DNA of 64,000 bases from Synechococcus sp. WH 8020 (GTDB lineage: Bacteria > Cyanobacteriota > Cyanobacteriia > PCC-6307 > Cyanobiaceae). The DNA lies in assembly GCF_001040845.1 (NCBI RefSeq), contig NZ_CP011941.1, positions 2,238,890 through 2,302,889 of the forward strand, given 5' to 3'. Shown piece by piece: positions 1 to 64,000 of this stretch (positions are counted from its first letter, which is position 1; each line of letters opens with the position of its first letter). The notes below the pieces were generated by a model. The model searched no databases, was not told the origin of the DNA, and saw nothing but the letters and a program-made list of their open reading frames with translations. The translations under genes were made by a program, and so were the position numbers.

Positions 1-2
1 CT

Positions 3-935
3 TTAGCCTAGACCCGCTTCGATCAGTCGTATCGCTTCGCTGAGGGCATCCTGACCTGTGAGCCAGTGGGGGCTGTGTTGGCGGCGGAACCAGGTGCGTT
101 GACGCTTGGCAAACTGCTGGGTGCGGCGGGTGGTGGTAGCGATGGCCTGGGCTTCGTTTAGGCCTCCTTGCAGCACCTCTAGTGCTTCGCCGTAGCCGAT
201 CGTTTGCAGCATGGGGAGATCAGGTCCATAGCGCTGGCTCAGCTGCCGCGTTTCTTCAAGCAAGCCATCCTGATAGATCTGCTGGGTCCGTTGGGCGATC
301 CGTGAGCGCAGCTCCATGGGATTGAGTCCGAGCTCCAGCACGCGCCAGGGCGGTGGATTAGCCGACTGTTGCTCGCTCATCGGTTTGCCGCTGCAGTACA
401 GAACCTCCAGAGCGCGTTGGGTGCGAACCGCATCCGCAGGGGCGATTTTGGCGGCTGCTTGGGGATCGGCCTGTTGGAGGAGCTGGTGGCAGTTCGCTTG
501 ACCGAGTGCGCTCAGTTGGCGGCGTAGCTCGGCTTGAGGAGGCACGGCTGGAGGCTGCAGTCCTTGGGTGAGGGCCTTGAGGTACAAGCCGCTGCCTCCG
601 GCTAAAAAGGCAACGCCTCGCTTGTTGAGAACCTGGCTTACGACCGCAGCGGCTTCTTGCTGAAATTCCTGCAGCGTGATTGGTTGATCAGGGGAACGGA
701 GGTCGAGGAGGTGATGGGTGACGCGCTGTTGTTGCTCGGCTGTGGGTTTGGCCGTGCCGATATCCATGTCTCGGTAAAGCTGGCGCGAATCGATATTGAG
801 GATCTCCAGCTGGAAGTGCTCAGCAAGCTCAAGCGCGAGCGCGGTTTTGCCGCTCGCCGTTGGCCCAACGAGCGCCACAACGAGGGGTGCCTTCTCACCG
901 GCATCGGGGCCAAATTCAGGGCTGATCTGATTCAT
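3..935 (-). CDS. miaA: tRNA dimethylallyltransferase MiaA
   Basis: Transfers a dimethylallyl group to N6 of A37 in tRNAs that read UNN codons (i6A37 synthesis), in the cytoplasm. The protein has a Walker A loop GPTASGKT at about residues 24-31 and the family motif [16 protein letters not shown] starting at Asp49. At 310 aa it has the normal family length. The frame stays open to 1055, but that would overlap the divergent gyrB start and add about 40 residues without family similarity, so I use the ATG at 935. The stop codon is only 2 bases from the window edge. It is divergent from gyrB. Confidence 0.93.
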
Positions 936-1026
936 CGAAGAAACGATGGGGTGCATCCCCTTTAAAAATGATGCGTCAGAGGCTTCTGCGAGCGCCTCTG
1001 GGAGACCGGTGGTAAGTTGAGGTTGA

Positions 1027-3020
<1,994 letters not shown>

Positions 3021-3021
<1 letters not shown>

Positions 3022-3359
3022 TGCGTATGTCGACTGGAGCGGTGTTGCGTTGGGGCTGGTTGCTGGGAGTCGCTCTAATGGCACCCGCGGGCTTACCTGC
3101 TGGTGGAGCCCAGAGGAGGCTTCCTCTTTTGCGCCGTCAGGAAGGCAAAAGTCCCCGACTCAGCGGTGAGTGCTGTGTGCTGAGATCGAGTCCGCTGGTT
3201 GAGGCCCCTGCCCTGCGCCGGTTGGAGTTAGGCACTCCGCTGCAGATGTTGCGTCATTGGCGTGGAGACGACGGCCGAGATTGGATTCAAGTTCAGATGT
3301 CTTCAGGCCAGGGCCTGCCAGCTGGCTTGCAGCCAGTTCGCGGTTGGCTACGTGGCTGA
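3021..3359 (+). CDS. Small secreted SH3-like protein, hypothetical
   Basis: A 112 aa protein of unknown role. The N-terminus has a positively charged start followed by a hydrophobic stretch ([14 protein letters not shown], about residues 12-25) that resembles a Sec signal peptide. The rest, with [20 protein letters not shown] and DWIQVQ, has the rhythm of a bacterial SH3-like domain, a fold often found in periplasmic proteins that bind the cell wall. The ATG overlaps the gyrB stop by one base, and its 3' end overlaps the GTG start of the first crcB gene. The SH3 assignment is my inference from sequence rhythm only. Confidence 0.7.
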
Positions 3360-3762
3360 CTCCTTCACCGCTACTCAGGTGGTGCTGGTTGGGATTGGTG
3401 CCATTCCTGGCGCGTGGCTTCGGCTGCGAATTGTCAACCACTTTGAGCCGATGGTTCCTCTTAAGCACTGGGGAACGTTTGCCGTCAATCTCGTCGCAGC
3501 TTTTGCCCTAGGTCTGGTGGTAGGCCTGCAGGTGAATGACGCCTGTTCAACCTCTAAAGGTGTTTCGGCGCTGACGTTGTTGGTGGCAGTGGGCTTTTTC
3601 GGCAGCCTTAGTACGTTTTCCACCTTTGCCGTTGAGTTGCTCAACACTCTGAAGCAGAGAAATTGGCGTGAATCGTTGCTCCTCGGCGTGGGCTCGATCC
3701 TGGGTGGCTTGGTTGCGGCTGGTCTTGGCTATGGACTTGGATTGACCGAGGGGATCGCCTGA
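3352..3762 (+). CDS. crcB: Fluoride channel CrcB/Fluc, first copy
   Basis: Inner-membrane fluoride exporter of the Fluc/CrcB family, small four-helix proteins that work as antiparallel dimers. Family motifs are visible: [12 protein letters not shown] near the N-terminus, the N in [12 protein letters not shown], and [12 protein letters not shown] in the third helix. I choose the GTG at 3352, which gives 136 aa and overlaps the upstream gene by 8 bases. The frame is open back to 3262, but that extension lies inside the upstream gene and is not family-like. The next crcB copy starts on its stop codon, so the two are coupled and may form a heterodimer. Confidence 0.88.
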
Positions 3763-4160
3763 TGTCACAGCCTCCTTTCTCCCCCACAACAAACCAGCTC
3801 ACCCTTCGCCAAGACCTGAACGAAATGGCTCTTGTGGCGCTTGGTGCAGTTCCTGGTGCTGTGATGCGCTGGCAAATTGCTTCCCACTTCCACGACAACG
3901 ACCTGATTGTGAACGTGCTCGGAGCGTTCATTTTGGGTTGGTTGGTCGGGCTTCCTCTCCAACCAAAGCGTCAGTTGTTGGTCGGGATTGGTTTCTGCGG
4001 TTCGCTCACCACGTTCAGTAGCTGGATGGTGCACTGCGTGACCTTCATCGCGCAAGGCGACTGGCTTTCTGCCCTGGGGTTGATTGGTCTCACCCTGGGG
4101 CTGGGGCTTGGTGCCGCAGCCCTGGGTGTCTTCGTAGGCCGGAGCTTGGTTAGGCGTTAA
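3762..4160 (+). CDS. crcB: Fluoride channel CrcB/Fluc, second copy
   Basis: Second Fluc-type fluoride channel subunit, 132 aa. It carries GAVPGAVMRWQI, NVLGAFILGWLVG and GFCGSLTTFSSWMV, the motif that lines the fluoride pore. The first 25 or so residues are a polar extension, so the real start might lie further inside. The ATG overlaps the stop of the first copy by one base. The two copies are clearly diverged from each other rather than a recent duplication, which is typical of organisms with a two-gene, heterodimeric Fluc. The last 11 bases overlap the convergent glutathione peroxidase gene. Confidence 0.88.
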   Translation: MSQPPFSPTTNQLTLRQDLNEMALVALGAVPGAVMRWQIASHFHDNDLIVNVLGAFILGWLVGLPLQPKRQLLVGIGFCGSLTTFSSWMVHCVTFIAQGDWLSALGLIGLTLGLGLGAAALGVFVGRSLVRR

Positions 4161-4629
4161 GGGCGGATTCAATCGCAGTCTTCAGCTCATCTGAATCGGG
4201 CTCAACTCCGCTTTTAAACCTTGCGATGACCGTGCCGTCTTTGCCTACGAGGAACTTCTCAAAGTTCCAAGCCACATCGCCTGAAGGCTCTGTTTTGTTC
4301 AGGGTGGTGTAGGGCTCAGTGGTGCTTCCCGTGGCATGCACTTTGTCGAACAGCTCAAAGCTGGCGTTGTAAGTGGTGGAGCAGAAGCTTTTAATCTCCT
4401 CCAAAGATCCGGGCTCTTGAGCACCAAAATCGTTGCAGGGGAAGCCCAGTACCTCAAGCCCCTGAGCGCCGTAGCTGTCTTGTAACGCCTGCAGGCCGCT
4501 GTATTGGCGGGTGAATCCGCAGCGGCTCGCCACGTTCACGATTAACAGCACCTTGCCGGAGTAAGAGCCAAGTGATTTGTTGGCGCCGTCGGGGGTGTTG
4601 ACGGACACGTTGCTGATGTTGGGTGCCAT
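4150..4629 (-). CDS. Glutathione peroxidase-family thiol peroxidase
   Basis: Reduces hydrogen peroxide or organic and lipid hydroperoxides. It is a cysteine-type (non-selenium) member of 159 aa. The catalytic tetrad is visible: Cys37 in SRCGFT, Gln71 in GAQEPGS, and Trp121-Asn122 in WNFEKF. Cys83 in SFCSTTY sits where the resolving cysteine of thioredoxin-dependent family members is found, so the in vivo reductant is probably thioredoxin rather than glutathione (inference). No signal peptide is seen, so it is likely cytoplasmic. It is convergent with crcB and divergent from mgtE. Confidence 0.93.
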   Translation of the reverse strand: MAPNISNVSVNTPDGANKSLGSYSGKVLLIVNVASRCGFTRQYSGLQALQDSYGAQGLEVLGFPCNDFGAQEPGSLEEIKSFCSTTYNASFELFDKVHATGSTTEPYTTLNKTEPSGDVAWNFEKFLVGKDGTVIARFKSGVEPDSDELKTAIESALNA

Positions 4630-4706
4630 AACCGTTGAGGGTGCAATCGGCGCCGACGATAACCGGATACAGCCGCACTTACACTGGCAGGGGCTGGGCG
4701 GAGAGC

Positions 4707-6161
4707 ATGGAAGAAGCCCACGGCCGCAGTGGTGTGATCGTGACGAATGATCTGGTGGCTGAGGTTGTTGCTCAGCAATTGGAGTCGATGTTGTCGGTTG
4801 GCAATTACGACGAAGTCAAGCTGCTTTTGGCTCCCTTTCAGCCAGTTGATGTGGCGGAAGCGATTGGTTGCCTTCCTCGAACGCTGCAGGCCCTTGCTTT
4901 TCGTTTGCTCGGCAAGGACGAAGCAATTGAGGTCTACGAATACCTTGAGCCAGCCATTCAGCAAAGTTTGTTGGAACGGCTGCGCTCCAGCGAAGTGCTG
5001 GAGCTCGTGGAAGAGATGTCACCCGATGATCGGGTGCGCCTGCTCGATGAACTCCCGGCCAAAGTGGTACGCCGTCTCTTGGTGGAGCTCAGTCCCGCCG
5101 AGCGGCGTGTGACAGCTCAATTGCTTGGTTATGCCCCTGAAACAGCTGGCCGTTTGATGACAACGGAATATATCGATCTCAAGGAATTTCATAGTGCTGC
5201 GCAGGCTCTCACCATTGTTCGCCGGCGTGCGAGAGAAACCGAAACGATTTATAGCCTTTATGTCACCGATGGGCAGAGACATCTCACCGGCATCTTGTCT
5301 CTACGTGATTTGGTCACTGCCGACCCTGCCGATTGCATTGGTGATGTGATGACACGGGAGGTGGTGAGCGTTGGCACCGATACCGATCAGGAGGAGGTTG
5401 CCCGTGCCATTCAGCGTTACGACTTTCTTGCGGTGCCTGTTGTTGACAGGGAGCGTCGTCTTGTCGGGATCGTCACGGTGGATGATGTGATTGATGTCAT
5501 CGAGCAGGAAGCCACCCGTGATTTGTACGCGGCTGGCGCTGTGGAGGCCGGAGATGAGGACGACTATTTCCAGAGCAATTTATTCACCGTGGCTCGACGC
5601 CGCGTTGTGTGGTTGTCAGTGTTGGTGGTCGCCAGTTTCTTCACGTCGCAAGTGATTGCCCTGAATGAGAAGGTGCTGAAGGAGGTCGTACTGCTTGCGG
5701 CGTTTATTCCTCTGTTGGCTGGCACCGGTGGAAATGTGGGAGCTCAGAGTTCAACGGTTGTGATCCGTGGTTTAAGCACGAAGAGCATCTCGTCGCTTGG
5801 TCCGTTCAAAGCAGTCGTGCGTGAAACGGCTTCCGGAGCTTTGTTGGGACTTCTGATGATGCTGTTGGTGGTTCCTTTCGCATGGTGGCGAGGCGAAAGC
5901 CCATTGATCGGGATCTCCGTTGGCATCAGTTTGTTGGCGATTACAACTCTGGCTGCCACGGCTGGTGCTGCTTTTCCACTGCTGTTCGACAGGATGGGAT
6001 TGGATCCAGCCTTGATGTCGACCCCTTTCATTACGACCTGCACGGACGTGATGGGCACCTTGATTTATCTCAAGACAGCAGAGTGGCTGCTGCTGAATGC
6101 GCCCCAGCTCCTCGAAGCCACGAGTATTTCTACTCATTTACTCGCTGCGCTCGCTTTCTGA
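4707..6161 (+). CDS. mgtE: Magnesium transporter MgtE
   Basis: Mg2+-gated Mg2+ channel of the inner membrane. The 484 aa protein has the MgtE N-terminal helical domain (LLAPFQPVDVAEAI, LVEEMSPDDRVRLLDELP), two CBS domains that sense Mg2+ (SLRDLVTADP, VGIVTVDDVIDVIE), and a C-terminal membrane domain with the GTGGNVGAQSSTVVIRGL selectivity motif followed by the remaining helices. The frame is open to 4635, but the 24 residues before the ATG at 4707 lie in the divergent promoter region and look noncoding. A GGAG at 4700-4703 lies close to the ATG. No Mg2+ riboswitch is visible upstream. Confidence 0.93.
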   Translation: MEEAHGRSGVIVTNDLVAEVVAQQLESMLSVGNYDEVKLLLAPFQPVDVAEAIGCLPRTLQALAFRLLGKDEAIEVYEYLEPAIQQSLLERLRSSEVLELVEEMSPDDRVRLLDELPAKVVRRLLVELSPAERRVTAQLLGYAPETAGRLMTTEYIDLKEFHSAAQALTIVRRRARETETIYSLYVTDGQRHLTGILSLRDLVTADPADCIGDVMTREVVSVGTDTDQEEVARAIQRYDFLAVPVVDRERRLVGIVTVDDVIDVIEQEATRDLYAAGAVEAGDEDDYFQSNLFTVARRRVVWLSVLVVASFFTSQVIALNEKVLKEVVLLAAFIPLLAGTGGNVGAQSSTVVIRGLSTKSISSLGPFKAVVRETASGALLGLLMMLLVVPFAWWRGESPLIGISVGISLLAITTLAATAGAAFPLLFDRMGLDPALMSTPFITTCTDVMGTLIYLKTAEWLLLNAPQLLEATSISTHLLAALAF

Positions 6162-6213
6162 GAGCTTGTTTACGTTTCTTAGGGTTACTCTTTACAGAAC
6201 TCAATGAAGCGTC

Positions 6214-6990
6214 ATGGCTCCTGCTGCTGCTGTTGCTTCCCGCCCCGCATCTGCCTCCACCGGTCGCGCCTCGGGCGCTGAAGTCGATTTAGTCCGTTCG
6301 TATTTACGAGACATCGGCCGAGTGCCGTTGTTGAGTCATCAGCAGGAGATCACCCTGGGCCGTCAGGTGCAGGAGTTGATGGATTTAGAGGCGTTAGAAG
6401 CGGAACTCAAGGATCAGCGTGGTGGAGAGGAGGTTGCCAGAGAGGAGTTCGCCAAAGCTGCAGGCGTGAGTGCGGCGCAACTGAAGCGAAAGCTGCAGGC
6501 GGGCCGCCGCGCCAAGGAGCGGATGGTGGCGGCCAACCTGAGGTTGGTGGTGAGCGTCGCCAAGAAATACACCAAGAGGAATATGGAACTGCTGGATCTG
6601 ATCCAGGAGGGAACGATTGGTTTGGTGCGTGGAGTGGAGAAATTTGATCCGACCCGCGGCTACAAGTTCAGTACCTATGCGTACTGGTGGATTCGTCAGG
6701 GCATCACCCGCGCGATTGCGGAGAAGAGCCGAACGATTCGCCTGCCGATCCATATCACCGAAATGCTGAACAAGCTGAAGAAAGGCCAACGGGAGTTGAG
6801 CCAGCTGCCTGAATTGCAGGGAAAAGTGTTGCGAATGCGCTATGGAATGGATGGGGAGGAGCCGATGAGTCTCACGGGTATTGGCCGCGTCATCGGCATT
6901 AGCCGTGACCGCGTGCGCAACCTTGAGCGTGATGGTTTAGCTGGATTGCGTCGCCTGAGTGATCAAGTTGAGGCTTACGTGGCCTGCTGA
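6214..6990 (+). CDS. Group 2 RpoD/SigA-type sigma factor lacking region 3
   Basis: Alternative sigma-70 factor of the cyanobacterial group 2 type, here 258 aa. Region 1.2 ([13 protein letters not shown], residues 29-41) and region 2 ([14 protein letters not shown] to [16 protein letters not shown], residues 106-168) are intact, including the -10-reading part. At residue 197 the sequence jumps from KKGQRELSQ directly to [14 protein letters not shown], which is region 4.1. Region 3 and the start of region 4, roughly 75-80 residues in ordinary members, are absent without loss of frame. Region 4.2 with its helix-turn-helix ([13 protein letters not shown]) is complete. The last 16 bases overlap the convergent hydrolase gene. 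Confidence 0.87.
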
Positions 6991-7898
6991 TTGAGGATTA
7001 GCAGTAATTGTTTGTTCACTGGTTTTGGTGATTCGTCATGGGGGCAATGTCCTGCATCGGGAATCACCAAAAGTGATTGAATGCATTGATGTTTTTTCTT
7101 CCATTCTTTGGCTTCTTTAAGTGGTTCCCAAGGGTCGGCTTCACCCCAAATCATGTGCACTGGTATTGATAGGTCTTTCAGTAAGTCTGGTGCCAAGTGA
7201 TCATCAAAGAGGTTGATGAAACCTCGGAATGCTTCTGAAGCACCAGACCGTTGGCTTGGCCCTAGCAAAAGAGACACCAATTCATCGTCCACATTGCCAC
7301 CGCTGGGATAGGCCTTTTTAAGCACGCTACGAATGAGAGCTGGGCGGGCCGCGTTTCGGAACAGGGTTGTACTCAGCCAGCGCTGACTCACCAGGGTTTT
7401 AAGGAGAGGGCGAATCCAGGCCATCCAGGCCGGTTGGGTTGCCAATTGTTTGTCATCCATCAGTCGCTGAGCGCAGTCGATTAACACCACTTCTTTGCAG
7501 TGTTCCTCCCCAAGAAGTTGAGCAGCTCTTAGCGCTACAACACCACCGATTGAGTTCCCAACGAGAACCACGGGGCGATCGATCACGTCATCACAAAAAT
7601 CTGCGACTTGTTGGGCCCATAGATCAAAACAGTATTGAACTGTTTTTTCTGTAGCGGGTTCATTGTTCAACCGTGCCTGTGGCTGATCACTCCTGCCGAA
7701 ACCCAGCAGATCGATGGCATAGGTGGGAACTTGATTGGCGAGGACTGGTTGGTTGAAGCGCCAATGATTGGTATTGGCTCCAAATCCATGGATCAGGAGC
7801 ACTGCTGTTGGTGCCGTTTGATCCCCCATCACTGACCAGCCAATGTGATGAGAATTCCAGGCCCAAAGCGCCTGAATTGGAGCCAAAGGAGCGTTCAT
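6975..7898 (-). CDS. Alpha/beta hydrolase
   Basis: Alpha/beta-fold hydrolase of 307 aa with unknown substrate. It shows the oxyanion-hole motif [11 protein letters not shown], the nucleophile elbow GNSIGG with Ser116, a candidate acid in WGEADPWEP, and the catalytic histidine in GHCPHDE near the C-terminus. Such hydrolases are common in cyanobacteria, and some act on esters of chlorophyll or lipid breakdown, but nothing here fixes the substrate. No signal peptide is seen. Its start overlaps the end of the RND pump gene by 4 bases, so it is probably the last gene of the efflux operon. Confidence 0.9.
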
Positions 7899-10800
7899 GT
7901 CCTTGGTGATAAGAGCCTGCTCTCCAGGTCCTTGATCAGCACATAAACGGGAGGGACCACCCCTACTGAGAGCACGGTTGCAACGATCAATCCACCAAAA
8001 ATGACAGTTCCAAGAGATTGTTGTGCACTCGCTCCGGCGCCGTTGGCGACTACAAGCGGTAAGAAACCAGCAAGGGCCGCAATCGCGGTCATCAGGATGG
8101 GACGAAGTCGAGATTCGGCCGATTCGACAACGGCGATCACGGTGCTTTTCCCTTCTTTGAGCTTTTGTTCGGCCACCTCGACGATCAAAATTCCATTCTT
8201 GGCTGCTAGGCCGATGAGGGTCACTAGGCCAATTTGTGCATAGATGTTCAAATCGATTGAACGGATCGCAAGAAAGGCGAGAGCACCAAGCATGGCCAGG
8301 GGAACCGTTGCCAGGATGATGACTGGTGTGATGTAACTCTCGTACTGGGCTGAGAGCACCAGATACACAATGAGCACACCAAGTCCAAATACCAGGATGC
8401 TGGCGTTCCCGGCTGAGAGCTGCAGAGCTGCCAGACCCGTGAAAGCTGAACCGATGTTGGTGTAATTTTCAGCGTTAAACAATTGCTGGATTTTGCTCAG
8501 GGCTTGACCGCTGCTCTTGCCGATGGCTTCTGCGCCCTGAATCAGTACTGTCCGATTCAAGTCGTAGTGGCTGATAATTGGCGGGGCACTGCTGAGCTCG
8601 GCTTCGGCAAACTGGGACACCTGGACTAAGTCGCCATCCTTTGATCGCACGTAGAAGCTCAGAATGTCGTCGATGTTTTGTCGCTGATTTGGAGTGCCTT
8701 GGACGTAGATGTTGCGAACTTGGCCACTCTCGTAGGTGATGCCGGAGTAGCTGTTACCGGCCAGCGCGGAAATGGTGTCCATCGCCTCTTGGAAGTCGAC
8801 GTTGAGTGCATACATCACCTCTCGATTGATATTGAGGCCGATCGCTGGAGCACTCGGAGTGAACTGTGTATAGACGTTGGAAAAGTCTCCACTTGCATTA
8901 GCCGTCTTGATGAGTTGGCCTGACAAATTGGAGAGATCGTTGAAGCTATAAGTACCATTGCTTAGATCGTTGAACTGGAAGTAGAAACCTCCTTGAGGTG
9001 AGAATCCAGGTACTGCTGGTGGCCCTGAAGCCTTAGCGAGGCCGTCGCTTAATTGGATTAATTTTGCATTGAGGCGTTTCACGATGGCATCAGAACTGTG
9101 TTCAGCGCCTTTGCGCTCTGCCAAGGGCTGGAGACCGAAGAAAAAGACGCCTTGATCGGGACTGGAGCCGTTGAAGCCAAAGCCGTTGATGATCGATGCA
9201 TTGGCTACATCGTCTTCTTCACTGAGAACCTTGGCGATTTGCATTCCAAGCTTTTTGGTTTCCACCAGGGAAGCCCCGTTCTGCAGTTGGAAAATTCCCA
9301 TCCCATAGCCTTGATCCTCATCGGGGATAAAGGCTGTAGGAAGGATGGTGAAGGCGAAGCTGGTCACCACGATTCCTACAACCAATCCAGCCAGCACGAT
9401 GCGGCGGGCTTGGATCATTCGTTTGAGGATCTTTGAGTAGCTGGTTTCGAGACGCTCGAAATTGCTGTTAAACACCTTGAAGATCAGCGGCAGGTTCGCA
9501 CCCGCGAGAGCACCGATCACAATGCCAGCGATGTAAGTCCAGTTTCCAAAGGAAGCTGCACTAAAGCGGCCAAAGGCCAAGCCCACGATCACGCCCACCA
9601 CAATCCAGCTGCGCCCCTTGGGTTCCGGTGGTTTTTTCTGCGAAAGGATCAGACCCGAGAGCATGGGTGAAAACGTCAGGGCATTAAAGGCAGAGATGGC
9701 AACCGAAAAGGCGATCGTGAGTGCGAACTGCTTGTAGATGATCCCGGTTCCACCGGGATAAAAGGCAACCGGTACAAACACCGCCATCAGCACGAGGGCG
9801 GTTGCAAGGAGTGCACCGAAGAGTTCGCCCATGCAAGCGAGTGCTGCCTCGCGGGGCTTCATTCCCTTCTCGATGTTGGTGGAGACGGCTTCGATCACCA
9901 CGATGGCGTCATCCACGACGAGGCCTGTTGCTAGTACGAGACCCAGCAGCGTGAGCTGATTAATCGAAAATCCGAAAACGTTGAGGAATGCGAATGTTCC
10001 CACGAGAGAAATCGGAATCGCCAGGCTGGGCACCACGGTGGCGCGCCAGTTCTGTAGAAAAAGAAACAGGATGATTAGAACCAGCACGATGGCAAGTCCG
10101 AGAGCGTCAATCACTCCATCCACGGAGGATTCGATGAATTGGCCGATGTTATAAATCTGATCAATCGTGACGCCAGGAGGCAACGTGCTTCTGAATTGGT
10201 TGATTTGATCAACGACTGCTTCAGAGACGTCGAGAGCATTGCTGGCAGGGGTCTGATAGACAGCAATTGTGAGCGCTTCGTGTCCGTTTTGATCAACAGC
10301 CTGCGCAGAGAAGGTGTTGCTCCCGTAGCGCACTTCGCCGACATCCTTCAGTTTGAGCAGATTGCCAGATGGCGAGCGGCTGAGGATGAGATTGTTGAAG
10401 TCATCGATGGAGATAAGGTTGCCGTTGTTTTTCACCACAATCGGATAGGTGAAGGCTTGATCGCCTGAGGCCGGCGGGCCTCCAACAAGTCCTCCAACAG
10501 CCACACTATTTTGAGACTTAACTTGATTGATGACGTCTTCGGATGTGAGTTTGTTGGCTGCAAGCTTGTTGGGATCAACAAACAGCCAAAATGCTGGAGT
10601 GGCGCCTCCGATGATATTGACTGTGGCAACACCCTCCACCCGAGAGAGTGGGTAATAGAGTTGTTCGTAGACGAGTCCATTTAAATAGGCTGCATCAAAT
10701 TGCCCTTTGCTGGAACTCACTTCATAGGCAAGCAGGATCGACGGGTTGCTCTGCTTAACGGATACACCTAATTCGCTTACTTGTTCTGGGAGCTGGGGGT

Positions 10801-11149
10801 TGGCCAGAGAAACACGGTTCTGGACATTGACTTGATCAATATCGATATCAGTTGACTGATCGAAATAGACATTGACTGTGCTATTGCCTGTCATGTCTGT
10901 GTTCGAGGAGATGTAGCTCACTCCGGGAACGCCATTGATCTGTTGTTCCAATGGATTCGTTACCGCTTGCTCGGTGACCTCCGCATTGGCGCCTCCATAG
11001 TTTGCGATGACCTGGATGAGAGGATCGGCAATGTTTGGCAGGTAGGCGATGGGCAGCATCGGGATCGAGATCATCCCAACGAGCACAATCAAAATGCTGC
11101 AGACCGTAGTCAGAACTGGTCGCTTGATGAAATTGTCGGAAAAGGCCAT
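7895..11149 (-). CDS. RND efflux pump, HAE1 family (AcrB/MexB type)
   Basis: Inner-membrane proton-driven drug or hydrophobe exporter of 1084 aa, the normal length for AcrB-like pumps. It starts with the typical FIKRPVLTTVCSILIVLVG first helix and has two repeats of helices and large periplasmic loops. The proton-relay acidic pair is present in LVVDDAIVVIEAV, and the partner lysine in GLAAKNGILIVEVA. It is expected to form a tripartite pump with the adaptor encoded just upstream and an outer-membrane TolC-like protein that is not in this window. It lies 4 bases after the adaptor gene and overlaps the hydrolase gene by 4 bases. Substrates cannot be told from sequence. Confidence 0.95.
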   Translation of the reverse strand: MAFSDNFIKRPVLTTVCSILIVLVGMISIPMLPIAYLPNIADPLIQVIANYGGANAEVTEQAVTNPLEQQINGVPGVSYISSNTDMTGNSTVNVYFDQSTDIDIDQVNVQNRVSLANPQLPEQVSELGVSVKQSNPSILLAYEVSSSKGQFDAAYLNGLVYEQLYYPLSRVEGVATVNIIGGATPAFWLFVDPNKLAANKLTSEDVINQVKSQNSVAVGGLVGGPPASGDQAFTYPIVVKNNGNLISIDDFNNLILSRSPSGNLLKLKDVGEVRYGSNTFSAQAVDQNGHEALTIAVYQTPASNALDVSEAVVDQINQFRSTLPPGVTIDQIYNIGQFIESSVDGVIDALGLAIVLVLIILFLFLQNWRATVVPSLAIPISLVGTFAFLNVFGFSINQLTLLGLVLATGLVVDDAIVVIEAVSTNIEKGMKPREAALACMGELFGALLATALVLMAVFVPVAFYPGGTGIIYKQFALTIAFSVAISAFNALTFSPMLSGLILSQKKPPEPKGRSWIVVGVIVGLAFGRFSAASFGNWTYIAGIVIGALAGANLPLIFKVFNSNFERLETSYSKILKRMIQARRIVLAGLVVGIVVTSFAFTILPTAFIPDEDQGYGMGIFQLQNGASLVETKKLGMQIAKVLSEEDDVANASIINGFGFNGSSPDQGVFFFGLQPLAERKGAEHSSDAIVKRLNAKLIQLSDGLAKASGPPAVPGFSPQGGFYFQFNDLSNGTYSFNDLSNLSGQLIKTANASGDFSNVYTQFTPSAPAIGLNINREVMYALNVDFQEAMDTISALAGNSYSGITYESGQVRNIYVQGTPNQRQNIDDILSFYVRSKDGDLVQVSQFAEAELSSAPPIISHYDLNRTVLIQGAEAIGKSSGQALSKIQQLFNAENYTNIGSAFTGLAALQLSAGNASILVFGLGVLIVYLVLSAQYESYITPVIILATVPLAMLGALAFLAIRSIDLNIYAQIGLVTLIGLAAKNGILIVEVAEQKLKEGKSTVIAVVESAESRLRPILMTAIAALAGFLPLVVANGAGASAQQSLGTVIFGGLIVATVLSVGVVPPVYVLIKDLESRLLSPRT

Positions 11150-11153
11150 CGGT

Positions 11154-12308
11154 TCAGTTGGCTCCCACTGAAACCTTCACAGGCATGCCGCTGCGAAGTC
11201 GACTTGTGTTGCTAATCGCCACTTTGTCCCCGGATTTGAGTCCTGATATCACCGGATAGAGATTGTTTTGTAGATCCCCGAGCTGTACTTTAGTTTGAAG
11301 CACAATTGGTGTATTTCCTGGAAGCTTTTCCAATGTTTTTAACGCTTTAGCCGTTGTGTTAGGTGAGCGTTTGATTGTCGGTAGCGCCTTGCTGATGGGT
11401 ACTACCTCATAGACGAAAGGCTGTTGGGCTTGCATCATCACGGCCTGCACCGGTACCGCCAACCGCTCGCTTGATCCGGTAATAATTTCGGAGGTCACGT
11501 ATTGGCCTGTCTTTAATTGTCCGGTGAGGTTGGGAAACTCTGCCTTCACCATCAGTGTGTTGGGAGGACTGCCAGCTTTGGGAATTGCGTAGTAGGGCGA
11601 TACAAATGTGATTGTGCCTTGACCGGTGACTTGCGGGGTGGATTGAGATGCGAGCCGCACTGGTTGTCCCACTTTCACTTGGGATGCCTGCGCTGCGGGA
11701 ATTTCCATCAAGGTCCAGAGAGTTGAGTTGTCAACAATCCCTGTGATGATGTCTCCAGTTTTCACGTAATCGCCAATTTTTACGGTGTCCAAGTCACCGA
11801 TAATCCCGTTAATTGGAGACCGTACAAATTTGTAGTTAAGGGTGGCCTTGTCGGCGATGGCTTGATCTCTTGATGAGATCGCTTTCGTGACGAAGGAATC
11901 ACGGCGTTTTGCTGAAGTGGCTCCTTGTTCGTAAAGGTATTGGTATCGGTCAGCATTCACTCTGTCGTAACGAGCTTGTGCTTGAGATGCATCGAATTGA
12001 GCACTCTGTTGTGTGTTGTCGAGCACAAGAATTACTTGACCTGCTTGAACTTGATCTCCTTCTCTGACAAGTTTTTTGATCACCCGACCATCTGTTTCAG
12101 GGCTGAGGGTCACATTGGTGGTGGATTCAAGGGGGCTTACGGCTTTGATGCTTGGTTTGAAGTTGCCCTGGGAGATCGTTGCAGTCTTGATGGATAAAAG
12201 GGTTGGCCCTGATTTCTTGCTCTGCCCGCATGCTGCAAGCGCAACCGAGAGAGTCAGCACGACAACAAAAGAGCCCCGCACAATGCAACCGATAGTTCCG
12301 CGGACCAT
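11154..12308 (-). CDS. RND efflux periplasmic adaptor lipoprotein
   Basis: Membrane-fusion (adaptor) subunit of the neighbouring RND pump, 384 aa. The N-terminus has a hydrophobic signal ending in a lipobox LAAC with Cys27, so it should be lipid-anchored in the inner membrane. Next come a barrel-sandwich half-motif (SPETDGRVIKKLVREGDQV), an alpha-helical hairpin (about residues 105-150), the second half-motif (RSPINGIIGDL) and beta-barrel domains. It is the first gene of the operon adaptor - pump - hydrolase. The 105 bases between it and the divergent mutY gene must hold both promoters. Confidence 0.93.
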   Translation of the reverse strand: MVRGTIGCIVRGSFVVVLTLSVALAACGQSKKSGPTLLSIKTATISQGNFKPSIKAVSPLESTTNVTLSPETDGRVIKKLVREGDQVQAGQVILVLDNTQQSAQFDASQAQARYDRVNADRYQYLYEQGATSAKRRDSFVTKAISSRDQAIADKATLNYKFVRSPINGIIGDLDTVKIGDYVKTGDIITGIVDNSTLWTLMEIPAAQASQVKVGQPVRLASQSTPQVTGQGTITFVSPYYAIPKAGSPPNTLMVKAEFPNLTGQLKTGQYVTSEIITGSSERLAVPVQAVMMQAQQPFVYEVVPISKALPTIKRSPNTTAKALKTLEKLPGNTPIVLQTKVQLGDLQNNLYPVISGLKSGDKVAISNTSRLRSGMPVKVSVGAN

Positions 12309-12413
12309 ACCTCTTATTGAGGACCAGTGACGCCCTGGCTTCTCCCTCAGTCCCTATCGGGGAACATCAGGTCCTGCAGTGAAGGTATGAATCATGGGAG
12401 CCTGCGCTAATTA

Positions 12414-13568
12414 ATGGACGAACTCAGTGCATTGACACCGGAACTGAGCCGCTCCTTGTTGGCCTGGTGGGAGATGCATGGACGCCGGGATCCTGAGCAG
12501 AAGCCTTGGATGTTCACTCCTGAGGGGACATGGTCTGAGCCCTACGAGCATTTGAATCCCTATCCGATCCATGTCGCTGAGGTGATGCTGCAGCAAACAC
12601 AGCTGCAAGTGGTTTTGCCTTACTGGCAGCGCTGGATGGAGTCCTTCCCAACCCTTGAGGCGTTGGCTCAAGCCGAGGTGCAAACGGTCCTTTTGAGTTG
12701 GCAGGGGCTCGGCTATTACTCCCGAGCCCGTCGTTTGCATGGCTCTGCTCAAACTTTGCTGAAGCGCATCGGCTCTCAGTCCTGCGAAGACCCTCAGAGC
12801 TGGCCCCAGGAGCCAGATTTCTGGCTGGATTTGCCTGGGATCGGCCTTAGTACGGCAGGCGGCATTCTGTCCTCGGCTTTTAATAGTCCCCTGGCGATCC
12901 TGGACGGCAATGTGCGTCGGGTGCTGGCCAGGTATCAGGCTCATTCGCGCCCGCCGATGCGTGACCTGCGCTTGTTCTGGAACTGGAGTGACGCTCTTGT
13001 TGCGGCTGCACCCGGTCGGGCTCGTGATCTCAATCAGGCTCTGATGGACTTCGGAGCCACCGTCTGTAGTCCCCGTTCACCTAATTGCGCGTGCTGTCCT
13101 TGGCAGATGCATTGCTCTGCTTACGCTGCTGGCGATGTGGAGAGCTACCCCGTGAAAGAGACCCCTCGAGCCGTGCCTTTTCAAGTGATTGGCGTGGGTG
13201 TGGTGCTGAACGATGCAGGGGAGGTGTTGATTGATCAACGCCTGAATGAGGGGTTATTGGGTGGGCTATGGGAATTCCCTGGTGGGAAGCAGGAGCCAGG
13301 GGAGGCCATCGTTCAGACCATTGCCCGTGAATTGCAAGAGGAATTGGCGATCGACGTGTCTGTGGGTGAGGAGTTGATCAGTCTTGACCATGCCTACAGC
13401 CATAAAAAGCTGCGGTTTGTGGTGCATCTCTGCCAGTGGCAAAAGGGCGAACCCCAGCCGCTTGCGAGCCAGCAGGTGCGCTGGGTGCGTCCGGAGTCTT
13501 TGTCCGACTATCCCTTCCCTGCTGCCAATGCGCGCATCATTGCTGCGTTGTTGGACCACGTTTCCTGA
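12414..13568 (+). CDS. mutY: A/G-specific adenine glycosylase MutY with Nudix domain
   Basis: Removes adenine mispaired with 8-oxoguanine in base-excision repair. The helix-hairpin-helix glycosylase domain has the catalytic Glu56 (AEVMLQQTQ) and Asp164 (AILDGNVRR). The FeS cluster ligands are in place as Cys218-x6-Cys225-x2-Cys228-x5-Cys234. The C-terminal part (about 255-384) has a full Nudix box: GKQEPGE at 291-297 followed by RELQEEL. The MutY C-terminal domain shares the MutT fold but normally has lost the Nudix residues. The intact box suggests that this domain may still hydrolyse an oxidised nucleotide such as 8-oxo-dGTP (inference). Confidence 0.93.
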   Translation: MDELSALTPELSRSLLAWWEMHGRRDPEQKPWMFTPEGTWSEPYEHLNPYPIHVAEVMLQQTQLQVVLPYWQRWMESFPTLEALAQAEVQTVLLSWQGLGYYSRARRLHGSAQTLLKRIGSQSCEDPQSWPQEPDFWLDLPGIGLSTAGGILSSAFNSPLAILDGNVRRVLARYQAHSRPPMRDLRLFWNWSDALVAAAPGRARDLNQALMDFGATVCSPRSPNCACCPWQMHCSAYAAGDVESYPVKETPRAVPFQVIGVGVVLNDAGEVLIDQRLNEGLLGGLWEFPGGKQEPGEAIVQTIARELQEELAIDVSVGEELISLDHAYSHKKLRFVVHLCQWQKGEPQPLASQQVRWVRPESLSDYPFPAANARIIAALLDHVS

Positions 13569-13633
13569 ATTGGGGCGCGTTGGTTGGCATCACGCTTAGC
13601 CGTAGCCAGCCTTAAACGATCCGACTTGCTGTC

Positions 13634-14626
13634 ATGGCCGATCTGTCTGCGTTGGCTCCTCGCGTGTTGTGCCTGGGTGAGGCCTTGGTGGACCGGCTTG
13701 GTCCGCTTGGCGGGGATCCCGCTATAGCTGCGCCCGATTTGTGTGATGACCGACTGGGTGGGGCTCCCGCCAACGTGGCCTGTGCTCTCGCTCGGCTGGG
13801 CACACCCGTTGGCCTCGTTGGTCGACTGGGTGAAGATGCAATCGGGGCTGCATTCTTCGAGCTTTTCAAGGGCCGGGGTGTCGATGTGAGGGCGCTTCAA
13901 CGTGATCCCAGTCACCCAAGTCGGGTGGTGTTGGTTCGCCGCCATGCCAATGGGGAGCGTGTGTTTCAGGGATTTGCCGGAGATCACATCCTGGGTTTCG
14001 CCGATCAACTGCTGGATCGTGGTTGTTTGGAAGCGGTCTGGCAGAGCTTGGCCGATCAAGCTCGCTGGCTATTAGTCGGCACGATTCCCTTGGCATCGAT
14101 GGCTTCTGCAGACTCCTTGCAATGGGTGTTGGCTCAGGCCAAGGCTGCTGATCTTGCCTTGGCTTTAGATGTGAATTGGCGTCCAACCTTCTGGGATCTC
14201 GAGGCAGATCCTGCGGCGGGCCCCACCGTGGATGCGTTAGCGGCGATCAAGCCCTTGTTGGAGCAGGCCTCCTTACTCAAATTGGCGCGGGAGGAGGCGT
14301 TGTGGTTTTTCGGTAGTGATGATCCTGCCGTTATCGCTGCAGGTTTGCCGCGGCAGCCAGACGTGGTGGTGACGGATGGAGCCAATCCCATTCGCTGGTT
14401 GATCGCTCATGAGGCTGGAAGCATGCCGGTGTTTCAGCCCTCTCAGATAATCGATACAACGGGTGCAGGCGATGCCTTTACCGCAGGCCTATTGCACAGT
14501 TGGGATCGTCCAGTCACGGAGCGGTTGCGCTTCGCATCAGCCTGCGGTGCCCTTGTTTGCAGCGGCGCCGGAGCCATCGATCCACAGCCGCGAGAGCAGG
14601 ACGTTCTCGCTTTTCTCAATCAATGA
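13634..14626 (+). CDS. PfkB-family sugar kinase (fructokinase-like)
   Basis: ATP-dependent carbohydrate kinase of the ribokinase/PfkB superfamily, 330 aa. The first signature with GGAPANVACALARLG lies near residue 38, and the second signature DTTGAGDAFTAGLLH with the catalytic Asp is near residue 275. The order of motifs and the length match bacterial fructokinases, so the likely reaction is fructose to fructose-6-phosphate, but ribokinase-like activity on another sugar cannot be excluded. The stop codon overlaps the ATG of the deformylase gene (ATGA), so the two were cotranslated. Confidence 0.88.
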   Translation: MADLSALAPRVLCLGEALVDRLGPLGGDPAIAAPDLCDDRLGGAPANVACALARLGTPVGLVGRLGEDAIGAAFFELFKGRGVDVRALQRDPSHPSRVVLVRRHANGERVFQGFAGDHILGFADQLLDRGCLEAVWQSLADQARWLLVGTIPLASMASADSLQWVLAQAKAADLALALDVNWRPTFWDLEADPAAGPTVDALAAIKPLLEQASLLKLAREEALWFFGSDDPAVIAAGLPRQPDVVVTDGANPIRWLIAHEAGSMPVFQPSQIIDTTGAGDAFTAGLLHSWDRPVTERLRFASACGALVCSGAGAIDPQPREQDVLAFLNQ

Positions 14627-15128
14627 CTGTACGGGCGTTGCTACGGATGGGGGATCCGCTGCTGCGCCAGGTGGCCCAGCCGGTGATGGATTGCCAAGCC
14701 CCGCATTTAGTCGAGTTGGTCGTGGACCTTCAAGACACGATGGCAGCGCATTCCGGTGCCGGTTTGGTAGCACCACAGATTGGCGTTCCCTTGCGCGTGG
14801 TGATTTTCGGTGGTGGAAGCCCCAATCTCCGTTACCCCGATGCTCCAACGCTGCCGTTCACGGTGCTGATCAATCCTGAGCTGACGCCTTTGGGTGAAGA
14901 GCGCGCCCTGGGTTGGGAAGGTTGCCTCAGTGTTCCGGGTCTGCGTGGGGAGGTGAAGTGCTGGAACCGGCTGCGTTACTGCGGCTGGACGCCGGAAGGG
15001 GCTGGATGGATCGGACCGTAGATGGCTTCCATGCCCGTGTGGTGAAGCACGAATGTGATCACCTGGATGGGGTGCTTTCCCCTGATCGTCTCGATACCCT
15101 CAGGTCTTTGGCTTCATTGCTGAATTAG
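14623..15128 (+). pseudogene. def: Peptide deformylase, -1 frameshift
   Basis: Peptide deformylase removes the formyl group from nascent proteins and needs a metal bound by Cys and two His. The first frame runs from the ATG at 14623 and has GAGLVAPQIG and EGCLSVPG (metal-ligand Cys), then reaches a TAG at 15019-15021. The remainder, including the metal motif HECDHLDGVL, is in the next frame and ends at 15128. The shift lies at or near the GGGG at 14998-15001: one extra G there would join GWTPEG to WMDRTVDGFHARVV. It is therefore a recent pseudogene, a sequencing error, or a slippage site. As it stands the product lacks both metal-binding histidines. Confidence 0.8.
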
Positions 15129-16572
15129 AGCCAGCGGGTCGAATTCCCATCGTGCCCTCCTGAGTTAGGGGGGCCTCCACGATCCAGGTGTCCTTGTATC
15201 CCCCTCCTTGGGTGGCATTCACCACGAGTGAGCCCGCTGGTCTTGCGACTCGGGTGAGCCCAGCGTTCAGTAACGCCATGCTGTCTCCCCGATTGAGGAC
15301 AAAAGGACGGAGGTCGACGGCGCAGTGCTCAACGGTCCCGTTGATCAGAGTGGGAACTGTGGAGAGCTGCTGCAGGGGCTGGGCAATGAAATGCCGAGGG
15401 TTGCTCTGGATGCGTGCTGCCATCGCCGCTCGTTCTTGAGAAGACGCCTCTGGTCCCATCAGCATGCCCACGCCTCCAGCGCCGCTAACCTGTTTCACCA
15501 CCAATTGATCGAGCTCGCGAATGACTTTTTGCCGTTGGAGTGGTGCCGTGCAGTCGTAGGTGGGGACCTGCAAAAGCAGGGGCTCTTCACCTAGGTAATA
15601 GCGAATGATCACGGGCAGATGGCTGTAGATCAGCTTGTCGCTGGCGACTCCAACGCCCGGTGCATTTGCAATGGCTACTCCGCCTGCGCTGTATACCGCA
15701 TCAAGTCCAGGAACTCCTAGTAAGTGTCTTGTTGTTCCGTCGGAGCTGCTGATCTGGTCGTCGTTGCGCCGGTAGATCACATCCACCTGTTGACGTTCGT
15801 CTTGTTGATGCCAAACCCGGCCGCTTTCACAGTGCAGCTCTTGGGCTTCCACCAAGGCAATGCCCATCGCGCGCGCTAAGACCTGATGGTCATGGCGCGC
15901 GCTGCTGTTGCGACCTGGGCTGAGGAGGACGACGGTTGGAGATTCACTCCACGGTGCCAAGCCGCGCAGACCCGTCAAGAGTTGCTGTGGTGCGCTAAAG
16001 GGAGGGGCCAGTTGGAGACCGGTTGCCATCCAATCGAGTTGATCCTGCTGAACCCTGCGCGCCGTCAGGCTGAAACCGAGACCAAAGCCACGACGAAGAT
16101 TGTCTTCCAGCACCCGCCATTGGCCCTGGGAATCACGGATCAGATCCGGTGTGGCGATCGTGCACCAGCGCTGGCAAGGACTGGTTAAATCACGTAGCTC
16201 ACGTTGCCAAAAGATTGAACTTTCAAGCAAACCTCTCTGCAGGTGCCCATCTCGCACGATGTGCTGCGGGCCATAGGCATCGGTAAGGAATAGTTCAATC
16301 GCTTGCAAGCGCTGGATCAGACCAGCTTCGAGTCGCTGCCAGTCCCGCTGACTGATCAAGCGGGGGAGTGGATCAAAGGGGAACAGATTATCGCGGCGAT
16401 GGGCTTTCGCTTCCGCTTCAAGGTGGAAGATGGCACCCAATGTCTGGAGTTGTTGCTGGGCTTTGCTGCCGTCCTCACGCAATTGGGCTGGGCCTGCGTT
16501 CTCAAGATTTTGGAGCAGCTGCCACAGGGCTGGTTTGAGCTGTCCTGACTGATTGAGGTCGTATTCATTCAC
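15100..16572 (-). CDS. Circularly permuted ATP-grasp ligase
   Basis: Member of the circularly permuted ATP-grasp family (DUF404/DUF407 type), 490 aa, predicted to form an amide or peptide bond using ATP. Visible family segments are RGLLESSIFWQRELRDL, RVLEDNLRRGFGLGFSL, VDVIYRRNDD, GVGVASDKLIYSH, VVKQVSGAGGVGML (ATP-binding) and NATQGGGYKDTWI near the C-terminus. Relatives often sit beside alpha-E and transglutaminase genes, but here there are none. It is the last gene of the minus-strand block. Its start overlaps the cupin gene by 4 bases and its 3' end overlaps the deformylase remnant by 29 bases. Confidence 0.85.
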   Translation of the reverse strand: MNEYDLNQSGQLKPALWQLLQNLENAGPAQLREDGSKAQQQLQTLGAIFHLEAEAKAHRRDNLFPFDPLPRLISQRDWQRLEAGLIQRLQAIELFLTDAYGPQHIVRDGHLQRGLLESSIFWQRELRDLTSPCQRWCTIATPDLIRDSQGQWRVLEDNLRRGFGLGFSLTARRVQQDQLDWMATGLQLAPPFSAPQQLLTGLRGLAPWSESPTVVLLSPGRNSSARHDHQVLARAMGIALVEAQELHCESGRVWHQQDERQQVDVIYRRNDDQISSSDGTTRHLLGVPGLDAVYSAGGVAIANAPGVGVASDKLIYSHLPVIIRYYLGEEPLLLQVPTYDCTAPLQRQKVIRELDQLVVKQVSGAGGVGMLMGPEASSQERAAMAARIQSNPRHFIAQPLQQLSTVPTLINGTVEHCAVDLRPFVLNRGDSMALLNAGLTRVARPAGSLVVNATQGGGYKDTWIVEAPLTQEGTMGIRPAGSNSAMKPKT

Positions 16573-17237
16573 GCTCTTTCAGCTTTAGCCCGCCTTTGTT
16601 GAAGGAGGTCGTTCTGTTCTTGCTTCAGTTGGCGATCAGCCGTGAGACCTGTTCTGCAGGAGAGCACCTGATCTTCTGGAAGATCGAAGAACACTCCCCC
16701 GTCGGTGGTTTGAATGCAGCCTTCTGCCACATTGAAGATGCGGGCTGAGCCGGTGATCTTTGAGCAGCGACTGCTGGTTCCATAGATATGCAGGCTAAGG
16801 AAGGTCGACTGGCCAGTATTCCCCATCTGGTGGATTAACCCGGGTTCAATGAGGCGAATCTGTTGAGGGGCAAAGGGCTGATTGGCTTTGTGAGAAATCA
16901 CATTCCCCTGTAATCCAAAGCTCTGATGCTGCGCCTCACCAAAACATTGAACGGCTCCCCACAGGGCACTGCCGTGGTCATGGATGGCGGAGTGATCCCC
17001 TGGGAGCCAAGTCATCACCATCACTTCAACATGGCTGCCGTGCCAGACCAGCTGTCTTCCATAGCTCTCGGTTGGGGGGTGCTGTGGCGTGGCCCAAGGG
17101 ATGAGATCGCTGGCTTGAATGTGGCAGCTCGCGATGCATTGAATGAGCTCGGCGCTCGATGGTTCACGCAGCGTGTTCAGCTGCTTGATCAAGACCTTCA
17201 GGCTGGGTGGAAAGGGTTCGGTGGTGCTCAGCGCCAT
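16569..17237 (-). CDS. Cysteine dioxygenase-like cupin
   Basis: Cupin of 222 aa resembling type I cysteine dioxygenases, ferrous enzymes that oxidise the thiol of cysteine or a related small thiol to a sulfinate. The three-histidine iron site is visible as His86 and His88 in IHDHGSALWG and His136 in LIHQMGN. Cys98 (AVQCFGE) and Tyr152 (LHIYG) are candidates for the cofactor-like Cys and Tyr seen in the family. The C-terminal 40 or so residues form a charged helix (KQEQNDLLQQRR). It sits between two ATP-grasp ligases in an operon, so the substrate may be a thiol precursor or a conjugate rather than free cysteine (inference). Confidence 0.8.
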   Translation of the reverse strand: MALSTTEPFPPSLKVLIKQLNTLREPSSAELIQCIASCHIQASDLIPWATPQHPPTESYGRQLVWHGSHVEVMVMTWLPGDHSAIHDHGSALWGAVQCFGEAQHQSFGLQGNVISHKANQPFAPQQIRLIEPGLIHQMGNTGQSTFLSLHIYGTSSRCSKITGSARIFNVAEGCIQTTDGGVFFDLPEDQVLSCRTGLTADRQLKQEQNDLLQQRRAKAERA

Positions 17238-17238
17238 C

Positions 17239-18735
17239 TCAGCGGAGGTTGAGCTCGAGGATCACGACGTCGAACCATGTGTTTCTCAACTTTCCAATGC
17301 GTTGTTGAGTCCCCACGATTCGGTACCCATGTCGTTGGTGAAATTCGACACTATCTGAATTGCTCGCGACGACTTTGGCAACGAGATGACAGTCTCCCTG
17401 CTGTCTCGCTCGCTGGATGAGTTGACGCTGAATTGCGCTGCCGATGCCTCGGTTTCGCTCTGATTGGTGAACGTAGACGGAGGTTTCGGCGGTGTATTGA
17501 TAACCGGCCCTGTTGGAGTAACGCTTGAGTTCGCCCCAGCCCACAACTTCATCGCGATCTTCGGCGACGAGTAGCAGCTCGTGGGGGTCACCCCCCGCTT
17601 GCTTTAAGGCAACATCCTTGGACCCAAAGCGACGGTCATCCATGGTGATCCCGCCAGCATCGATGGCCTGTTGGTAGATCCAGGCGATGGCGGCATGGTC
17701 GCTGGTCTGAGCGGTTCGCACTTTGAGAGCGGATGGTCGCTTGGTGAAATCCTGTATCCAGGCAAGCAGATGGGCCATAGCGTTGCTTTGATACAGCTCA
17801 TCGAGCCGCATAAAGCCACCCACATTGCCGGCATTGATCTCGCTGATGCACCAGCGTCCGCAATCGTCCATCAGGAAGTCGTAGCCCAAAATCCTCAGTC
17901 CCATGGAGCGGTAAGTGGGCCAAGTGGAAGCGATAGCGATGCGTTCATCGTCGCCAATGGTGTCAGCGACACAATCTCCTCCAGCGGCGCGATTGTTCAC
18001 CCAATGTCCATGCTTCGATCGGCGTCGGAAGGCGCCAAGGATGATGCCATCAACGACGACAACTCTTTTGTCTCCGGCCGTGGTGCCTCGAAGAAAACGG
18101 CTGAATTGAAGTGGTTCCTCGCTGCCCTGCTGTAGTGCCTTCAGCAGCTGAAGAAGGGACGTGTCTGCGCGTTCTGCTTCGTGCACATGATCTGTTATCC
18201 ATCCAGATGTTGTGCGCTGAATGCGAAATACTCCTTGGGCTTGCGTGCTGTTGCTCCGTTTCGCCACCACGGTTCCGTGATCGGCAATGAAGCGCTCGAT
18301 GGTATTGGGATCGCAACTGCAGAGGGTTGGTGGTGTGAAGGTACTGGCAACTTCATTGAGGAAAACTGCTTCCATTTGGCGTTTTTTGCTCGATGGCCGA
18401 TTCAGAAACCTCAGTGAGGGCTCCAAGCTTTGGAGACGATTCAGATATCCGTCTCGAAAGGGTTTCAGTGTTCGGCAAAAGGCCGCACTGATTTCGTTCA
18501 GAGGTAGTGCTGTCGGCGAACGAGAGTTCAGCTGAAGAAAGTCCGCTTGATGCAGCGGTTGGGGAAGACGAACAGCTGGCAGTGTGCTTTCTGCCGTTGA
18601 GGACGCAAGAGCGCTGGAAGACACGTGCCAGGACGTTGTGGAACCAGCGGCGACTGCTTTGTAAAACCCAGCGACATCCGAATCAGCTGTCGGATAGGAG
18701 GAAGGATCACAGATCAGCAGCAAATTGCCACTCAT
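17239..18735 (-). CDS. ATP-grasp ligase fused to GNAT acetyltransferase
   Basis: A two-domain protein of 498 aa. Residues 1-335 look like a glutathione-synthetase/RimK-type ATP-grasp ligase: Lys159 (VVAKRS) for ATP, GDKRVVVVDG at 221-230, and the metal-binding ISEINAGNVGGF at 297-308. Residues about 337-498 are a GNAT N-acetyltransferase with the acetyl-CoA loop ERNRGIGSAI, close to the phosphinothricin/amino-acid acetyltransferase group (TSVYVHQS, FHQRHGYR). A natural reading is one polypeptide that makes a peptide-like bond and N-acetylates substrate or product. The start overlaps the exporter gene by 4 bases, and the cupin gene begins 1 base after its end. Confidence 0.85.
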   Translation of the reverse strand: MSGNLLLICDPSSYPTADSDVAGFYKAVAAGSTTSWHVSSSALASSTAESTLPAVRLPQPLHQADFLQLNSRSPTALPLNEISAAFCRTLKPFRDGYLNRLQSLEPSLRFLNRPSSKKRQMEAVFLNEVASTFTPPTLCSCDPNTIERFIADHGTVVAKRSNSTQAQGVFRIQRTTSGWITDHVHEAERADTSLLQLLKALQQGSEEPLQFSRFLRGTTAGDKRVVVVDGIILGAFRRRSKHGHWVNNRAAGGDCVADTIGDDERIAIASTWPTYRSMGLRILGYDFLMDDCGRWCISEINAGNVGGFMRLDELYQSNAMAHLLAWIQDFTKRPSALKVRTAQTSDHAAIAWIYQQAIDAGGITMDDRRFGSKDVALKQAGGDPHELLLVAEDRDEVVGWGELKRYSNRAGYQYTAETSVYVHQSERNRGIGSAIQRQLIQRARQQGDCHLVAKVVASNSDSVEFHQRHGYRIVGTQQRIGKLRNTWFDVVILELNLR

Positions 18736-19730
18736 GTCACTGGCGATGCCGCGTCAGAGGCATTGAGGGTTAGTTCGGCAATGCGTTGCTTGTTTTGACT
18801 GGGTTGCTGCTTTGTGCTGGGCGATAAAGCTGTAATAACAACACCAATCATGATGATGATCAAACCACTCACTTGGCTATCGCTGGGCCACTGACGATTC
18901 AATAAGCCTGCTGCCAAAACTCCGATGGCAGGGGCTGGAGTGGCCCACCTACCTAAACTAATGGAATCAAGTTTGTGAGTTGCGTCAAACCATAGAAGTT
19001 GTGCGATGACGATCACTATGAGGGCGTAGATGCCCATTAATATCCATAGTCGCCCGTAAAAAGCGTCGGCAAAATGATGTGGTCCGTAGACAATATTGGC
19101 GATAATAAAGAAAATTATGCTTGAACTTGCGTTGCGAATAAAGACCAGGCTCTTAAGGGTCACGTTTTGATTCAATACTGCCTTCCCAAGAATTGATGAA
19201 ATGGCAAAGACAACTGTGGAGGCGAGGATTAAGGCGTCTCCCCTGTTAATGGTTCCATCGCCACCGATCAGAGCAACAACCAGGGTTCCAGCAATAATGA
19301 AGCTGAATCCAAACCATTCTTGGCGAGCGATCGTTCGACCGAAGATCAAGGCGCCTGAAAGGGCATAGAGAACAGGGGCTAATCGGCCAAGAAGAATGGC
19401 GTTTGTTGATGAGGTGTAGGTGAGTCCAGTGAAGATCAGTCCGGAGGTGAGGGCCGCAAGGCCTCCGTCGATGAGCAATGTGAGTTGAATCATCCTTGGA
19501 AGTTGTCTCAAGTCTGAGAAAATCGGTCCAGGCCGAAACCACGTGATCAAAACCAGCGCAGCGCAGAGATTGCCGACAAACAACACATTGCAGAAGGAGA
19601 GAGCATCCTCGACTCCAGGCGCGAGGGTCATCGCGTTGGTCACCATGTAGGCGATTAAAACCGGACGGAGCGCAGCTAACACCCGAGATAGCAAGACCTC
19701 AACGCGAGGGTTAAGTGATGTACACCTCAT
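18732..19730 (-). CDS. EamA/DMT-family transporter
   Basis: Integral membrane protein of 332 aa of the drug/metabolite transporter superfamily. About ten hydrophobic segments are arranged as two EamA halves: GLAALTSGLIFTGLTY and NAILLGRLAPVLYALSGALIFG in the first, DALILASTVVFAISSILGKA and SLGRWATPAPAIGVLAAGL in the second. Such proteins usually export amino acids, nucleotides or other small metabolites. The ATG overlaps the stop of the upstream gene by one base (TAATG on the minus strand), and the stop overlaps the ATP-grasp/GNAT gene by 4 bases. This close coupling suggests it exports the product of this operon (inference). Confidence 0.88.
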   Translation of the reverse strand: MRCTSLNPRVEVLLSRVLAALRPVLIAYMVTNAMTLAPGVEDALSFCNVLFVGNLCAALVLITWFRPGPIFSDLRQLPRMIQLTLLIDGGLAALTSGLIFTGLTYTSSTNAILLGRLAPVLYALSGALIFGRTIARQEWFGFSFIIAGTLVVALIGGDGTINRGDALILASTVVFAISSILGKAVLNQNVTLKSLVFIRNASSSIIFFIIANIVYGPHHFADAFYGRLWILMGIYALIVIVIAQLLWFDATHKLDSISLGRWATPAPAIGVLAAGLLNRQWPSDSQVSGLIIIMIGVVITALSPSTKQQPSQNKQRIAELTLNASDAASPVT

Positions 19731-20479
19731 TACTTCGGGGATCGATAGCTGTCTGGATTGGCCCTTAGAGCAAGCAGGTTGTCAAAGCGAATCACTTCAC
19801 CTCTGAGTTCCAATGGTTGAGCAACCAGGGACAGTACGCGTTCGTTCACTGTTCGGTTTTGATCGTCGATGAGGACAAAGTCAAGAGCTGCGCCGTCGTT
19901 TTGGCGCACATGAAACACGGCGGGCACGCCACCGCTGATGCAGCGAATGGCGCAACCCATATGGGTTTTGCCGCTTCCTGGTTTCATCACCCCAGAGAAA
20001 CATTTGCTGTCGACGATTTCGCCGCGCAGGGTGAATTCCCCTTCGGAGTAGCCCACGACGTTGGCTTCAGGGGTTCCTAAAGGAGGCCGCATGGGAGTGG
20101 CTTTGCGTGTGTTCATCACATCTAGGGGCCCACGGCTGAAGAGGGAGCCGCGCACCTTCACCCAGTCGCCAACGTGGTCCATGACCGCAGGGGGCGGAAT
20201 GGTTTTGCCGGGTCCTGCAAGAAGCACCCTGTTAAATGTCTGGTCCTGAGTGGTTTGACCGGGTTGGGGAACCAACAGTTGGGCCCCACCGGGGCCATCC
20301 AGGAGCCACCCGCTGAGCTCTTTGACAGGCTGCCTTCGGCCTGGACCGTATTGATTGTGGAGGCTTGGCCCCCAAAAGCCCAACACCACGATGAGCGTGA
20401 CCAGCACCGTCAAGACGAGGAGCACAAAGCGCTTGAGCCCCGGCGGTAAGGGGCGGTAATGGACGAAGAAATTATTCAT
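19730..20479 (-). CDS. Membrane-anchored protein with Cys/His motif
   Basis: Unrecognised protein of 249 aa. One membrane segment near the N-terminus (about residues 17-36, FVLLVLTVLVTLIVVLGFW) should leave the rest in the periplasm. The most striking part is DSKCFSGVMKPGSGKTHMGC with AIRC after it: Cys160, His173, Cys176 and Cys180, a pattern that could bind a metal, FeS cluster or haem, or form disulfides. The flanking sequence looks like two beta-barrel modules (WVKVRGSLF, LELRGEVIRF). It starts 4 bases inside the end of the Rieske gene, so it is probably a periplasmic partner of that membrane redox protein. Confidence 0.75.
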   Translation of the reverse strand: MNNFFVHYRPLPPGLKRFVLLVLTVLVTLIVVLGFWGPSLHNQYGPGRRQPVKELSGWLLDGPGGAQLLVPQPGQTTQDQTFNRVLLAGPGKTIPPPAVMDHVGDWVKVRGSLFSRGPLDVMNTRKATPMRPPLGTPEANVVGYSEGEFTLRGEIVDSKCFSGVMKPGSGKTHMGCAIRCISGGVPAVFHVRQNDGAALDFVLIDDQNRTVNERVLSLVAQPLELRGEVIRFDNLLALRANPDSYRSPK

Positions 20480-21573
20480 CGCTGAACGGCTGCTATTGGA
20501 ACGGGGCTGATCAAAATCCGACCCTCCCGGAGCTGAACGGGGAAGGTGGGAACGCTCTCATGGAATGGAGGTGGGGAGGCGCCGGTTTCGAGCTCGTATT
20601 CGTAGCCATGCCATGGACAGACGGCGCAGTTGTTCACAATGCGACCCTCTCCCAGCGGACCATTTTGGTGTTGGCAGACGTTGGAGAGCGCGAAGACTGA
20701 GGTTCCCCTGCGAAACACGGCGACGCGCTCACCGCTCAGCATCACCACCTTCGCGGCTCCATCGGCAATGTCCTGGAGGGCTCCCACATCCACCCAGGAG
20801 TGCCCTGGTTGAGCAAGGTCAGCCCTATCGGAATACCATTCCCTCCAACCACTAAGAAGGTGAAGCGTGAGAAGGGCGAGGGCGCCACTGAGAACCAGCA
20901 CGGCGAGCCAGGGGTTGCGGTTTGTTTGCAAAGCTCCCAGCAAGACATGACCCACGAGGGCTGCGTAGCCCACATACACGCTCATGTGGATGGCTTTCCA
21001 CACGGGAGCGGTGAGATTGGCCAGCCAGAAGTCATGACTGATGGCCGCCATTACAAAGAGCACAACGAGGCCAATGACGCCGAGGAGTTCGAAGGGAAAG
21101 AGGGCCAGGCTGCCGAAATGGCGATTGACAGTAAACAGGCTGACCAGTGGCTTCAGGTCGCCAAAATTGTTGTACCAGGCCACAGATCCATAGAAGGCCC
21201 AGGGCAGTTTCGGGGTCTTCATGCCTAACCAAATCCAGGGTTGGCTCGGCAGGGTCCAACCGCTCACATGAATGGCTCCCAGCAGGAAGACCATCACCCC
21301 CATATGACGTCTGTTAAAAAGCAGGGTGTGAAACCAGGGATGAAGCCGACTCAGCGGCCCGATGGCCAAGGTGAGATGGAGCAAGATGTAAGCCGCACTT
21401 CCATAGGCGCGAATCGCCACCCCATCGGTTTCGAGTTCGATTCCGCGCAGATCGGCGATCCAATGGCTGGTCTGCATGAAGGCCAGGAGGTACAGCGCCA
21501 TCAGTCCGATCAGGATCGCGTCGTAGATGACCTTGCGACGTGTCCATTGCACCGCTACGTACTGATGAGTCAT
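20476..21573 (-). CDS. Ferric reductase-like membrane protein with Rieske domain
   Basis: A 365 aa fusion of a membrane cytochrome-like domain and a Rieske [2Fe-2S] domain. The first 245 residues have about six or seven helices with several histidines (LLHLTLAIGPLSRLHPW, MGVMVFLLGAIHVSGW, KAIHMSVYVGYAALVGHVLLG), resembling the ferric-reductase/YedZ haem-binding fold. The C-terminal Rieske domain has ligands Cys300, His302, Cys319 and His322 (CQHQ...CPWHGY). It probably moves electrons across or at the membrane, but the donor and acceptor are unknown. Both ends overlap neighbours by 4 bases. Confidence 0.85.
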   Translation of the reverse strand: MTHQYVAVQWTRRKVIYDAILIGLMALYLLAFMQTSHWIADLRGIELETDGVAIRAYGSAAYILLHLTLAIGPLSRLHPWFHTLLFNRRHMGVMVFLLGAIHVSGWTLPSQPWIWLGMKTPKLPWAFYGSVAWYNNFGDLKPLVSLFTVNRHFGSLALFPFELLGVIGLVVLFVMAAISHDFWLANLTAPVWKAIHMSVYVGYAALVGHVLLGALQTNRNPWLAVLVLSGALALLTLHLLSGWREWYSDRADLAQPGHSWVDVGALQDIADGAAKVVMLSGERVAVFRRGTSVFALSNVCQHQNGPLGEGRIVNNCAVCPWHGYEYELETGASPPPFHESVPTFPVQLREGRILISPVPIAAVQR

Positions 21574-22076
21574 GTTCGGGCTCTTGCGGGGCGGGATGGG
21601 GAGCTTGGAATGCGGATCAGCGTGTGGGCATCGTTATTGGAAACGAGCAGGATGGTTCCTCCTTGCATCGCAGCTGGAAGCCACCATCCGCGGCTGCCGA
21701 GACCGCTCAGGCTGCCGATCACCGTGGCATTGCTGAGGTCCTTTGGCTGTGGATGGGTTGGGGTCCACACGATCAGGGGATCACTGATGGGTAGCTCTCG
21801 CTCTGGAGTGATCTGGAGCCACAGTTGCCCGCCAGGATGACGGGAGAGCTCGAGATCAATCGTGGTTGCATCAACCTGTTTGGTTTCGTGAATCAGAGGT
21901 TGAAGGTCGGGGGGAGAGGCTTGGTGGTATCCCGCGGCAAGGAACAATGGGTCACTGCTAGGGCTGGCGACGGGGCGATCTGGTCGTTGTAGAAGAGCCG
22001 CTGCCGCTAGCAGGGGAAGCCCAATGGCGATGGCTGTCATCAAGCGGCGATGCCAGCGTCGGAGGGACGTGATCAT
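21570..22076 (-). CDS. Membrane-anchored hypothetical protein
   Basis: Unrecognised protein of 168 aa. After a short basic N-terminus there is one hydrophobic segment (LMTAIAIGLPLLAAAALL, about residues 12-29), then a soluble domain likely outside the cytoplasm, rich in beta-strand-like stretches (QLWLQITPE, PLIVWTP, ATVIGSLSG, TILLVSN). The frame is open upstream to 22166, but the ATG at 22076 overlaps the stop of the small upstream gene as ATGA, so I use that start. It overlaps the Rieske gene by 4 bases at its end. Its repeated position beside the Rieske gene suggests a role in the same membrane complex (inference). Confidence 0.68.
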   Translation of the reverse strand: MITSLRRWHRRLMTAIAIGLPLLAAAALLQRPDRPVASPSSDPLFLAAGYHQASPPDLQPLIHETKQVDATTIDLELSRHPGGQLWLQITPERELPISDPLIVWTPTHPQPKDLSNATVIGSLSGLGSRGWWLPAAMQGGTILLVSNNDAHTLIRIPSSPSRPARART

Positions 22077-22267
22077 GGCCTGGCCGTGGTGCGATGGGCC
22101 TGTCGTTCCGTCGGCGGTTGACTGCCCCGCCAAAGCCGTTTGATCATCAACGGCCAAAACACGCAAAGCCCTGGAATGATCAGGATTCGGAAGCCAGGTG
22201 CGCGCCAGCTGCGTGCGGAGGTGTCGATCCTTTGCACGCCGAAGAGGGCGATCATCGTTGCGATCAC
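22073..22267 (-). CDS. Small membrane protein, start uncertain
   Basis: A 64 aa protein from a GTG at 22267, with hydrophobic stretches (VIATMIALFG, ILIIPGLCVFWPLMI) separated by a polar segment and ending in a basic tail. Its stop overlaps the next ATG (ATGA), which supports it as a real first gene of the overlapping chain. The reading frame continues upstream to about 22330 with protein-like residues (LDPFESVVSALLRAGSAYLG) but has no ATG, GTG or TTG there. Either translation begins at the GTG, or the original start codon has been lost or is unusual. Confidence 0.58.
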   Translation of the reverse strand: MIATMIALFGVQRIDTSARSWRAPGFRILIIPGLCVFWPLMIKRLWRGSQPPTERQAHRTTARP

Positions 22268-22420
22268 AAGGCTGGCGCCGAGGTAAGCCGATCCAGCCCT
22301 TAAGAGGGCGCTGACGACGCTTTCAAAGGGGTCCAGAACAAAATTTCAGTACCTAAGTTCAGGGATAGCAAGGTCACACCATGGAGACCACTCTGTTGAG
22401 ATCACTCAGTGAGCCAACGG

Positions 22421-23395
22421 TTAAAACGGCGTCATCGGCTCTGGATTCTCGATGTCGTAATCGATGATCTCTGCAGGTAGTCCCCGTAGAGACTCTTTGG
22501 GATAGATCGTGAAATCTTCGACGCGTTTGAACAGGGGTAAAAGCACCCTCGCGAGGGCATTGGGAGCTCCGTAAAAAAAGGTGTGATGTCCGAGGAGGAA
22601 TTCGGTGGTCCCTGTCCCTGCGTCACGATCGCAATCGTTCAGGAATTGGCGCATGCTGATGCGTTCTTCCGCTGACAAGCTTGGATGTGCCGTCACTGGA
22701 AAGTCGCGTTGGGCTGCAATGAGCCCAGCGTTGCGCCAGTTGATCTTGGAGAGGTTTTGGATGAGAGATGGGCGTTCATGGCTGAAGTCAACGCATACCA
22801 GTTGCTGTTCCTCAAGGGTCATCACCTCCTCGATGCAGTGGCGCTGAAGCAAGCGCCACTTGGTTCGGGCATCGTCATGCACCACAAGCGAGCAAAGTCT
22901 GGCGCGCTTGTAGGAGCTGATCAGATCCGTGTTGGATGGGCTACGCCCTAAAAATTGAAAAATGAATTGGGACCCTGTGCCGATGTAGTCATCCAAGATC
23001 ACGATCGCGCGTTGTCTGCGATCCTCGTGACTGTGATGCAGGGTCTCGATCGTTTTGAAGTGGTTGACGGACAGACAATTCGCTTTGCGGTAGACGTATG
23101 AGGCGATGTCGCCGCTTTTGCAGACGAACGCTCGGGTGAAGTCGATGTCCGTGAATCCATCGACGTCAAATCCGTCATCGCGAAGATCCATGCAGAGGCG
23201 CTGGTGGAGCAAGCGGCACTCGCGCAGCATGCGCGTCCAGCTGTGAAGCTCCATGCACTCCAGAAGCCGGATGGCGATCGCTTGATCTTCAGCAGGAAAT
23301 TGCGTCAGCCAGCGTTGGATGGCATTGAGGCTGATCTCGGGTTCGTTCCAGGCATGGCTGAGGCTCTGTAATTGTTGCGCGGCTGTAGGCATCAA
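22421..23395 (-). CDS. Phosphoribosyltransferase-like protein (PRTase-CE type)
   Basis: A 324 aa protein. The segment VILDDYIGTGSQF (residues 132-144) resembles the PRPP-binding loop of type I phosphoribosyltransferases, and the overall pattern (a helical N-terminus, a core around residues 85-180, a long C-terminal extension) recalls the PRTase-CE group described by comparative genomics in conflict and defence contexts. The assignment is from motif recognition only. It lies 50 bases after the glutamine-synthetase-like gene on the same strand and 153 bases before the small membrane gene. It could transfer a phosphoribosyl group in the pathway of this cluster or work independently. Confidence 0.6.
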   Translation of the reverse strand: MMPTAAQQLQSLSHAWNEPEISLNAIQRWLTQFPAEDQAIAIRLLECMELHSWTRMLRECRLLHQRLCMDLRDDGFDVDGFTDIDFTRAFVCKSGDIASYVYRKANCLSVNHFKTIETLHHSHEDRRQRAIVILDDYIGTGSQFIFQFLGRSPSNTDLISSYKRARLCSLVVHDDARTKWRLLQRHCIEEVMTLEEQQLVCVDFSHERPSLIQNLSKINWRNAGLIAAQRDFPVTAHPSLSAEERISMRQFLNDCDRDAGTGTTEFLLGHHTFFYGAPNALARVLLPLFKRVEDFTIYPKESLRGLPAEIIDYDIENPEPMTPF

Positions 23396-23445
23396 GTTCC
23401 ATCGCTGTTGGGTCTGGGAGCAGCCCTTGAGCTGCGGCTAAGGCC

Positions 23446-24801
23446 TTAGACGAGTCCTCCAACGATGGGCCACCAGCAACGTTCATTGGCCTGCTGCTGC
23501 GCAGACTTGGTTTCTGCGTTGCGGATTTCTGCGGCGAGGCTGTCCAAGAGCGATCCATGCAGCAGGGGGCCCATCGCTTGAAGCAGGACCTCATCGTGCT
23601 CGAGTGCTGTTCGCGCTTCAACCAGGCTGGAAGGAAGTCGGTCAATGGTGCGGTCCTTCACCAGGGCGGGATCACCGCTCTGTTCCGCTGGGAGGCTGCG
23701 TTTATGCCTTAGGGCATCGAGAACTTGGGCCTGGAGTGCACCCAGCAGCAGGTAGGGATTCGCTGTGGGATCGACCGCTTTTATTTCGAGGTGGGCGGGG
23801 CTCTGATCGACGGTGGCGGGGATCAAGCGAACGGCGGCTTCTCGGTTTTCCATTCCCCAAACCTGGAAGGGGGCGGCCCAACTGCTTGGGACCAGCCTTA
23901 AATAAGAAACAGGTGATGGGCTTGCAAGGGCGACCAAGCCCGGTAGCTGCTCCAGCACACCAGCGATCAGAGCTTGACCTTCCGGACGCAGTCCGTAGGG
24001 GCCAGGGCCATCCTGAAGCAATGGTCCTTGCGCATCGTGCACGCTGAAGTGCAGGTGACCGCCATTCCCAACCCAGTCGAGCCGGGGCTTGGCACTGAAG
24101 CTGCAATACCAGCCGAAGCGGCGTGTCACGCGCTGGATCAGCAACCGTGCTCGGATGAGTTGGTCCGCTGCTTGAAGCGGTGCCTGAGCCGCGAAGGACA
24201 ACTCGAATTGGGAGGGTCCGTACTCAGGGTGGAACTGAATCCAGTCCACATCGGCGGCATCCAGAGCTTCCAGCAAGGTCGTGGCGTAATCAAGGCCTTC
24301 AATCAGGCGATCCGCTCCATAGGGCCCACCGCTAATCACGGCCTTTGGGGCCCCCTCGTCGTCTGGGGTGATGACGACCCACTCCAGTTCAAATCCGGCA
24401 GTGAGGGAGAGTCCTGCAGCCCGTAGTTCCTCTCCCATACGGCGGCAGAAGTGGCGCTGATCGGCGCCATATGCCTCTCCACTGATGGGGTCCCAACGCT
24501 CGCCGGCGGCCCAGGCCCATCCCTGCTGTGGGTCCAGCATCGCCAGAGACGAGGGATCTGCCTTGAGGCGAAGGTCACCATCTGGCCGGGTGAGGCGATG
24601 GGCGGGATCGATGCGTCCGTCGGAGCGAAACGCGTCGGAGATCGGCGAGAAGCCGACGCCGACATCGATGGCGAGTTGCCAGCGACGCCATGGCACCACT
24701 TTGACCAGCGACTCGCCTGCGTGGTTGTCCCAGGTGATCGCAACCCGGCGTACGCCCTTGGCGCTGTCCGCTTCGAGGGATGGATCATGCTCCGTGCTCA
24801 T
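23446..24801 (-). CDS. Glutamine synthetase-family ligase (gamma-glutamyl ligase-like)
   Basis: A 451 aa member of the glutamine synthetase superfamily. Core motifs are present: FELEW (metal-binding glutamates), FHPEYGPSQFELSF, GNGGHLHFSVHD (the GS histidine motif), MENREAAVRLIPA and HLEIKAVDPTANPYLLLGALQAQVLDAL. The sequence is far from housekeeping GlnA and closer to the PuuA/GlnT-like ligases that join glutamate to amines other than ammonia. The substrate is unknown. It heads a run of minus-strand genes containing two more ATP-dependent ligases. No glutamine riboswitch is apparent in its 128-base upstream gap. Confidence 0.82.
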   Translation of the reverse strand: MSTEHDPSLEADSAKGVRRVAITWDNHAGESLVKVVPWRRWQLAIDVGVGFSPISDAFRSDGRIDPAHRLTRPDGDLRLKADPSSLAMLDPQQGWAWAAGERWDPISGEAYGADQRHFCRRMGEELRAAGLSLTAGFELEWVVITPDDEGAPKAVISGGPYGADRLIEGLDYATTLLEALDAADVDWIQFHPEYGPSQFELSFAAQAPLQAADQLIRARLLIQRVTRRFGWYCSFSAKPRLDWVGNGGHLHFSVHDAQGPLLQDGPGPYGLRPEGQALIAGVLEQLPGLVALASPSPVSYLRLVPSSWAAPFQVWGMENREAAVRLIPATVDQSPAHLEIKAVDPTANPYLLLGALQAQVLDALRHKRSLPAEQSGDPALVKDRTIDRLPSSLVEARTALEHDEVLLQAMGPLLHGSLLDSLAAEIRNAETKSAQQQANERCWWPIVGGLV

Positions 24802-24929
24802 GGCTTGGCGTGCAGTGTTTCCAGGATGAAGCCTGCTGCGTTGAGACGCTGCACTCTTGTTGCCTTGGTGTGGCGTCTTGGGCTGAAACAGTGATTGATC
24901 AGAATGAAGGTTGAGAAGGAGGGCGATTC

Positions 24930-25115
24930 ATGGTTGTCATGCCAAGCCGCTTGCCATGGTTGGCCCTGCTCGCTGCTGTCGTTTTGGCATTAGTGGTGCA
25001 TCTTCAGGCTGCATCGGCCTTGCCGTTTTGGGCTGGTATGCCTGCTTGGGTGTTGATGTTCATCGTCCTTCAGGCGGCACTCACCCTGATCGCGGCTTGG
25101 ATCGCCCGCCCATGA
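24930..25115 (+). CDS. Small membrane protein, symporter partner (DUF3311-like)
   Basis: A 61 aa protein with two hydrophobic segments (LPWLALLAAVVLALVVHLQ and WVLMFIVLQAALTLIAAWI). Small two-helix proteins of this sort, often grouped as DUF3311, are commonly encoded directly before sodium:solute symporters, as is the case here. The stop codon overlaps the symporter start as ATGA, indicating coupled translation. Function is unknown; it may stabilise or regulate the transporter. Confidence 0.75.
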   Translation: MVVMPSRLPWLALLAAVVLALVVHLQAASALPFWAGMPAWVLMFIVLQAALTLIAAWIARP

Positions 25116-26569
25116 CCACCACCCTGATTTCTGCGCTCATCTCACTTGTTGTCTACCTGTTGGCTTTGCTCTGGCTAGGTGCTCAGAGTCTTGGGGGACA
25201 AACCAACAGCGCCGACTCCTATTTTTTGGCCGATCGCCGCCTGCGTGCCGGTGTGCTGTTTTTCACACTGATTGCAACCAATTTCAGTGCTTTCTTCTTT
25301 CTTGGCTTTGCTGGCGCGGGATATCGAATCGGGATTGCCTATTACCCAATGATGGCTTTTGGAACAGGATTAGCCGCTCTCAGCTTCGGCAGCCTTGGCT
25401 GTCGGGTGCGGAGACTCAGCGCTCAACATGGCCTCATCACCCCTTCCGAATTGATCGGCCATCTCCTGCCTGGGGAAGGGGTGCGCTTATTGGTGCTTGC
25501 CGTCATGGTGCTGTTCACTCTTCCGTATTTGGCCCTGCAGCCTTTGGGTGCGGGGTATTTGCTGGAAAGTCTCACAGGAGGCGTCGTGCCTTTTGAAGTG
25601 GGAGCAGTCCTGCTCACGGTTGTGATTGTGCTCTATGTCGTTGGCGGCGGGATGCGAGCCGTGGCGCGCACCGATGTGCTTCAAGGAGTGCTGATGTTTT
25701 TGCTGATGCTCATGGCTTTTGTGGCTGTCGCCATGGGTGTTGGTGGCGTTCAAACTGCAAATCGCACGCTTTTGCAACAGCTTCCTGATCTCTTTAGCGG
25801 GGCTGGACGCAATGATTTTTTTACGCCTCGAATGATGGCGAGTTACTTGCTCCTTTGGCCGTTATGTCTTCCGATGTTTCCGCAGATGCTGATGCGTTTT
25901 TTCGCTGCTGGGGATGACCGCTCGCTGAAACAGTCGATGGTGCTTTACCCCGTCGTGGCGGGAGTGCTGTTTATTTGTCCCGTGATGATCGGGATGTGGG
26001 GTCATCTGTCCTTCCCCGATCTGGTGGGTCGCGCATCCGATCAGATCATGCCGTTGATGCTTGGGCGTTACAGCCCGGAGTGGCTCACAGGAATCGTGAT
26101 GGTGGGGGCTTTGGCAGCGTTTATGTCCACTTTGGATTCGCAGTTGTTGGCCCTGTCTTCCATGCTGACCCGCGACTTATATAAAAGGTATTGGCGTCCG
26201 CAAGCGTCTTTGCCGGAGCAAGTGCGGGTCGGGCAGCTCGTGGTGATCGCACTTGCTGTCTCTGGTCTGGTCATTGCCCTTCGTCCGCCGGAGGCAATTT
26301 TGTCGCTGGCAACACACGCGTTTTCGGGTCTCGCATTGTTGTTCCCGATGCTGGTGGGGGCGGTTTATGGCCTGCGATGGTCCGTTATCGGCGCCATTTT
26401 GTCGGTTATCGGGGGAGAAGCCGTTCTGCTGGGGTTTGCCACGGGCGTGATTCCAGAGGTGTTCCAGGGGGGCTGTTTGCCTTTGATCCCAGCACTGTTG
26501 GTTGCGTGCTTGATTTTGGTTGTGGATCAGGTCATCTCTCGCTGGTTGTCGTCTTGCGTGCAGGCGTGA
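25112..26569 (+). CDS. Sodium:solute symporter family protein
   Basis: Inner-membrane transporter of 485 aa from the SSS family (PutP/PanF-like), predicted to take up a solute together with Na+. It has about 13 membrane helices. The early segment SADSYFLADRRL is a family landmark, followed by TNFSAFFFLGFAGAGYRIG, YVVGGGMRAVARTDVLQG and the helix with FMSTLDSQLLALSSMLTRDLY, which is part of the sodium-binding region. The substrate is not evident. I use the ATG at 25112; the frame is open further upstream but only as a shadow of the small partner gene. The last 38 bases overlap the convergent tsaE. Confidence 0.9.
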   Translation: MTTTLISALISLVVYLLALLWLGAQSLGGQTNSADSYFLADRRLRAGVLFFTLIATNFSAFFFLGFAGAGYRIGIAYYPMMAFGTGLAALSFGSLGCRVRRLSAQHGLITPSELIGHLLPGEGVRLLVLAVMVLFTLPYLALQPLGAGYLLESLTGGVVPFEVGAVLLTVVIVLYVVGGGMRAVARTDVLQGVLMFLLMLMAFVAVAMGVGGVQTANRTLLQQLPDLFSGAGRNDFFTPRMMASYLLLWPLCLPMFPQMLMRFFAAGDDRSLKQSMVLYPVVAGVLFICPVMIGMWGHLSFPDLVGRASDQIMPLMLGRYSPEWLTGIVMVGALAAFMSTLDSQLLALSSMLTRDLYKRYWRPQASLPEQVRVGQLVVIALAVSGLVIALRPPEAILSLATHAFSGLALLFPMLVGAVYGLRWSVIGAILSVIGGEAVLLGFATGVIPEVFQGGCLPLIPALLVACLILVVDQVISRWLSSCVQA

Positions 26570-27056
26570 CTTTCGGGCATTGCAGCGAGATGGTGCGTCC
26601 CCCGCCAGGGGCGTAATCGAGAGCTAAAAACCAGGCGTCAGGGAGAGCAAGGCTGAGCCTTTCAGGCCACTCCACCACGAGTAGGGCTCCCATCGCAGAG
26701 GCTTCTTCTTCTTCTTGAAGGAAGAGGTCGTTGGCTGCGAAGGCTTGCTCGAGGCGGTAGAGGTCGAGATGGATCAGTGGTGGGGTGCCTTCGGGGTAGT
26801 GCTGAGCCAGTGCAAAGGTTGGGCTGGTGATCGGTTCCTGGATTCCTAGAGCATCGGCAAGCCCCTGCACCAGAGAGGTTTTGCCTGCACCGAGTGGTCC
26901 CTGTAGGAGCAGGATGTCGTTTGGCTTGAGGCGCGCTGCCAGCATCCGGCCAAGGCCTTTTGTGGCCTCGAGATCGTCAAGGATCCTTGTCTCATCTGTA
27001 GATTGGCGAATAAGGGAGCCCGAAGCCTCGGCGTCTCCGAAGTATTTATCGTTCAC
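26532..27056 (-). CDS. tsaE: tRNA threonylcarbamoyladenosine biosynthesis ATPase TsaE
   Basis: ATPase that works with TsaB and TsaD in making t6A37 of ANN-decoding tRNAs. The Walker A motif GPLGAGKT is at residues 53-60 and is followed by [13 protein letters not shown] and HLDLYRLE (family signatures), with the VVEWPERL motif further on. The start is uncertain: the first 20 residues are not family-like, and 27056 is close to the divergent ahcY gene, so a start further inside is possible. Its end overlaps the symporter gene by 38 bases. Confidence 0.88.
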
Positions 27057-27080
27057 ATCCTCCCCAGGGAGCTTTTCAAT

Positions 27081-28511
27081 ATGGTGGCAACAGCCGCGGC
27101 AACGGCCGAACTTCAGGTCGCAAAGGACTACGTCATTGCAGATATCGGGTTAGCCGATTTTGGTCGCAAGGAACTCAATATTGCTGAGACCGAGATGCCC
27201 GGTCTCATGGCATTGCGTGCCAAATACGGCAAGGACAAGCCCTTGAAGGGGGCCCGGATTGCCGGCTCCCTTCACATGACGATTCAGACAGCTGTTCTGA
27301 TCGAAACCCTGGTCGAGCTTGGTGCCGATGTGCGCTGGGCCTCCTGCAATATTTTCTCCACCCAAGACCACGCCGCAGCTGCGATGGCTGCTGGTGGCAT
27401 TCCAGTCTTTGCCGTTAAGGGTGAAACCCTTGAGGAGTACTGGGATTACACCCACAGCATTCTCGAATGGGGCGATGGCGGAACGCCCAACATGATCCTG
27501 GACGACGGTGGAGATGCCACCGGTCTGGTGATGTTGGGTAGCAAGGCTGAGCAGGACATCACCGTGCTCGATAACCCTTCCAACGAAGAGGAGACCTTCC
27601 TGTTCGCTTCCATCAAGAAGAAGTTGGCCAAGGATTCCAGTTTCTACAGCCGCATCAAGGCTGAGATTCAGGGTGTGACCGAGGAGACCACCACGGGAGT
27701 GGCTCGTCTCTACAAGATGCAGAAGAACGGAGAGCTTCCTTTCCCTGCGATCAACGTCAACGATTCGGTCACGAAGAGCAAGTTCGACAACCTCTATGGC
27801 TGTCGTGAATCTCTGGTTGACAGCATCAAGCGCGCGACCGACGTGATGGTGGCTGGCAAGCAAGCCCTCGTGGTTGGTTACGGCGATGTGGGCAAGGGTT
27901 CTGCGCAGTCATTGCGTGGGCTTGGTGCCACCGTTTGCATTGCTGAAGTGGATCCCATTTGCGCACTGCAGGCTGCGATGGAGGGTTACCGGGTTGTCCG
28001 CCTCGAGGATGTGGTGGATCAGATGGACATCTTTGTGACCGCTACGGGCAACTACCAGGTGATCCGCAATGAGCACCTGGTCAAGATGAAGGACGAAGCG
28101 ATCGTCTGCAACATCGGACATTTCGACAACGAGATCGATGTCGCTTCGTTGAAGTCTTACCAGTGGGACAACATCAAGCCTCAGGTGGACCACATCACCC
28201 TGCCAAGTGGCAACAAGATTATTCTTCTTGCCGAAGGCCGTCTCGTGAATCTGGGCTGCGCCACTGGTCACCCTAGTTTCGTGATGAGCAACTCATTTAC
28301 CAATCAAGTGTTGGCTCAGATTGAGCTATTCACGAAGGGCAGTGAGTACGGCAAAGAGGTGTATGTGTTGCCTAAGCACCTTGATGAGATGGTGGCTCGC
28401 CTTCATCTTGAGAAGATCGGATGCAAGCTTACTGAGTTGAGCAAAGATCAAGCCGATTACATTAACGTTCCTGTGGAAGGTCCCTATAAGCCTGATCACT
28501 ATCGTTATTGA
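27081..28511 (+). CDS. ahcY: S-adenosylhomocysteine hydrolase
   Basis: Splits S-adenosylhomocysteine into adenosine and homocysteine, keeping the methyl cycle running; NAD-dependent and cytoplasmic. The 476 aa protein has the N-terminal substrate motif ([27 protein letters not shown]), the NAD-binding loop [18 protein letters not shown], and the C-terminal [19 protein letters not shown] and PYKPDHYRY ending. The ATG at 27081 has a GGGAG at 27067-27071, so I prefer it to the in-frame upstream start at 27003. A clear terminator hairpin follows. Confidence 0.96.
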
Positions 28512-28531
28512 TCGTTTTCAACTGATTGAGG

Positions 28532-28557
28532 AAGGCTGCGAAAGCAGCCTTTTTTTT
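28532..28557 (+). terminator. Rho-independent terminator after ahcY
   Basis: A perfect 8-base-pair stem AAGGCTGC / GCAGCCTT with a GAAA loop, followed by a run of T. It lies 20 bases after the ahcY stop codon. Confidence 0.92.
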
Positions 28558-29016
28558 GGCTTAATGTTTTTAAGGATTGCCTGGTAAACGGCGAATTGTT
28601 TGAATTAAGTTTGTTTTTGACTGGAATTTAAAGTCCACATTCTGTTGTGGAGCTGATGATTTCGAGTAGGCCTGTTTGGGTGGACATTTCAGCCATTTGA
28701 TCGGCCTGGTGAGCGTCGCTTTCAACGCAGCTTCTTTGCTTGATTGATGGGTGAGGTGTTCAGAGTATTGATGAGGATTTGTTTGATCTAATGATGAGAT
28801 TTTGAACGATCGGCTTTGTGCTCTGAGCTCCCTCGGGTCCCAAAGGGTTTGGGGTCGCCTAAGGCCTAGCGTCTCAAATGATGCTTTTCTGATTCGAGTG
28901 CGTAGATATTTTTTCTTCTATCTATTGCCGATTCTGATGCGCGAATCACGTTGTTATCGAGGATACCGTTTGGTCATAAAGTATGAAAGACTGGCTTCGC
29001 TTTGTCATCATTGTGA
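28558..29016. other. Intergenic region, no gene recognised
   Basis: About 460 bases between the ahcY terminator and the DedA gene. It is more AT-rich than its neighbours. A short open frame from 28802 runs into the DedA gene in another frame and does not look coding. I see no tRNA, no riboswitch and no known small RNA. It must hold the DedA promoter and is long enough for an unrecognised small RNA. Confidence 0.5.
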
Positions 29017-29676
29017 ATGGGTCTGTCTGAACTGATTACTCAGCTGCCAGAGCTGATTGGACAGGCCGTTGAGGCGAATCAATGGTTGGGGTATGGCGCC
29101 ATTTTTGCCGCCATGTTTCTGGAAAACTTGTTTCCGCCCATCCCCTCAGAACTGATCATGCCCTTGGGAGGGTTTTATGTGCAGCAAGGACAATTGCAAT
29201 TCATCCCCGTTGTCCTTGCGGGTTTGATCGGAACGGTGCTGGGTGCGTTGCCTTGGTACGGCATCGGCCGCCTGATTAATGAAGAACGCATTGAGCAATG
29301 GCTGGAGCGCCATGGTCGCTGGATCGGCATCAGCCCTGAGGAGCTCGCGCGGAGCCGCCGCTGGTTCAGCCGTTATGGCACTGCTTTGGTGTTTTGGGGA
29401 CGGTTGGTACCAGGCATTCGCACTCTGATTTCGGTTCCTGCTGGCATTGAATTGATGCCGATGGCTCCGTTTTTAATCTGGACCACGGCTGGCAGCTTGA
29501 TCTGGACGCTGTTGCTCACCATCGCCGGGATGGTGCTTGGTGAGGGCTACAGCAACGTTGAGGTCTGGATCGACCCCGTCTCCAAAGTGATCAAGGTGGG
29601 CCTGGTCATTGCCGTTTTGGCTGGTGGGATTTGGCTTGCCCTCAGGATTTGGCGTCGCCGCCAGTCCGCCGATTAA
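29017..29676 (+). CDS. DedA-family membrane protein
   Basis: Inner-membrane protein of 219 aa of the DedA/VTT family, members of which act in lipid (undecaprenyl-phosphate or phospholipid) translocation and membrane homeostasis. Family features are visible: MFLENLFPPIPSELIMPLGG near residue 30, the interhelical segment, and FWGRLVPGIRTLISVPAGIELMP with the conserved arginines near residue 130. Four to six hydrophobic helices are predicted. It is monocistronic, with ssb convergent 80 bases downstream. Confidence 0.9.
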   Translation: MGLSELITQLPELIGQAVEANQWLGYGAIFAAMFLENLFPPIPSELIMPLGGFYVQQGQLQFIPVVLAGLIGTVLGALPWYGIGRLINEERIEQWLERHGRWIGISPEELARSRRWFSRYGTALVFWGRLVPGIRTLISVPAGIELMPMAPFLIWTTAGSLIWTLLLTIAGMVLGEGYSNVEVWIDPVSKVIKVGLVIAVLAGGIWLALRIWRRRQSAD

Positions 29677-29756
29677 CCAGCTTGAGGATTACCAGCGACC
29701 GGTTGGTGTGATCCCCTCCCAAGGCTGGGAGTAGCCGGTCGCCATGGTTGATTGAT

Positions 29757-30137
29757 TTAGAAAGGAACCTCTTCGTCGCTGGGGCTTCCTCCACCAAACC
29801 CGCCGGAACCCGCTTCGCTGTCGCGCTTGGAGCCCAGAAGTTCGAGGCGATCAACCCGAACGACAGGCTTGCTGCGTTCTTCGCCGCTATTGCGATCTGT
29901 CCAGCGATCCAATTTGAAGCTGCCGATGATGCCGAGGAGTGATCCTTTTTTGACGTAATCAGCGGCAACCTGGGCCTGTTTTCCCCAGATCTCAAGGTTG
30001 AACCAATCCGGCTCGTCGTCGCGGCTGCGGCGATTCACGGCAATGGTCAGGTTGGCCACCATGCTTCCTGATTCGAAGTAGCGAACTTCAGGGTCTCGGC
30101 CAGCCCGGCCGACCAGCGTTACGGAATTGACACTCAT
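29757..30137 (-). CDS. ssb: Single-stranded DNA-binding protein
   Basis: Binds single-stranded DNA during replication, repair and recombination. The 126 aa protein starts with MSVNSVTLVGRAGRDPEVR, has the OB-fold core (DWFNLEIWGKQAQVAADYVKKG) and ends with a Gly-rich linker and the acidic tip DEEVPF that recruits partner proteins. The length is normal for cyanobacteria. It is divergent from mreB. Confidence 0.96.
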   Translation of the reverse strand: MSVNSVTLVGRAGRDPEVRYFESGSMVANLTIAVNRRSRDDEPDWFNLEIWGKQAQVAADYVKKGSLLGIIGSFKLDRWTDRNSGEERSKPVVRVDRLELLGSKRDSEAGSGGFGGGSPSDEEVPF

Positions 30138-30273
30138 GAAGGTTTGGTTTTGCGTGGATTAATGATGCGCCACGGTTGTCGTAGCTGCTTTTAAGGAGTT
30201 CCACCCTCAGCGCCGGATGTATCAGCCGGTGCATGACACCCCACCTAAGATTCTGCGACTTGTGCCATAGCCA

Positions 30274-31326
30274 GTGCTTTTTCGTCGATTTCAGCTTTCC
30301 CGTGACATCGGTATCGACCTCGGCACTGCCAATACGCTCATTTATGTCTCCGGCAAGGGGATTGTGTTGCAAGAGCCTTCAGTGGTGGCGATTGATCTCG
30401 AGCGGGGGGTGCCCCTGGCGGTTGGAGATGAAGCGAAGCTGATGTTGGGCCGTACGCCAGGGAACATTCGTGCGGTGCGGCCCCTGCGTGATGGCGTGAT
30501 CGCTGATTTTGATGCTGCAGAGCAGATGCTCAAAAGCTTCATTCAAAAAGGCAACGAGGGCCGCGGAATCGTTGCCCCACGCTTGGTGGTGGGGATCCCC
30601 AGCGGTGTGACGGGTGTGGAGCGCCGCGCCGTACGTGAGGCAGGCCTGGCCGGTGCCAGAGAAGTGCATCTCATCGACGAGCCCGTGGCCGCGGCGATTG
30701 GTGCTGGTTTGCCGGTGACGGAGCCAGTCGGCACGATGATTGTGGATATTGGGGGTGGAACCACCGAAGTGGCGGTGCTCAGCCTCGGAGGCACCGTCCT
30801 GAGTGAATCGGTTCGAGTGGCCGGTGATGAAATCAGCGATTCGATCGGTGTCCATCTCAAAAAGGTTCACAACCTGGTGGTGGGCGAGCGCACCGCCGAA
30901 GACATCAAGATTCGAATCGGTTCCGCATTCCCAGACAACGACTTCGATCAGACGGTGATGGATGTGCGTGGCTTGCACCTCCTCTCTGGGTTGCCGCGCA
31001 CGATTCAGCTCCAGGCGGGTGACCTTCGCGAGGCCATCGCTGAGCCCCTCAACGTGATTGTTGAGGCGGTGAAGCGCACACTCGAACGCACCCCTCCTGA
31101 GCTGGCAGCAGACATCGTTGATCGCGGAATCATGCTTGCTGGCGGTGGGGCCCTGGTGAGGGGGATTAGTGACCTGATCAGCCATGAAACGGGGATCTTC
31201 ACCCACGTTGCGGAAGATCCGCTCCTCTGCGTGGTGAATGGCTGCGGTCAGGTGCTGGAGGATTACAAGCGCCTGCAGCGTGTGCTGGATACACCTGAAT
31301 TCGTTCGTTCTGCTACGAGCCTCTAA
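30274..31326 (+). CDS. mreB: Rod-shape actin homologue MreB
   Basis: Bacterial actin that organises side-wall peptidoglycan synthesis. The 350 aa protein has the phosphate-1 loop IGIDLGTANTLIY near the N-terminus, DEPVAAAIGAGLPV, the phosphate-2 loop IVDIGGGTTEVAVLSLGG, and the adenosine motif LAGGGALVRG. The start is a GTG at 30274, directly before LFRRFQLSRDIGIDLG; no better start fits. It is the first gene of mreB-mreC-mreD and a solute-binding lipoprotein gene. Confidence 0.96.
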   Translation: MLFRRFQLSRDIGIDLGTANTLIYVSGKGIVLQEPSVVAIDLERGVPLAVGDEAKLMLGRTPGNIRAVRPLRDGVIADFDAAEQMLKSFIQKGNEGRGIVAPRLVVGIPSGVTGVERRAVREAGLAGAREVHLIDEPVAAAIGAGLPVTEPVGTMIVDIGGGTTEVAVLSLGGTVLSESVRVAGDEISDSIGVHLKKVHNLVVGERTAEDIKIRIGSAFPDNDFDQTVMDVRGLHLLSGLPRTIQLQAGDLREAIAEPLNVIVEAVKRTLERTPPELAADIVDRGIMLAGGGALVRGISDLISHETGIFTHVAEDPLLCVVNGCGQVLEDYKRLQRVLDTPEFVRSATSL

Positions 31327-31331
31327 TTACA

Positions 31332-32075
31332 ATGGGCTCCTCGCCGTGGCCGCAGGGAACGCGTTCCCGGAGCCTGAAACGAATCTGGCCTTGGCTCGTT
31401 CTTCTCGGCGTGCTGGGGATGGTGCGTTGGAGCAAGGGCGCAGGCTTTGTTGATGCCTATGCCTTTCTGACGCGTCCATTTTGGCCTGGTTCAGCTCAGA
31501 AACAGTGGATCCAGTCAGCGCAGCAGCAGAACGATGCCACGCGTTTGCAGCTGCTCGAGGTGGATAACGCCCGTTTAAGGGGGTTGCTTGCGCTGGATCG
31601 TCAAGGTGCCAACAACGCGATTTCAGCTGCTGTGATCTCCAGAACGCCTGCGGGATGGTGGCAACAGATCGTGCTGGGAAAGGGGACTCTGGATGGCATC
31701 CAACAAGGTGATGCAGTGATCGGTCCAGGTGGATTGATTGGCCGGGTTCAAAGTGCCACCCCTGCCACAAGCCTTGTGCGTTTGCTCACCGCCCCCGGGA
31801 GTCGAGTTGGGGTTTGGGTGCCACGGACCCGTCAACATGCCCTGCTGGTGGGCATGGGAACGTCCCGCCCCGAATTGAAATTCATCGATCGAGATGTGAA
31901 GGTGCGACCCGGCGATCTAGTGAGCACCTCCCCAGCCAGCACCCTGCTGCCTGCGAACCTTCCGGTGGCCGTGGTGCAGTCCTTGAACTCCAGGGCGGTG
32001 CCGGCTCCAACGGCTTTGGTTCAGTTGATTGCGCCTCCGGATGCGATCGATTGGGTCCAGGTGAGTAGGCGCTGA
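31332..32075 (+). CDS. mreC: Rod shape-determining protein MreC
   Basis: Periplasmic scaffold that links MreB to the elongation complex. The 247 aa protein has one N-terminal membrane segment (IWPWLVLLGVLGMVRW), a coiled-coil stretch (about residues 60-85, NDATRLQLLEVDNARLRGLL), and the beta-barrel MreC domain with ISRTPAGWWQQIVLGKG and GLIGRVQSATP. It starts 5 bases after mreB and ends 3 bases before mreD. Confidence 0.92.
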   Translation: MGSSPWPQGTRSRSLKRIWPWLVLLGVLGMVRWSKGAGFVDAYAFLTRPFWPGSAQKQWIQSAQQQNDATRLQLLEVDNARLRGLLALDRQGANNAISAAVISRTPAGWWQQIVLGKGTLDGIQQGDAVIGPGGLIGRVQSATPATSLVRLLTAPGSRVGVWVPRTRQHALLVGMGTSRPELKFIDRDVKVRPGDLVSTSPASTLLPANLPVAVVQSLNSRAVPAPTALVQLIAPPDAIDWVQVSRR

Positions 32076-32078
32076 TCG

Positions 32079-32582
32079 ATGGCTCGTCTTCACAGACAAC
32101 CAATCTGTGTTGCCTCTGGATTGTTGGTGCCGTTGATCAGCTTGGCGGCACCGTCATGGCTGAGCTTGGGCGGTGTATTGCCGAGCTGGGCCGTGTTGTG
32201 GCTGCTGCCTTGGGCGCTGGTTGATGGACCGGTGTCGGGTCTGATTGCGGGTGCGGCGATGGGGCTAGTCCTGGACGGTCTCACGGTGGGAGATGCCAGC
32301 CAGGTGCCCGCTTTGATGCTGTTGGGCTGGTGGTGGGGATGGCTGGGGCGGCGCGGACCACCGATTCAACGCAGTCTCAATTTGGGATTGTTGGCTTGGA
32401 TTGGCACGATGTTGCTAGGGCTAACTCTTTGGGCGCAGCTGTTGGTTGAAGGCGTGGATGCACCTTTGGCCCAAGCTTTTGCATTGCACACCTGTTTGGC
32501 GCAAGGGCTGATGACGGGCCTGATGGCCCCGATGATTGGGTCTTGGCAACTTCTGATCTGGCGACGGCGTACTCCCGCATGA
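32079..32582 (+). CDS. mreD: Rod shape-determining protein MreD
   Basis: Hydrophobic inner-membrane protein of 167 aa with about five helices, placed directly after mreC as MreD is in most bacteria. Sequence motifs are weak, as usual for MreD, but GPVSGLIAGAAMGLVLDGLTVG is a typical segment. Its stop overlaps the ATG of the downstream lipoprotein gene (ATGA), so the two are translationally coupled. Confidence 0.85.
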   Translation: MARLHRQPICVASGLLVPLISLAAPSWLSLGGVLPSWAVLWLLPWALVDGPVSGLIAGAAMGLVLDGLTVGDASQVPALMLLGWWWGWLGRRGPPIQRSLNLGLLAWIGTMLLGLTLWAQLLVEGVDAPLAQAFALHTCLAQGLMTGLMAPMIGSWQLLIWRRRTPA

Positions 32583-33886
32583 TTCAGCACACTTCCCATC
32601 GTCGTAGGTGGCTCGCTCTGGCCCTGGTCAGCACGTCGTTGCTGATCGGGGGCTGCCGGCGTGCCGCAGCGCCAGAAGGAGCTCTCCAGCTTTGGACACT
32701 GCAATTAGCGCCCAAGTTCAACACCTACATGGAACAGGTGATTGACCGCTGGGACGATGGCCATCCCGATGCACCGGTGCGCTGGACCGACTTGCCTTGG
32801 GGCTCGGTGGAACGGAAGCTTCTGGCTGCAGTGTTTGCGCGCACCGCCCCTGATGTGGTGAATCTCAACCCCCCCTTTGCGGCCAATTTGGCAAGCAAGG
32901 GGGGGTTGACCGATCTCACGCCGCTGTTGCCACCCGATGCCGCTCAGCGCTATTTGCCTTCGGTGTGGCGTGCGGCACGCGATCCAAAGGCTGGCCAGAT
33001 CGCCTTGCCCTGGTATCTCACGGTCCGCCTCAGCTTGGTCAACCAGAAGCTTCTGCAACAGGCGGGCGTGAACGCGCCACCTCGTCGATGGGAGGACGTT
33101 CCTGCCTTTGCCCGTCAACTTCGAGAGCGAACAGGGCGTTACGGACTCTTTGTCACGGCAGTGCCCGACGATTCAGCTGAATTGCTGGAGTCGATGGTGC
33201 AGATGGGGGTCGTCTTGCTGGATGACAAACAGCGAGCGGGATTCAACTCTCCAGAGGGCCGTAAGGCGTTTGCGTTTTGGACCGATTTATATCGAGAGGG
33301 GCTTCTCCCTAGAGAAGTGGTCAGCCAGGGGCAACGCCGGGCGATTGAGCTCTACCAAAGTGGAGAGCTCGCGCTGCTGGCCAGTGGGGCTGAATTTTTA
33401 CGCAGCATCCAGACCAACGCCCCTGGCGTGGCGGCGGTGACCTCACCGCAACCGCCACTCACAGGAGGCGATGGCACCGCCAACGTGGCTTTGATGACGC
33501 TTGCGGTTCCTCGCCAGAGTCAGCGCGCGCAAGAGGCGTTGTCGTTTGCACTCGATCTCACCAACGGGCCGAACCAAGCGCGCTTTGCGCGCGAGGCCAG
33601 GGTGTTGCCCTCCTCCCTGGAGGCGCTCAGGCAGGTGCGTTCTGAGCTTGAAGCCGAGCGTCCTGCAACCCCTGAGTTGGCTCAAATTCGAGAGGCAAGG
33701 CTTCTCTCTGCCAAGACGCTGGAGCGGGCCCGGGTCCTGGTCCCTGCGACGCCCGGTGTCAAGCGTCTTCAGAGCATCGTGTACACCCAATTACAACGGG
33801 CGATGTTGGGTCAGATCAGCAGTGAGGAGGCAGTGCGTACGGCTGCTGAGCAGTGGAACCGTTACTCAGAGGCGCGATGGCCCTAA
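32579..33886 (+). CDS. ABC transporter solute-binding lipoprotein (sugar type)
   Basis: Extracellular solute-binding protein of 435 aa of the maltose/sn-glycerol-3-phosphate class (family 1). The N-terminus has a signal ending in the lipobox LIGGC, so it should be a lipid-anchored periplasmic protein. Typical parts are the LQLWTLQLAPKF opening, FARTAPDVVNLNPPFAANLASKGGLTDLTPLL, and GRKAFAFWTDLYREGLLP. I use the ATG at 32579, which overlaps the mreD stop; the frame is open to 32543 inside mreD. No permease or ATPase gene is nearby, so its transporter partners and substrate are unknown. Confidence 0.9.
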   Translation: MIQHTSHRRRWLALALVSTSLLIGGCRRAAAPEGALQLWTLQLAPKFNTYMEQVIDRWDDGHPDAPVRWTDLPWGSVERKLLAAVFARTAPDVVNLNPPFAANLASKGGLTDLTPLLPPDAAQRYLPSVWRAARDPKAGQIALPWYLTVRLSLVNQKLLQQAGVNAPPRRWEDVPAFARQLRERTGRYGLFVTAVPDDSAELLESMVQMGVVLLDDKQRAGFNSPEGRKAFAFWTDLYREGLLPREVVSQGQRRAIELYQSGELALLASGAEFLRSIQTNAPGVAAVTSPQPPLTGGDGTANVALMTLAVPRQSQRAQEALSFALDLTNGPNQARFAREARVLPSSLEALRQVRSELEAERPATPELAQIREARLLSAKTLERARVLVPATPGVKRLQSIVYTQLQRAMLGQISSEEAVRTAAEQWNRYSEARWP

Positions 33887-34024
33887 TGCCTTCACGAGTT
33901 GCACTCATGGGTTGCGTTGAATTGAAAACATAAAAACAATCGAAAGCCTGAGCCCCTAACTTTTGGCTGCTCACGAACTGTTCACGCCGACCGGTAGAGT
34001 CAATTCTCTTCACATTGTGTTGCG

Positions 34025-34792
34025 ATGCCCACAGATGGGCCTTCTGCAAAAGGAACCATTCTTGTGGTGGACGACGAACCCGCAGTGAGACGGGTTTTGT
34101 TGATGCGTCTGCAATTGGCTGGTTACGACGTCGTCTCCGCTGAGGATGGTGAGGAGGCGTTGGAAATGTTTCACAGTGAATCGCCGGATCTCGTCGTTCT
34201 CGACGTGATGCTTCCCAAGATGGATGGCTTTGCGGTCTGCAGGCGTTTACGCGCTGAGTCGTGCGTCCCGATTATTTTTCTCTCGGCCTTGGAGTCCATC
34301 TCCGAACGCGTGGCTGGCCTTGACCTTGGAGCGGACGATTATCTTCCAAAGCCCTTTAGCCCAAAGGAACTTGAAGCCCGCATCTCCACGATCCTGAGAC
34401 GGGTGGGGTCTGGTTCTGCCACCGTTGAGCCCCGCGAGATTCCCAGTGGCCAAGGCGTGATGCGTGTTGGAGATTTAGTGGTCGACACCAATCGCCGTCA
34501 GGTGAACCGGGGAACCGAACGCATTGCTCTGACTTACACAGAATTCAGCCTTCTTGAATTGCTCTTCCGCGACCCAGGTCATGTGGTCCCTAGGGCCGAA
34601 ATCCTTGAGCAGCTTTGGGGCTATCCGCCCCGACGTGCGGCTGATCTGAGGGTTGTTGACGTGTATGTGGCACGCCTGCGAGGCAAGCTCGAGCCCGACC
34701 CGCGCAATCCTGAACTGATCCTGACGGTGAGAGGGATCGGCTACGCGTCCCAACGCATGGGTGAACCTGCAGGAGCACCTGCAGCAGTTTGA
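34025..34792 (+). CDS. OmpR/PhoB-family response regulator (RpaB/RpaA type)
   Basis: Two-component transcription regulator of 255 aa. The receiver domain has ILVVDDEPAVRR, the phosphorylation site in LVVLDVMLPKMDG, the Ser in FLSAL and the Lys in PKPFSPKELEARI. The C-terminal winged-helix domain has LTYTEFSLLELL and VVDVYVARLRGKLEPDP and ends with the wing VRGIGYASQR. It resembles RpaB (ycf27) more than the freshwater RpaA, but picocyanobacterial genomes use both names and I cannot settle which orthologue this is. These regulators control phycobilisome, high-light or circadian genes. No kinase gene is adjacent; lysS follows. Confidence 0.87.
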   Translation: MPTDGPSAKGTILVVDDEPAVRRVLLMRLQLAGYDVVSAEDGEEALEMFHSESPDLVVLDVMLPKMDGFAVCRRLRAESCVPIIFLSALESISERVAGLDLGADDYLPKPFSPKELEARISTILRRVGSGSATVEPREIPSGQGVMRVGDLVVDTNRRQVNRGTERIALTYTEFSLLELLFRDPGHVVPRAEILEQLWGYPPRRAADLRVVDVYVARLRGKLEPDPRNPELILTVRGIGYASQRMGEPAGAPAAV

Positions 34793-34863
34793 TGAATTTG
34801 GCGTGATCCGTTCGCTCTTGTGCCCGCCGCGGGGCAGGATGGCGCCCGACTGCTTCTTCTCTC

Positions 34864-36333
34864 TTGTCTGAACTTCGTGAGACCCGCTTGGAGAAGGCGA
34901 ATGCTCTCAAAGAACAGGGGCAAGAGCCGTATGCATTGCGTTTTGATCTGACCGATCGCATGGCTCGCCTGCAATCCGATCACGCTGATCTTGCAAATGG
35001 CACCGAGCGAGACCTGAAGGTTTCGGTTGCTGGTCGGGTGATGACGCGCCGGGTGATGGGCAAGCTTGCGTTTTTCACGCTGGCGGACGAAACGGGAACG
35101 ATCCAGTTGTTCCTCGAGAAAGCAACGCTGGGCGACAGCTTTGCTCAGCTCAGTTCCTTGGTGGATGCAGGTGACCTCATCGGGGTTCACGGCATCTTGC
35201 GCCGTACGGATCGGGGTGAATTGTCCGTCAAGGTGAGCGAATGGCAGATGCTCACTAAAGCGCTGCAGCCATTGCCAGATAAGTGGCATGGTCTCGCGGA
35301 TGTGGAGAAGCGCTATCGACAGCGCTATCTGGATTTGATCGTGACGCCGCAGTCCCGTGAGACGTTCCGTCGTCGGGCGATGGCCGTGAGTGCGATCCGG
35401 CGTTGGTTGGATGAACGCGACTTTCTAGAGATCGAAACACCGGTCTTGCAGTCCGAAGCCGGAGGCGCTGAGGCGCGGCCGTTCATCACGCACCACAACA
35501 CCCTCGATCTGCCTCTCTACTTGCGGATTGCCACGGAGCTCCATCTCAAACGGCTCGTGGTGGGTGGATTTGAACGGGTCTATGAGCTCGGGCGGATCTT
35601 TCGCAACGAAGGGGTGAGCACGCGCCATAACCCTGAATTCACGTCGGTGGAGGTGTATCAGGCCTATGCCGATTACAACGACATGATGGCGCTCACCGAA
35701 CAGCTAATCGCTTCGGTTTGTGAGCAGGTATGCGGTACAACCCGCATCAGCTACCAGGGCGTGGAGGTGGATCTGACGCCGTCCTGGAGGCGCGCCACGA
35801 TGCATGAACTCGTACAGGAGGCCACCGGCCTTGATTTCACCTGCTTCGAGACCCGTGAAGCGGCTGTGGAGGCGATGCAAGCCGCCAATCTCCCGACGCC
35901 TGATAAGGCAGACACCGTTGGACGGCTGTTGAACGAAGCGTTTGAGCATGCTGTGGAACCCAATTTGATTCAGCCCACCTTTGTGCTCGATTACCCCCAG
36001 GAAATTTCACCCCTGGCGCGTAAACACCGCAGCAAGCCAGGGCTTGTGGAGCGGTTTGAGTTATTCATTGTGGGACGAGAAACGGCCAATGCCTTCAGTG
36101 AGCTCACGGATCCTTTGGATCAACGAGGCCGCATGGAGCTCCAGCAGGAACGTCGTGCTGCCGGAGATGTGGAAGCCAGCGGAGTGGATGAGGATTTCAT
36201 CCAGGCCCTCGAAGTGGGGATGCCCCCTACGGGTGGACTTGGAATTGGCATTGATCGCCTGGTGATGTTGCTGACTGACAGCCCCTCGATTCGTGATGTC
36301 ATTGCCTTCCCATTGATGCGACCTGAGGGGTGA
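34864..36333 (+). CDS. lysS: Lysyl-tRNA synthetase, class II
   Basis: Charges tRNA-Lys. The 489 aa protein has the N-terminal OB-fold anticodon domain ([24 protein letters not shown]) and the class II core: motif 2 [15 protein letters not shown] near residue 240 and motif 3 [14 protein letters not shown] near residue 460. The start is a TTG at 34864 ([14 protein letters not shown]), needed to give the family N-terminus; no ATG is in a suitable place. It follows the response regulator gene by 71 bases. Confidence 0.95.
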
Positions 36334-36377
36334 CCTGTCAGCATGGATAATTAACCCAGTGGCAGGGTCCAATTCCC

Positions 36378-36641
36378 ATGAGTGGTGAGCGCGTAGGTTT
36401 CCGCTTCAAACACGCCGATGCGGTGGTCAAGCGCAATCCGCAGGGACGTTCCCGTCGCGGATGGGTGATGGAGCCAGTGGAGCAGACCACGAGCCGAGGC
36501 ACCAAGATGCCCGCTTATCGCATCCGCTGGCGCGATAGTGAGCGTCCTGAGATTGTCCTCCAGCACATGCTGATTGCTGATCCAGACCCCACCCCTCCGC
36601 CTGAAAACGTGAGCCTCGAGCCTCCCGCACCGAAGGCTTGA
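36378..36641 (+). CDS. Conserved hypothetical small protein
   Basis: An 87 aa basic protein of unknown function. It begins with MSGERVGFRFKHADAVVKRN, has the segment KMPAYRIRWRDSERPEIVLQ in the middle and a Pro-rich acidic tail. No membrane segment or known motif is seen. The arrangement of a short beta-rich core (AYRIRW, EIVLQH) looks like a small soluble domain. It follows lysS by 44 bases on the same strand and is convergent with the ergothioneine gene cluster. Confidence 0.7.
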   Translation: MSGERVGFRFKHADAVVKRNPQGRSRRGWVMEPVEQTTSRGTKMPAYRIRWRDSERPEIVLQHMLIADPDPTPPPENVSLEPPAPKA

Positions 36642-36663
36642 TCCAGAGCAATCTCAAGTTCGA

Positions 36664-37149
36664 TTAGTTGAGGCCTTGATTGCGCCTCAGTTCTTCAAGC
36701 TCTTGCTGTGCTTCAAATAAGGCCCAATCCTCATCAAGGCTGAGCCTGGATGTGGACTGTTTTTCCTGGGTTTTAAGGCTGTTGAGCTGCGCTTCGAGTT
36801 CGGCGAACTGAAGCCCAAGTGCCTCGAACTCCTCCCAGAGCTCGCGACCTTGCTGCATCAGAGCAGCAACGTGCTGATCCGCCCGTTGTGCGAGTTCAAG
36901 GGCACCAGCCCTTCGTGCTTTCTCGCTACGCGTTGTCCAGGCTTGGACCTGTTCGGCGAGGGTGAGCAGCTGGCGGCGTAATTCCCTCGCTTGGAGTTGC
37001 TGTTGCCCGCGACGGTTGTGTAGATCCCTTTGGCGGTCCTGGAGATGCTGTTCGCGCAGAAGTTGATCCTGAGCTGGATTGCTGCGCAAAAACTGTTCAA
37101 GCCGTTCCTCCAATCCGCGTTCGAGGTTGTCCAGCCAGGTGGGACTCAT
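36664..37149 (-). CDS. Hercynine metabolism-associated coiled-coil protein
   Basis: A 161 aa protein, highly charged and rich in Gln, Glu, Leu and Arg, predicted to be almost fully alpha-helical coiled coil (LLREQHLQDRQRDLHNRR, LREL-type heptads). It ends with LSLDEDWALFEAQQELEELR. Proteins of this type are found in cyanobacteria next to the ergothioneine genes and are named hercynine metabolism protein in databases, a name based on gene context only. Here it is the last gene of the egtB-egtD cluster and overlaps the upstream small gene by 4 bases. Confidence 0.75.
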   Translation of the reverse strand: MSPTWLDNLERGLEERLEQFLRSNPAQDQLLREQHLQDRQRDLHNRRGQQQLQARELRRQLLTLAEQVQAWTTRSEKARRAGALELAQRADQHVAALMQQGRELWEEFEALGLQFAELEAQLNSLKTQEKQSTSRLSLDEDWALFEAQQELEELRRNQGLN

Positions 37150-37379
37150 GGGATTTGATCCGGTGCGCGTGTGATCAATGGAGCTTCGATTTCCTCTTCC
37201 AGCGGATTGATCGCACCTTCCCGTGAACGGAGCAACAGCTGGGTGAGACGAGCGACTGATCCCTCCCCGAGCTCCAGTGCACCCAGGCGATCGAAGGCAT
37301 TGCGATACACCGCTTCTAGCTCTTCCATCAGGGTTTCACGTTGGAGGCGAACTGTGGCCCGTTGCTCGTCGCGACTCAT
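37146..37379 (-). CDS. Hercynine metabolism-associated small protein
   Basis: A 77 aa helical protein (RDEQRATVRLQRETLMEEL near the start, then LGSVARL-like and LLLRSREGAINPLEEE segments). It matches in size and position the small protein that accompanies egtD and egtB in cyanobacteria; its role is unknown. It starts 27 bases after egtD ends and overlaps the coiled-coil gene by 4 bases, so all four genes are probably one operon. Confidence 0.72.
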   Translation of the reverse strand: MSRDEQRATVRLQRETLMEELEAVYRNAFDRLGALELGEGSVARLTQLLLRSREGAINPLEEEIEAPLITRAPDQIP

Positions 37380-37406
37380 GGCTCAGCAGGGATGAAGGGT
37401 TGGATC

Positions 37407-38399
37407 TCAGTCTGGGGCCTCTAGGAGATGCAAGGAGAGATCGTCATCTGGATCATGCCAGCGGCGAACCCAGCGCCATCCGGCCTGTTGCGCTAACGCA
37501 ACAGCCTGCTCAGGGCTGTATTTGAGGCTGTATTCAGTGATCAGTGGTTCATCGCATTCGAAGGTCCAACGGTCACCGGCGATCCTGACAACTTGGTTGC
37601 AGCTGCTGATCAAGGCCATCTCCACTCGCTGTTGGTCGGCTTGCCAACGCGCTTGGTACGCAAAGCATTGCGGGTCAAAATTCGCTCCCAAATCGGCATT
37701 GAGGCGATGCAGCAAGTTGCGTGCGAAGTCTGCTGAGATGCCAGCGGCGTCGTTGTAGGCCGCCTCCAGGCGGATCTTGCTTTTGGGTTGGTCCAGACCA
37801 AGAAGGAGAGGACCCCCATTCAGCAATTGTTTGAAATGGCGGAGCACGCGGACGGCATCGTGCTGTTCAAAATTGCCGAGAGAGCTGCCAGGAAAGAAAC
37901 CGATGCGTCGTTGGTCTCGCAGCAATGGGTGCTCTGGCAATGCTGTCAGCGTGCTGTGATCGCAGCAAATTCCCAGCATTGGCACCCCTGGGTGACTTTG
38001 CTGCAGTGCTGTGGTGGCTTTGCGTAAGTGCTCCGCACTGATGTCTAGGGCCACGTAAGCGGGGGGATGGACCGCATCGAGAAGGGGGCCAACTTTTTGG
38101 GCGCTTCCAGCTCCAAATTCAACAATCACGCCGTCACCAATCGCGGCTGCAATCTCGGGGGCACGCGACTCCAGCAGGGCAATTTCGATGCGGGTGAGAC
38201 TGTATTCGGGTTGTTGGCAGATGCGATCGAAGAGGCGAGAGCCCTCCTCGTCATAGAGAAACCAGGCCGGGAGTTGGCGGGGGCATCGGTTGAGACCGAT
38301 CCGGACGAGCTGATGCATATCCGCTGCTGGCGGATGGAGGTCGATCAGTTCGGTTGTTGGATCAGTTGTTTGATCGGTTTGTTGTGAGGTTGTGGTCAT
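37407..38399 (-). CDS. egtD: L-histidine N-alpha-methyltransferase EgtD
   Basis: Methylates histidine three times to make hercynine, the first step to ergothioneine. The 330 aa protein shows the EgtD family pattern: PAWFLYDEEGSRLFDRICQQPEYSLTRIE, the SAM-binding VEFGAGSAQKVGPLL near residue 93, GFFPGSSLGNFEQ, and the substrate region with YNDAAGISADFARN. The C-terminal segment ITEYSLKYS is also typical. It overlaps egtB by 4 bases. Confidence 0.93.
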   Translation of the reverse strand: MTTTSQQTDQTTDPTTELIDLHPPAADMHQLVRIGLNRCPRQLPAWFLYDEEGSRLFDRICQQPEYSLTRIEIALLESRAPEIAAAIGDGVIVEFGAGSAQKVGPLLDAVHPPAYVALDISAEHLRKATTALQQSHPGVPMLGICCDHSTLTALPEHPLLRDQRRIGFFPGSSLGNFEQHDAVRVLRHFKQLLNGGPLLLGLDQPKSKIRLEAAYNDAAGISADFARNLLHRLNADLGANFDPQCFAYQARWQADQQRVEMALISSCNQVVRIAGDRWTFECDEPLITEYSLKYSPEQAVALAQQAGWRWVRRWHDPDDDLSLHLLEAPD

Positions 38400-39613
38400 C
38401 GGGCCAAGCGCAGGCCAGCCGCCATCCAGCGGCTAGAGGGAGCAAAAAAGTTGCGGTAGGTGTCACGGGCATGGCCCTTCGGGGTGAGCTGACTGCTGCC
38501 CCGCAACACAAATTGGGAGGTCATGAACTTGCCGTTGTACTCGCCAACGGCTCCTTGGGCCGCTTGAAACCCTGGATAGGGCCTGTAAGGGCTTGAGGTC
38601 CATTGCCAAAGCTCAGCATGGCTTTGCTTGAGCTGCTGCCCTTGCTCCAGTGCGGCCGTCTCCCACTCGGCTTCCGTTGGGAGGCGAGATCCAGCCCAGC
38701 GTGCATAGGCATCCGCTTCAAACCAGCTGAGATGGCGGACTGGGCGATGGGCTTCTATCGGGCAGCGTCCGGCCAGGGTGAACTCCCAGGACCAGGCTGG
38801 CGGATCAAGCTGCTGGCGCCAGTAGCGCGGTGCCTTCCACTGTCGCTCTGAGCAGAGGGCCCAGCCTTCACTCATCCAGAGTTCGGGGCGCTCGTATCCG
38901 CCGTCCTCGATAAAAGCTTTGTATTCGCCGTTGCTCACCAAGCGATCGGCCAGGGCATAGGGCTCGAGCCAAACACGATGACGTGGCTCTTCATTGTCGA
39001 AATGGAAGCGATGGGAATGGTGGGTGTTGTGGTGTTGGATGTCCTGGCCGATCTCCACCAGGCCCCCCGCACACTCCAGCCAAACGGGAGCTGTGCCGTC
39101 GTTGGAAGAGCCTGCAGGCTCTTGCCAATCCGTTCGGTAGGCCGGCTCTAAGGGTTGACGGCTGAAGGCATCGAGAAGATCCATCAACATCAACTCCTGG
39201 TGCTGTTGCTCGTGCTGAAGGCCTAGTTCCACGAGTTCCAACCAAGGGGAATCGCCGCTGCGTTTGAGCAGGTGTTCCAGGGCCTGATTCACCTTGTGCC
39301 GCCATGCGATCACCTCTGCCATCGGCGGCCTGCTGAGTAAGCCCCGTTGCGGTCTGGGTTGCCGAGGGCCAACCGCGTCGTAATAGGAGTTGAACAGATA
39401 GTTCCAGCGTGGATCCGCCCGCTCGTAATCAGGGCAGTGCGGGATCAGCACAAAGGTTTCGAAAAACCAGGTGGTATGGGCGAGATGCCATTTGGGAGGG
39501 CTCGCATCGGCCATGCCCTGGAGGCAGAGGTCTTCGGCTTCAAGCGGCTCAATTAACACTTCGCTGGTGCGGCGCACGTCCATCAGCCGGCTGAGCAGCG
39601 TGCCGGAGTCCAT
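38396..39613 (-). CDS. egtB: Ergothioneine biosynthesis protein EgtB
   Basis: Non-haem iron sulfoxide synthase that joins hercynine to a thiol (gamma-glutamylcysteine or cysteine). The 405 aa protein has an N-terminal DinB-like domain with the iron-binding histidine motif HEQQHQE near residue 155 and HLAHTTWFFETF near residue 45. The C-terminal formylglycine-generating/C-type-lectin-like domain includes PVRHLSWFEADAYARWAGSRLPTEAEWE and ends with QFVLRGSS. It heads the egt operon. No EgtA, EgtC or EgtE gene is in the window. Confidence 0.92.
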   Translation of the reverse strand: MDSGTLLSRLMDVRRTSEVLIEPLEAEDLCLQGMADASPPKWHLAHTTWFFETFVLIPHCPDYERADPRWNYLFNSYYDAVGPRQPRPQRGLLSRPPMAEVIAWRHKVNQALEHLLKRSGDSPWLELVELGLQHEQQHQELMLMDLLDAFSRQPLEPAYRTDWQEPAGSSNDGTAPVWLECAGGLVEIGQDIQHHNTHHSHRFHFDNEEPRHRVWLEPYALADRLVSNGEYKAFIEDGGYERPELWMSEGWALCSERQWKAPRYWRQQLDPPAWSWEFTLAGRCPIEAHRPVRHLSWFEADAYARWAGSRLPTEAEWETAALEQGQQLKQSHAELWQWTSSPYRPYPGFQAAQGAVGEYNGKFMTSQFVLRGSSQLTPKGHARDTYRNFFAPSSRWMAAGLRLAR

Positions 39614-39710
39614 GGCAGGTTGATGTTCGGGACAGTGACCTTAGTGAGGCCACGCTGCAGGTGCTTTCGCAAAACTCCCCTTACCATCACCCCATTAAGG
39701 CCATGTCGTT

Positions 39711-41789
39711 GTGATCGGCACGCTGCTGTCTGCGCGCTACCGCTTGGATCAATGTCTGACGTCCGACGCGTCTGCACCCCAGGGACGCCTTTGGCGTGGA
39801 ACCGACGTGTTGGCCTCCGATGCGTCAGTGGCATTACGGCAGCTTCAGGATTCCAATGCAAAAGAGCGGTTTCGCCAGCTTTGGCCGGCGATGCAATCGG
39901 TTCTCCACCCGCTGATTCCACGCTTCGGAGGACTCCTGGAGGAATTGGATTCGCTCTGGCTGGTCAGGGAGTGGCAGGAAGGATCCAGCTTTGGGTTGAT
40001 TCAGCAGCAGCGGCGTGAGCGTCAGCTGGTCTTCGGTGGCGGCGAAGTGTTGCTGTTGTTGCGTCAGCTCCTTCCCGTTTTGGGTGTTCTCCATGGCAAG
40101 GGACTGGTCCATGGAGACATCAATCCGAGCAATCTTCTGCGCCGTGATCAGGATGGGCTGCCGGTTTTGTTGGATTTTGGCCTGCTGCAAAACCTGGGAA
40201 CCGCTCCGCTGTTAGGAGCCACGGCCAGCTATTCGCCAAGGGGGCAAGGCCGCGGCGAAATGGCTGCGCCATGGATGGATTTGCATGCTCTCGGCGTGAC
40301 CGCACTGACCTTGCTGGACGGACGGGCGCCGGAGGCTTTGCTGCCCCCGGATGCCAGTGAATGGCAATGTCCCCCAGCCCTCGAGCTCCATGAAGGCTTC
40401 CGCGACGTCTTGGAACGGATGTTGAGCGAGCTGCCAGGTCGCCGTTTTGAGCAGGCTTCGGAGGTTCTGCAGGCCTTGAAAGCGGTGCCTATGCCTGAAT
40501 CGACGGGGCCCATGCCCAGTTCCGCTCGAACGGTTGTGCTGGCGCCTGTGGTAGCGGCCTCTGCTGAGCTTCCTGCCGTGGAACCGCCGGCTGTTCGTCC
40601 CTCTTCCCCTGAGCCACGCCGACGTCAGCGCTCCGACGAGCGCCAAGTGGCCGCGGAAGGACGGTTATGGCCCGTAGTGATTGCCCTCTTGTTGTCAGCC
40701 GTGGTGGGGACTGCCATCGGTTGGTTTCTGCTCAGCCGTGGCAACGCTCCAGCTGGTGTGCCCTCCACTGATCGAGATGTGGTGGGCCGCTCGCCAACGG
40801 CCAGCCTTCCGCCAGCAGAGGTGGATCAGCGTCAACAACTTCTGAGTCGGCTTAGGGCTCTGCAGGTGGACCGCAGCTGGTTCTTGCAGCTTGTGGATGC
40901 CAGCTTGTTAGCCCGATTCCCGGAGCGAAGCGGTCGCTTGCCCAGTGATTCCCTCGAGGATGCGCCTCTACGCAAGGTTTGGAACGAGTTGGCCAACGAG
41001 TGGTTGGCAAGGGTGGAACAGTTGCCTCCAGGCTTGCGTCGTCGACTGGGGACACTCGATTCAAAGGATTGGCAGACTCAGCGTCAGGCCTTGGTCGCCC
41101 AAGGGGTCAATGACAGGGTGGTGGAACAGCTGGTCTCCGTGGCCGCCAACACCCTGTTGCCGGGTGTGGCCTCTGGAACCAAGCCACCAGAACCGTTCCG
41201 GCAGCTTTGGTACGCCGCCGCCTTGCGCAGTCTGGAAGAGGTCAAGATTGAAACTGTGAAGGCTGGGACTGAGATGGCCACCGTCCTGTCCAGTCGGGTA
41301 CCAGCCGATAGCGCCCGCCTGATTTCCATTCAGGTGCCGGCCAACCGTCGGCTGGTGCTCGGTATTAACGGAACGCCGTTGATGCAGATGACCGTTTATG
41401 CCGCTGACGGCTCTGTGGCAGCCGAACGGGGACCTTTGAGAGTGGTCACCCTGGCGGCTGATGTGGGCACGCCTGTGCAGGTGCTCGTGACGAATGAAGG
41501 CGTCGCCTCCGGTCTGCTGACCTTGTCCTCTCGAGCTGACCTCCAGAATCCGACCCCTTTGCCGAAAGCAGTGTCGAAACCATTGCCAAGGGTGGATCTC
41601 AATCCGATTGCCGATCCGGCGACAGGGGTGCAGGGGCCTGTCGAGGCGTTGCCGGAGCCCCCTGGCCCGAAGCCAGCAGGAGTGAAGGATGACGTCTCCC
41701 AAGAGCAAGCCCTCCAAGAGCCATCCGCTCAACCGGAGGGCGATCGAGTCCCAGAAGCAGCATCCTCCGCTGGGCTGCGCAGTCAGTAG
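39711..41789 (+). CDS. Membrane-anchored Ser/Thr kinase-like protein (possible pseudokinase)
   Basis: A 692 aa protein from a GTG start. Residues 1-255 form a protein-kinase domain with the catalytic loop [11 protein letters not shown] (Asp136, Asn141) and DFG at 155-157. The ATP-anchoring lysine of the VAIK motif is replaced by Arg43 (VALRQL), and the usual lysine two residues after the catalytic Asp is absent (HGDIN), so activity is doubtful. A Pro-rich linker leads to one membrane helix (about 321-341), and the C-terminal 350 residues should be periplasmic, with helical ([18 protein letters not shown]) and beta-rich parts and a Pro-rich tail. Its end overlaps smpB by 7 bases. Confidence 0.85.
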
Positions 41790-42277
41790 CGGGCGATGGC
41801 ATCCCGTGTTTCTTTCTTGACCTGTTTGTCTTTGGCTGCGGCCCGCTTGTCATGAAGCTTGCGCCCCTTGCCTAGGCCGATGGTCACCTTGATCCATGAC
41901 CCCTGCAGGTGCAGGTTGAGTGGAATCAGGGCGAGCCCTTTTTGTTCGAGGTGTCCCCGCAATTTGTCGATTTCGCGGCGATGGGCAAGGAGGCGCCTCA
42001 CCCTGAGGGGGTCGTGATTGAAATAGCGGCTGGCGTGGGTGTGCGGGGAGATGTGAACGTTGTGGAGATGCAGCTCTCCCCGTCTGATCAGGCAGAAGCC
42101 ATCCCGCAGATTGGCCTGCCCCGCCCGCACCGACTTCACTTCGGTCCCCAGAAGCTCGATTCCCGTTTCTAGGGTTTCAAGGATCTCGTACTGATGCCGA
42201 GCCAGCCGGTTGTCGGCCAGCAGGCGATTCGCCGCCGCTCTTGCTGCTGCACTCTTCTTGCCGCCTCCCTTACCCAT
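41783..42277 (-). CDS. smpB: SsrA-binding protein SmpB
   Basis: Binds tmRNA and brings it to stalled ribosomes for trans-translation. The 164 aa protein has the family core [54 protein letters not shown] and [12 protein letters not shown] followed by a basic C-terminal tail. The tmRNA gene itself is not in the window. It overlaps the convergent kinase-like gene by 7 bases. Confidence 0.96.
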
Positions 42278-42341
42278 CTCGCGTCAGGCCCCACGGCCGA
42301 TCGGTCTTCCGACCTTATCCAGCTATCGGTACCCTGCGACC

Positions 42342-43421
42342 ATGGCGATTGTTTCTTCCAACGCTGAACCCTCCAAGGGCGCTCCCCGACCGAAGCCGTC
42401 GCGGGTGGTGGATGCAACGCGTCAACTGGATGATTCGGCAGAGCTCAGTGCGACGAAGGAAGATGGCCTCAGGCCTCGTCGTCTCGACGATTACATCGGT
42501 CAGCGCGAACTCAAGCAAGTGCTGGGGATTGCCATCCAAGCGGCGATGGGTCGGGGTGAGGCCCTCGACCACGTTTTGTTGTATGGCCCTCCAGGGTTGG
42601 GTAAAACCACCATGGCGATGGTGTTGGCTGAAGAGCTGGGGGTGACCTGCAGGATCACCAGCGCTCCGGCCCTTGAGCGCCCTCGCGACATTGTTGGCCT
42701 GCTTGTGAACCTGCAGCCAAAAGAGGTGCTCTTTATTGATGAGATTCATCGGCTCACCCGCGTTGCTGAGGAGCTCCTCTATCCGGCGATGGAAGACCGC
42801 CGCCTTGATCTCACCGTTGGTAAAGGAAGTACGGCGCGAACAAGAGCCCTGGAGTTGCCGCCCTTCACGCTGGTGGGCGCCACCACAAGGGCTGGTGCGT
42901 TGAGCTCTCCCCTGCGGGATCGCTTTGGACTGATTCAGCGCCTGGAATTTTATGGGCACGAGGATCTACAAGCGATCGTGATGCGGGCTGCTGGTCTGTT
43001 GACCCTGCAGCTTTCGCCTGAGGCTTGCGCAGAGATTGCCCGACGGTGTCGTGGCACTCCCCGGATCGCTAACCGACTTTTGCGCCGGGTGCGGGATGTG
43101 GCCTGTGTGCGTGAGGTGTCGGGCTGCATCGACGTGCAGTTGGTGGATGAAGCACTCACGCTGCATCGTGTGGATGGGAAGGGCCTTGATGCCAGTGACC
43201 GGCGCCTTCTGGAGCTGTTGCTTCAGTCCCATGGAGGCGGCCCCGTAGGTCTCGATACTTTGGCCGCGGCGCTTGGTGAGGACCCCACCACCCTGGAAGC
43301 TGTGGTGGAGCCCTATTTGCTGCAGCTGGGCTTTCTTCAGCGCACCCCCCGTGGTCGCGTGGTGACCGCCGCTGGTCGAGTCCATCTCGGTTGGCCAGCG
43401 GATGAGGGGGATGCGGCATGA
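42342..43421 (+). CDS. ruvB: Holliday junction helicase RuvB
   Basis: AAA+ motor that drives branch migration with RuvA. The 359 aa protein has [17 protein letters not shown], Walker [10 protein letters not shown] near residue 84, Walker [10 protein letters not shown], the sensor segment [18 protein letters not shown], and the C-terminal winged helix ([35 protein letters not shown]). The N-terminus is extended by about 45 residues compared with most RuvB. I use the ATG at 42342; the open frame back to 42210 overlaps the smpB start. Its stop overlaps the next ATG. Confidence 0.96.
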
Positions 43422-44227
43422 GCTTTGATCTCAAGCGTTGGGTCTCCGTCTTGTTGGTTGCCTTCGGGGTTGTGGTGTTGCTTGGGGCTGATCCAGCTGT
43501 TGCGGAATCGCTTCCCAAGGATCAGCACCGTCAATTGTTTGAACAGGCCCTGCGCTTCAGCCGTCAGGGTGACCCTCAGCAGGCCCTCGAGGGATGGGAT
43601 CGGGTGCTGGAGCTGGCTCCTGATGATGCGGCTGCCTGGAGCAACCGCGGCAATGTGCGTCTTGTCTTAGGTGACACCGAGGGGGCGATTGCCGATCAAA
43701 CCCAGGCCATTGCGCTTGCTCCGGAAGAATCTGACCCCCACCTCAATCGAGGCACAGCTGAGGAAGCCTTGCAGCATTGGACGGCAGCCGAGCAGGATTA
43801 CAACTGGATTTTGAAGAGGGATCCTGAAGATGCTTCGGCGCTCTACAACCTCGGCAATGTGCGCGGCTCTGAAGGCGATTGGGAATCCGCTGAAACCCTC
43901 TATGGGCGCGCGGCTGAGGCCCGTCCTGGCTTTGCGATGGCACGCTCTAGCCGCGCCTTGGCCCTCTACCAACTCGAGGCCTTTGACGAGGCTGAGAGGG
44001 AGATGCGCAACTTGATCCGTCGTTATCCGATGTTTGCTGATGCACGAGCTGGATTAAGTGCTTTGCTTTGGATCCGCGGTTCTAAGGGCGAGGCCGAAAG
44101 CAACTGGGCGGCGGCTTCTGGCTTGGATCCCAGTTATCGCGAAGCCGATTGGTTGCTGCAGGTACGTCGCTGGCCGCCACGCCCTGTTGCTGATTTACAG
44201 CGTTTTCTGGCTCTGGAGAGTCCATGA
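43418..44227 (+). CDS. Secreted TPR-repeat protein
   Basis: A 269 aa protein with a Sec signal peptide (hydrophobic [16 protein letters not shown], likely cleavage after AVA near residue 28) followed by about five tetratricopeptide repeats ([77 protein letters not shown]). It is expected in the thylakoid lumen or periplasm as an assembly scaffold. It overlaps ruvB by 4 bases and the amidohydrolase gene by 4 bases, so it is transcribed with DNA repair and peptidase genes without an obvious functional link. Confidence 0.88.
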
Positions 44228-45399
44228 CCACCACCTCTCCCCCCCTCAAGCAGCGCCTTGAAGCGATCTTGCCCGAGTTGATCGAGCTGCGACGCCATCT
44301 TCATGCCCATCCGGAACTGAGTGGCGAAGAGCACCAAACCGCGGCCCTGATTTCTGGAGAGTTGCGTCAGTGCGGGTGGCGTGTTCGTGAAGGGGTGGGG
44401 CGCACCGGTGTGATGGCGGAGCTTGGGCCTCAAATCGGTCCGCAGTTGGGGTTGCGCGTGGATATGGACGCCTTACCCGTCGAGGAGCGCACGGGCTTGC
44501 CTTTTGCCTCCTTGCGGCAAGGGGTCATGCATGCCTGCGGTCATGACTTGCATAGTTGTATCGGCTTGGGGGTTGCACGCCTGTTGGCGCAGGAGACGTC
44601 CTTGCCAGTGGGGATGCGCCTTTTGTTTCAGCCTGCTGAGGAGCTTGCCCAAGGTGCCCGCTGGATGCGTGCTGATGGCGCCACCGATGGGCTCAACGCC
44701 TTGTTTGGAGTGCATGTGTTCCCAACATTGCCAGTGGGCACGATCGGTGTACGCAGCGGCAGTTTGACGGCTGCTGCTGGAGAACTGGAAATCGAAGTGA
44801 TCGGTGAAGGCGGTCATGGAGCGAGGCCCCATCAATCTCTCGATGCGATTTGGATTGCAGCGCGAGTGGTCACAGGATTGCAGGAGGCAATCAGTCGTCG
44901 CTTGGATGCCTTGAATCCGGTGGTGGTGAGCTTTGGAAAAATCGAAGGCGGTAAAGCTTTCAATGTGATTGCAGACCGGGTGACCCTCCTGGGCACGGTT
45001 CGCTGTCTTTGCGCGGATCTCCATGAACGGTTACCAGCCTGGATTGAGGAGACGGTGCAAGCCATTTGTGGGAGCTTTGGTGCCACCGCCCGGGTTCGCT
45101 ACCGCTGCATTGCACCCCCCGTCCGCAACGATCCCGCCCTCACTGCCTTGCTCGAGCGCAGTGCCGTTGAACAACTGGGGGCAGCGCAGGTGCAACGCTT
45201 AGAGCAGCCTTCGCTCGGCGCCGAGGATTTTGCCGAACTGTTGCAGGATGTCCCCGGCACCATGTTTCGATTGGGGGTGGCAGGACCCGATGGATGTGCA
45301 GCGCTCCATAACGGCCATTTCAACCCTGAGGAAGGGGCCCTAGGTGTGGGTGTGCAGGTCTTGACCGCTGCGATGTTGGCTTGGACTCCCACACCATGA
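44224..45399 (+). CDS. M20-family amidohydrolase
   Basis: Zinc-dependent amidohydrolase of 391 aa of the hippurate/IAA-amino-acid hydrolase class (peptidase M20D). Metal-binding segments are LRRHLHAHPELSGEEHQTA, VDMDALPVEE, MHACGHDLH and QPAEELAQGARWM; the dimerisation insertion with GGHGARPHQSLDAI follows, and the C-terminal SLGAEDFAEL provides the last ligand region. It releases an amino acid from an N-acyl conjugate, but the natural substrate is unknown. It is coupled to neighbours by 4-base overlaps on both sides. Confidence 0.92.
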   Translation: MTTTSPPLKQRLEAILPELIELRRHLHAHPELSGEEHQTAALISGELRQCGWRVREGVGRTGVMAELGPQIGPQLGLRVDMDALPVEERTGLPFASLRQGVMHACGHDLHSCIGLGVARLLAQETSLPVGMRLLFQPAEELAQGARWMRADGATDGLNALFGVHVFPTLPVGTIGVRSGSLTAAAGELEIEVIGEGGHGARPHQSLDAIWIAARVVTGLQEAISRRLDALNPVVVSFGKIEGGKAFNVIADRVTLLGTVRCLCADLHERLPAWIEETVQAICGSFGATARVRYRCIAPPVRNDPALTALLERSAVEQLGAAQVQRLEQPSLGAEDFAELLQDVPGTMFRLGVAGPDGCAALHNGHFNPEEGALGVGVQVLTAAMLAWTPTP

Positions 45400-45626
45400 G
45401 CCGTCAATCCAGGACAAGGATCCACATCGTGTTGTCGTTGGCAGCACCCTTGATGGTGCTGCTCGGGGTGTCGGCGATGCTGCAGCGAGAGGGGCCCGAC
45501 CGTTGGCAAGCACTTCCTGCCATCCTTGTGGGATCTGGTTTGGTGATCCATGCAGTGGTGGGCCGTCGTCATCGCCGCCATCAGTTGTTGATCGCCTTGC
45601 GCACCACCCGTTCTCAGGAAGATTGA
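45396..45626 (+). CDS. Small membrane protein (DUF3188-like)
   Basis: A 76 aa protein with two hydrophobic stretches (IHIVLSLAAPLMVLLGVSAML and ALPAILVGSGLVIHAVVG) and basic loops and tail (RRHRRHQLL). It resembles small cyanobacterial membrane proteins grouped as DUF3188, a tentative match from memory. The ATG at 45396 overlaps the stop of the amidohydrolase gene; an in-frame ATG at 45381 also exists. The HEAT-repeat gene starts 1 base later. Confidence 0.7.
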   Translation: MSRQSRTRIHIVLSLAAPLMVLLGVSAMLQREGPDRWQALPAILVGSGLVIHAVVGRRHRRHQLLIALRTTRSQED

Positions 45627-45627
45627 G

Positions 45628-46254
45628 ATGACCAGCACCCCTGAACAGAGCGCACCCAACCCTGAGGAGTTGCGCGCAGCGATCGCCTCCGGTGACCCAG
45701 TGCAAGCAATGCCAGCACTGGCCAAATTGCGAGCGCTGCCCACTTCAGACAACGACAGTGTTGTGATTCCACTGCTGATCTTGGGGAGTGAACAACAGGC
45801 GTTTTTAGTGCGCTCCCTGAGCTGCAGTGGCCTGGGCTACCGGCGCAATGAGCAGGGCTGGCAGGTGCTGAGTCGATTGCTGCAGGTTGATGAAGACCCC
45901 AATGTGCGCGCGGAAGCGGCGAATGCCTTGGCGAGCTTTGGGGTGGAGCGGGCCTGGCCTCTCTTGCGCGAGAGCTTCGCGAAGGATGGCGCTTGGCTGG
46001 TGCGTTGCAGCATTCTTTCCGCTTTCGCGGAGCAGCCCGAAATATCCCCGGCTTGGTTGCTGGACCTTGGCAGGCAAGCGATCGCAGATGCTGACGGCAC
46101 CGTGCGGGTGAGTGGGGCGGAAATCTTGGCCCGGGTGGTGCGCGAGCAGGCCGGAAACCCCCATGGATCCGAAGCCAGGGCTCTGCTTCAGCCGTTGCAG
46201 CAGGATGCTGATCACCGCGTGGTGGCTGCTGCATTGAATGGCTTGCAGTCCTAA
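45628..46254 (+). CDS. HEAT-repeat protein
   Basis: A 208 aa all-helical protein with HEAT-like repeats of the PBS-lyase type: LLQVDEDPNVRAEAANALASFG, AWLVRCSILSAFAEQPE, ADADGTVRVSGAEILARVV and DADHRVVAAALNGL. Such proteins occur in cyanobacteria as phycobilin lyases and as assembly factors; no bilin-lyase-specific motif is evident, so function is open. It is the last gene of the ruvB-led run and lies directly before the TPP riboswitch. Confidence 0.85.
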   Translation: MTSTPEQSAPNPEELRAAIASGDPVQAMPALAKLRALPTSDNDSVVIPLLILGSEQQAFLVRSLSCSGLGYRRNEQGWQVLSRLLQVDEDPNVRAEAANALASFGVERAWPLLRESFAKDGAWLVRCSILSAFAEQPEISPAWLLDLGRQAIADADGTVRVSGAEILARVVREQAGNPHGSEARALLQPLQQDADHRVVAAALNGLQS

Positions 46255-46302
46255 AAGCAGAAGTGCACCAGACCTGAAAAGCGTTGCTAGCTTTCAAAGA
46301 CC

Positions 46303-46392
46303 ACTAGGGGTGCCCTGGCGTTCATTGCGATCGCTGGGGCTGAGATCACACCCTCTGAACTTGATCCGGGTCATGCCGGCGCAGGGAAGTGA
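46303..46392 (+). promoter_or_regulatory. TPP riboswitch (THI element) upstream of thiC
   Basis: Conserved TPP-riboswitch blocks are present in order: GGGGTGCC at 46307-46314, GGCTGAGAT near 46338, ACCCTCTGAACTTGATCCGG near 46350-46369, and ATGCCGGCGCAGGGAAG at about 46373-46389. It lies 58 bases before the thiC start. It binds thiamine pyrophosphate and should turn thiC off when TPP is plentiful. No T-rich terminator is seen between it and thiC, so control at the ribosome site is more likely. Confidence 0.95.
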
Positions 46393-46401
46393 ACGATGTG
46401 A

Positions 46402-47847
<1,446 letters not shown>

Positions 47848-47889
47848 CTTCTCGCCTCAAGGATCTATGGCCTTGAGCATCACTCTTTC

Positions 47890-47917
47890 AACCCTGGTGA
47901 TTACACCAGGGTTTTTT
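47890..47917 (+). terminator. Rho-independent terminator after thiC
   Basis: A 10-base-pair stem AACCCTGGTG / CACCAGGGTT with an ATTA loop, followed by a T run. It lies about 40 bases after the thiC stop codon. Confidence 0.92.
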
Positions 47918-48045
47918 GTTGTCTTGGTTTGTTATCCCATGGTGGAGATGGCATTTGGGTGGTGGACCAAGCCAAAGGAAAAGCCCTCCTTGCGGAAGGC
48001 TTGAAAAGCAATGGCTTTGTCTGGTCCGATTGTGATCTCTAACGA

Positions 48046-50055
48046 TCAGCCCAGCAGAGCCTTTGACTTCGCGACCACGTTGTCGACGGTGAAGCCGAAC
48101 TTCTCCATGCAGGTGCCGCCTGGAGCGGAGGCGCCGAAGCGATTCATGGTGATGCTGTCGCCATCGAGACCAATGAATCGATGCCAGCCAAAGGCTTCAG
48201 CTGCTTCCACCACGATCCGCTTGCGCACAGCGTTGGGGAGGACTTGTTCTTTGTAAGCATCGCTTTGTTCGTCGTAGAGCTCCACGCAAGGCATCGAGAC
48301 CACCCGCACTTTTTTGCCCTCTGATGTGAGCTGCTTTGCGGCTTGGACGCAGAGGTCGAGTTCGGTGCCTGTGCCAATCAAGATCAGATCCGGTGTGCCT
48401 GCGCAGTCTTCAAGGATGTAGCCACCGAAGGCCACCTTGTCGATGGAGGAGTTGGCTTGGTTGGCCATCCCTTGGCGGCTGAGGCACATCGCGCTAGGGC
48501 GGTTGCGATTTTCGATCGCAACTTTGTAGGCACCGCTGGTTTCGTTGCCGTCACCAGGGCGGAACACCAGCATCCCTGGCATGGCGCGCAGAGAGGGGAT
48601 GGTTTCGATCGGCTGGTGGGTGGGGCCGTCTTCTCCAACGCCGATGGAATCGTGGGTGAGCACGTAAATCACCCCAAGCATGCTCAGTGCCGATAAGCGC
48701 ATGGAACCGCGCATGTAATCGGCAAACACCAGGAAGGTACCGCCGTAGGGGATCAAGCCGCTGTTGTGATAAGCGATGCCATTGAGGACGGCCGCCATCG
48801 CGTGCTCGCGCACACCGAAGTGCAGGTAACGCTTCTCAGGGGTTTCGGGCTGGTAGGAGCCGGTTTCTCCGGCGATGTCGGTGTAGTTGGAGTGGGTGAG
48901 GTCAGCGGAGCCGCCGATCAATTCGGGGATTGTGGCTCCCAGGGCTCCGAGACAAATCTGAGAGTGCTTGCGAGTGGCCAGACCTTTGTCGTCTGCGGTG
49001 TAAGTGGGCAGGTTCTTGTCCCAGCCCTGGGGAAGCTCGCCCCGCAGCATGCGCTCGAATTCAGCCGCTTCTGTGGGGTACTTGCTTCGGTAGTTCGCCA
49101 AAGCTTGATTCCATTCGGCTTCCTGTGAAGCGCCGCGTTCTACGGCTTGGCGGTACTGGTCGTAGGCCTCTTGAGGAATTTCGAATGGGCCGTGGGTCCA
49201 GCCCAGCTGTTTGCGTGTGAGCTCAGCTTCCTCTTCTCCAAGGGGGGCGCCATGGACACCAGCCGTATCACTCTTGTTGGGTGAGCCGTAGCCGATGGTG
49301 GTGGTCACCTTGATGATCGAAGGCTTATCCGTAACGGTCTTTGCAGCTTCGATCGCCTTGGCAATGGCGTTCACATCGGTGTCGCCGTCGGCCACGTGTT
49401 GGACGTGCCAGCCATAGGCTTCATAACGCTTGAGAACGTCCTCGGTGAACGACACATCCGTTCGACCATCGATGGTGATGTGATTGTCGTCATAGAGGGC
49501 AATCAATTTGCCCAATTTGAGGTGGCCGGCCAGGGAGGCAGCTTCTGAAGCCACGCCCTCCTGATTGCAGCCATCACCCATGATCACGTAGGTGAAGTGG
49601 TCCACAACTTTGGCGTCAGCCTTGTTGAATTTGGCGCCTAGGTGTGATTCAGCAATGGCCAGACCCACGGCATTGGAGATTCCTGCGCCAAGGGGCCCGG
49701 TGGTGACTTCGATGCCAGGGGTTTCAAATGTTTCCGGATGTCCTGGCGTTTTCGAGCCCCACTGCCGGAATTGTTTGATGTCGTCGATGGTCACCGAGTC
49801 GTAGCCGGTGAGGTGCAGGAGGGCGTACTGCAGCATGCAGCCATGGCCGGCTGACAGGACAAACCGATCGCGATTGAACCACTTTGGGTTTTTGGGGTTG
49901 TGCTTGAGAAACTTGTCCCACAACGTGTACCCCATCGGTGCGCAGCCCATGGGCAAACCGGGGTGACCGCTATTGGATTTATTGACGGCATCAACGGCCA
50001 GCATGCGGATGCTGTTGACGCAGAGCGTGTCGAGAGAAGCGGTTGCGGCGGCCAT
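48046..50055 (-). CDS. tkt: Transketolase
   Basis: Thiamine-diphosphate enzyme of the Calvin cycle and pentose phosphate pathway, moving two-carbon units between sugar phosphates. The 669 aa protein has [17 protein letters not shown], the TPP-binding [20 protein letters not shown], and the pyrimidine-domain [17 protein letters not shown]. The C-terminal domain ends with [18 protein letters not shown]. It follows fabF on the same strand with a 48-base gap. The thiamine gene thiC lies convergent on its other side. Confidence 0.96.
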
Positions 50056-50103
50056 GGAGTGGAGAGGAGGGGGGAGGAGTTAAGGGTTGGACTGAGCTAG
50101 GTG

Positions 50104-51351
50104 TTAGCTCATGCGTCGGAAGGCGAGGCAGACGTTGTGACCGCCGAAGCCGAAGGAGTTGGACAGCACTGTTCCCAGTGTTAGTTCACGAGCCGTGTTC
50201 GGCACAATATCCAGATCACATTCGGGATCCGGATTGTTGTAGTTGATGGTGGGTGGAACGACACCGTTGCGCAGCGCCAGCACACAGGCCACAGCTTCGA
50301 TTCCGCCCGAGCCCCCGAGCAAGTGGCCCGTCATCGACTTCGTTGAACTCACCGGAATGTCCTTGGCGCGACTGCCAAGAGCACTCTTAATCGCTGCGGT
50401 TTCGTTGCTGTCGTTGGCGGGTGTACTGGTGCCGTGGGCGTTGACGTAGTCCACGCTGTCAGCAGCGATGCCACCATCTTCAAGCGCCAGGCGCATGGCG
50501 GCTGCACCACCAACGCCGCCTGGAGTTGGAGAGGTGATGTGGTGAGCATCACAAGTGGTTCCGTAACCCACGATTTCGGCCAAAATTGTGGCGCCTCGGG
50601 CTTCGGCGTGGGCAAGGGTTTCAAGGACCAATATCCCTGAACCTTCTCCGATCACGAATCCATCCCTGGTTTGGTCGAAAGGCCGACTCGCACCAGCAGG
50701 ATCGTCGTTGCGGAACGACAGCGCCTTGGCACTGGCGAAGCCGGCTACTCCAAGGGGGGTGATCGCTGATTCGGCACCGCCGCAAATCATGACGTCGGCT
50801 TTGCCCAACTGCAGCAGCTGGAAGGCATCGCCGATGGCATTGGATCCTGCGGCACAGGCTGTGGCGACAGCGGAGCTAGGACCTTTGGCCCCAAGAGCGA
50901 TCGCCGCCAGCCCTGTGGCCATATTCGGAATCATCATCGGCACCGTGAAGGGGCTGACGCGACCCGGGGCTTTGTCTTTCAGAACATGAGCCTGGGTTTC
51001 CATGGTGAGAAGCCCGCCAACCCCAGAACCGATGCTGACGCCAATGCGATGGGCATTCTCTGGGGTGATCGTGAGGCCCGAGTCGGCGAGGGCCTGCTTC
51101 GCAGCTACCACGCCGAATTTGCAGAAACGATCCCAGCGTTTGGCGTCTTTGGGCTCAATGAAGCCACTGGGATCAAAATTCTTGACTTCAGCAGCGAAAC
51201 GACAGGCGTGCTGCGCTGCATCAAACAAGGTGATCGCTTCGACGCCGTTCTTTGCAGAGGTCAAGCCCTCCCAATAGTCAGCGACGGTATTGCCGATCGG
51301 TGTAACGGCACCGAGGCCCGTGACCACGACGCGCTGGAGACCCTCCACCAT
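50104..51351 (-). CDS. fabF: 3-oxoacyl-[ACP] synthase II
   Basis: Condensing enzyme of fatty-acid chain elongation. The 415 aa protein shows the Cys-His-His triad: VATACAAGSNAIGD (nucleophile Cys), VNAHGTSTPANDSNE and STKSMTGHLLGGSGG. The N-terminal RVVVTGLGAVTPIGN is typical. It lies 8 bases after acpP ends, forming the usual acpP-fabF pair, and tkt follows. Confidence 0.97.
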   Translation of the reverse strand: MVEGLQRVVVTGLGAVTPIGNTVADYWEGLTSAKNGVEAITLFDAAQHACRFAAEVKNFDPSGFIEPKDAKRWDRFCKFGVVAAKQALADSGLTITPENAHRIGVSIGSGVGGLLTMETQAHVLKDKAPGRVSPFTVPMMIPNMATGLAAIALGAKGPSSAVATACAAGSNAIGDAFQLLQLGKADVMICGGAESAITPLGVAGFASAKALSFRNDDPAGASRPFDQTRDGFVIGEGSGILVLETLAHAEARGATILAEIVGYGTTCDAHHITSPTPGGVGGAAAMRLALEDGGIAADSVDYVNAHGTSTPANDSNETAAIKSALGSRAKDIPVSSTKSMTGHLLGGSGGIEAVACVLALRNGVVPPTINYNNPDPECDLDIVPNTARELTLGTVLSNSFGFGGHNVCLAFRRMS

Positions 51352-51359
51352 GCAGATCC

Positions 51360-51602
51360 TCAGGCTTGCTTGTCTTCGATGTATTTGACGGCATCGCCAA
51401 CGGTGGCAATTCCTTCGGCGGCTTCATCGGGAATTTCGATGTCGAAGGCTTCTTCAAGAGCCATTACCAACTCGACGGTGTCGAGTGAGTCAGCTCCCAG
51501 ATCATTCTGAAAGTTGGACTCCGGTTTCACTTCGCCGGCATCAACGCTGAGCTGCTCCGTAACGATCGAACGGACTTTTTCGAGGATCGATTCCTGGGAC
51601 AT
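51360..51602 (-). CDS. acpP: Acyl carrier protein
   Basis: Carries growing acyl chains on a phosphopantetheine arm. The 80 aa acidic protein has the modification site [20 protein letters not shown] with the Ser in the conserved DSL, and starts [14 protein letters not shown]. An in-frame upstream start to 51683 would add 27 basic residues not found in the family and run into the psaC promoter region, so I use the ATG at 51602. It is divergent from psaC. Confidence 0.97.
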
Positions 51603-51673
51603 GGCCGTGCAGACGTGACGCCGCATCTTACGGGCTTGCCCTGCACGCCACCTCGTGGCGTTAACAACGGTGA

Positions 51674-51997
<324 letters not shown>

Positions 51998-52021
51998 ATT
52001 TGGTTCAATACCCATACGATC

Positions 52022-52045
52022 AGCCCGGCTAAGCCGGGTTTTTTT
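52022..52045 (+). terminator. Rho-independent terminator after psaC
   Basis: Stem AGCCCGGC / GCCGGGTT (one G-T pair) with a TAA loop, followed by a run of seven T. The T run ends 2 bases before the glmS ATG, so the hairpin occupies the place where the glmS ribosome-binding site would be. Confidence 0.9.
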
Positions 52046-52047
52046 CT

Positions 52048-53934
52048 ATGTGCGGCATCGTCGCGGTGATTGGTTCGCGAGACGCGGCACCGCTGCTGCT
52101 TGAAGGTCTTCGCCAGCTGGAGTACCGCGGCTACGACTCCGCGGGTATCGCCACGTTGCAGGGCAATGATTTGCACTGCCTTCGCGCCAAAGGAAAGCTG
52201 AACAACCTCACCGTTCGTGTGGACAGTGAAGGTGCACCGGGGCTTTGTGGAATCGGCCATACCCGCTGGGCGACCCATGGCAAGCCTGAGGAGCACAACG
52301 CCCACCCCCACCGTGATGGAAGCGGCAGGGTTGCGGTTGTTCAGAACGGGATCATTGAAAACCACCGGGCTTTGCGAGAAGAGCTCACGGCTGCGGGTGT
52401 GAGCTTTCAATCGGAAACCGACACCGAGGTGATTCCCCATTTGATTGCAGCGCAATTGCAGTTGATGGGGGTCGACGAGGGAGATGGAAACGGCAATGTT
52501 TTGCTTGAGGCGGTGCAGGCCGTGCTTCCCCGGCTTCAAGGCGCTTACGCCTTAGCGGTGTTGTGGGCTGATGCCCCCGGAGCTCTGGTGGTGGCACGCA
52601 AAGCGGCACCACTTCTGATTGGGCTTGGGGAAGGGGAGTTCCTTTGTGCCAGTGATACCCCTGCCTTGGCGGGATTCACGCGCACGATCCTTCCCATGGA
52701 AGACGGCGAAGTGGCGCTGCTCAGTCCTTTAGGAATTGAGCTGTATGACGCGGAAGGGGCGCGGCAACAGCGCACTCCAACCACGCTTAGTGGGTCGGAT
52801 CACATTGCCGACAAGCGCCATTTCCGCCACTTCATGTTGAAGGAAATCCATGAGCAGCCCGAAACGGCGCGGCTCTGGGTGGATCGTCATCTGCCGGTTG
52901 GGCTGACTGTCGCCAATCCGGTGGCGCTTCCGTTTGATGAATCCTTCTACGAAGGCGTGGAACGCATCCAAATCCTGGCGTGTGGCACCAGTCGCCACGC
53001 CGCTTTGGTGGGGGCGTATTTGCTTGAGCAATTCGCCGGTCTGCCCACCACGGTGTTTTATGCCAGTGAGTTTCGTTATGCCCCACCACCGCTGGCGCCC
53101 CACACCCTCACGATTGGGGTCACGCAATCTGGAGAAACGGCAGACACCCTTGCCGCTCTAAGCATGGATGCCAAGCGACGGCAGGCCTACGGACAGCCTG
53201 GCTATGCACCGCGGCAACTTGGTGTGACCAATCGCACGGAGAGCTCATTGGCCCGGCAGGTGCCCTACATCCTTGATATCGGTGCGGGGATTGAGGTGGG
53301 TGTTGCTGCCACCAAAACCTTTCTTGGACAGCTGTTGGCCTTCTATGGCTTGGCGGTTGCCTTTGCTGCCAGGCGTGGGCACCGCTCGGAGACTGAGATC
53401 AGCGGCTTACTGGAAGAACTGCGAGCCTTGCCGGAGCAGCTGGAGCTCCTGGTGGAGCATCACGATAAGGGCTCAGAAGCCTTGGCTCACCGCTTTGCTG
53501 AAACCCAAGATGTAATTTTCCTTGGCCGCGGGATTAACTATCCGATTGCCCTGGAGGGAGCCCTCAAGCTCAAGGAAATCAGTTACATCCACGCCGAGGG
53601 CTATCCCGCCGGGGAAATGAAGCATGGGCCGATCGCCCTGCTCGATTCGCACGTGCCGGTGGTGTCGATTGCGATGCCTGGCCCAGTGTTTGAAAAGGTG
53701 TTGAGCAATGCCCAGGAGGCCAAAGCCCGTGATGCGCAAATGATCGGTGTGGCCCCTGAAGGCCCAGACACCGAGTTGTTTGATGCACTCTTGCCCGTGC
53801 CCGAAGTGAGCGAGTGGGTGAGCCCACTACTCACGGTGGTGCCGATGCAGTTGCTCAGCTATCACATCGCGGCCTATCGGGGCCTGGATGTGGACCAACC
53901 GCGCAATTTGGCCAAGAGCGTCACGGTGGAGTGA
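52048..53934 (+). CDS. glmS: Glucosamine-fructose-6-phosphate aminotransferase (isomerizing)
   Basis: Makes glucosamine-6-phosphate from fructose-6-phosphate and glutamine, the entry to UDP-GlcNAc. The 628 aa protein starts MCGIVAVIG, so the catalytic Cys becomes residue 1 after Met removal; this fixes the start at 52048. The glutaminase domain has GIGHTRWATHGKPEEHNAHPH. Two SIS sugar-isomerase domains follow (ILACGTSRHAAL, GVTQSGETADT, FLGRGINYPIALEGALKLKEISYIHAEGYPAGEMKHGP). It ends with the standard LAKSVTVE. No glmS ribozyme is present upstream. Confidence 0.97.
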   Translation: MCGIVAVIGSRDAAPLLLEGLRQLEYRGYDSAGIATLQGNDLHCLRAKGKLNNLTVRVDSEGAPGLCGIGHTRWATHGKPEEHNAHPHRDGSGRVAVVQNGIIENHRALREELTAAGVSFQSETDTEVIPHLIAAQLQLMGVDEGDGNGNVLLEAVQAVLPRLQGAYALAVLWADAPGALVVARKAAPLLIGLGEGEFLCASDTPALAGFTRTILPMEDGEVALLSPLGIELYDAEGARQQRTPTTLSGSDHIADKRHFRHFMLKEIHEQPETARLWVDRHLPVGLTVANPVALPFDESFYEGVERIQILACGTSRHAALVGAYLLEQFAGLPTTVFYASEFRYAPPPLAPHTLTIGVTQSGETADTLAALSMDAKRRQAYGQPGYAPRQLGVTNRTESSLARQVPYILDIGAGIEVGVAATKTFLGQLLAFYGLAVAFAARRGHRSETEISGLLEELRALPEQLELLVEHHDKGSEALAHRFAETQDVIFLGRGINYPIALEGALKLKEISYIHAEGYPAGEMKHGPIALLDSHVPVVSIAMPGPVFEKVLSNAQEAKARDAQMIGVAPEGPDTELFDALLPVPEVSEWVSPLLTVVPMQLLSYHIAAYRGLDVDQPRNLAKSVTVE

Positions 53935-53947
53935 AAGAGGCGAAGGA

Positions 53948-55402
53948 TTAGCAGCTGCTTTCCTTCCGATCACCTCTGCCGTAACGATCTTCAAAGCGCA
54001 CGATGTCGTCTTCTCCGAGGTACTCACCGCTTTGAACCTCGATCATGACCACTGGGATTCGGCCGGGATTGCTGAGCCGGTGCTTGCAGCCGACGGGGAT
54101 GTAAGTGCTCTGGTTTTCGCCGATGAGTTGCTCTTCGCCATCACGCTCCACAAGGGCAGTTCCGTGTACCACCACCCAATGTTCGGCTCTGTGATGGTGC
54201 ATTTGAAGCGACAGGCTGGCGCCAGGTTTGACTGAGATGCGTTTGACCTGCCAACGGGTTCCTTCCACGACGCCGGTGTATGCACCCCAGGGGCGATAAA
54301 TCTTGCGATGGGCCTTGCCCTCGGGGCTGCCCTCTGCTTCCAGCTGTTGCACTACTGTTTTGACGTTTTGAGCTTGGCTCCGATCAGCGATTAGCACGGC
54401 GTCGTCAGTTTCGACGACCACAAGGTTTTCTACGCCAAGGCCTACCACCAACCTGTGCTCACTACGTAGATAACAGTTTTTGCTGCCTTCGCTGATCACC
54501 CTTCCGCGCAACACATTGCCGTTCTCATCACGATCAGCTGTGTCCCAGAGGGCGCTCCAGCTGCCCACATCACTCCAGCCAGCATCGAGTGGAAGCACGC
54601 TGCCGAGATCGGTTTGCTCCATCACGGCCACATCAATTGCCACGTTGGGGCATTTGCCAAAGGCGTTTCGATCTAGGCGTAGGAAGTCCAAATCGGCCAT
54701 GTCTTGTTCCAAGGCGGCGCGGCACCAGCTCACCACTTCAGGGGCAAGCCGCTCCAGTTCAGCGAGCATGGTGCTGGCCTTAAACAGGAACATGCCGCTG
54801 TTCCAGGTGAAGCGTCCACTGGCGAGAAATTGTTCCGCCGTTGCTTGATCGGGTTTTTCTACGAAGCGCGCGATCGGCACTGCCGACAGTGCACCAGGTT
54901 GAAGAGGTTCAGCAGCTTCGATGTAGCCATAGCCGGTTTCGGGTGCGGTCGGCACAATCCCAAAGGTCACTAAACGGCCGGCCTCCGCTTCTTTGCGGCC
55001 GGCGGCAATGGCGGATTGAAACTGCGCTCCATCACGAATCACGTGGTCTGCTGCAAGCACGAGCAAGAGGGGGTCGTCTCCTTGGGCTGTTGCTTGAAGC
55101 GCCGCGACCGCAACGGCTGGTGCTGTATTGCGACCCATTGGTTCTAAAAGGATTGCGCCAGGTTCCACATCGATCTGGCGCATCTGCTCAGCCACGATGA
55201 AGCGGTGATCCTCGTTGCAGATCAGCAGCGGCTTCCCAAGCGCTTCAATGCCGGTTAATCGCTTCTGGGTTTGTTGCAGCAGGGTGTCGTCACCACTGCC
55301 TCCGAGGGGCCAGTACTGCTTGGGATAGCTCGCCCGCGAAAGAGGCCAGAGGCGTGTGCCAGTACCACCGCAAAGGATCACAGGAATTAGCGGGGTGATC
55401 AC
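53948..55402 (-). CDS. manC: Mannose-1-phosphate guanylyltransferase / mannose-6-phosphate isomerase
   Basis: Bifunctional type II enzyme of 484 aa that makes GDP-mannose and can interconvert mannose-6-phosphate and fructose-6-phosphate. The N-terminal nucleotidyltransferase has PVILCGGTGTRLWPLSR and the FVEKPD segment. The C-terminal cupin isomerase domain has RPWGAYTGVVEGTRWQVKRI and LSLQMHHHRAEHWVVVHG. It is convergent with glmS and divergent from the polysaccharide genes, and it marks the edge of the AT-rich island. Confidence 0.94.
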   Translation of the reverse strand: MITPLIPVILCGGTGTRLWPLSRASYPKQYWPLGGSGDDTLLQQTQKRLTGIEALGKPLLICNEDHRFIVAEQMRQIDVEPGAILLEPMGRNTAPAVAVAALQATAQGDDPLLLVLAADHVIRDGAQFQSAIAAGRKEAEAGRLVTFGIVPTAPETGYGYIEAAEPLQPGALSAVPIARFVEKPDQATAEQFLASGRFTWNSGMFLFKASTMLAELERLAPEVVSWCRAALEQDMADLDFLRLDRNAFGKCPNVAIDVAVMEQTDLGSVLPLDAGWSDVGSWSALWDTADRDENGNVLRGRVISEGSKNCYLRSEHRLVVGLGVENLVVVETDDAVLIADRSQAQNVKTVVQQLEAEGSPEGKAHRKIYRPWGAYTGVVEGTRWQVKRISVKPGASLSLQMHHHRAEHWVVVHGTALVERDGEEQLIGENQSTYIPVGCKHRLSNPGRIPVVMIEVQSGEYLGEDDIVRFEDRYGRGDRKESSC

Positions 55403-55993
55403 TGGATCGTTGCTGTCAATGGCTTCGAGTCTCTCGCAGCCTTGTAGCGAGAATCAAGGGGGGAGGCCAAGTCAGCTGAAGAGGTTGTCGTTAAATGTTG
55501 AGATAACTATGCCATTAAAAATGATCTGAGACTTGAATGTTTCCGGTGGAATATTCACCTTTTATCCTTAGAGCTTGCGTTTAGACAGTTTGGTTTGGCA
55601 AGATTGTTGATAGTAATAGGTGAGCTGTTGCAGAAGTCTCCTTCCGTCATTAATTAGCGACTAACCTTCGGGAGTGTCAGGTCAGTGTGGCTGCCTAGAA
55701 AGCTGTTGTCTCTGGCAACCAGGATCGCACTTTCATTCTCTCAATAACGATACAGATTTATTTGTTGCTGCTGTTTAGAATTGATTCAATGCACTACAAA
55801 GATGAGGCCTTCTTGCTTTAAGGTATTGTGCTGCTGGTCAGAGCTGTGTAGTGTTGGGGAAAGCCTGTATATTGCGTTTGAAAGTCTTTTGGGCTTGTAG
55901 CCATGAAATTGTCTTAAATTTCCCGAAAAGCAAGAGAGGTTGCGATCTGCTTTGTAAGGCTCTAAAATCTAAATTACATACCAAATTTATTCG
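55403..55993. other. AT-rich intergenic region at the island edge
   Basis: About 590 bases between manC and the first acetyltransferase gene. No open frame with coding character is seen on either strand; the longest minus-strand frame (55838-56023) has a non-protein-like composition and overlaps the next gene. It carries the shift from GC-rich to AT-rich sequence and must hold promoters for genes on both sides. It may be a remnant of lost genes. Confidence 0.5.
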
Positions 55994-56584
55994 ATGCTGA
56001 TTCATCCTTCGGTTGCGATTCACCCAACTGCTGAGGTTGATGCAGGTGCAACTATTGGCTCAGAGAGTAGAGTTTGGCATTGGGTTCACATATGCTCAGG
56101 TGCCATCATTGGAAGCAGATGCTCTTTCGGGCAAAATGTATTCGTTGGCAACAAGGTAAGCATTGGCAATAACGTCAAAGTGCAAAATAATGTCTCTATT
56201 TACGACAACATTACGCTCGAAGATGATGTCTTCTGTGGGCCTAGTATGGTATTCACGAATGTCTATAATCCGCGTTCTGCGGTTAGTCGTAAAGATGAGT
56301 ATAGGGATACATATGTTGAAAAAGCAGTAACGCTTGGTGCTAATTGCACAGTTGTATGCGGTGTTCGAATAGGCCATCATGCCTTCGTTGGAGCAGGGGC
56401 TGTTGTTAATCGAGATGTCAAGCCGTATGCGCTTATGGTTGGGGTGCCAGCACAGCAAGTTGGTTGGATGAGCGCTTATGGAGAACGAATCCCTCTCCCT
56501 TTGCAAGGTGAGGGCAGCTGGTCTTGTCCCCATACTGGCGAGAATTACAGACTCATCTCCAATCACTTAGAGGTGATTACATGA
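55994..56584 (+). CDS. Left-handed beta-helix N-acetyltransferase (WbpD/WlbB-like)
   Basis: Hexapeptide-repeat acetyltransferase of 196 aa. The left-handed beta-helix is visible as repeated I-G-x-x-x-x units ([35 protein letters not shown]) with the acceptor region [10 protein letters not shown] and [11 protein letters not shown]. It is closest in pattern to WbpD/WlbB, which acetylate the 3-amino group of UDP-2-acetamido-3-amino-glucuronate. It is the first gene of the island, and its stop overlaps the ATG of a 31-codon frame. Confidence 0.88.
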
Positions 56585-56676
56585 TAAAAATGCCCATTCC
56601 TCGGGCCTTGTATCAGGAGCTTGCTGCAAAGCACCACGTCGAAGAGCTGCTAACAGCTGAGAGTGTTTTTGCCTAA
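56581..56676 (+). CDS. Very short open frame coupled to acetyltransferase gene
   Basis: A 31-codon frame starting with an ATG that overlaps the previous stop (ATGA) and ending at TAA. The peptide begins [17 protein letters not shown] and contains a helical stretch [10 protein letters not shown]. It matches nothing I recognise. It may be a real small protein, the start of a gene truncated by deletion, or chance. Confidence 0.3.
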
Positions 56677-56722
56677 ACATCCTTTGTTGGTATAAATTTG
56701 TGTTTGAGTAGCCTTTCGGATT

Positions 56723-57850
56723 TTGCAATTTATTGATCTCAAGGCTCAGCAGCAGCAACGACTTTCTGACGGGCGCACTCTCAGGCAAGCGATCGACACA
56801 CGTTTGCAGGCATTGCTGGAACATGGTCAATACATTCTTGGCCCGGAAGTAGCTGAGCTTGAATTTCTACTTGCAAATTACGTTGGAGTTGATCATTGCA
56901 TTGCCGTAGCTAGCGGAACGGATGCTCTGCTGATCGCATTAATGGCCCTTGGGGTACAACCAGGCGATGAGGTGATCACAACACCATTTTCATTTATTGC
57001 TACATCGGAAACGATTGCACTTCTTGGTGCCGTGCCTGTTTATGCGGACATCGATCCGCTGAGTTACAACATCGATCCGGCTTGCATTGAAGCGGCGATC
57101 ACTTCTCGTACCAAGGCGATTATTCCTGTGAGCCTTTACGGGCAACCGGCAGATTTTTCAGCCATTAATTCAATTGCTTCACGCTATGAGATTCCAGTCA
57201 TTGAAGATGGTGCTCAAAGTTTCGGTTCTAAGCAAAATGGCAAGCGCAGTTGTGGCTTGAGTACGGTTGGCACGACAAGTTTTTTCCCTTCTAAGCCTTT
57301 TGGTGCTTATGGCGATGCAGGTGCTTGTTTTACGAGTGATGGTGATCTGGCAGAGCGGATGCGTCGGATCTCACGCCATGGTCAAAGCCGTCGCTATTTC
57401 CATACAGATTTAGGTATTAATGGTCGTATCGATACTATTCAAGCAGCTATATTATTAGCAAAATTTGAGTTGTTTGAGTCTGAGGTTGCCTCGAGGGAAA
57501 GGATAGGAGCTCGCTATAGCCAACAACTCGGCCAAGCAGGGATTTTGACTACGCCTCAATTGGCTTTGGGCAATACTAGTGTCTATGCGCAGTACACAAT
57601 TCAAGTCGATCATCGTCTTGAGGTACAGACAACACTGAAAGAAAAAAATATTCCTACGGCTGTCCATTACCCAACCCTGTTGTGCCAGCAACCAGCAATT
57701 AAATCCTGCAGTAGTCGTTGCTCTGAGCAATGTTCTTCCCCGAATGCGCAAAAAGCAAGTGAACGTGTATTGAGTTTGCCAATGCATCCATATCTCAGCG
57801 AAACAGATCAAGACTGTGTCGTTGCTGCATTGAAGAGCACAATACTATGA
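56723..57850 (+). CDS. DegT/DnrJ/EryC1-family sugar aminotransferase (WbpE-like)
   Basis: PLP-dependent aminotransferase of 375 aa acting on a keto-sugar nucleotide. It has FIDLKAQQQQRLS near the N-terminus, VASGTDALLIALMALGVQPGDEVI, PVIEDGAQSFGS, and the PLP-lysine segment TSFFPSKPFGAYGDAG. These match WbpE/WlbC, which aminate UDP-2-acetamido-3-keto-glucuronate at C3. The start appears to be TTG at 56723, since the family begins at this point and no ATG fits. Confidence 0.9.
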   Translation: MQFIDLKAQQQQRLSDGRTLRQAIDTRLQALLEHGQYILGPEVAELEFLLANYVGVDHCIAVASGTDALLIALMALGVQPGDEVITTPFSFIATSETIALLGAVPVYADIDPLSYNIDPACIEAAITSRTKAIIPVSLYGQPADFSAINSIASRYEIPVIEDGAQSFGSKQNGKRSCGLSTVGTTSFFPSKPFGAYGDAGACFTSDGDLAERMRRISRHGQSRRYFHTDLGINGRIDTIQAAILLAKFELFESEVASRERIGARYSQQLGQAGILTTPQLALGNTSVYAQYTIQVDHRLEVQTTLKEKNIPTAVHYPTLLCQQPAIKSCSSRCSEQCSSPNAQKASERVLSLPMHPYLSETDQDCVVAALKSTIL

Positions 57851-57900
57851 GTTAGTATTTAATCAATCCAAGCTTCTCATACTGACTTTAGAGAATTTTA

Positions 57901-59226
57901 ATGACAATCACTCCTTCTGCTGACCAAATCACCCTTCTTCAACGGTTGCGTAGCCGTGAAGCGCTGATTGGCGTTGTTGGATTGGGTTATGTGGGCTTAC
58001 CATTGTGCCTTACTTATGCAGAAAAGGGATATCCAGTTCTTGGACTCGATATTGATAATGGCAAGGTTGATTCTATTCGCAGCGGAGCAAGCTACATTGA
58101 ACATATTGATGCTGAAAGGATTCAGAGCGCCCGTTCCAAGGGGTTGCTAGATGCAACGACAGATTTTAAAAAAGCAAGTGATGTTGATGCTTTGATTCTC
58201 TGTGTCCCTACACCTTTGAATAAATATCGCGAACCAGATCTAAGTTATATACGCTCTACTATGGAATCCTTGCTTCCATATCTAAGAGCAGGCCAAGTGT
58301 TGAGTCTGGAGAGCACGACCTACCCTGGCACGACAGAAGAAGAGCTGCGTCCGCTGGTGGAAAGCAGGAATCTTGAAATCGGAGAAAATTTCTTTCTGGT
58401 ATATTCGCCTGAGAGGGAAGACCCAGGCAATGCACATTTTAATACATCTACGATTCCTAAGGTGATGGGTGGTAGTACAGCTAATTGTACTGAGATTGGT
58501 GTGGCCTTATATGAACAGGCGATTAGTGAAGTTGTACCTGTTAGCAGTACTCAAGCCGCTGAGATGACAAAGCTTCTTGAAAATATTCATCGGGCTGTGA
58601 ACATTGGCTTAATGAATGAACTTAAGCCTTTAGCTGATCGTATGGGGATCGATCTTTACGAGGTGATTCGAGCAGCAGCAACTAAACCATTTGGATTCGT
58701 GCCTTATTACCCTGGACCTGGATTAGGCGGGCATTGCATTCCCATTGATCCCTTTTATTTAACTTGGAAGGCTAGAGAATATGGAATGCATACACGCTTT
58801 ATTGAACTTGCCGGAGAAATTAACACAGCTATGCCTGCTTACGTTGTTCAAAAAACCGCAGATGCTCTCAATCACCAAGGCAAGCCTCTCAAAAATAGCA
58901 GCATACTTGTGCTGGGAATTGCCTATAAGAAAAATGTAGATGATATGCGAGAGTCACCATCAGTTGAGTTGATGGAGTTGTTAAGACTCAAGGGTGTTGA
59001 TATTTCATATTCTGATCCTTTTTTCCCATCTTTCCCTTTAATGAGAAAACACTCTTTCTCGTTGCGAGGCGTACAATTAACTCGTGAAACCCTAGAGTCT
59101 TTTGATTGTGTAATTATAGCTACAGATCATGATCAGTTTGATTATCTTTTGATAGAGAAATCTGCCCAACTTATCATAGATACACGCGGAAGATTCTTGC
59201 CAGGATCCAATGTTGTTCGTGCCTAG
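57901..59226 (+). CDS. UDP-N-acetylglucosamine 6-dehydrogenase (WbpA-like)
   Basis: NAD-dependent nucleotide-sugar dehydrogenase of 441 aa. The N-terminal Rossmann motif [14 protein letters not shown] is near residue 24, and the catalytic cysteine lies in [16 protein letters not shown] near residue 280. The sequence [17 protein letters not shown] and SPEREDPGN are typical of WbpA/WecC. In this gene set it would oxidise UDP-GlcNAc to UDP-GlcNAc-uronate, the first step of the pathway. Confidence 0.92.
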
Positions 59227-59375
59227 CGATCTGTCATCTCCTCCCTTGTCCTTTTTGCAAGTGAATTCCCTCACTTATTGATTTAACATTGCAATTCTAT
59301 CTGCTATCTTATCGATAGTAATTGATAGACTTCCTAAGTTCAGCTTTTAGTTGGTTACCTCCCTCATCCAGGCAT

Positions 59376-60488
59376 ATGATCTACAACCAGACCTCAGCAA
59401 TTAATCATCGCGTTCGCATTGCCATTATTGGGTGTGGCCGCATCAGCCGAAATCATATACAGTCTATATTTATACATCATGAAAGAGCAGATCTGGTCGC
59501 TATTTGTGATCTCATTCCAGAGCGTATTCAGCAGGCTTTGGATTCAATAGAGGAATTTTCAAAGGAATATTCAAGAGAATATGTTGCCCCCGAAAAATTT
59601 TCATCTTTGTCAGACCTTTTGAATGCCATCAAAACATCCAAGTTAAATATAGACCTTGTAGTCTTGACAACTCCAAGTGGTTTGCATGCATCACAAACTA
59701 TTAGTGTTGCAAAACATGGAGTTCATGTCTGTACAGAAAAGCCCATGGCAACTCGTTGGGCTGACGGTCAGGAAATGGTAAAAGCCTGTGATGATGCAGG
59801 TGTGAAGTTATTTGTAGTCAAGCAAAATAGATTTAATAGTACACTTCAATTAGTTAAAAGGCAAATTCAAGCGGGACGCTTTGGCCGTCTTGCAATGGTA
59901 TCAGTAAATGTTTTTTGGCAGAGGCCGCAAAGTTATTATGATCAGGATAGTTGGCGTGGCTCGTGGGAATTTGATGGCGGTGCTCTCATGAACCAAGCCA
60001 GTCACTACATTGATTTACTTGAATGGCTTGTCGGGCCTGTTGAGTCAGTTAGTGCGTCTATCGCTACTCTTGGCCGATCTATTGATGTTGAAGATACAGC
60101 AGCATTACAAATAAAGTGGCGTAACGGTGCATTAGGTACTATGGGCGTGACAATGCTTACCTTTCCAAAAAATCTAGAAGGTTCGATTACTCTTTTGGGA
60201 GACAAAGGAAGCGTAAAAATTGGTGGTCAGGCTGTCAATAAAATCGAACATTGGGATTTTGCTGATTCATCTGATGATGATGAATTAGTTGAGGATGCAA
60301 GTTATCAAACAACAAGTGTTTATGGATTCGGGCATCCTCTTTACTATTCAAATATGTTAGATGATCTTCAAGGTAAAGATAAAGCATTGTGTGATGGTAG
60401 AGAAGGTCTGAAAAGCCTAGAACTCTTGATAGCTGCTTATCGTTCAGCAAGAGATAAGGAATATGTTAATTTACCATTAGAGCTTTAG
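59376..60488 (+). CDS. Gfo/Idh/MocA oxidoreductase (WbpB/WlbA-like)
   Basis: NAD-dependent sugar-nucleotide dehydrogenase of 370 aa. It has the Rossmann motif AIIGCGRISRNHI, the CTEKPMATRWADG segment, and FDGGALMNQASHYIDLLEWLVGPVESV with the catalytic His. These match WlbA/WbpB, which oxidise UDP-GlcNAc-uronate at C3 to the 3-keto sugar. I use the ATG at 59376 over an in-frame TTG at 59322, whose extra 18 residues are not family-like. The sequence is markedly AT-rich. Confidence 0.9.
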   Translation: MIYNQTSAINHRVRIAIIGCGRISRNHIQSIFIHHERADLVAICDLIPERIQQALDSIEEFSKEYSREYVAPEKFSSLSDLLNAIKTSKLNIDLVVLTTPSGLHASQTISVAKHGVHVCTEKPMATRWADGQEMVKACDDAGVKLFVVKQNRFNSTLQLVKRQIQAGRFGRLAMVSVNVFWQRPQSYYDQDSWRGSWEFDGGALMNQASHYIDLLEWLVGPVESVSASIATLGRSIDVEDTAALQIKWRNGALGTMGVTMLTFPKNLEGSITLLGDKGSVKIGGQAVNKIEHWDFADSSDDDELVEDASYQTTSVYGFGHPLYYSNMLDDLQGKDKALCDGREGLKSLELLIAAYRSARDKEYVNLPLEL

Positions 60489-60574
60489 GCAATCATAACA
60501 TCTTCTTTGTCATGTATCACCGTCAACTTTTCCTTTTCTCTGTATTTCAACCGACTTTAAAGTAGTATCCTTTT

Positions 60575-61498
60575 ATGATGCTTTTCTCTAATGATATCGA
60601 TGCCCTTCGCCGTTATGCGGAGCCACCTAGCAGCCCATCTGCTGAGCCACTTTGTAATTTTCCACTCCCATGGTACGAGTCGTTCTTGAAACGAATCGTT
60701 GAATTGAATATTAATGTTGTGACATATCGCGATTTATTCAATGGGTTAGATGATTTTGACCATGTCAATAGTTTTCCGGTAGAGTATAAGCATTGGACGA
60801 AAACATGCCCTAAAGACAGGCCAACGCTAATCATTCAACATGATGTTGACAAGCACCCCTTTTTTACGCAGAGGATGATTGCCCTGGAACATATATATGG
60901 TATTAAATCTAATATCTTCATGTTTGTGCAGCCGCCCGGTGGGAAAGAAAGAAAACTTGCTTACCAAATTGATCATGAGTTTTTTATTGAGGCTGAGAAG
61001 CTTGGTTTTGTGATTGCATACCATCAGGATGCATTACAGCTTTGTGACTTTAATCTTGAGGAGGCCGCCGGTCGCTTTGTTCAAGATGTCAATCACCTCA
61101 GATCGATATATCAACGCATTGAGTTTGTGGTACCTCATGGCGGTAGGGGGGGGGAGTGGAATGGACAACAAGTTTTTAATTACAGCTTGGGGATACCACC
61201 AGATCTTCATGGTAATATCAGATGGGTTTATAATAAATATGGGATGAGAATGGCTAGGCGATGGAGTGATGGAGGACTTAGACGGTCAACAGACACTAAG
61301 CTTTTGAAAAAATTTGACATTATGAATGATTTTTTAGAAACATTGAAGCCAGGTACACGCAGTTTCTGTTTAGTCCATCCTCAGAGATGGGGTTTCCATC
61401 TTGATACCGCTGCTAATCCAATCTTAGAAGCGCAACCTTGGTACCAGAAAGTTTGCACCACATATGGCGAAAAATGTGCTATTAAAAAAGATAATTGA
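60575..61498 (+). CDS. NodB-like polysaccharide deacetylase-fold protein
   Basis: A 307 aa soluble protein. The segment LIIQHDVDKHP near residue 90 and YHQDALQL near residue 150 resemble the metal motif regions of polysaccharide deacetylases (NodB fold), and FCLVHPQRWG lies near the C-terminus. The match is partial, so enzymatic activity is uncertain. It lies in the sugar-modification island. Its stop overlaps a TTG/ATG start region of the next gene. Confidence 0.65.
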   Translation: MMLFSNDIDALRRYAEPPSSPSAEPLCNFPLPWYESFLKRIVELNINVVTYRDLFNGLDDFDHVNSFPVEYKHWTKTCPKDRPTLIIQHDVDKHPFFTQRMIALEHIYGIKSNIFMFVQPPGGKERKLAYQIDHEFFIEAEKLGFVIAYHQDALQLCDFNLEEAAGRFVQDVNHLRSIYQRIEFVVPHGGRGGEWNGQQVFNYSLGIPPDLHGNIRWVYNKYGMRMARRWSDGGLRRSTDTKLLKKFDIMNDFLETLKPGTRSFCLVHPQRWGFHLDTAANPILEAQPWYQKVCTTYGEKCAIKKDN

Positions 61499-61500
61499 TT

Positions 61501-62166
61501 ATGATGCAATTAAGTGCCGAGGCTTTAAGCATTATCCCGTCTGCAAATCAGCCTAATGTTGCAAAGCCTAATCGATCAACCATAGACTTTGAACGAATCT
61601 TTGCTGATTTTTTTTCTAGCTTTATTTCAAGAAATCTTTTTAACAATATTCCGCCCTTTTCAGATTCTTTACTTCTTGATATTGGCCCTGGCCAGCATGT
61701 CTTTGGATGTGCGATGAACGCATTAGGAGCAACAGTAGAAGCAATTGACAATGATCCAGCTGTTTGCGAGTTAGGCACATATTTAAACATGCATACATAT
61801 GCTGCCAATTTAAAAACCTTTGACCTTTCTATTTTCCTTGATAAGTATGATGGTGTTTTTTGCAAGTTTTCCATAAATGCTTTCTGGCAACATGAGCCAG
61901 AAAGTGTTTATAAGCGTACAAATGAATTTATTAATATTTTAAAGCCCAATGGATGGGGGTGGATTGCTCCCTGGAATGGAATTCCAAAGGTGTTGCAAGA
62001 AAAGCCTGCTCTCGTTGCAAAGCTTGAATTAGCTCAACGAACAGCTTTTTTAGATGCAGGTTGGAATATTATAGAATTGTCCCCTTCACTCGCTAAGCAT
62101 TATGGTATGGGAGGCAATGTGACAAGTAACCCTATATTTATTAGAAATCTTGATGCAAAAGTCTAA
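61501..62166 (+). CDS. SAM-dependent methyltransferase-like protein
   Basis: A 221 aa protein with a class I SAM-binding motif LLLDIGPGQHVFG near residue 57 and the acidic motif ATVEAIDNDPAV. The later ILKPNGWGWIAPWNG resembles the strand-5 region of the fold. The substrate is unknown; in this island a sugar or glycan O-methylation is plausible. Start choice is uncertain: TTG 61495, ATG 61501 and ATG 61504 are all in frame. Confidence 0.7.
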   Translation: MMQLSAEALSIIPSANQPNVAKPNRSTIDFERIFADFFSSFISRNLFNNIPPFSDSLLLDIGPGQHVFGCAMNALGATVEAIDNDPAVCELGTYLNMHTYAANLKTFDLSIFLDKYDGVFCKFSINAFWQHEPESVYKRTNEFINILKPNGWGWIAPWNGIPKVLQEKPALVAKLELAQRTAFLDAGWNIIELSPSLAKHYGMGGNVTSNPIFIRNLDAKV

Positions 62167-62170
62167 GCAA

Positions 62171-63100
62171 ATGAAACGAGTTTTTGTTCGTGGTATCAGT
62201 CGTTCTGGTGGCACCTTAATGGTCACAATTTTAGATGCACACCCAGATCTAGCGATGACTTACGAAACCTATGAGCATCTTTTGTCACCAATTTCACCAT
62301 CGAAAGATCATTTAGAGGCTGCCATTAATTGCATAGATAATAGAGTATCGAAAAAGGGGATTTATCCTAAGTTAAAAGATAAATTTCTTCCAAAAGCTTT
62401 TTCTACTTCAAGCTCTCTTGATTCTAAAAAGTTTCTTCTTTTTGCCGACCGTGCAGAGCGTGCCGGTGTCAATTCTTCTTGTCTTCACGAGGCTTTACTC
62501 AAACATAAAAAAGCTAATCTGACATTTGATTCTTTTAAGCATCGAATGCAATTTGTCGAACAAGTCGCTCTTATAAAGGCTGTTCATGAAGAGAAGTCTG
62601 GCTGGGGTGCAAAGTTATTAGGTAAATATCAAGAAACGATTGATCTCTGGCCTGATGCAAAGATTTTATTTATGTTACGTGATGGCCGTGATATTGCAGC
62701 CTCTCGAACTAGCAAGGGAAGCTTTGATCAGACAATTGGAGAAATAGCCAGCGGTTATGTATCACAGATAAACAAATTTGAGAAATTTACTTCAAAATAT
62801 CCTACGTCTGGTTATTTAGTCAATTATGAGTCATTAGTAAGGAATCCAGAAGTTGAGTTGAGATCAATTGTCTCTTTTCTTGGCTTGCAGTGGAGTGATC
62901 ATCTTTTAAAGCATGATGAAATGAATTTATCGATATTCTCTAATCCTAAAGGACACTTATCTAGAGATCAAGTAAACAAGCCTATTAATAACGCAAGTAT
63001 AGGAAGATGGAAAACTAATCTATCACATTCTGAAGTTCTTGAGTTTGAGTCAATTGCAGGTGAAACTTTAATGCGGCATGGTTACTCCTTGTCTTCTTGA
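62171..63100 (+). CDS. Sulfotransferase family protein
   Basis: A 309 aa protein. The 5'-phosphosulfate-binding loop appears at the N-terminus as VRGISRSGGTLMVTILDAHP and the 3'-phosphate motif as LFMLRDGRDIAASR near residue 180. It should transfer sulfate from PAPS to a hydroxyl or amine, probably of a glycan given the context. Alternative in-frame starts (TTG 62150, ATG 62153) would overlap the previous gene. It is AT-rich like its neighbours. Confidence 0.85.
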   Translation: MKRVFVRGISRSGGTLMVTILDAHPDLAMTYETYEHLLSPISPSKDHLEAAINCIDNRVSKKGIYPKLKDKFLPKAFSTSSSLDSKKFLLFADRAERAGVNSSCLHEALLKHKKANLTFDSFKHRMQFVEQVALIKAVHEEKSGWGAKLLGKYQETIDLWPDAKILFMLRDGRDIAASRTSKGSFDQTIGEIASGYVSQINKFEKFTSKYPTSGYLVNYESLVRNPEVELRSIVSFLGLQWSDHLLKHDEMNLSIFSNPKGHLSRDQVNKPINNASIGRWKTNLSHSEVLEFESIAGETLMRHGYSLSS

Positions 63101-63175
63101 ATATAGAACACACAATACATTTCGCAAAACAGAAGGCATTTTTCAGCCAATTCTTTTAGTCGATGATTTAAGATC

Positions 63176-64000
63176 ATGATCAATCCTGAATACCGAGAAT
63201 TGTTGCATCATTTGGGTCAAACTGTGACTCTATCCGATCTAATCCACTCAAGGAAAAAAGATGTCGTTGCATTGAGACATGATGTTGATCATGATTTAGG
63301 TATTGCTCTCGATATGGCCGCTGAAGAATATAAATTTGGGAATCGCAAAGCTACATATTGTATTCTACATACTCATCCTTATTGTAAAGAAAATTTCTTT
63401 ATTGATCGCCTTTATCAGTTGATTGATTATGGCCACGAGATTGGTCTACATTTAGACGCTTTAGGCTCTTGGTGGCGTGGTGAAACAGAAGATCCCTTTG
63501 GTGATCTTGAGCGTTGGCTAGAGTGGCTCCATAATGCAGGAATCAAAATTACCATTAGTGCCACACATGGAGCAAAAGAATGTTATTTAGGTAATTTTTC
63601 AAATCATTGGATGTGGTCAGACCTTAGAGGATCTAATCCTGCACAATCCTATCAAGGTATTTCTGCGGAAGGTATTCATGTTGAAGATGTGTCAAAACAG
63701 CTGCAATATCCTGAAAACCATCAGATTAGAAGATCTGATGGAAAAGTAATGGATTTATGGTCTGTTTCTATGTCATCTCTTTGTATTTCCTATGAAGCTT
63801 GTACTTTGAATCATGACCATTATTGGACGGATTCCGGCGGTCAATGGAAGCGTTCACCAGATCCAATGGACAATAATCTTTCTGTCGGATCACATCAAGT
63901 TCTAGTTCATCCTTGGTGGTGGAGAAACGTCAGACAATCGTTCCTCATTCTTTCAACTGCTCGATGTGGGACAAAATGGTTGTGTGATCGGATTGCTATT
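63176..64000 (+). CDS. NodB-like domain fused to sulfotransferase domain, cut at window end
   Basis: Open from the ATG at 63176 to the window edge, 275 codons, so the 3' end is missing. The first 245 residues contain ALRHDVDHDLGIALD (NodB-type Asp/His motif), HEIGLHLDALGSWW, ATHGAKECYLGNF and VLVHPWWWRNVRQ, a polysaccharide-deacetylase-like domain. It is followed directly by FLILSTARCGTKWLCDRI, a typical PAPS-binding loop that starts a sulfotransferase domain. The protein therefore joins a deacetylase-like and a sulfotransferase domain in one chain. Confidence 0.75.
   Translation, partial: MINPEYRELLHHLGQTVTLSDLIHSRKKDVVALRHDVDHDLGIALDMAAEEYKFGNRKATYCILHTHPYCKENFFIDRLYQLIDYGHEIGLHLDALGSWWRGETEDPFGDLERWLEWLHNAGIKITISATHGAKECYLGNFSNHWMWSDLRGSNPAQSYQGISAEGIHVEDVSKQLQYPENHQIRRSDGKVMDLWSVSMSSLCISYEACTLNHDHYWTDSGGQWKRSPDPMDNNLSVGSHQVLVHPWWWRNVRQSFLILSTARCGTKWLCDRIAI

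Follow-up and report, generated by a model that had tools for sequence, protein, structure and literature searches.

A rare and patchy Synechococcus gene block that may direct export of an N-acetylated cysteine-sulfinate compound alongside a transmembrane redox module

Gene layout and boundaries of the block

The window, a 64,000-nucleotide stretch of the Synechococcus sp. WH 8020 genome, contains ten minus-strand genes between positions 15100 and 24801, and the coordinates and junctions confirm the first-pass annotation in that eight of these are tightly coupled. Read in the direction of transcription, the gene for a GS-like ligase (23446..24801) is followed after 50 bases by that for a PRTase-CE/retron III-A-PRTase-like protein (22421..23395) and, 153 bases further on, by orf64 (22073..22267), which encodes a small membrane protein. 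The stop codon of orf64 overlaps the ATG of orf168 (21570..22076) by 4 bases, and successive overlaps of 4, 4, 1 and 4 bases lead from orf168 to a ferric-reductase-like membrane domain with a C-terminal Rieske domain (20476..21573), a membrane-anchored Cys/His protein (19730..20479), a DMT/EamA exporter (18732..19730) and a GSHB-type ATP-grasp ligase fused to a PAT/ArsN1-like GNAT (17239..18735). A gap of 1 base separates the latter from the gene for a CDO-type cupin of the cysteine dioxygenase family (16569..17237), which overlaps that for a circularly permuted ATP-grasp protein (15100..16572) by 4 bases. The ATP-grasp and GNAT domains share one gene and the ferric-reductase-like and Rieske domains one protein.

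Pfam matches above the cut-off were obtained for CP_ATPgrasp_2, CDO_I, GSH-S_ATP, Acetyltransf_1, EamA, Rieske, Ferric_reduct, PRTase-CE and Gln-synt_C, while the same search returned no family for the Cys/His protein, orf64 or orf168 (the last searched as a 198-aa ORF). That ORF, starting at 22166, was shortened to 168 aa; orf168 most likely begins at the ATG at 22076, because its relatives start there. Counts of promoter sites (2 versus 3.2 expected) and terminator sites (9 versus 8.8 expected) were uninformative, and Rfam yielded nothing at the gathering score between positions 13000 and 27500.

Comparison with related loci divides the block into a core, consisting of orf64, orf168, the Rieske/ferric-reductase protein, the Cys/His protein, the DMT exporter, the GSHB-type ATP-grasp, the GNAT and the CDO cupin, and three accessory genes (circularly permuted ATP-grasp, GS-like, PRTase) found in none of 31 named loci. 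The idea that three ligases form a conserved feature was therefore not sustained, since, among 13 picocyanobacterial genomes, the GS-like gene and the circularly permuted ATP-grasp copy that belongs to the block are confined to G075 and the window's genome. This ATP-grasp is 48–51% identical to a copy located elsewhere in 12 of the 13 genomes. The GS-like protein comes nearest to the gamma-glutamylputrescine synthetase model, scoring 217.3 against a cut-off of 650, and the PRTase, which occurs in the three picocyanobacterial carriers, resembles retron III-A-PRTase (E 2.8e-14) by the PRTase match alone.

The block fills a stretch of about 10.3 kb (14605..24915) that is present in G000 and G075 and missing from two close relatives, G034 and G101, in which the flanks are contiguous; the cluster has probably been moved horizontally. 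At the left end of this island lies an extra peptide deformylase gene (14623..15128, plus strand), intact in G075. It was dropped as a candidate resistance gene because it is frameshifted in the window's genome, where other deformylase copies exist. Among viral contigs, none of 70 pattern matches encodes a relative.

Ligase, cupin and redox proteins

In picocyanobacteria, the window included, ATP-grasp and GNAT form a single protein, whereas the locus L011 has them as two genes. The ATP-grasp part, identified by Pfam and NCBIfam, matches E. coli glutathione synthetase (1gsa, E 2.6e-11), indicating a shared fold family by sequence; unlike GshB, it aligns 'HWVNN' with the 'ETRGN' of that enzyme, and its bit scores lie below the equivalog cut-offs (74.9 versus 299.05 for TIGR01380, 83 versus 272 for NF003573). 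The best NCBIfam match of the GNAT part is ArsN1, and phosphinothricin N-acetyltransferase matches too, both below their equivalog cut-offs (111.5 versus 170 and 53.4 versus 300, respectively). N-acetylglutaminylglutamine synthetase, which we take to combine GNAT and ATP-grasp in a single protein, shares this arrangement; its model differs in scoring 22.3 against a cut-off of 569 and in matching the GNAT part only. No plasmid-borne relative of the whole fused protein emerged: of 49 plasmid records none matched over 80% of the query, and the 20 listed resembled just one half of it, either the ligase (24–27% identity; two carry a gshB annotation) or the GNAT (33–36% identity, ArsR or ArsN1 annotations).

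The cupin lies marginally above the cut-off of Pfam CDO_I (PF05995; 23.8 versus 23 bits), with the L011 copy at 24.3 bits. Its best PDB relative is a cysteine dioxygenase entry (E 9e-12), presumably the B. subtilis protein, and in an alignment with 4qm8/3eqe residues R61, H86, H88, H136, H150 and Y152, kept in at least 93% of 24 rows, are as in the B. subtilis enzyme. We take these to be the three-His iron site, the substrate Arg, and two members (His and Tyr) of the S-H-Y group; the serine of that group is not on the list of positions conserved to this level. We infer that the cupin belongs to the CDO type, with a predicted activity of oxidizing cysteine or a derivative to the sulfinate.

In the Rieske protein, the ferric-reductase-like domain scores 33.7 against a cut-off of 28 for Ferric_reduct (PF01794), and C300, H302, C319 and H322 as well as H90, H102, H180, H196 and H209 are kept in at least 93% of 16 rows. 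The adjoining Cys/His protein has one N-terminal hydrophobic segment and a motif, C160-x4-M165-x7-H173-x2-C176-x3-C180, whose residues are invariant in 13 rows. Its structure model (mean pLDDT 80.1, pTM 0.70) suggests a fold of two OB-like barrels with the motif in a low-confidence loop; comparison with known structures gave weak OB-fold matches (best Foldseek E 2.3e-4, TM 0.22; best VIA Z 6.7) and no functional clue, and the best profile hit in the PDB had an E of 0.11. The protein encoded by orf168, anchored by one N-terminal hydrophobic segment and beta-rich, gave a model (pLDDT 76.9, pTM 0.58) with no Foldseek match at E ≤0.001. Relatives of orf64 adjoin an orf168 relative in L007, L008, L011 and other loci.

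Distribution and co-occurrence

The core gene set is rare and patchy in cyanobacteria and is partly common to some distantly related bacteria. A search of 386 cyanobacterial genomes detected the ATP-grasp in four (E 1e-20), one of them the window's, and the Rieske protein (E 1e-40) in exactly those four, two of which belong to one genus, and in none of the other 382. Similarly, the Rieske protein is present in 20 of the 23 cyanobacteria to which the ATP-grasp led, one of the 23 being already among the four. Physical linkage is looser: in 9 of the 20 the Rieske gene lies on another contig or far off (two of these far away on the same scaffold), the separation from the ligase that the first-pass annotation had regarded as counting against a joint system, yet the gene is still present in the genome. 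Many of the records compared are drafts or MAGs.

Among the 31 named loci, 20 include CDO, 20 the GNAT and 22 the DMT gene, and 27 have one or more of these three genes; the Rieske gene occurs in 13 and the Cys/His gene in the same 13. The order orf64-orf168-Rieske-Cys/His-DMT-ATP-grasp-GNAT-CDO is common to L011, L020, L021, L022, L028 and L040, where L011 and L028 come from the same record and four of the last five are Moorena. A Moorena genome repeats the core order with seven tblastn matches of 38–51% identity and an orf168 relative at the expected place, and because the order recurs there the block goes beyond a chance neighbourhood. The comparison thus upholds a co-inherited biosynthesis-redox-export set with a CDO-type cupin, an amide or peptide ligase, a GNAT and an exporter, and, as had been claimed, no description of this gene set was found in the literature among the matches listed. 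The ATP-grasp occurs without other core genes in L032 (at a contig end), L034, L035 and L039; its tree covers 32 of 34 loci, omitting L041 (split gene) and L042 (short).

The redox half of the block also occurs by itself. On Rhizobium plasmids a Rieske-annotated gene is directly followed by a Cys/His gene (~32% identity over the matched part), a pair that resembles the block by annotation for the Rieske gene and by sequence comparison for the Cys/His protein, and that differs from it in lacking annotated biosynthesis or EamA genes alongside: annotated ATP-grasp, GNAT, CDO and EamA are absent from two stretches of 12–15 kb, for which the gene tables are incomplete. Conversely, 9 of 30 genomes with the ATP-grasp yielded no Rieske protein, and Pirellulaceae and Akkermansiaceae MAGs carry the biosynthesis genes with no Rieske protein detected. 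As the Rhizobium pair stands alone and 9 of 30 genomes have no detected Rieske protein, this protein lies outside the minimal pathway. No CDO was detected in 6 of the 30, 2 of which carry the divergent ATP-grasp clade.

Proposed pathway and competing readings

On the basis of the observed gene set, gene order, co-occurrence and conserved residues, our preferred reading, held tentatively and put somewhat below even, is that this patchy cluster, which has probably moved horizontally, makes and exports a small metabolite, an amide or dipeptide of N-acetylated cysteine sulfinate, and that a transmembrane redox module has been co-inherited with it. The PLP decarboxylase next to the DMT gene in L017 and L098 (truncated in L014) also favours this reading. 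With putative substrates and in a presumptive order of steps, the cupin would take cysteine, or a derivative of it, to the sulfinate; the GNAT would acetylate a free alpha-amine; and the ATP-grasp would convert a carboxylate to an acyl phosphate and couple this with an amine. The resulting N-acetyl sulfinate amide or dipeptide would be exported by the EamA protein. In the predicted membrane orientation, electrons would pass from a cytosolic Rieske centre through putative membrane haems to the Cys/His protein anchored outside, with orf168 and orf64 as possible partners, and this conduit would most likely finish, reduce or protect the exported product. The picocyanobacterial version has the fused ATP-grasp-GNAT and an accompanying PRTase, to which the window's lineage adds the further ATP-grasp and the GS-like ligase.

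A broader conjecture, which we rate as rather unlikely, is that N-acyl peptides with an oxidized cysteine sulfur (sulfinate or sulfonamide) constitute a new class of exported metabolite. A stand-alone ATP-grasp/GNAT pair would build them and, in cyanobacteria and a Myxococcota lineage, a dedicated Rieske-haem-Cys/His conduit would complete them outside the cytosol; the biosynthetic half would have spread further, to Planctomycetota and Verrucomicrobiota. If the preferred reading is right, the scattered ATP-grasp/GNAT/CDO set would be tied to testable chemistry, that of oxidized cysteine sulfur, and the redox module also found apart in rhizobia would gain a functional setting. As a conjecture, the block might also contribute to the dissolved organic sulfur of unidentified nature that such cells release.

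Two alternatives of equal weight, both improbable in our estimate, keep the sulfur chemistry and change its purpose. The product could be a self-protected antimetabolite, in which the ATP-grasp attaches a sulfinate or cupin-made sulfonamide warhead to an amino acid and the GNAT acetylates the free warhead before export for self-resistance. This is consistent with the ArsN1 and phosphinothricin acetyltransferase matches of the GNAT, with the extra deformylase and with altemicidin/SB-203208, for which PMC6331615 describes a cupin dioxygenase (SbzM) converting cysteine to the precursor of a sulfonamide, with GNAT acyltransferases (SbzI/SbzC) in the same pathway. The likeness, drawn by description, extends to a cysteine-acting cupin and GNAT acyl transfer; the block has an ATP-grasp ligase instead. 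Against it, the GNAT scores under both curated cut-offs, the deformylase is frameshifted in the window's genome and has no match in L008, and no aldehyde dehydrogenase, carrier protein or aminoacyl transfer enzyme was recognized by eye among the 23 families, core families included, that recur in at least 3 of 34 loci.

The product could equally be an organosulfur osmolyte or overflow compound, an acetylated or amide-linked cysteine-sulfinate or taurine-type molecule secreted with no toxic or metal role. In related loci, a PLP decarboxylase adjoins the DMT gene (L017, L098; a truncated gene in L014) and shares a locus with CDO (L017, L097, L098 and, truncated, L014), and a CDO/cysteine-sulfinate decarboxylase taurine route has been reported in Synechococcus sp. 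PCC 7335 (Agnello et al. 2013, cited in PMC8153620). The block resembles that route in its CDO-family cupin and, in some relatives, in the decarboxylase near CDO or the exporter, and differs in adding ATP-grasp, GNAT, exporter and redox genes. The link to taurine stops short of the window's genome, because no close decarboxylase is found there (best match 32%, with similar matches in the island-less sisters), and a dedicated exporter and transmembrane redox module would be unexpected for a retained osmolyte.

Considerably less probable is a metallophore-like system, whose product would capture iron or copper outside for reduction, in the bound state, by the Rieske/ferric-reductase module. The Ferric_reduct score and the Cys/Met/His motif of the anchored protein, which could bind metal, fit such a role. 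The metal ligand suggested initially nevertheless becomes less likely because no uptake receptor was recognized among recurring neighbours: a search by eye of linked neighbours revealed, in the 23 families, no TonB receptor and one ABC ATPase family, which occurs in 3 of the 34 loci (L016, L025, L027). The MAGs with biosynthesis genes and no detected Rieske protein also argue against it.

Least probable of all is that a metabolite cluster and a generic membrane redox operon became neighbours by chance or co-transfer, as the solitary Rhizobium pair and the Rieske genes outside the ATP-grasp locus in 9 of 20 cyanobacteria would allow, since the Rieske protein is limited to ATP-grasp carriers (4 of 4 versus 0 of 382, two of the four from one genus) and accompanies the ATP-grasp in 20 of the 23 cyanobacteria reached through it, one of them already counted among the four.

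Conserved core of the gene block

Ten minus-strand genes lie between 15100 and 24801, eight of them joined through 4-base or 1-base overlaps or a 1-base gap; the block proposed in the first-pass annotation stands in its positions and junctions, and the domains named there are backed by Pfam. No Pfam family was found for the Cys/His protein (19730–20479), the 64-aa ORF (orf64) or the 198-aa ORF (orf168), the true start of which is most likely at 22076, judging from the starts of its relatives. The block holds a real and conserved biosynthesis–export core with a co-inherited redox module, apparently undescribed so far. The first-pass annotation was right about the kind of system, one of biosynthesis, redox and export. 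The three ligases do not form its defining set, because the circularly permuted ATP-grasp (15100–16572) and the GS-like gene (23446–24801), like the PRTase, are found in 0 of 31 ATP-grasp loci.

Using the fused ATP-grasp–GNAT protein (17239–18735) as query at E 1e-20, and including the window's genome in both counts, carriers were 3 of 151 genomes of the same family and 4 of 386 of the phylum, namely the window's genome (G000), G075 from the same genus, G009 from another genus of the family, and the Moorena genome of locus L028 (G473). G075 has the complete block, flanked by the same neighbours as in the window. In G009, orf64, orf168 and the Rieske, Cys/His, DMT, ATP-grasp–GNAT and CDO genes are all present and the PRTase gene adjoins them in reversed direction; within the 19 kb read, the circularly permuted ATP-grasp and the GS-like gene are both absent. 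The Moorena core is identical in order; ATP-grasp and GNAT are encoded there by separate genes.

Searching named genomes with an ATP-grasp alignment of four rows turned up the 31 loci, many of them MAG contigs: 24 from cyanobacteria, three from Pirellulaceae, and one each from Akkermansiaceae, Myxococcota, Alphaproteobacteria and another bacterium. Partners, tallied by hand from the table in loci of which several end at contig ends, were CDO (20/31), GNAT (20/31) and DMT (22/31), with at least one of these three in 27; the Rieske gene was present in 13, and the Cys/His gene in the same 13. The four loci lacking CDO, GNAT and DMT are L032 (contig end), L034, L035 and L039, the ATP-grasps of the last two forming a separate divergent clade. 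In the same tree, the three picocyanobacterial sequences cluster apart from 22 other cyanobacterial ones, with moderate support for their exact placement. A second ATP-grasp protein family adjoins a decarboxylase in Moorena (L021:19088–19990); in a MAG from the Alphaproteobacteria (L034:11067–11981) its neighbour is the core ATP-grasp. In Leptolyngbya sp. PCC 7375 (L041:10007–14018) the cluster seems to be decaying, since its ATP-grasp gene is broken up and a 381-aa ORF that looks transposase-like by eye separates two pieces of the CDO.

As far as titles and the beginnings of abstracts tell, we found no literature description of this gene set; a 2009 survey of amidoligases by Iyer and colleagues may mention parts of it. 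PMC2922099 describes other predicted peptide systems of related logic, in which a metal-binding cupin accompanies a ligase-like protein and, in some, an efflux transporter as well. PMC8153620 cites Agnello et al. 2013 for a taurine route in Synechococcus sp. PCC 7335. PMC6331615 covers the altemicidin/SB-203208 pathway, where a cupin dioxygenase acts on cysteine alongside GNAT acyltransferases.

Co-inheritance of the redox module

At E 1e-40, the Rieske/ferric-reductase protein (20476–21573) occurs in precisely the four phylum genomes that carry the ATP-grasp. Among 30 genomes reached via ATP-grasp loci (L040 left out; Rieske threshold E 1e-30), CDO was found in 24 and the Rieske protein in 21, comprising the Myxococcota genome and 20 of 23 cyanobacteria, one of the latter being the Moorena genome listed above as G473. 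At this threshold it was absent from the cyanobacteria G500, G505 and G525, the last carrying a divergent ATP-grasp, and from the Pirellulaceae, Akkermansiaceae and Alphaproteobacteria genomes and one other bacterium. In 9 of the 20 Rieske-bearing cyanobacteria the gene lies outside the ATP-grasp locus, on another contig of a draft, where true distance is unreadable, or, in G504 and G526, remotely on the same large scaffold. In the eight such stretches examined, the relatives of all four genes (orf64, orf168, Rieske, Cys/His) remain clustered, although in two of them the orf168 relative is no longer than 74 aa.

A simple scan shows five hydrophobic segments in the Rieske protein, which also has a Rieske C-x-H...C-x-x-H site and conserved histidines that fit a haem-carrying membrane domain. 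The Cys/His protein carries a single hydrophobic segment, at its N terminus, and an invariant C-x4-M-x7-H-x2-C-x3-C motif; its model suggests two OB-like barrels, with low confidence in the motif loop. On Rhizobium plasmids (two stretches opened of five records matched), a Rieske-annotated gene adjoins a Cys/His relative without the other genes, so the pair probably also exists in its own right and was recruited to this cluster. On one plasmid, an SDR oxidoreductase gene and a pair of small hypothetical genes are located upstream of the two (L103:5392–7636). Co-occurrence, and only that, suggests that the redox module may serve the exported product.

Predicted chemistry

The CDO profile (gene 16569–17237) best matches B. 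subtilis cysteine dioxygenase entries (E 9e-12). Six positions known from cysteine dioxygenases are conserved: the iron ligands, the arginine for the substrate, and two members of the S-H-Y group, its histidine and its tyrosine; the serine of that group falls outside the positions conserved in at least 93% of 24 aligned rows. The nearest PDB relative of the ligase is E. coli glutathione synthetase (E 2.6e-11), from which it differs across the aligned substrate-loop stretch, and it scores far under glutathione synthase cut-offs. The GNAT domain is nearest, under cut-off, to arsinothricin and phosphinothricin acetyltransferases, the substrates of which are amino acids bearing a free amino group and a tetrahedral acidic side group; by analogy, a sulfinate amino acid would therefore be the favoured acceptor. 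The metal-ligand idea is weak.

In L017 a PLP decarboxylase (Pyridoxal_deC) adjoins the DMT gene; L098 has one in the same position, 76% identical to that of L017, and L014 a truncated one. Moorena L097 carries a further gene of this type (44% identical) at ~1.6 kb from a second CDO. Calling the L017 protein 'cysteine-sulfinate decarboxylase-like' is only a reading, because its nearest NCBIfam model, under cut-off, is diaminobutyrate decarboxylase. Of 28 named genomes with the ATP-grasp, 13, every one cyanobacterial, have a match of at least 43% identity over most of the protein and two more a partial one (63–64%), mostly unlinked; these counts show no enrichment, since the ATP-grasp-free comparison comprises two sisters only. 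The best match in the window's genome is 32%, as in the island-less sisters. A long protein in L017, L098, L093 and L094 adjoins biosynthesis or redox genes, and its C-terminal part, scanned for L017 alone, resembles cyanophycin synthetase. In L096:7023–8678 CDO is fused to a methyltransferase domain (Pfam), and the protein at L095:6990–8699 reads similarly by eye, hinting at a possible methylated relative of the product. Elsewhere in the window (37407–39613, minus strand), two adjoining genes look EgtD- and EgtB-like (ergothioneine) by eye from the ORF listing.

Presence and possible exchange of the block

In the close relatives G034 and G101 the flanks are contiguous, window position 14604 or 14619, respectively, being joined to 24916; these flanks are 84–86% identical to the window, and block sequence had no match there. 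No core gene was found around the fruK relative in G123 and G482. The G075 flanks are 89–90% identical to G034 versus 81–85% to the window, whereas over the block itself the window and G075 share 87.2% identity, a contrast that would fit exchange between lineages, or loss in G034 and G101.

Of 13 picocyanobacterial genomes, two have the GS-like gene and three the PRTase; a circularly permuted ATP-grasp (48–51% identical) is present in 12, the block's own copy in only two. The PRTase (22421–23395, minus strand) resembles the PRTase models of retron type III-A (E 2.8e-14), and each of the three picocyanobacterial carriers found has it alongside the cluster. An extra peptide deformylase gene (14623–15128, plus strand) overlaps the fruK stop codon and, compared with its intact counterpart in G075, is frameshifted twice; further deformylase copies in the window's genome are one intact extra and one broken, and the sisters G034 and G101 have only one each.
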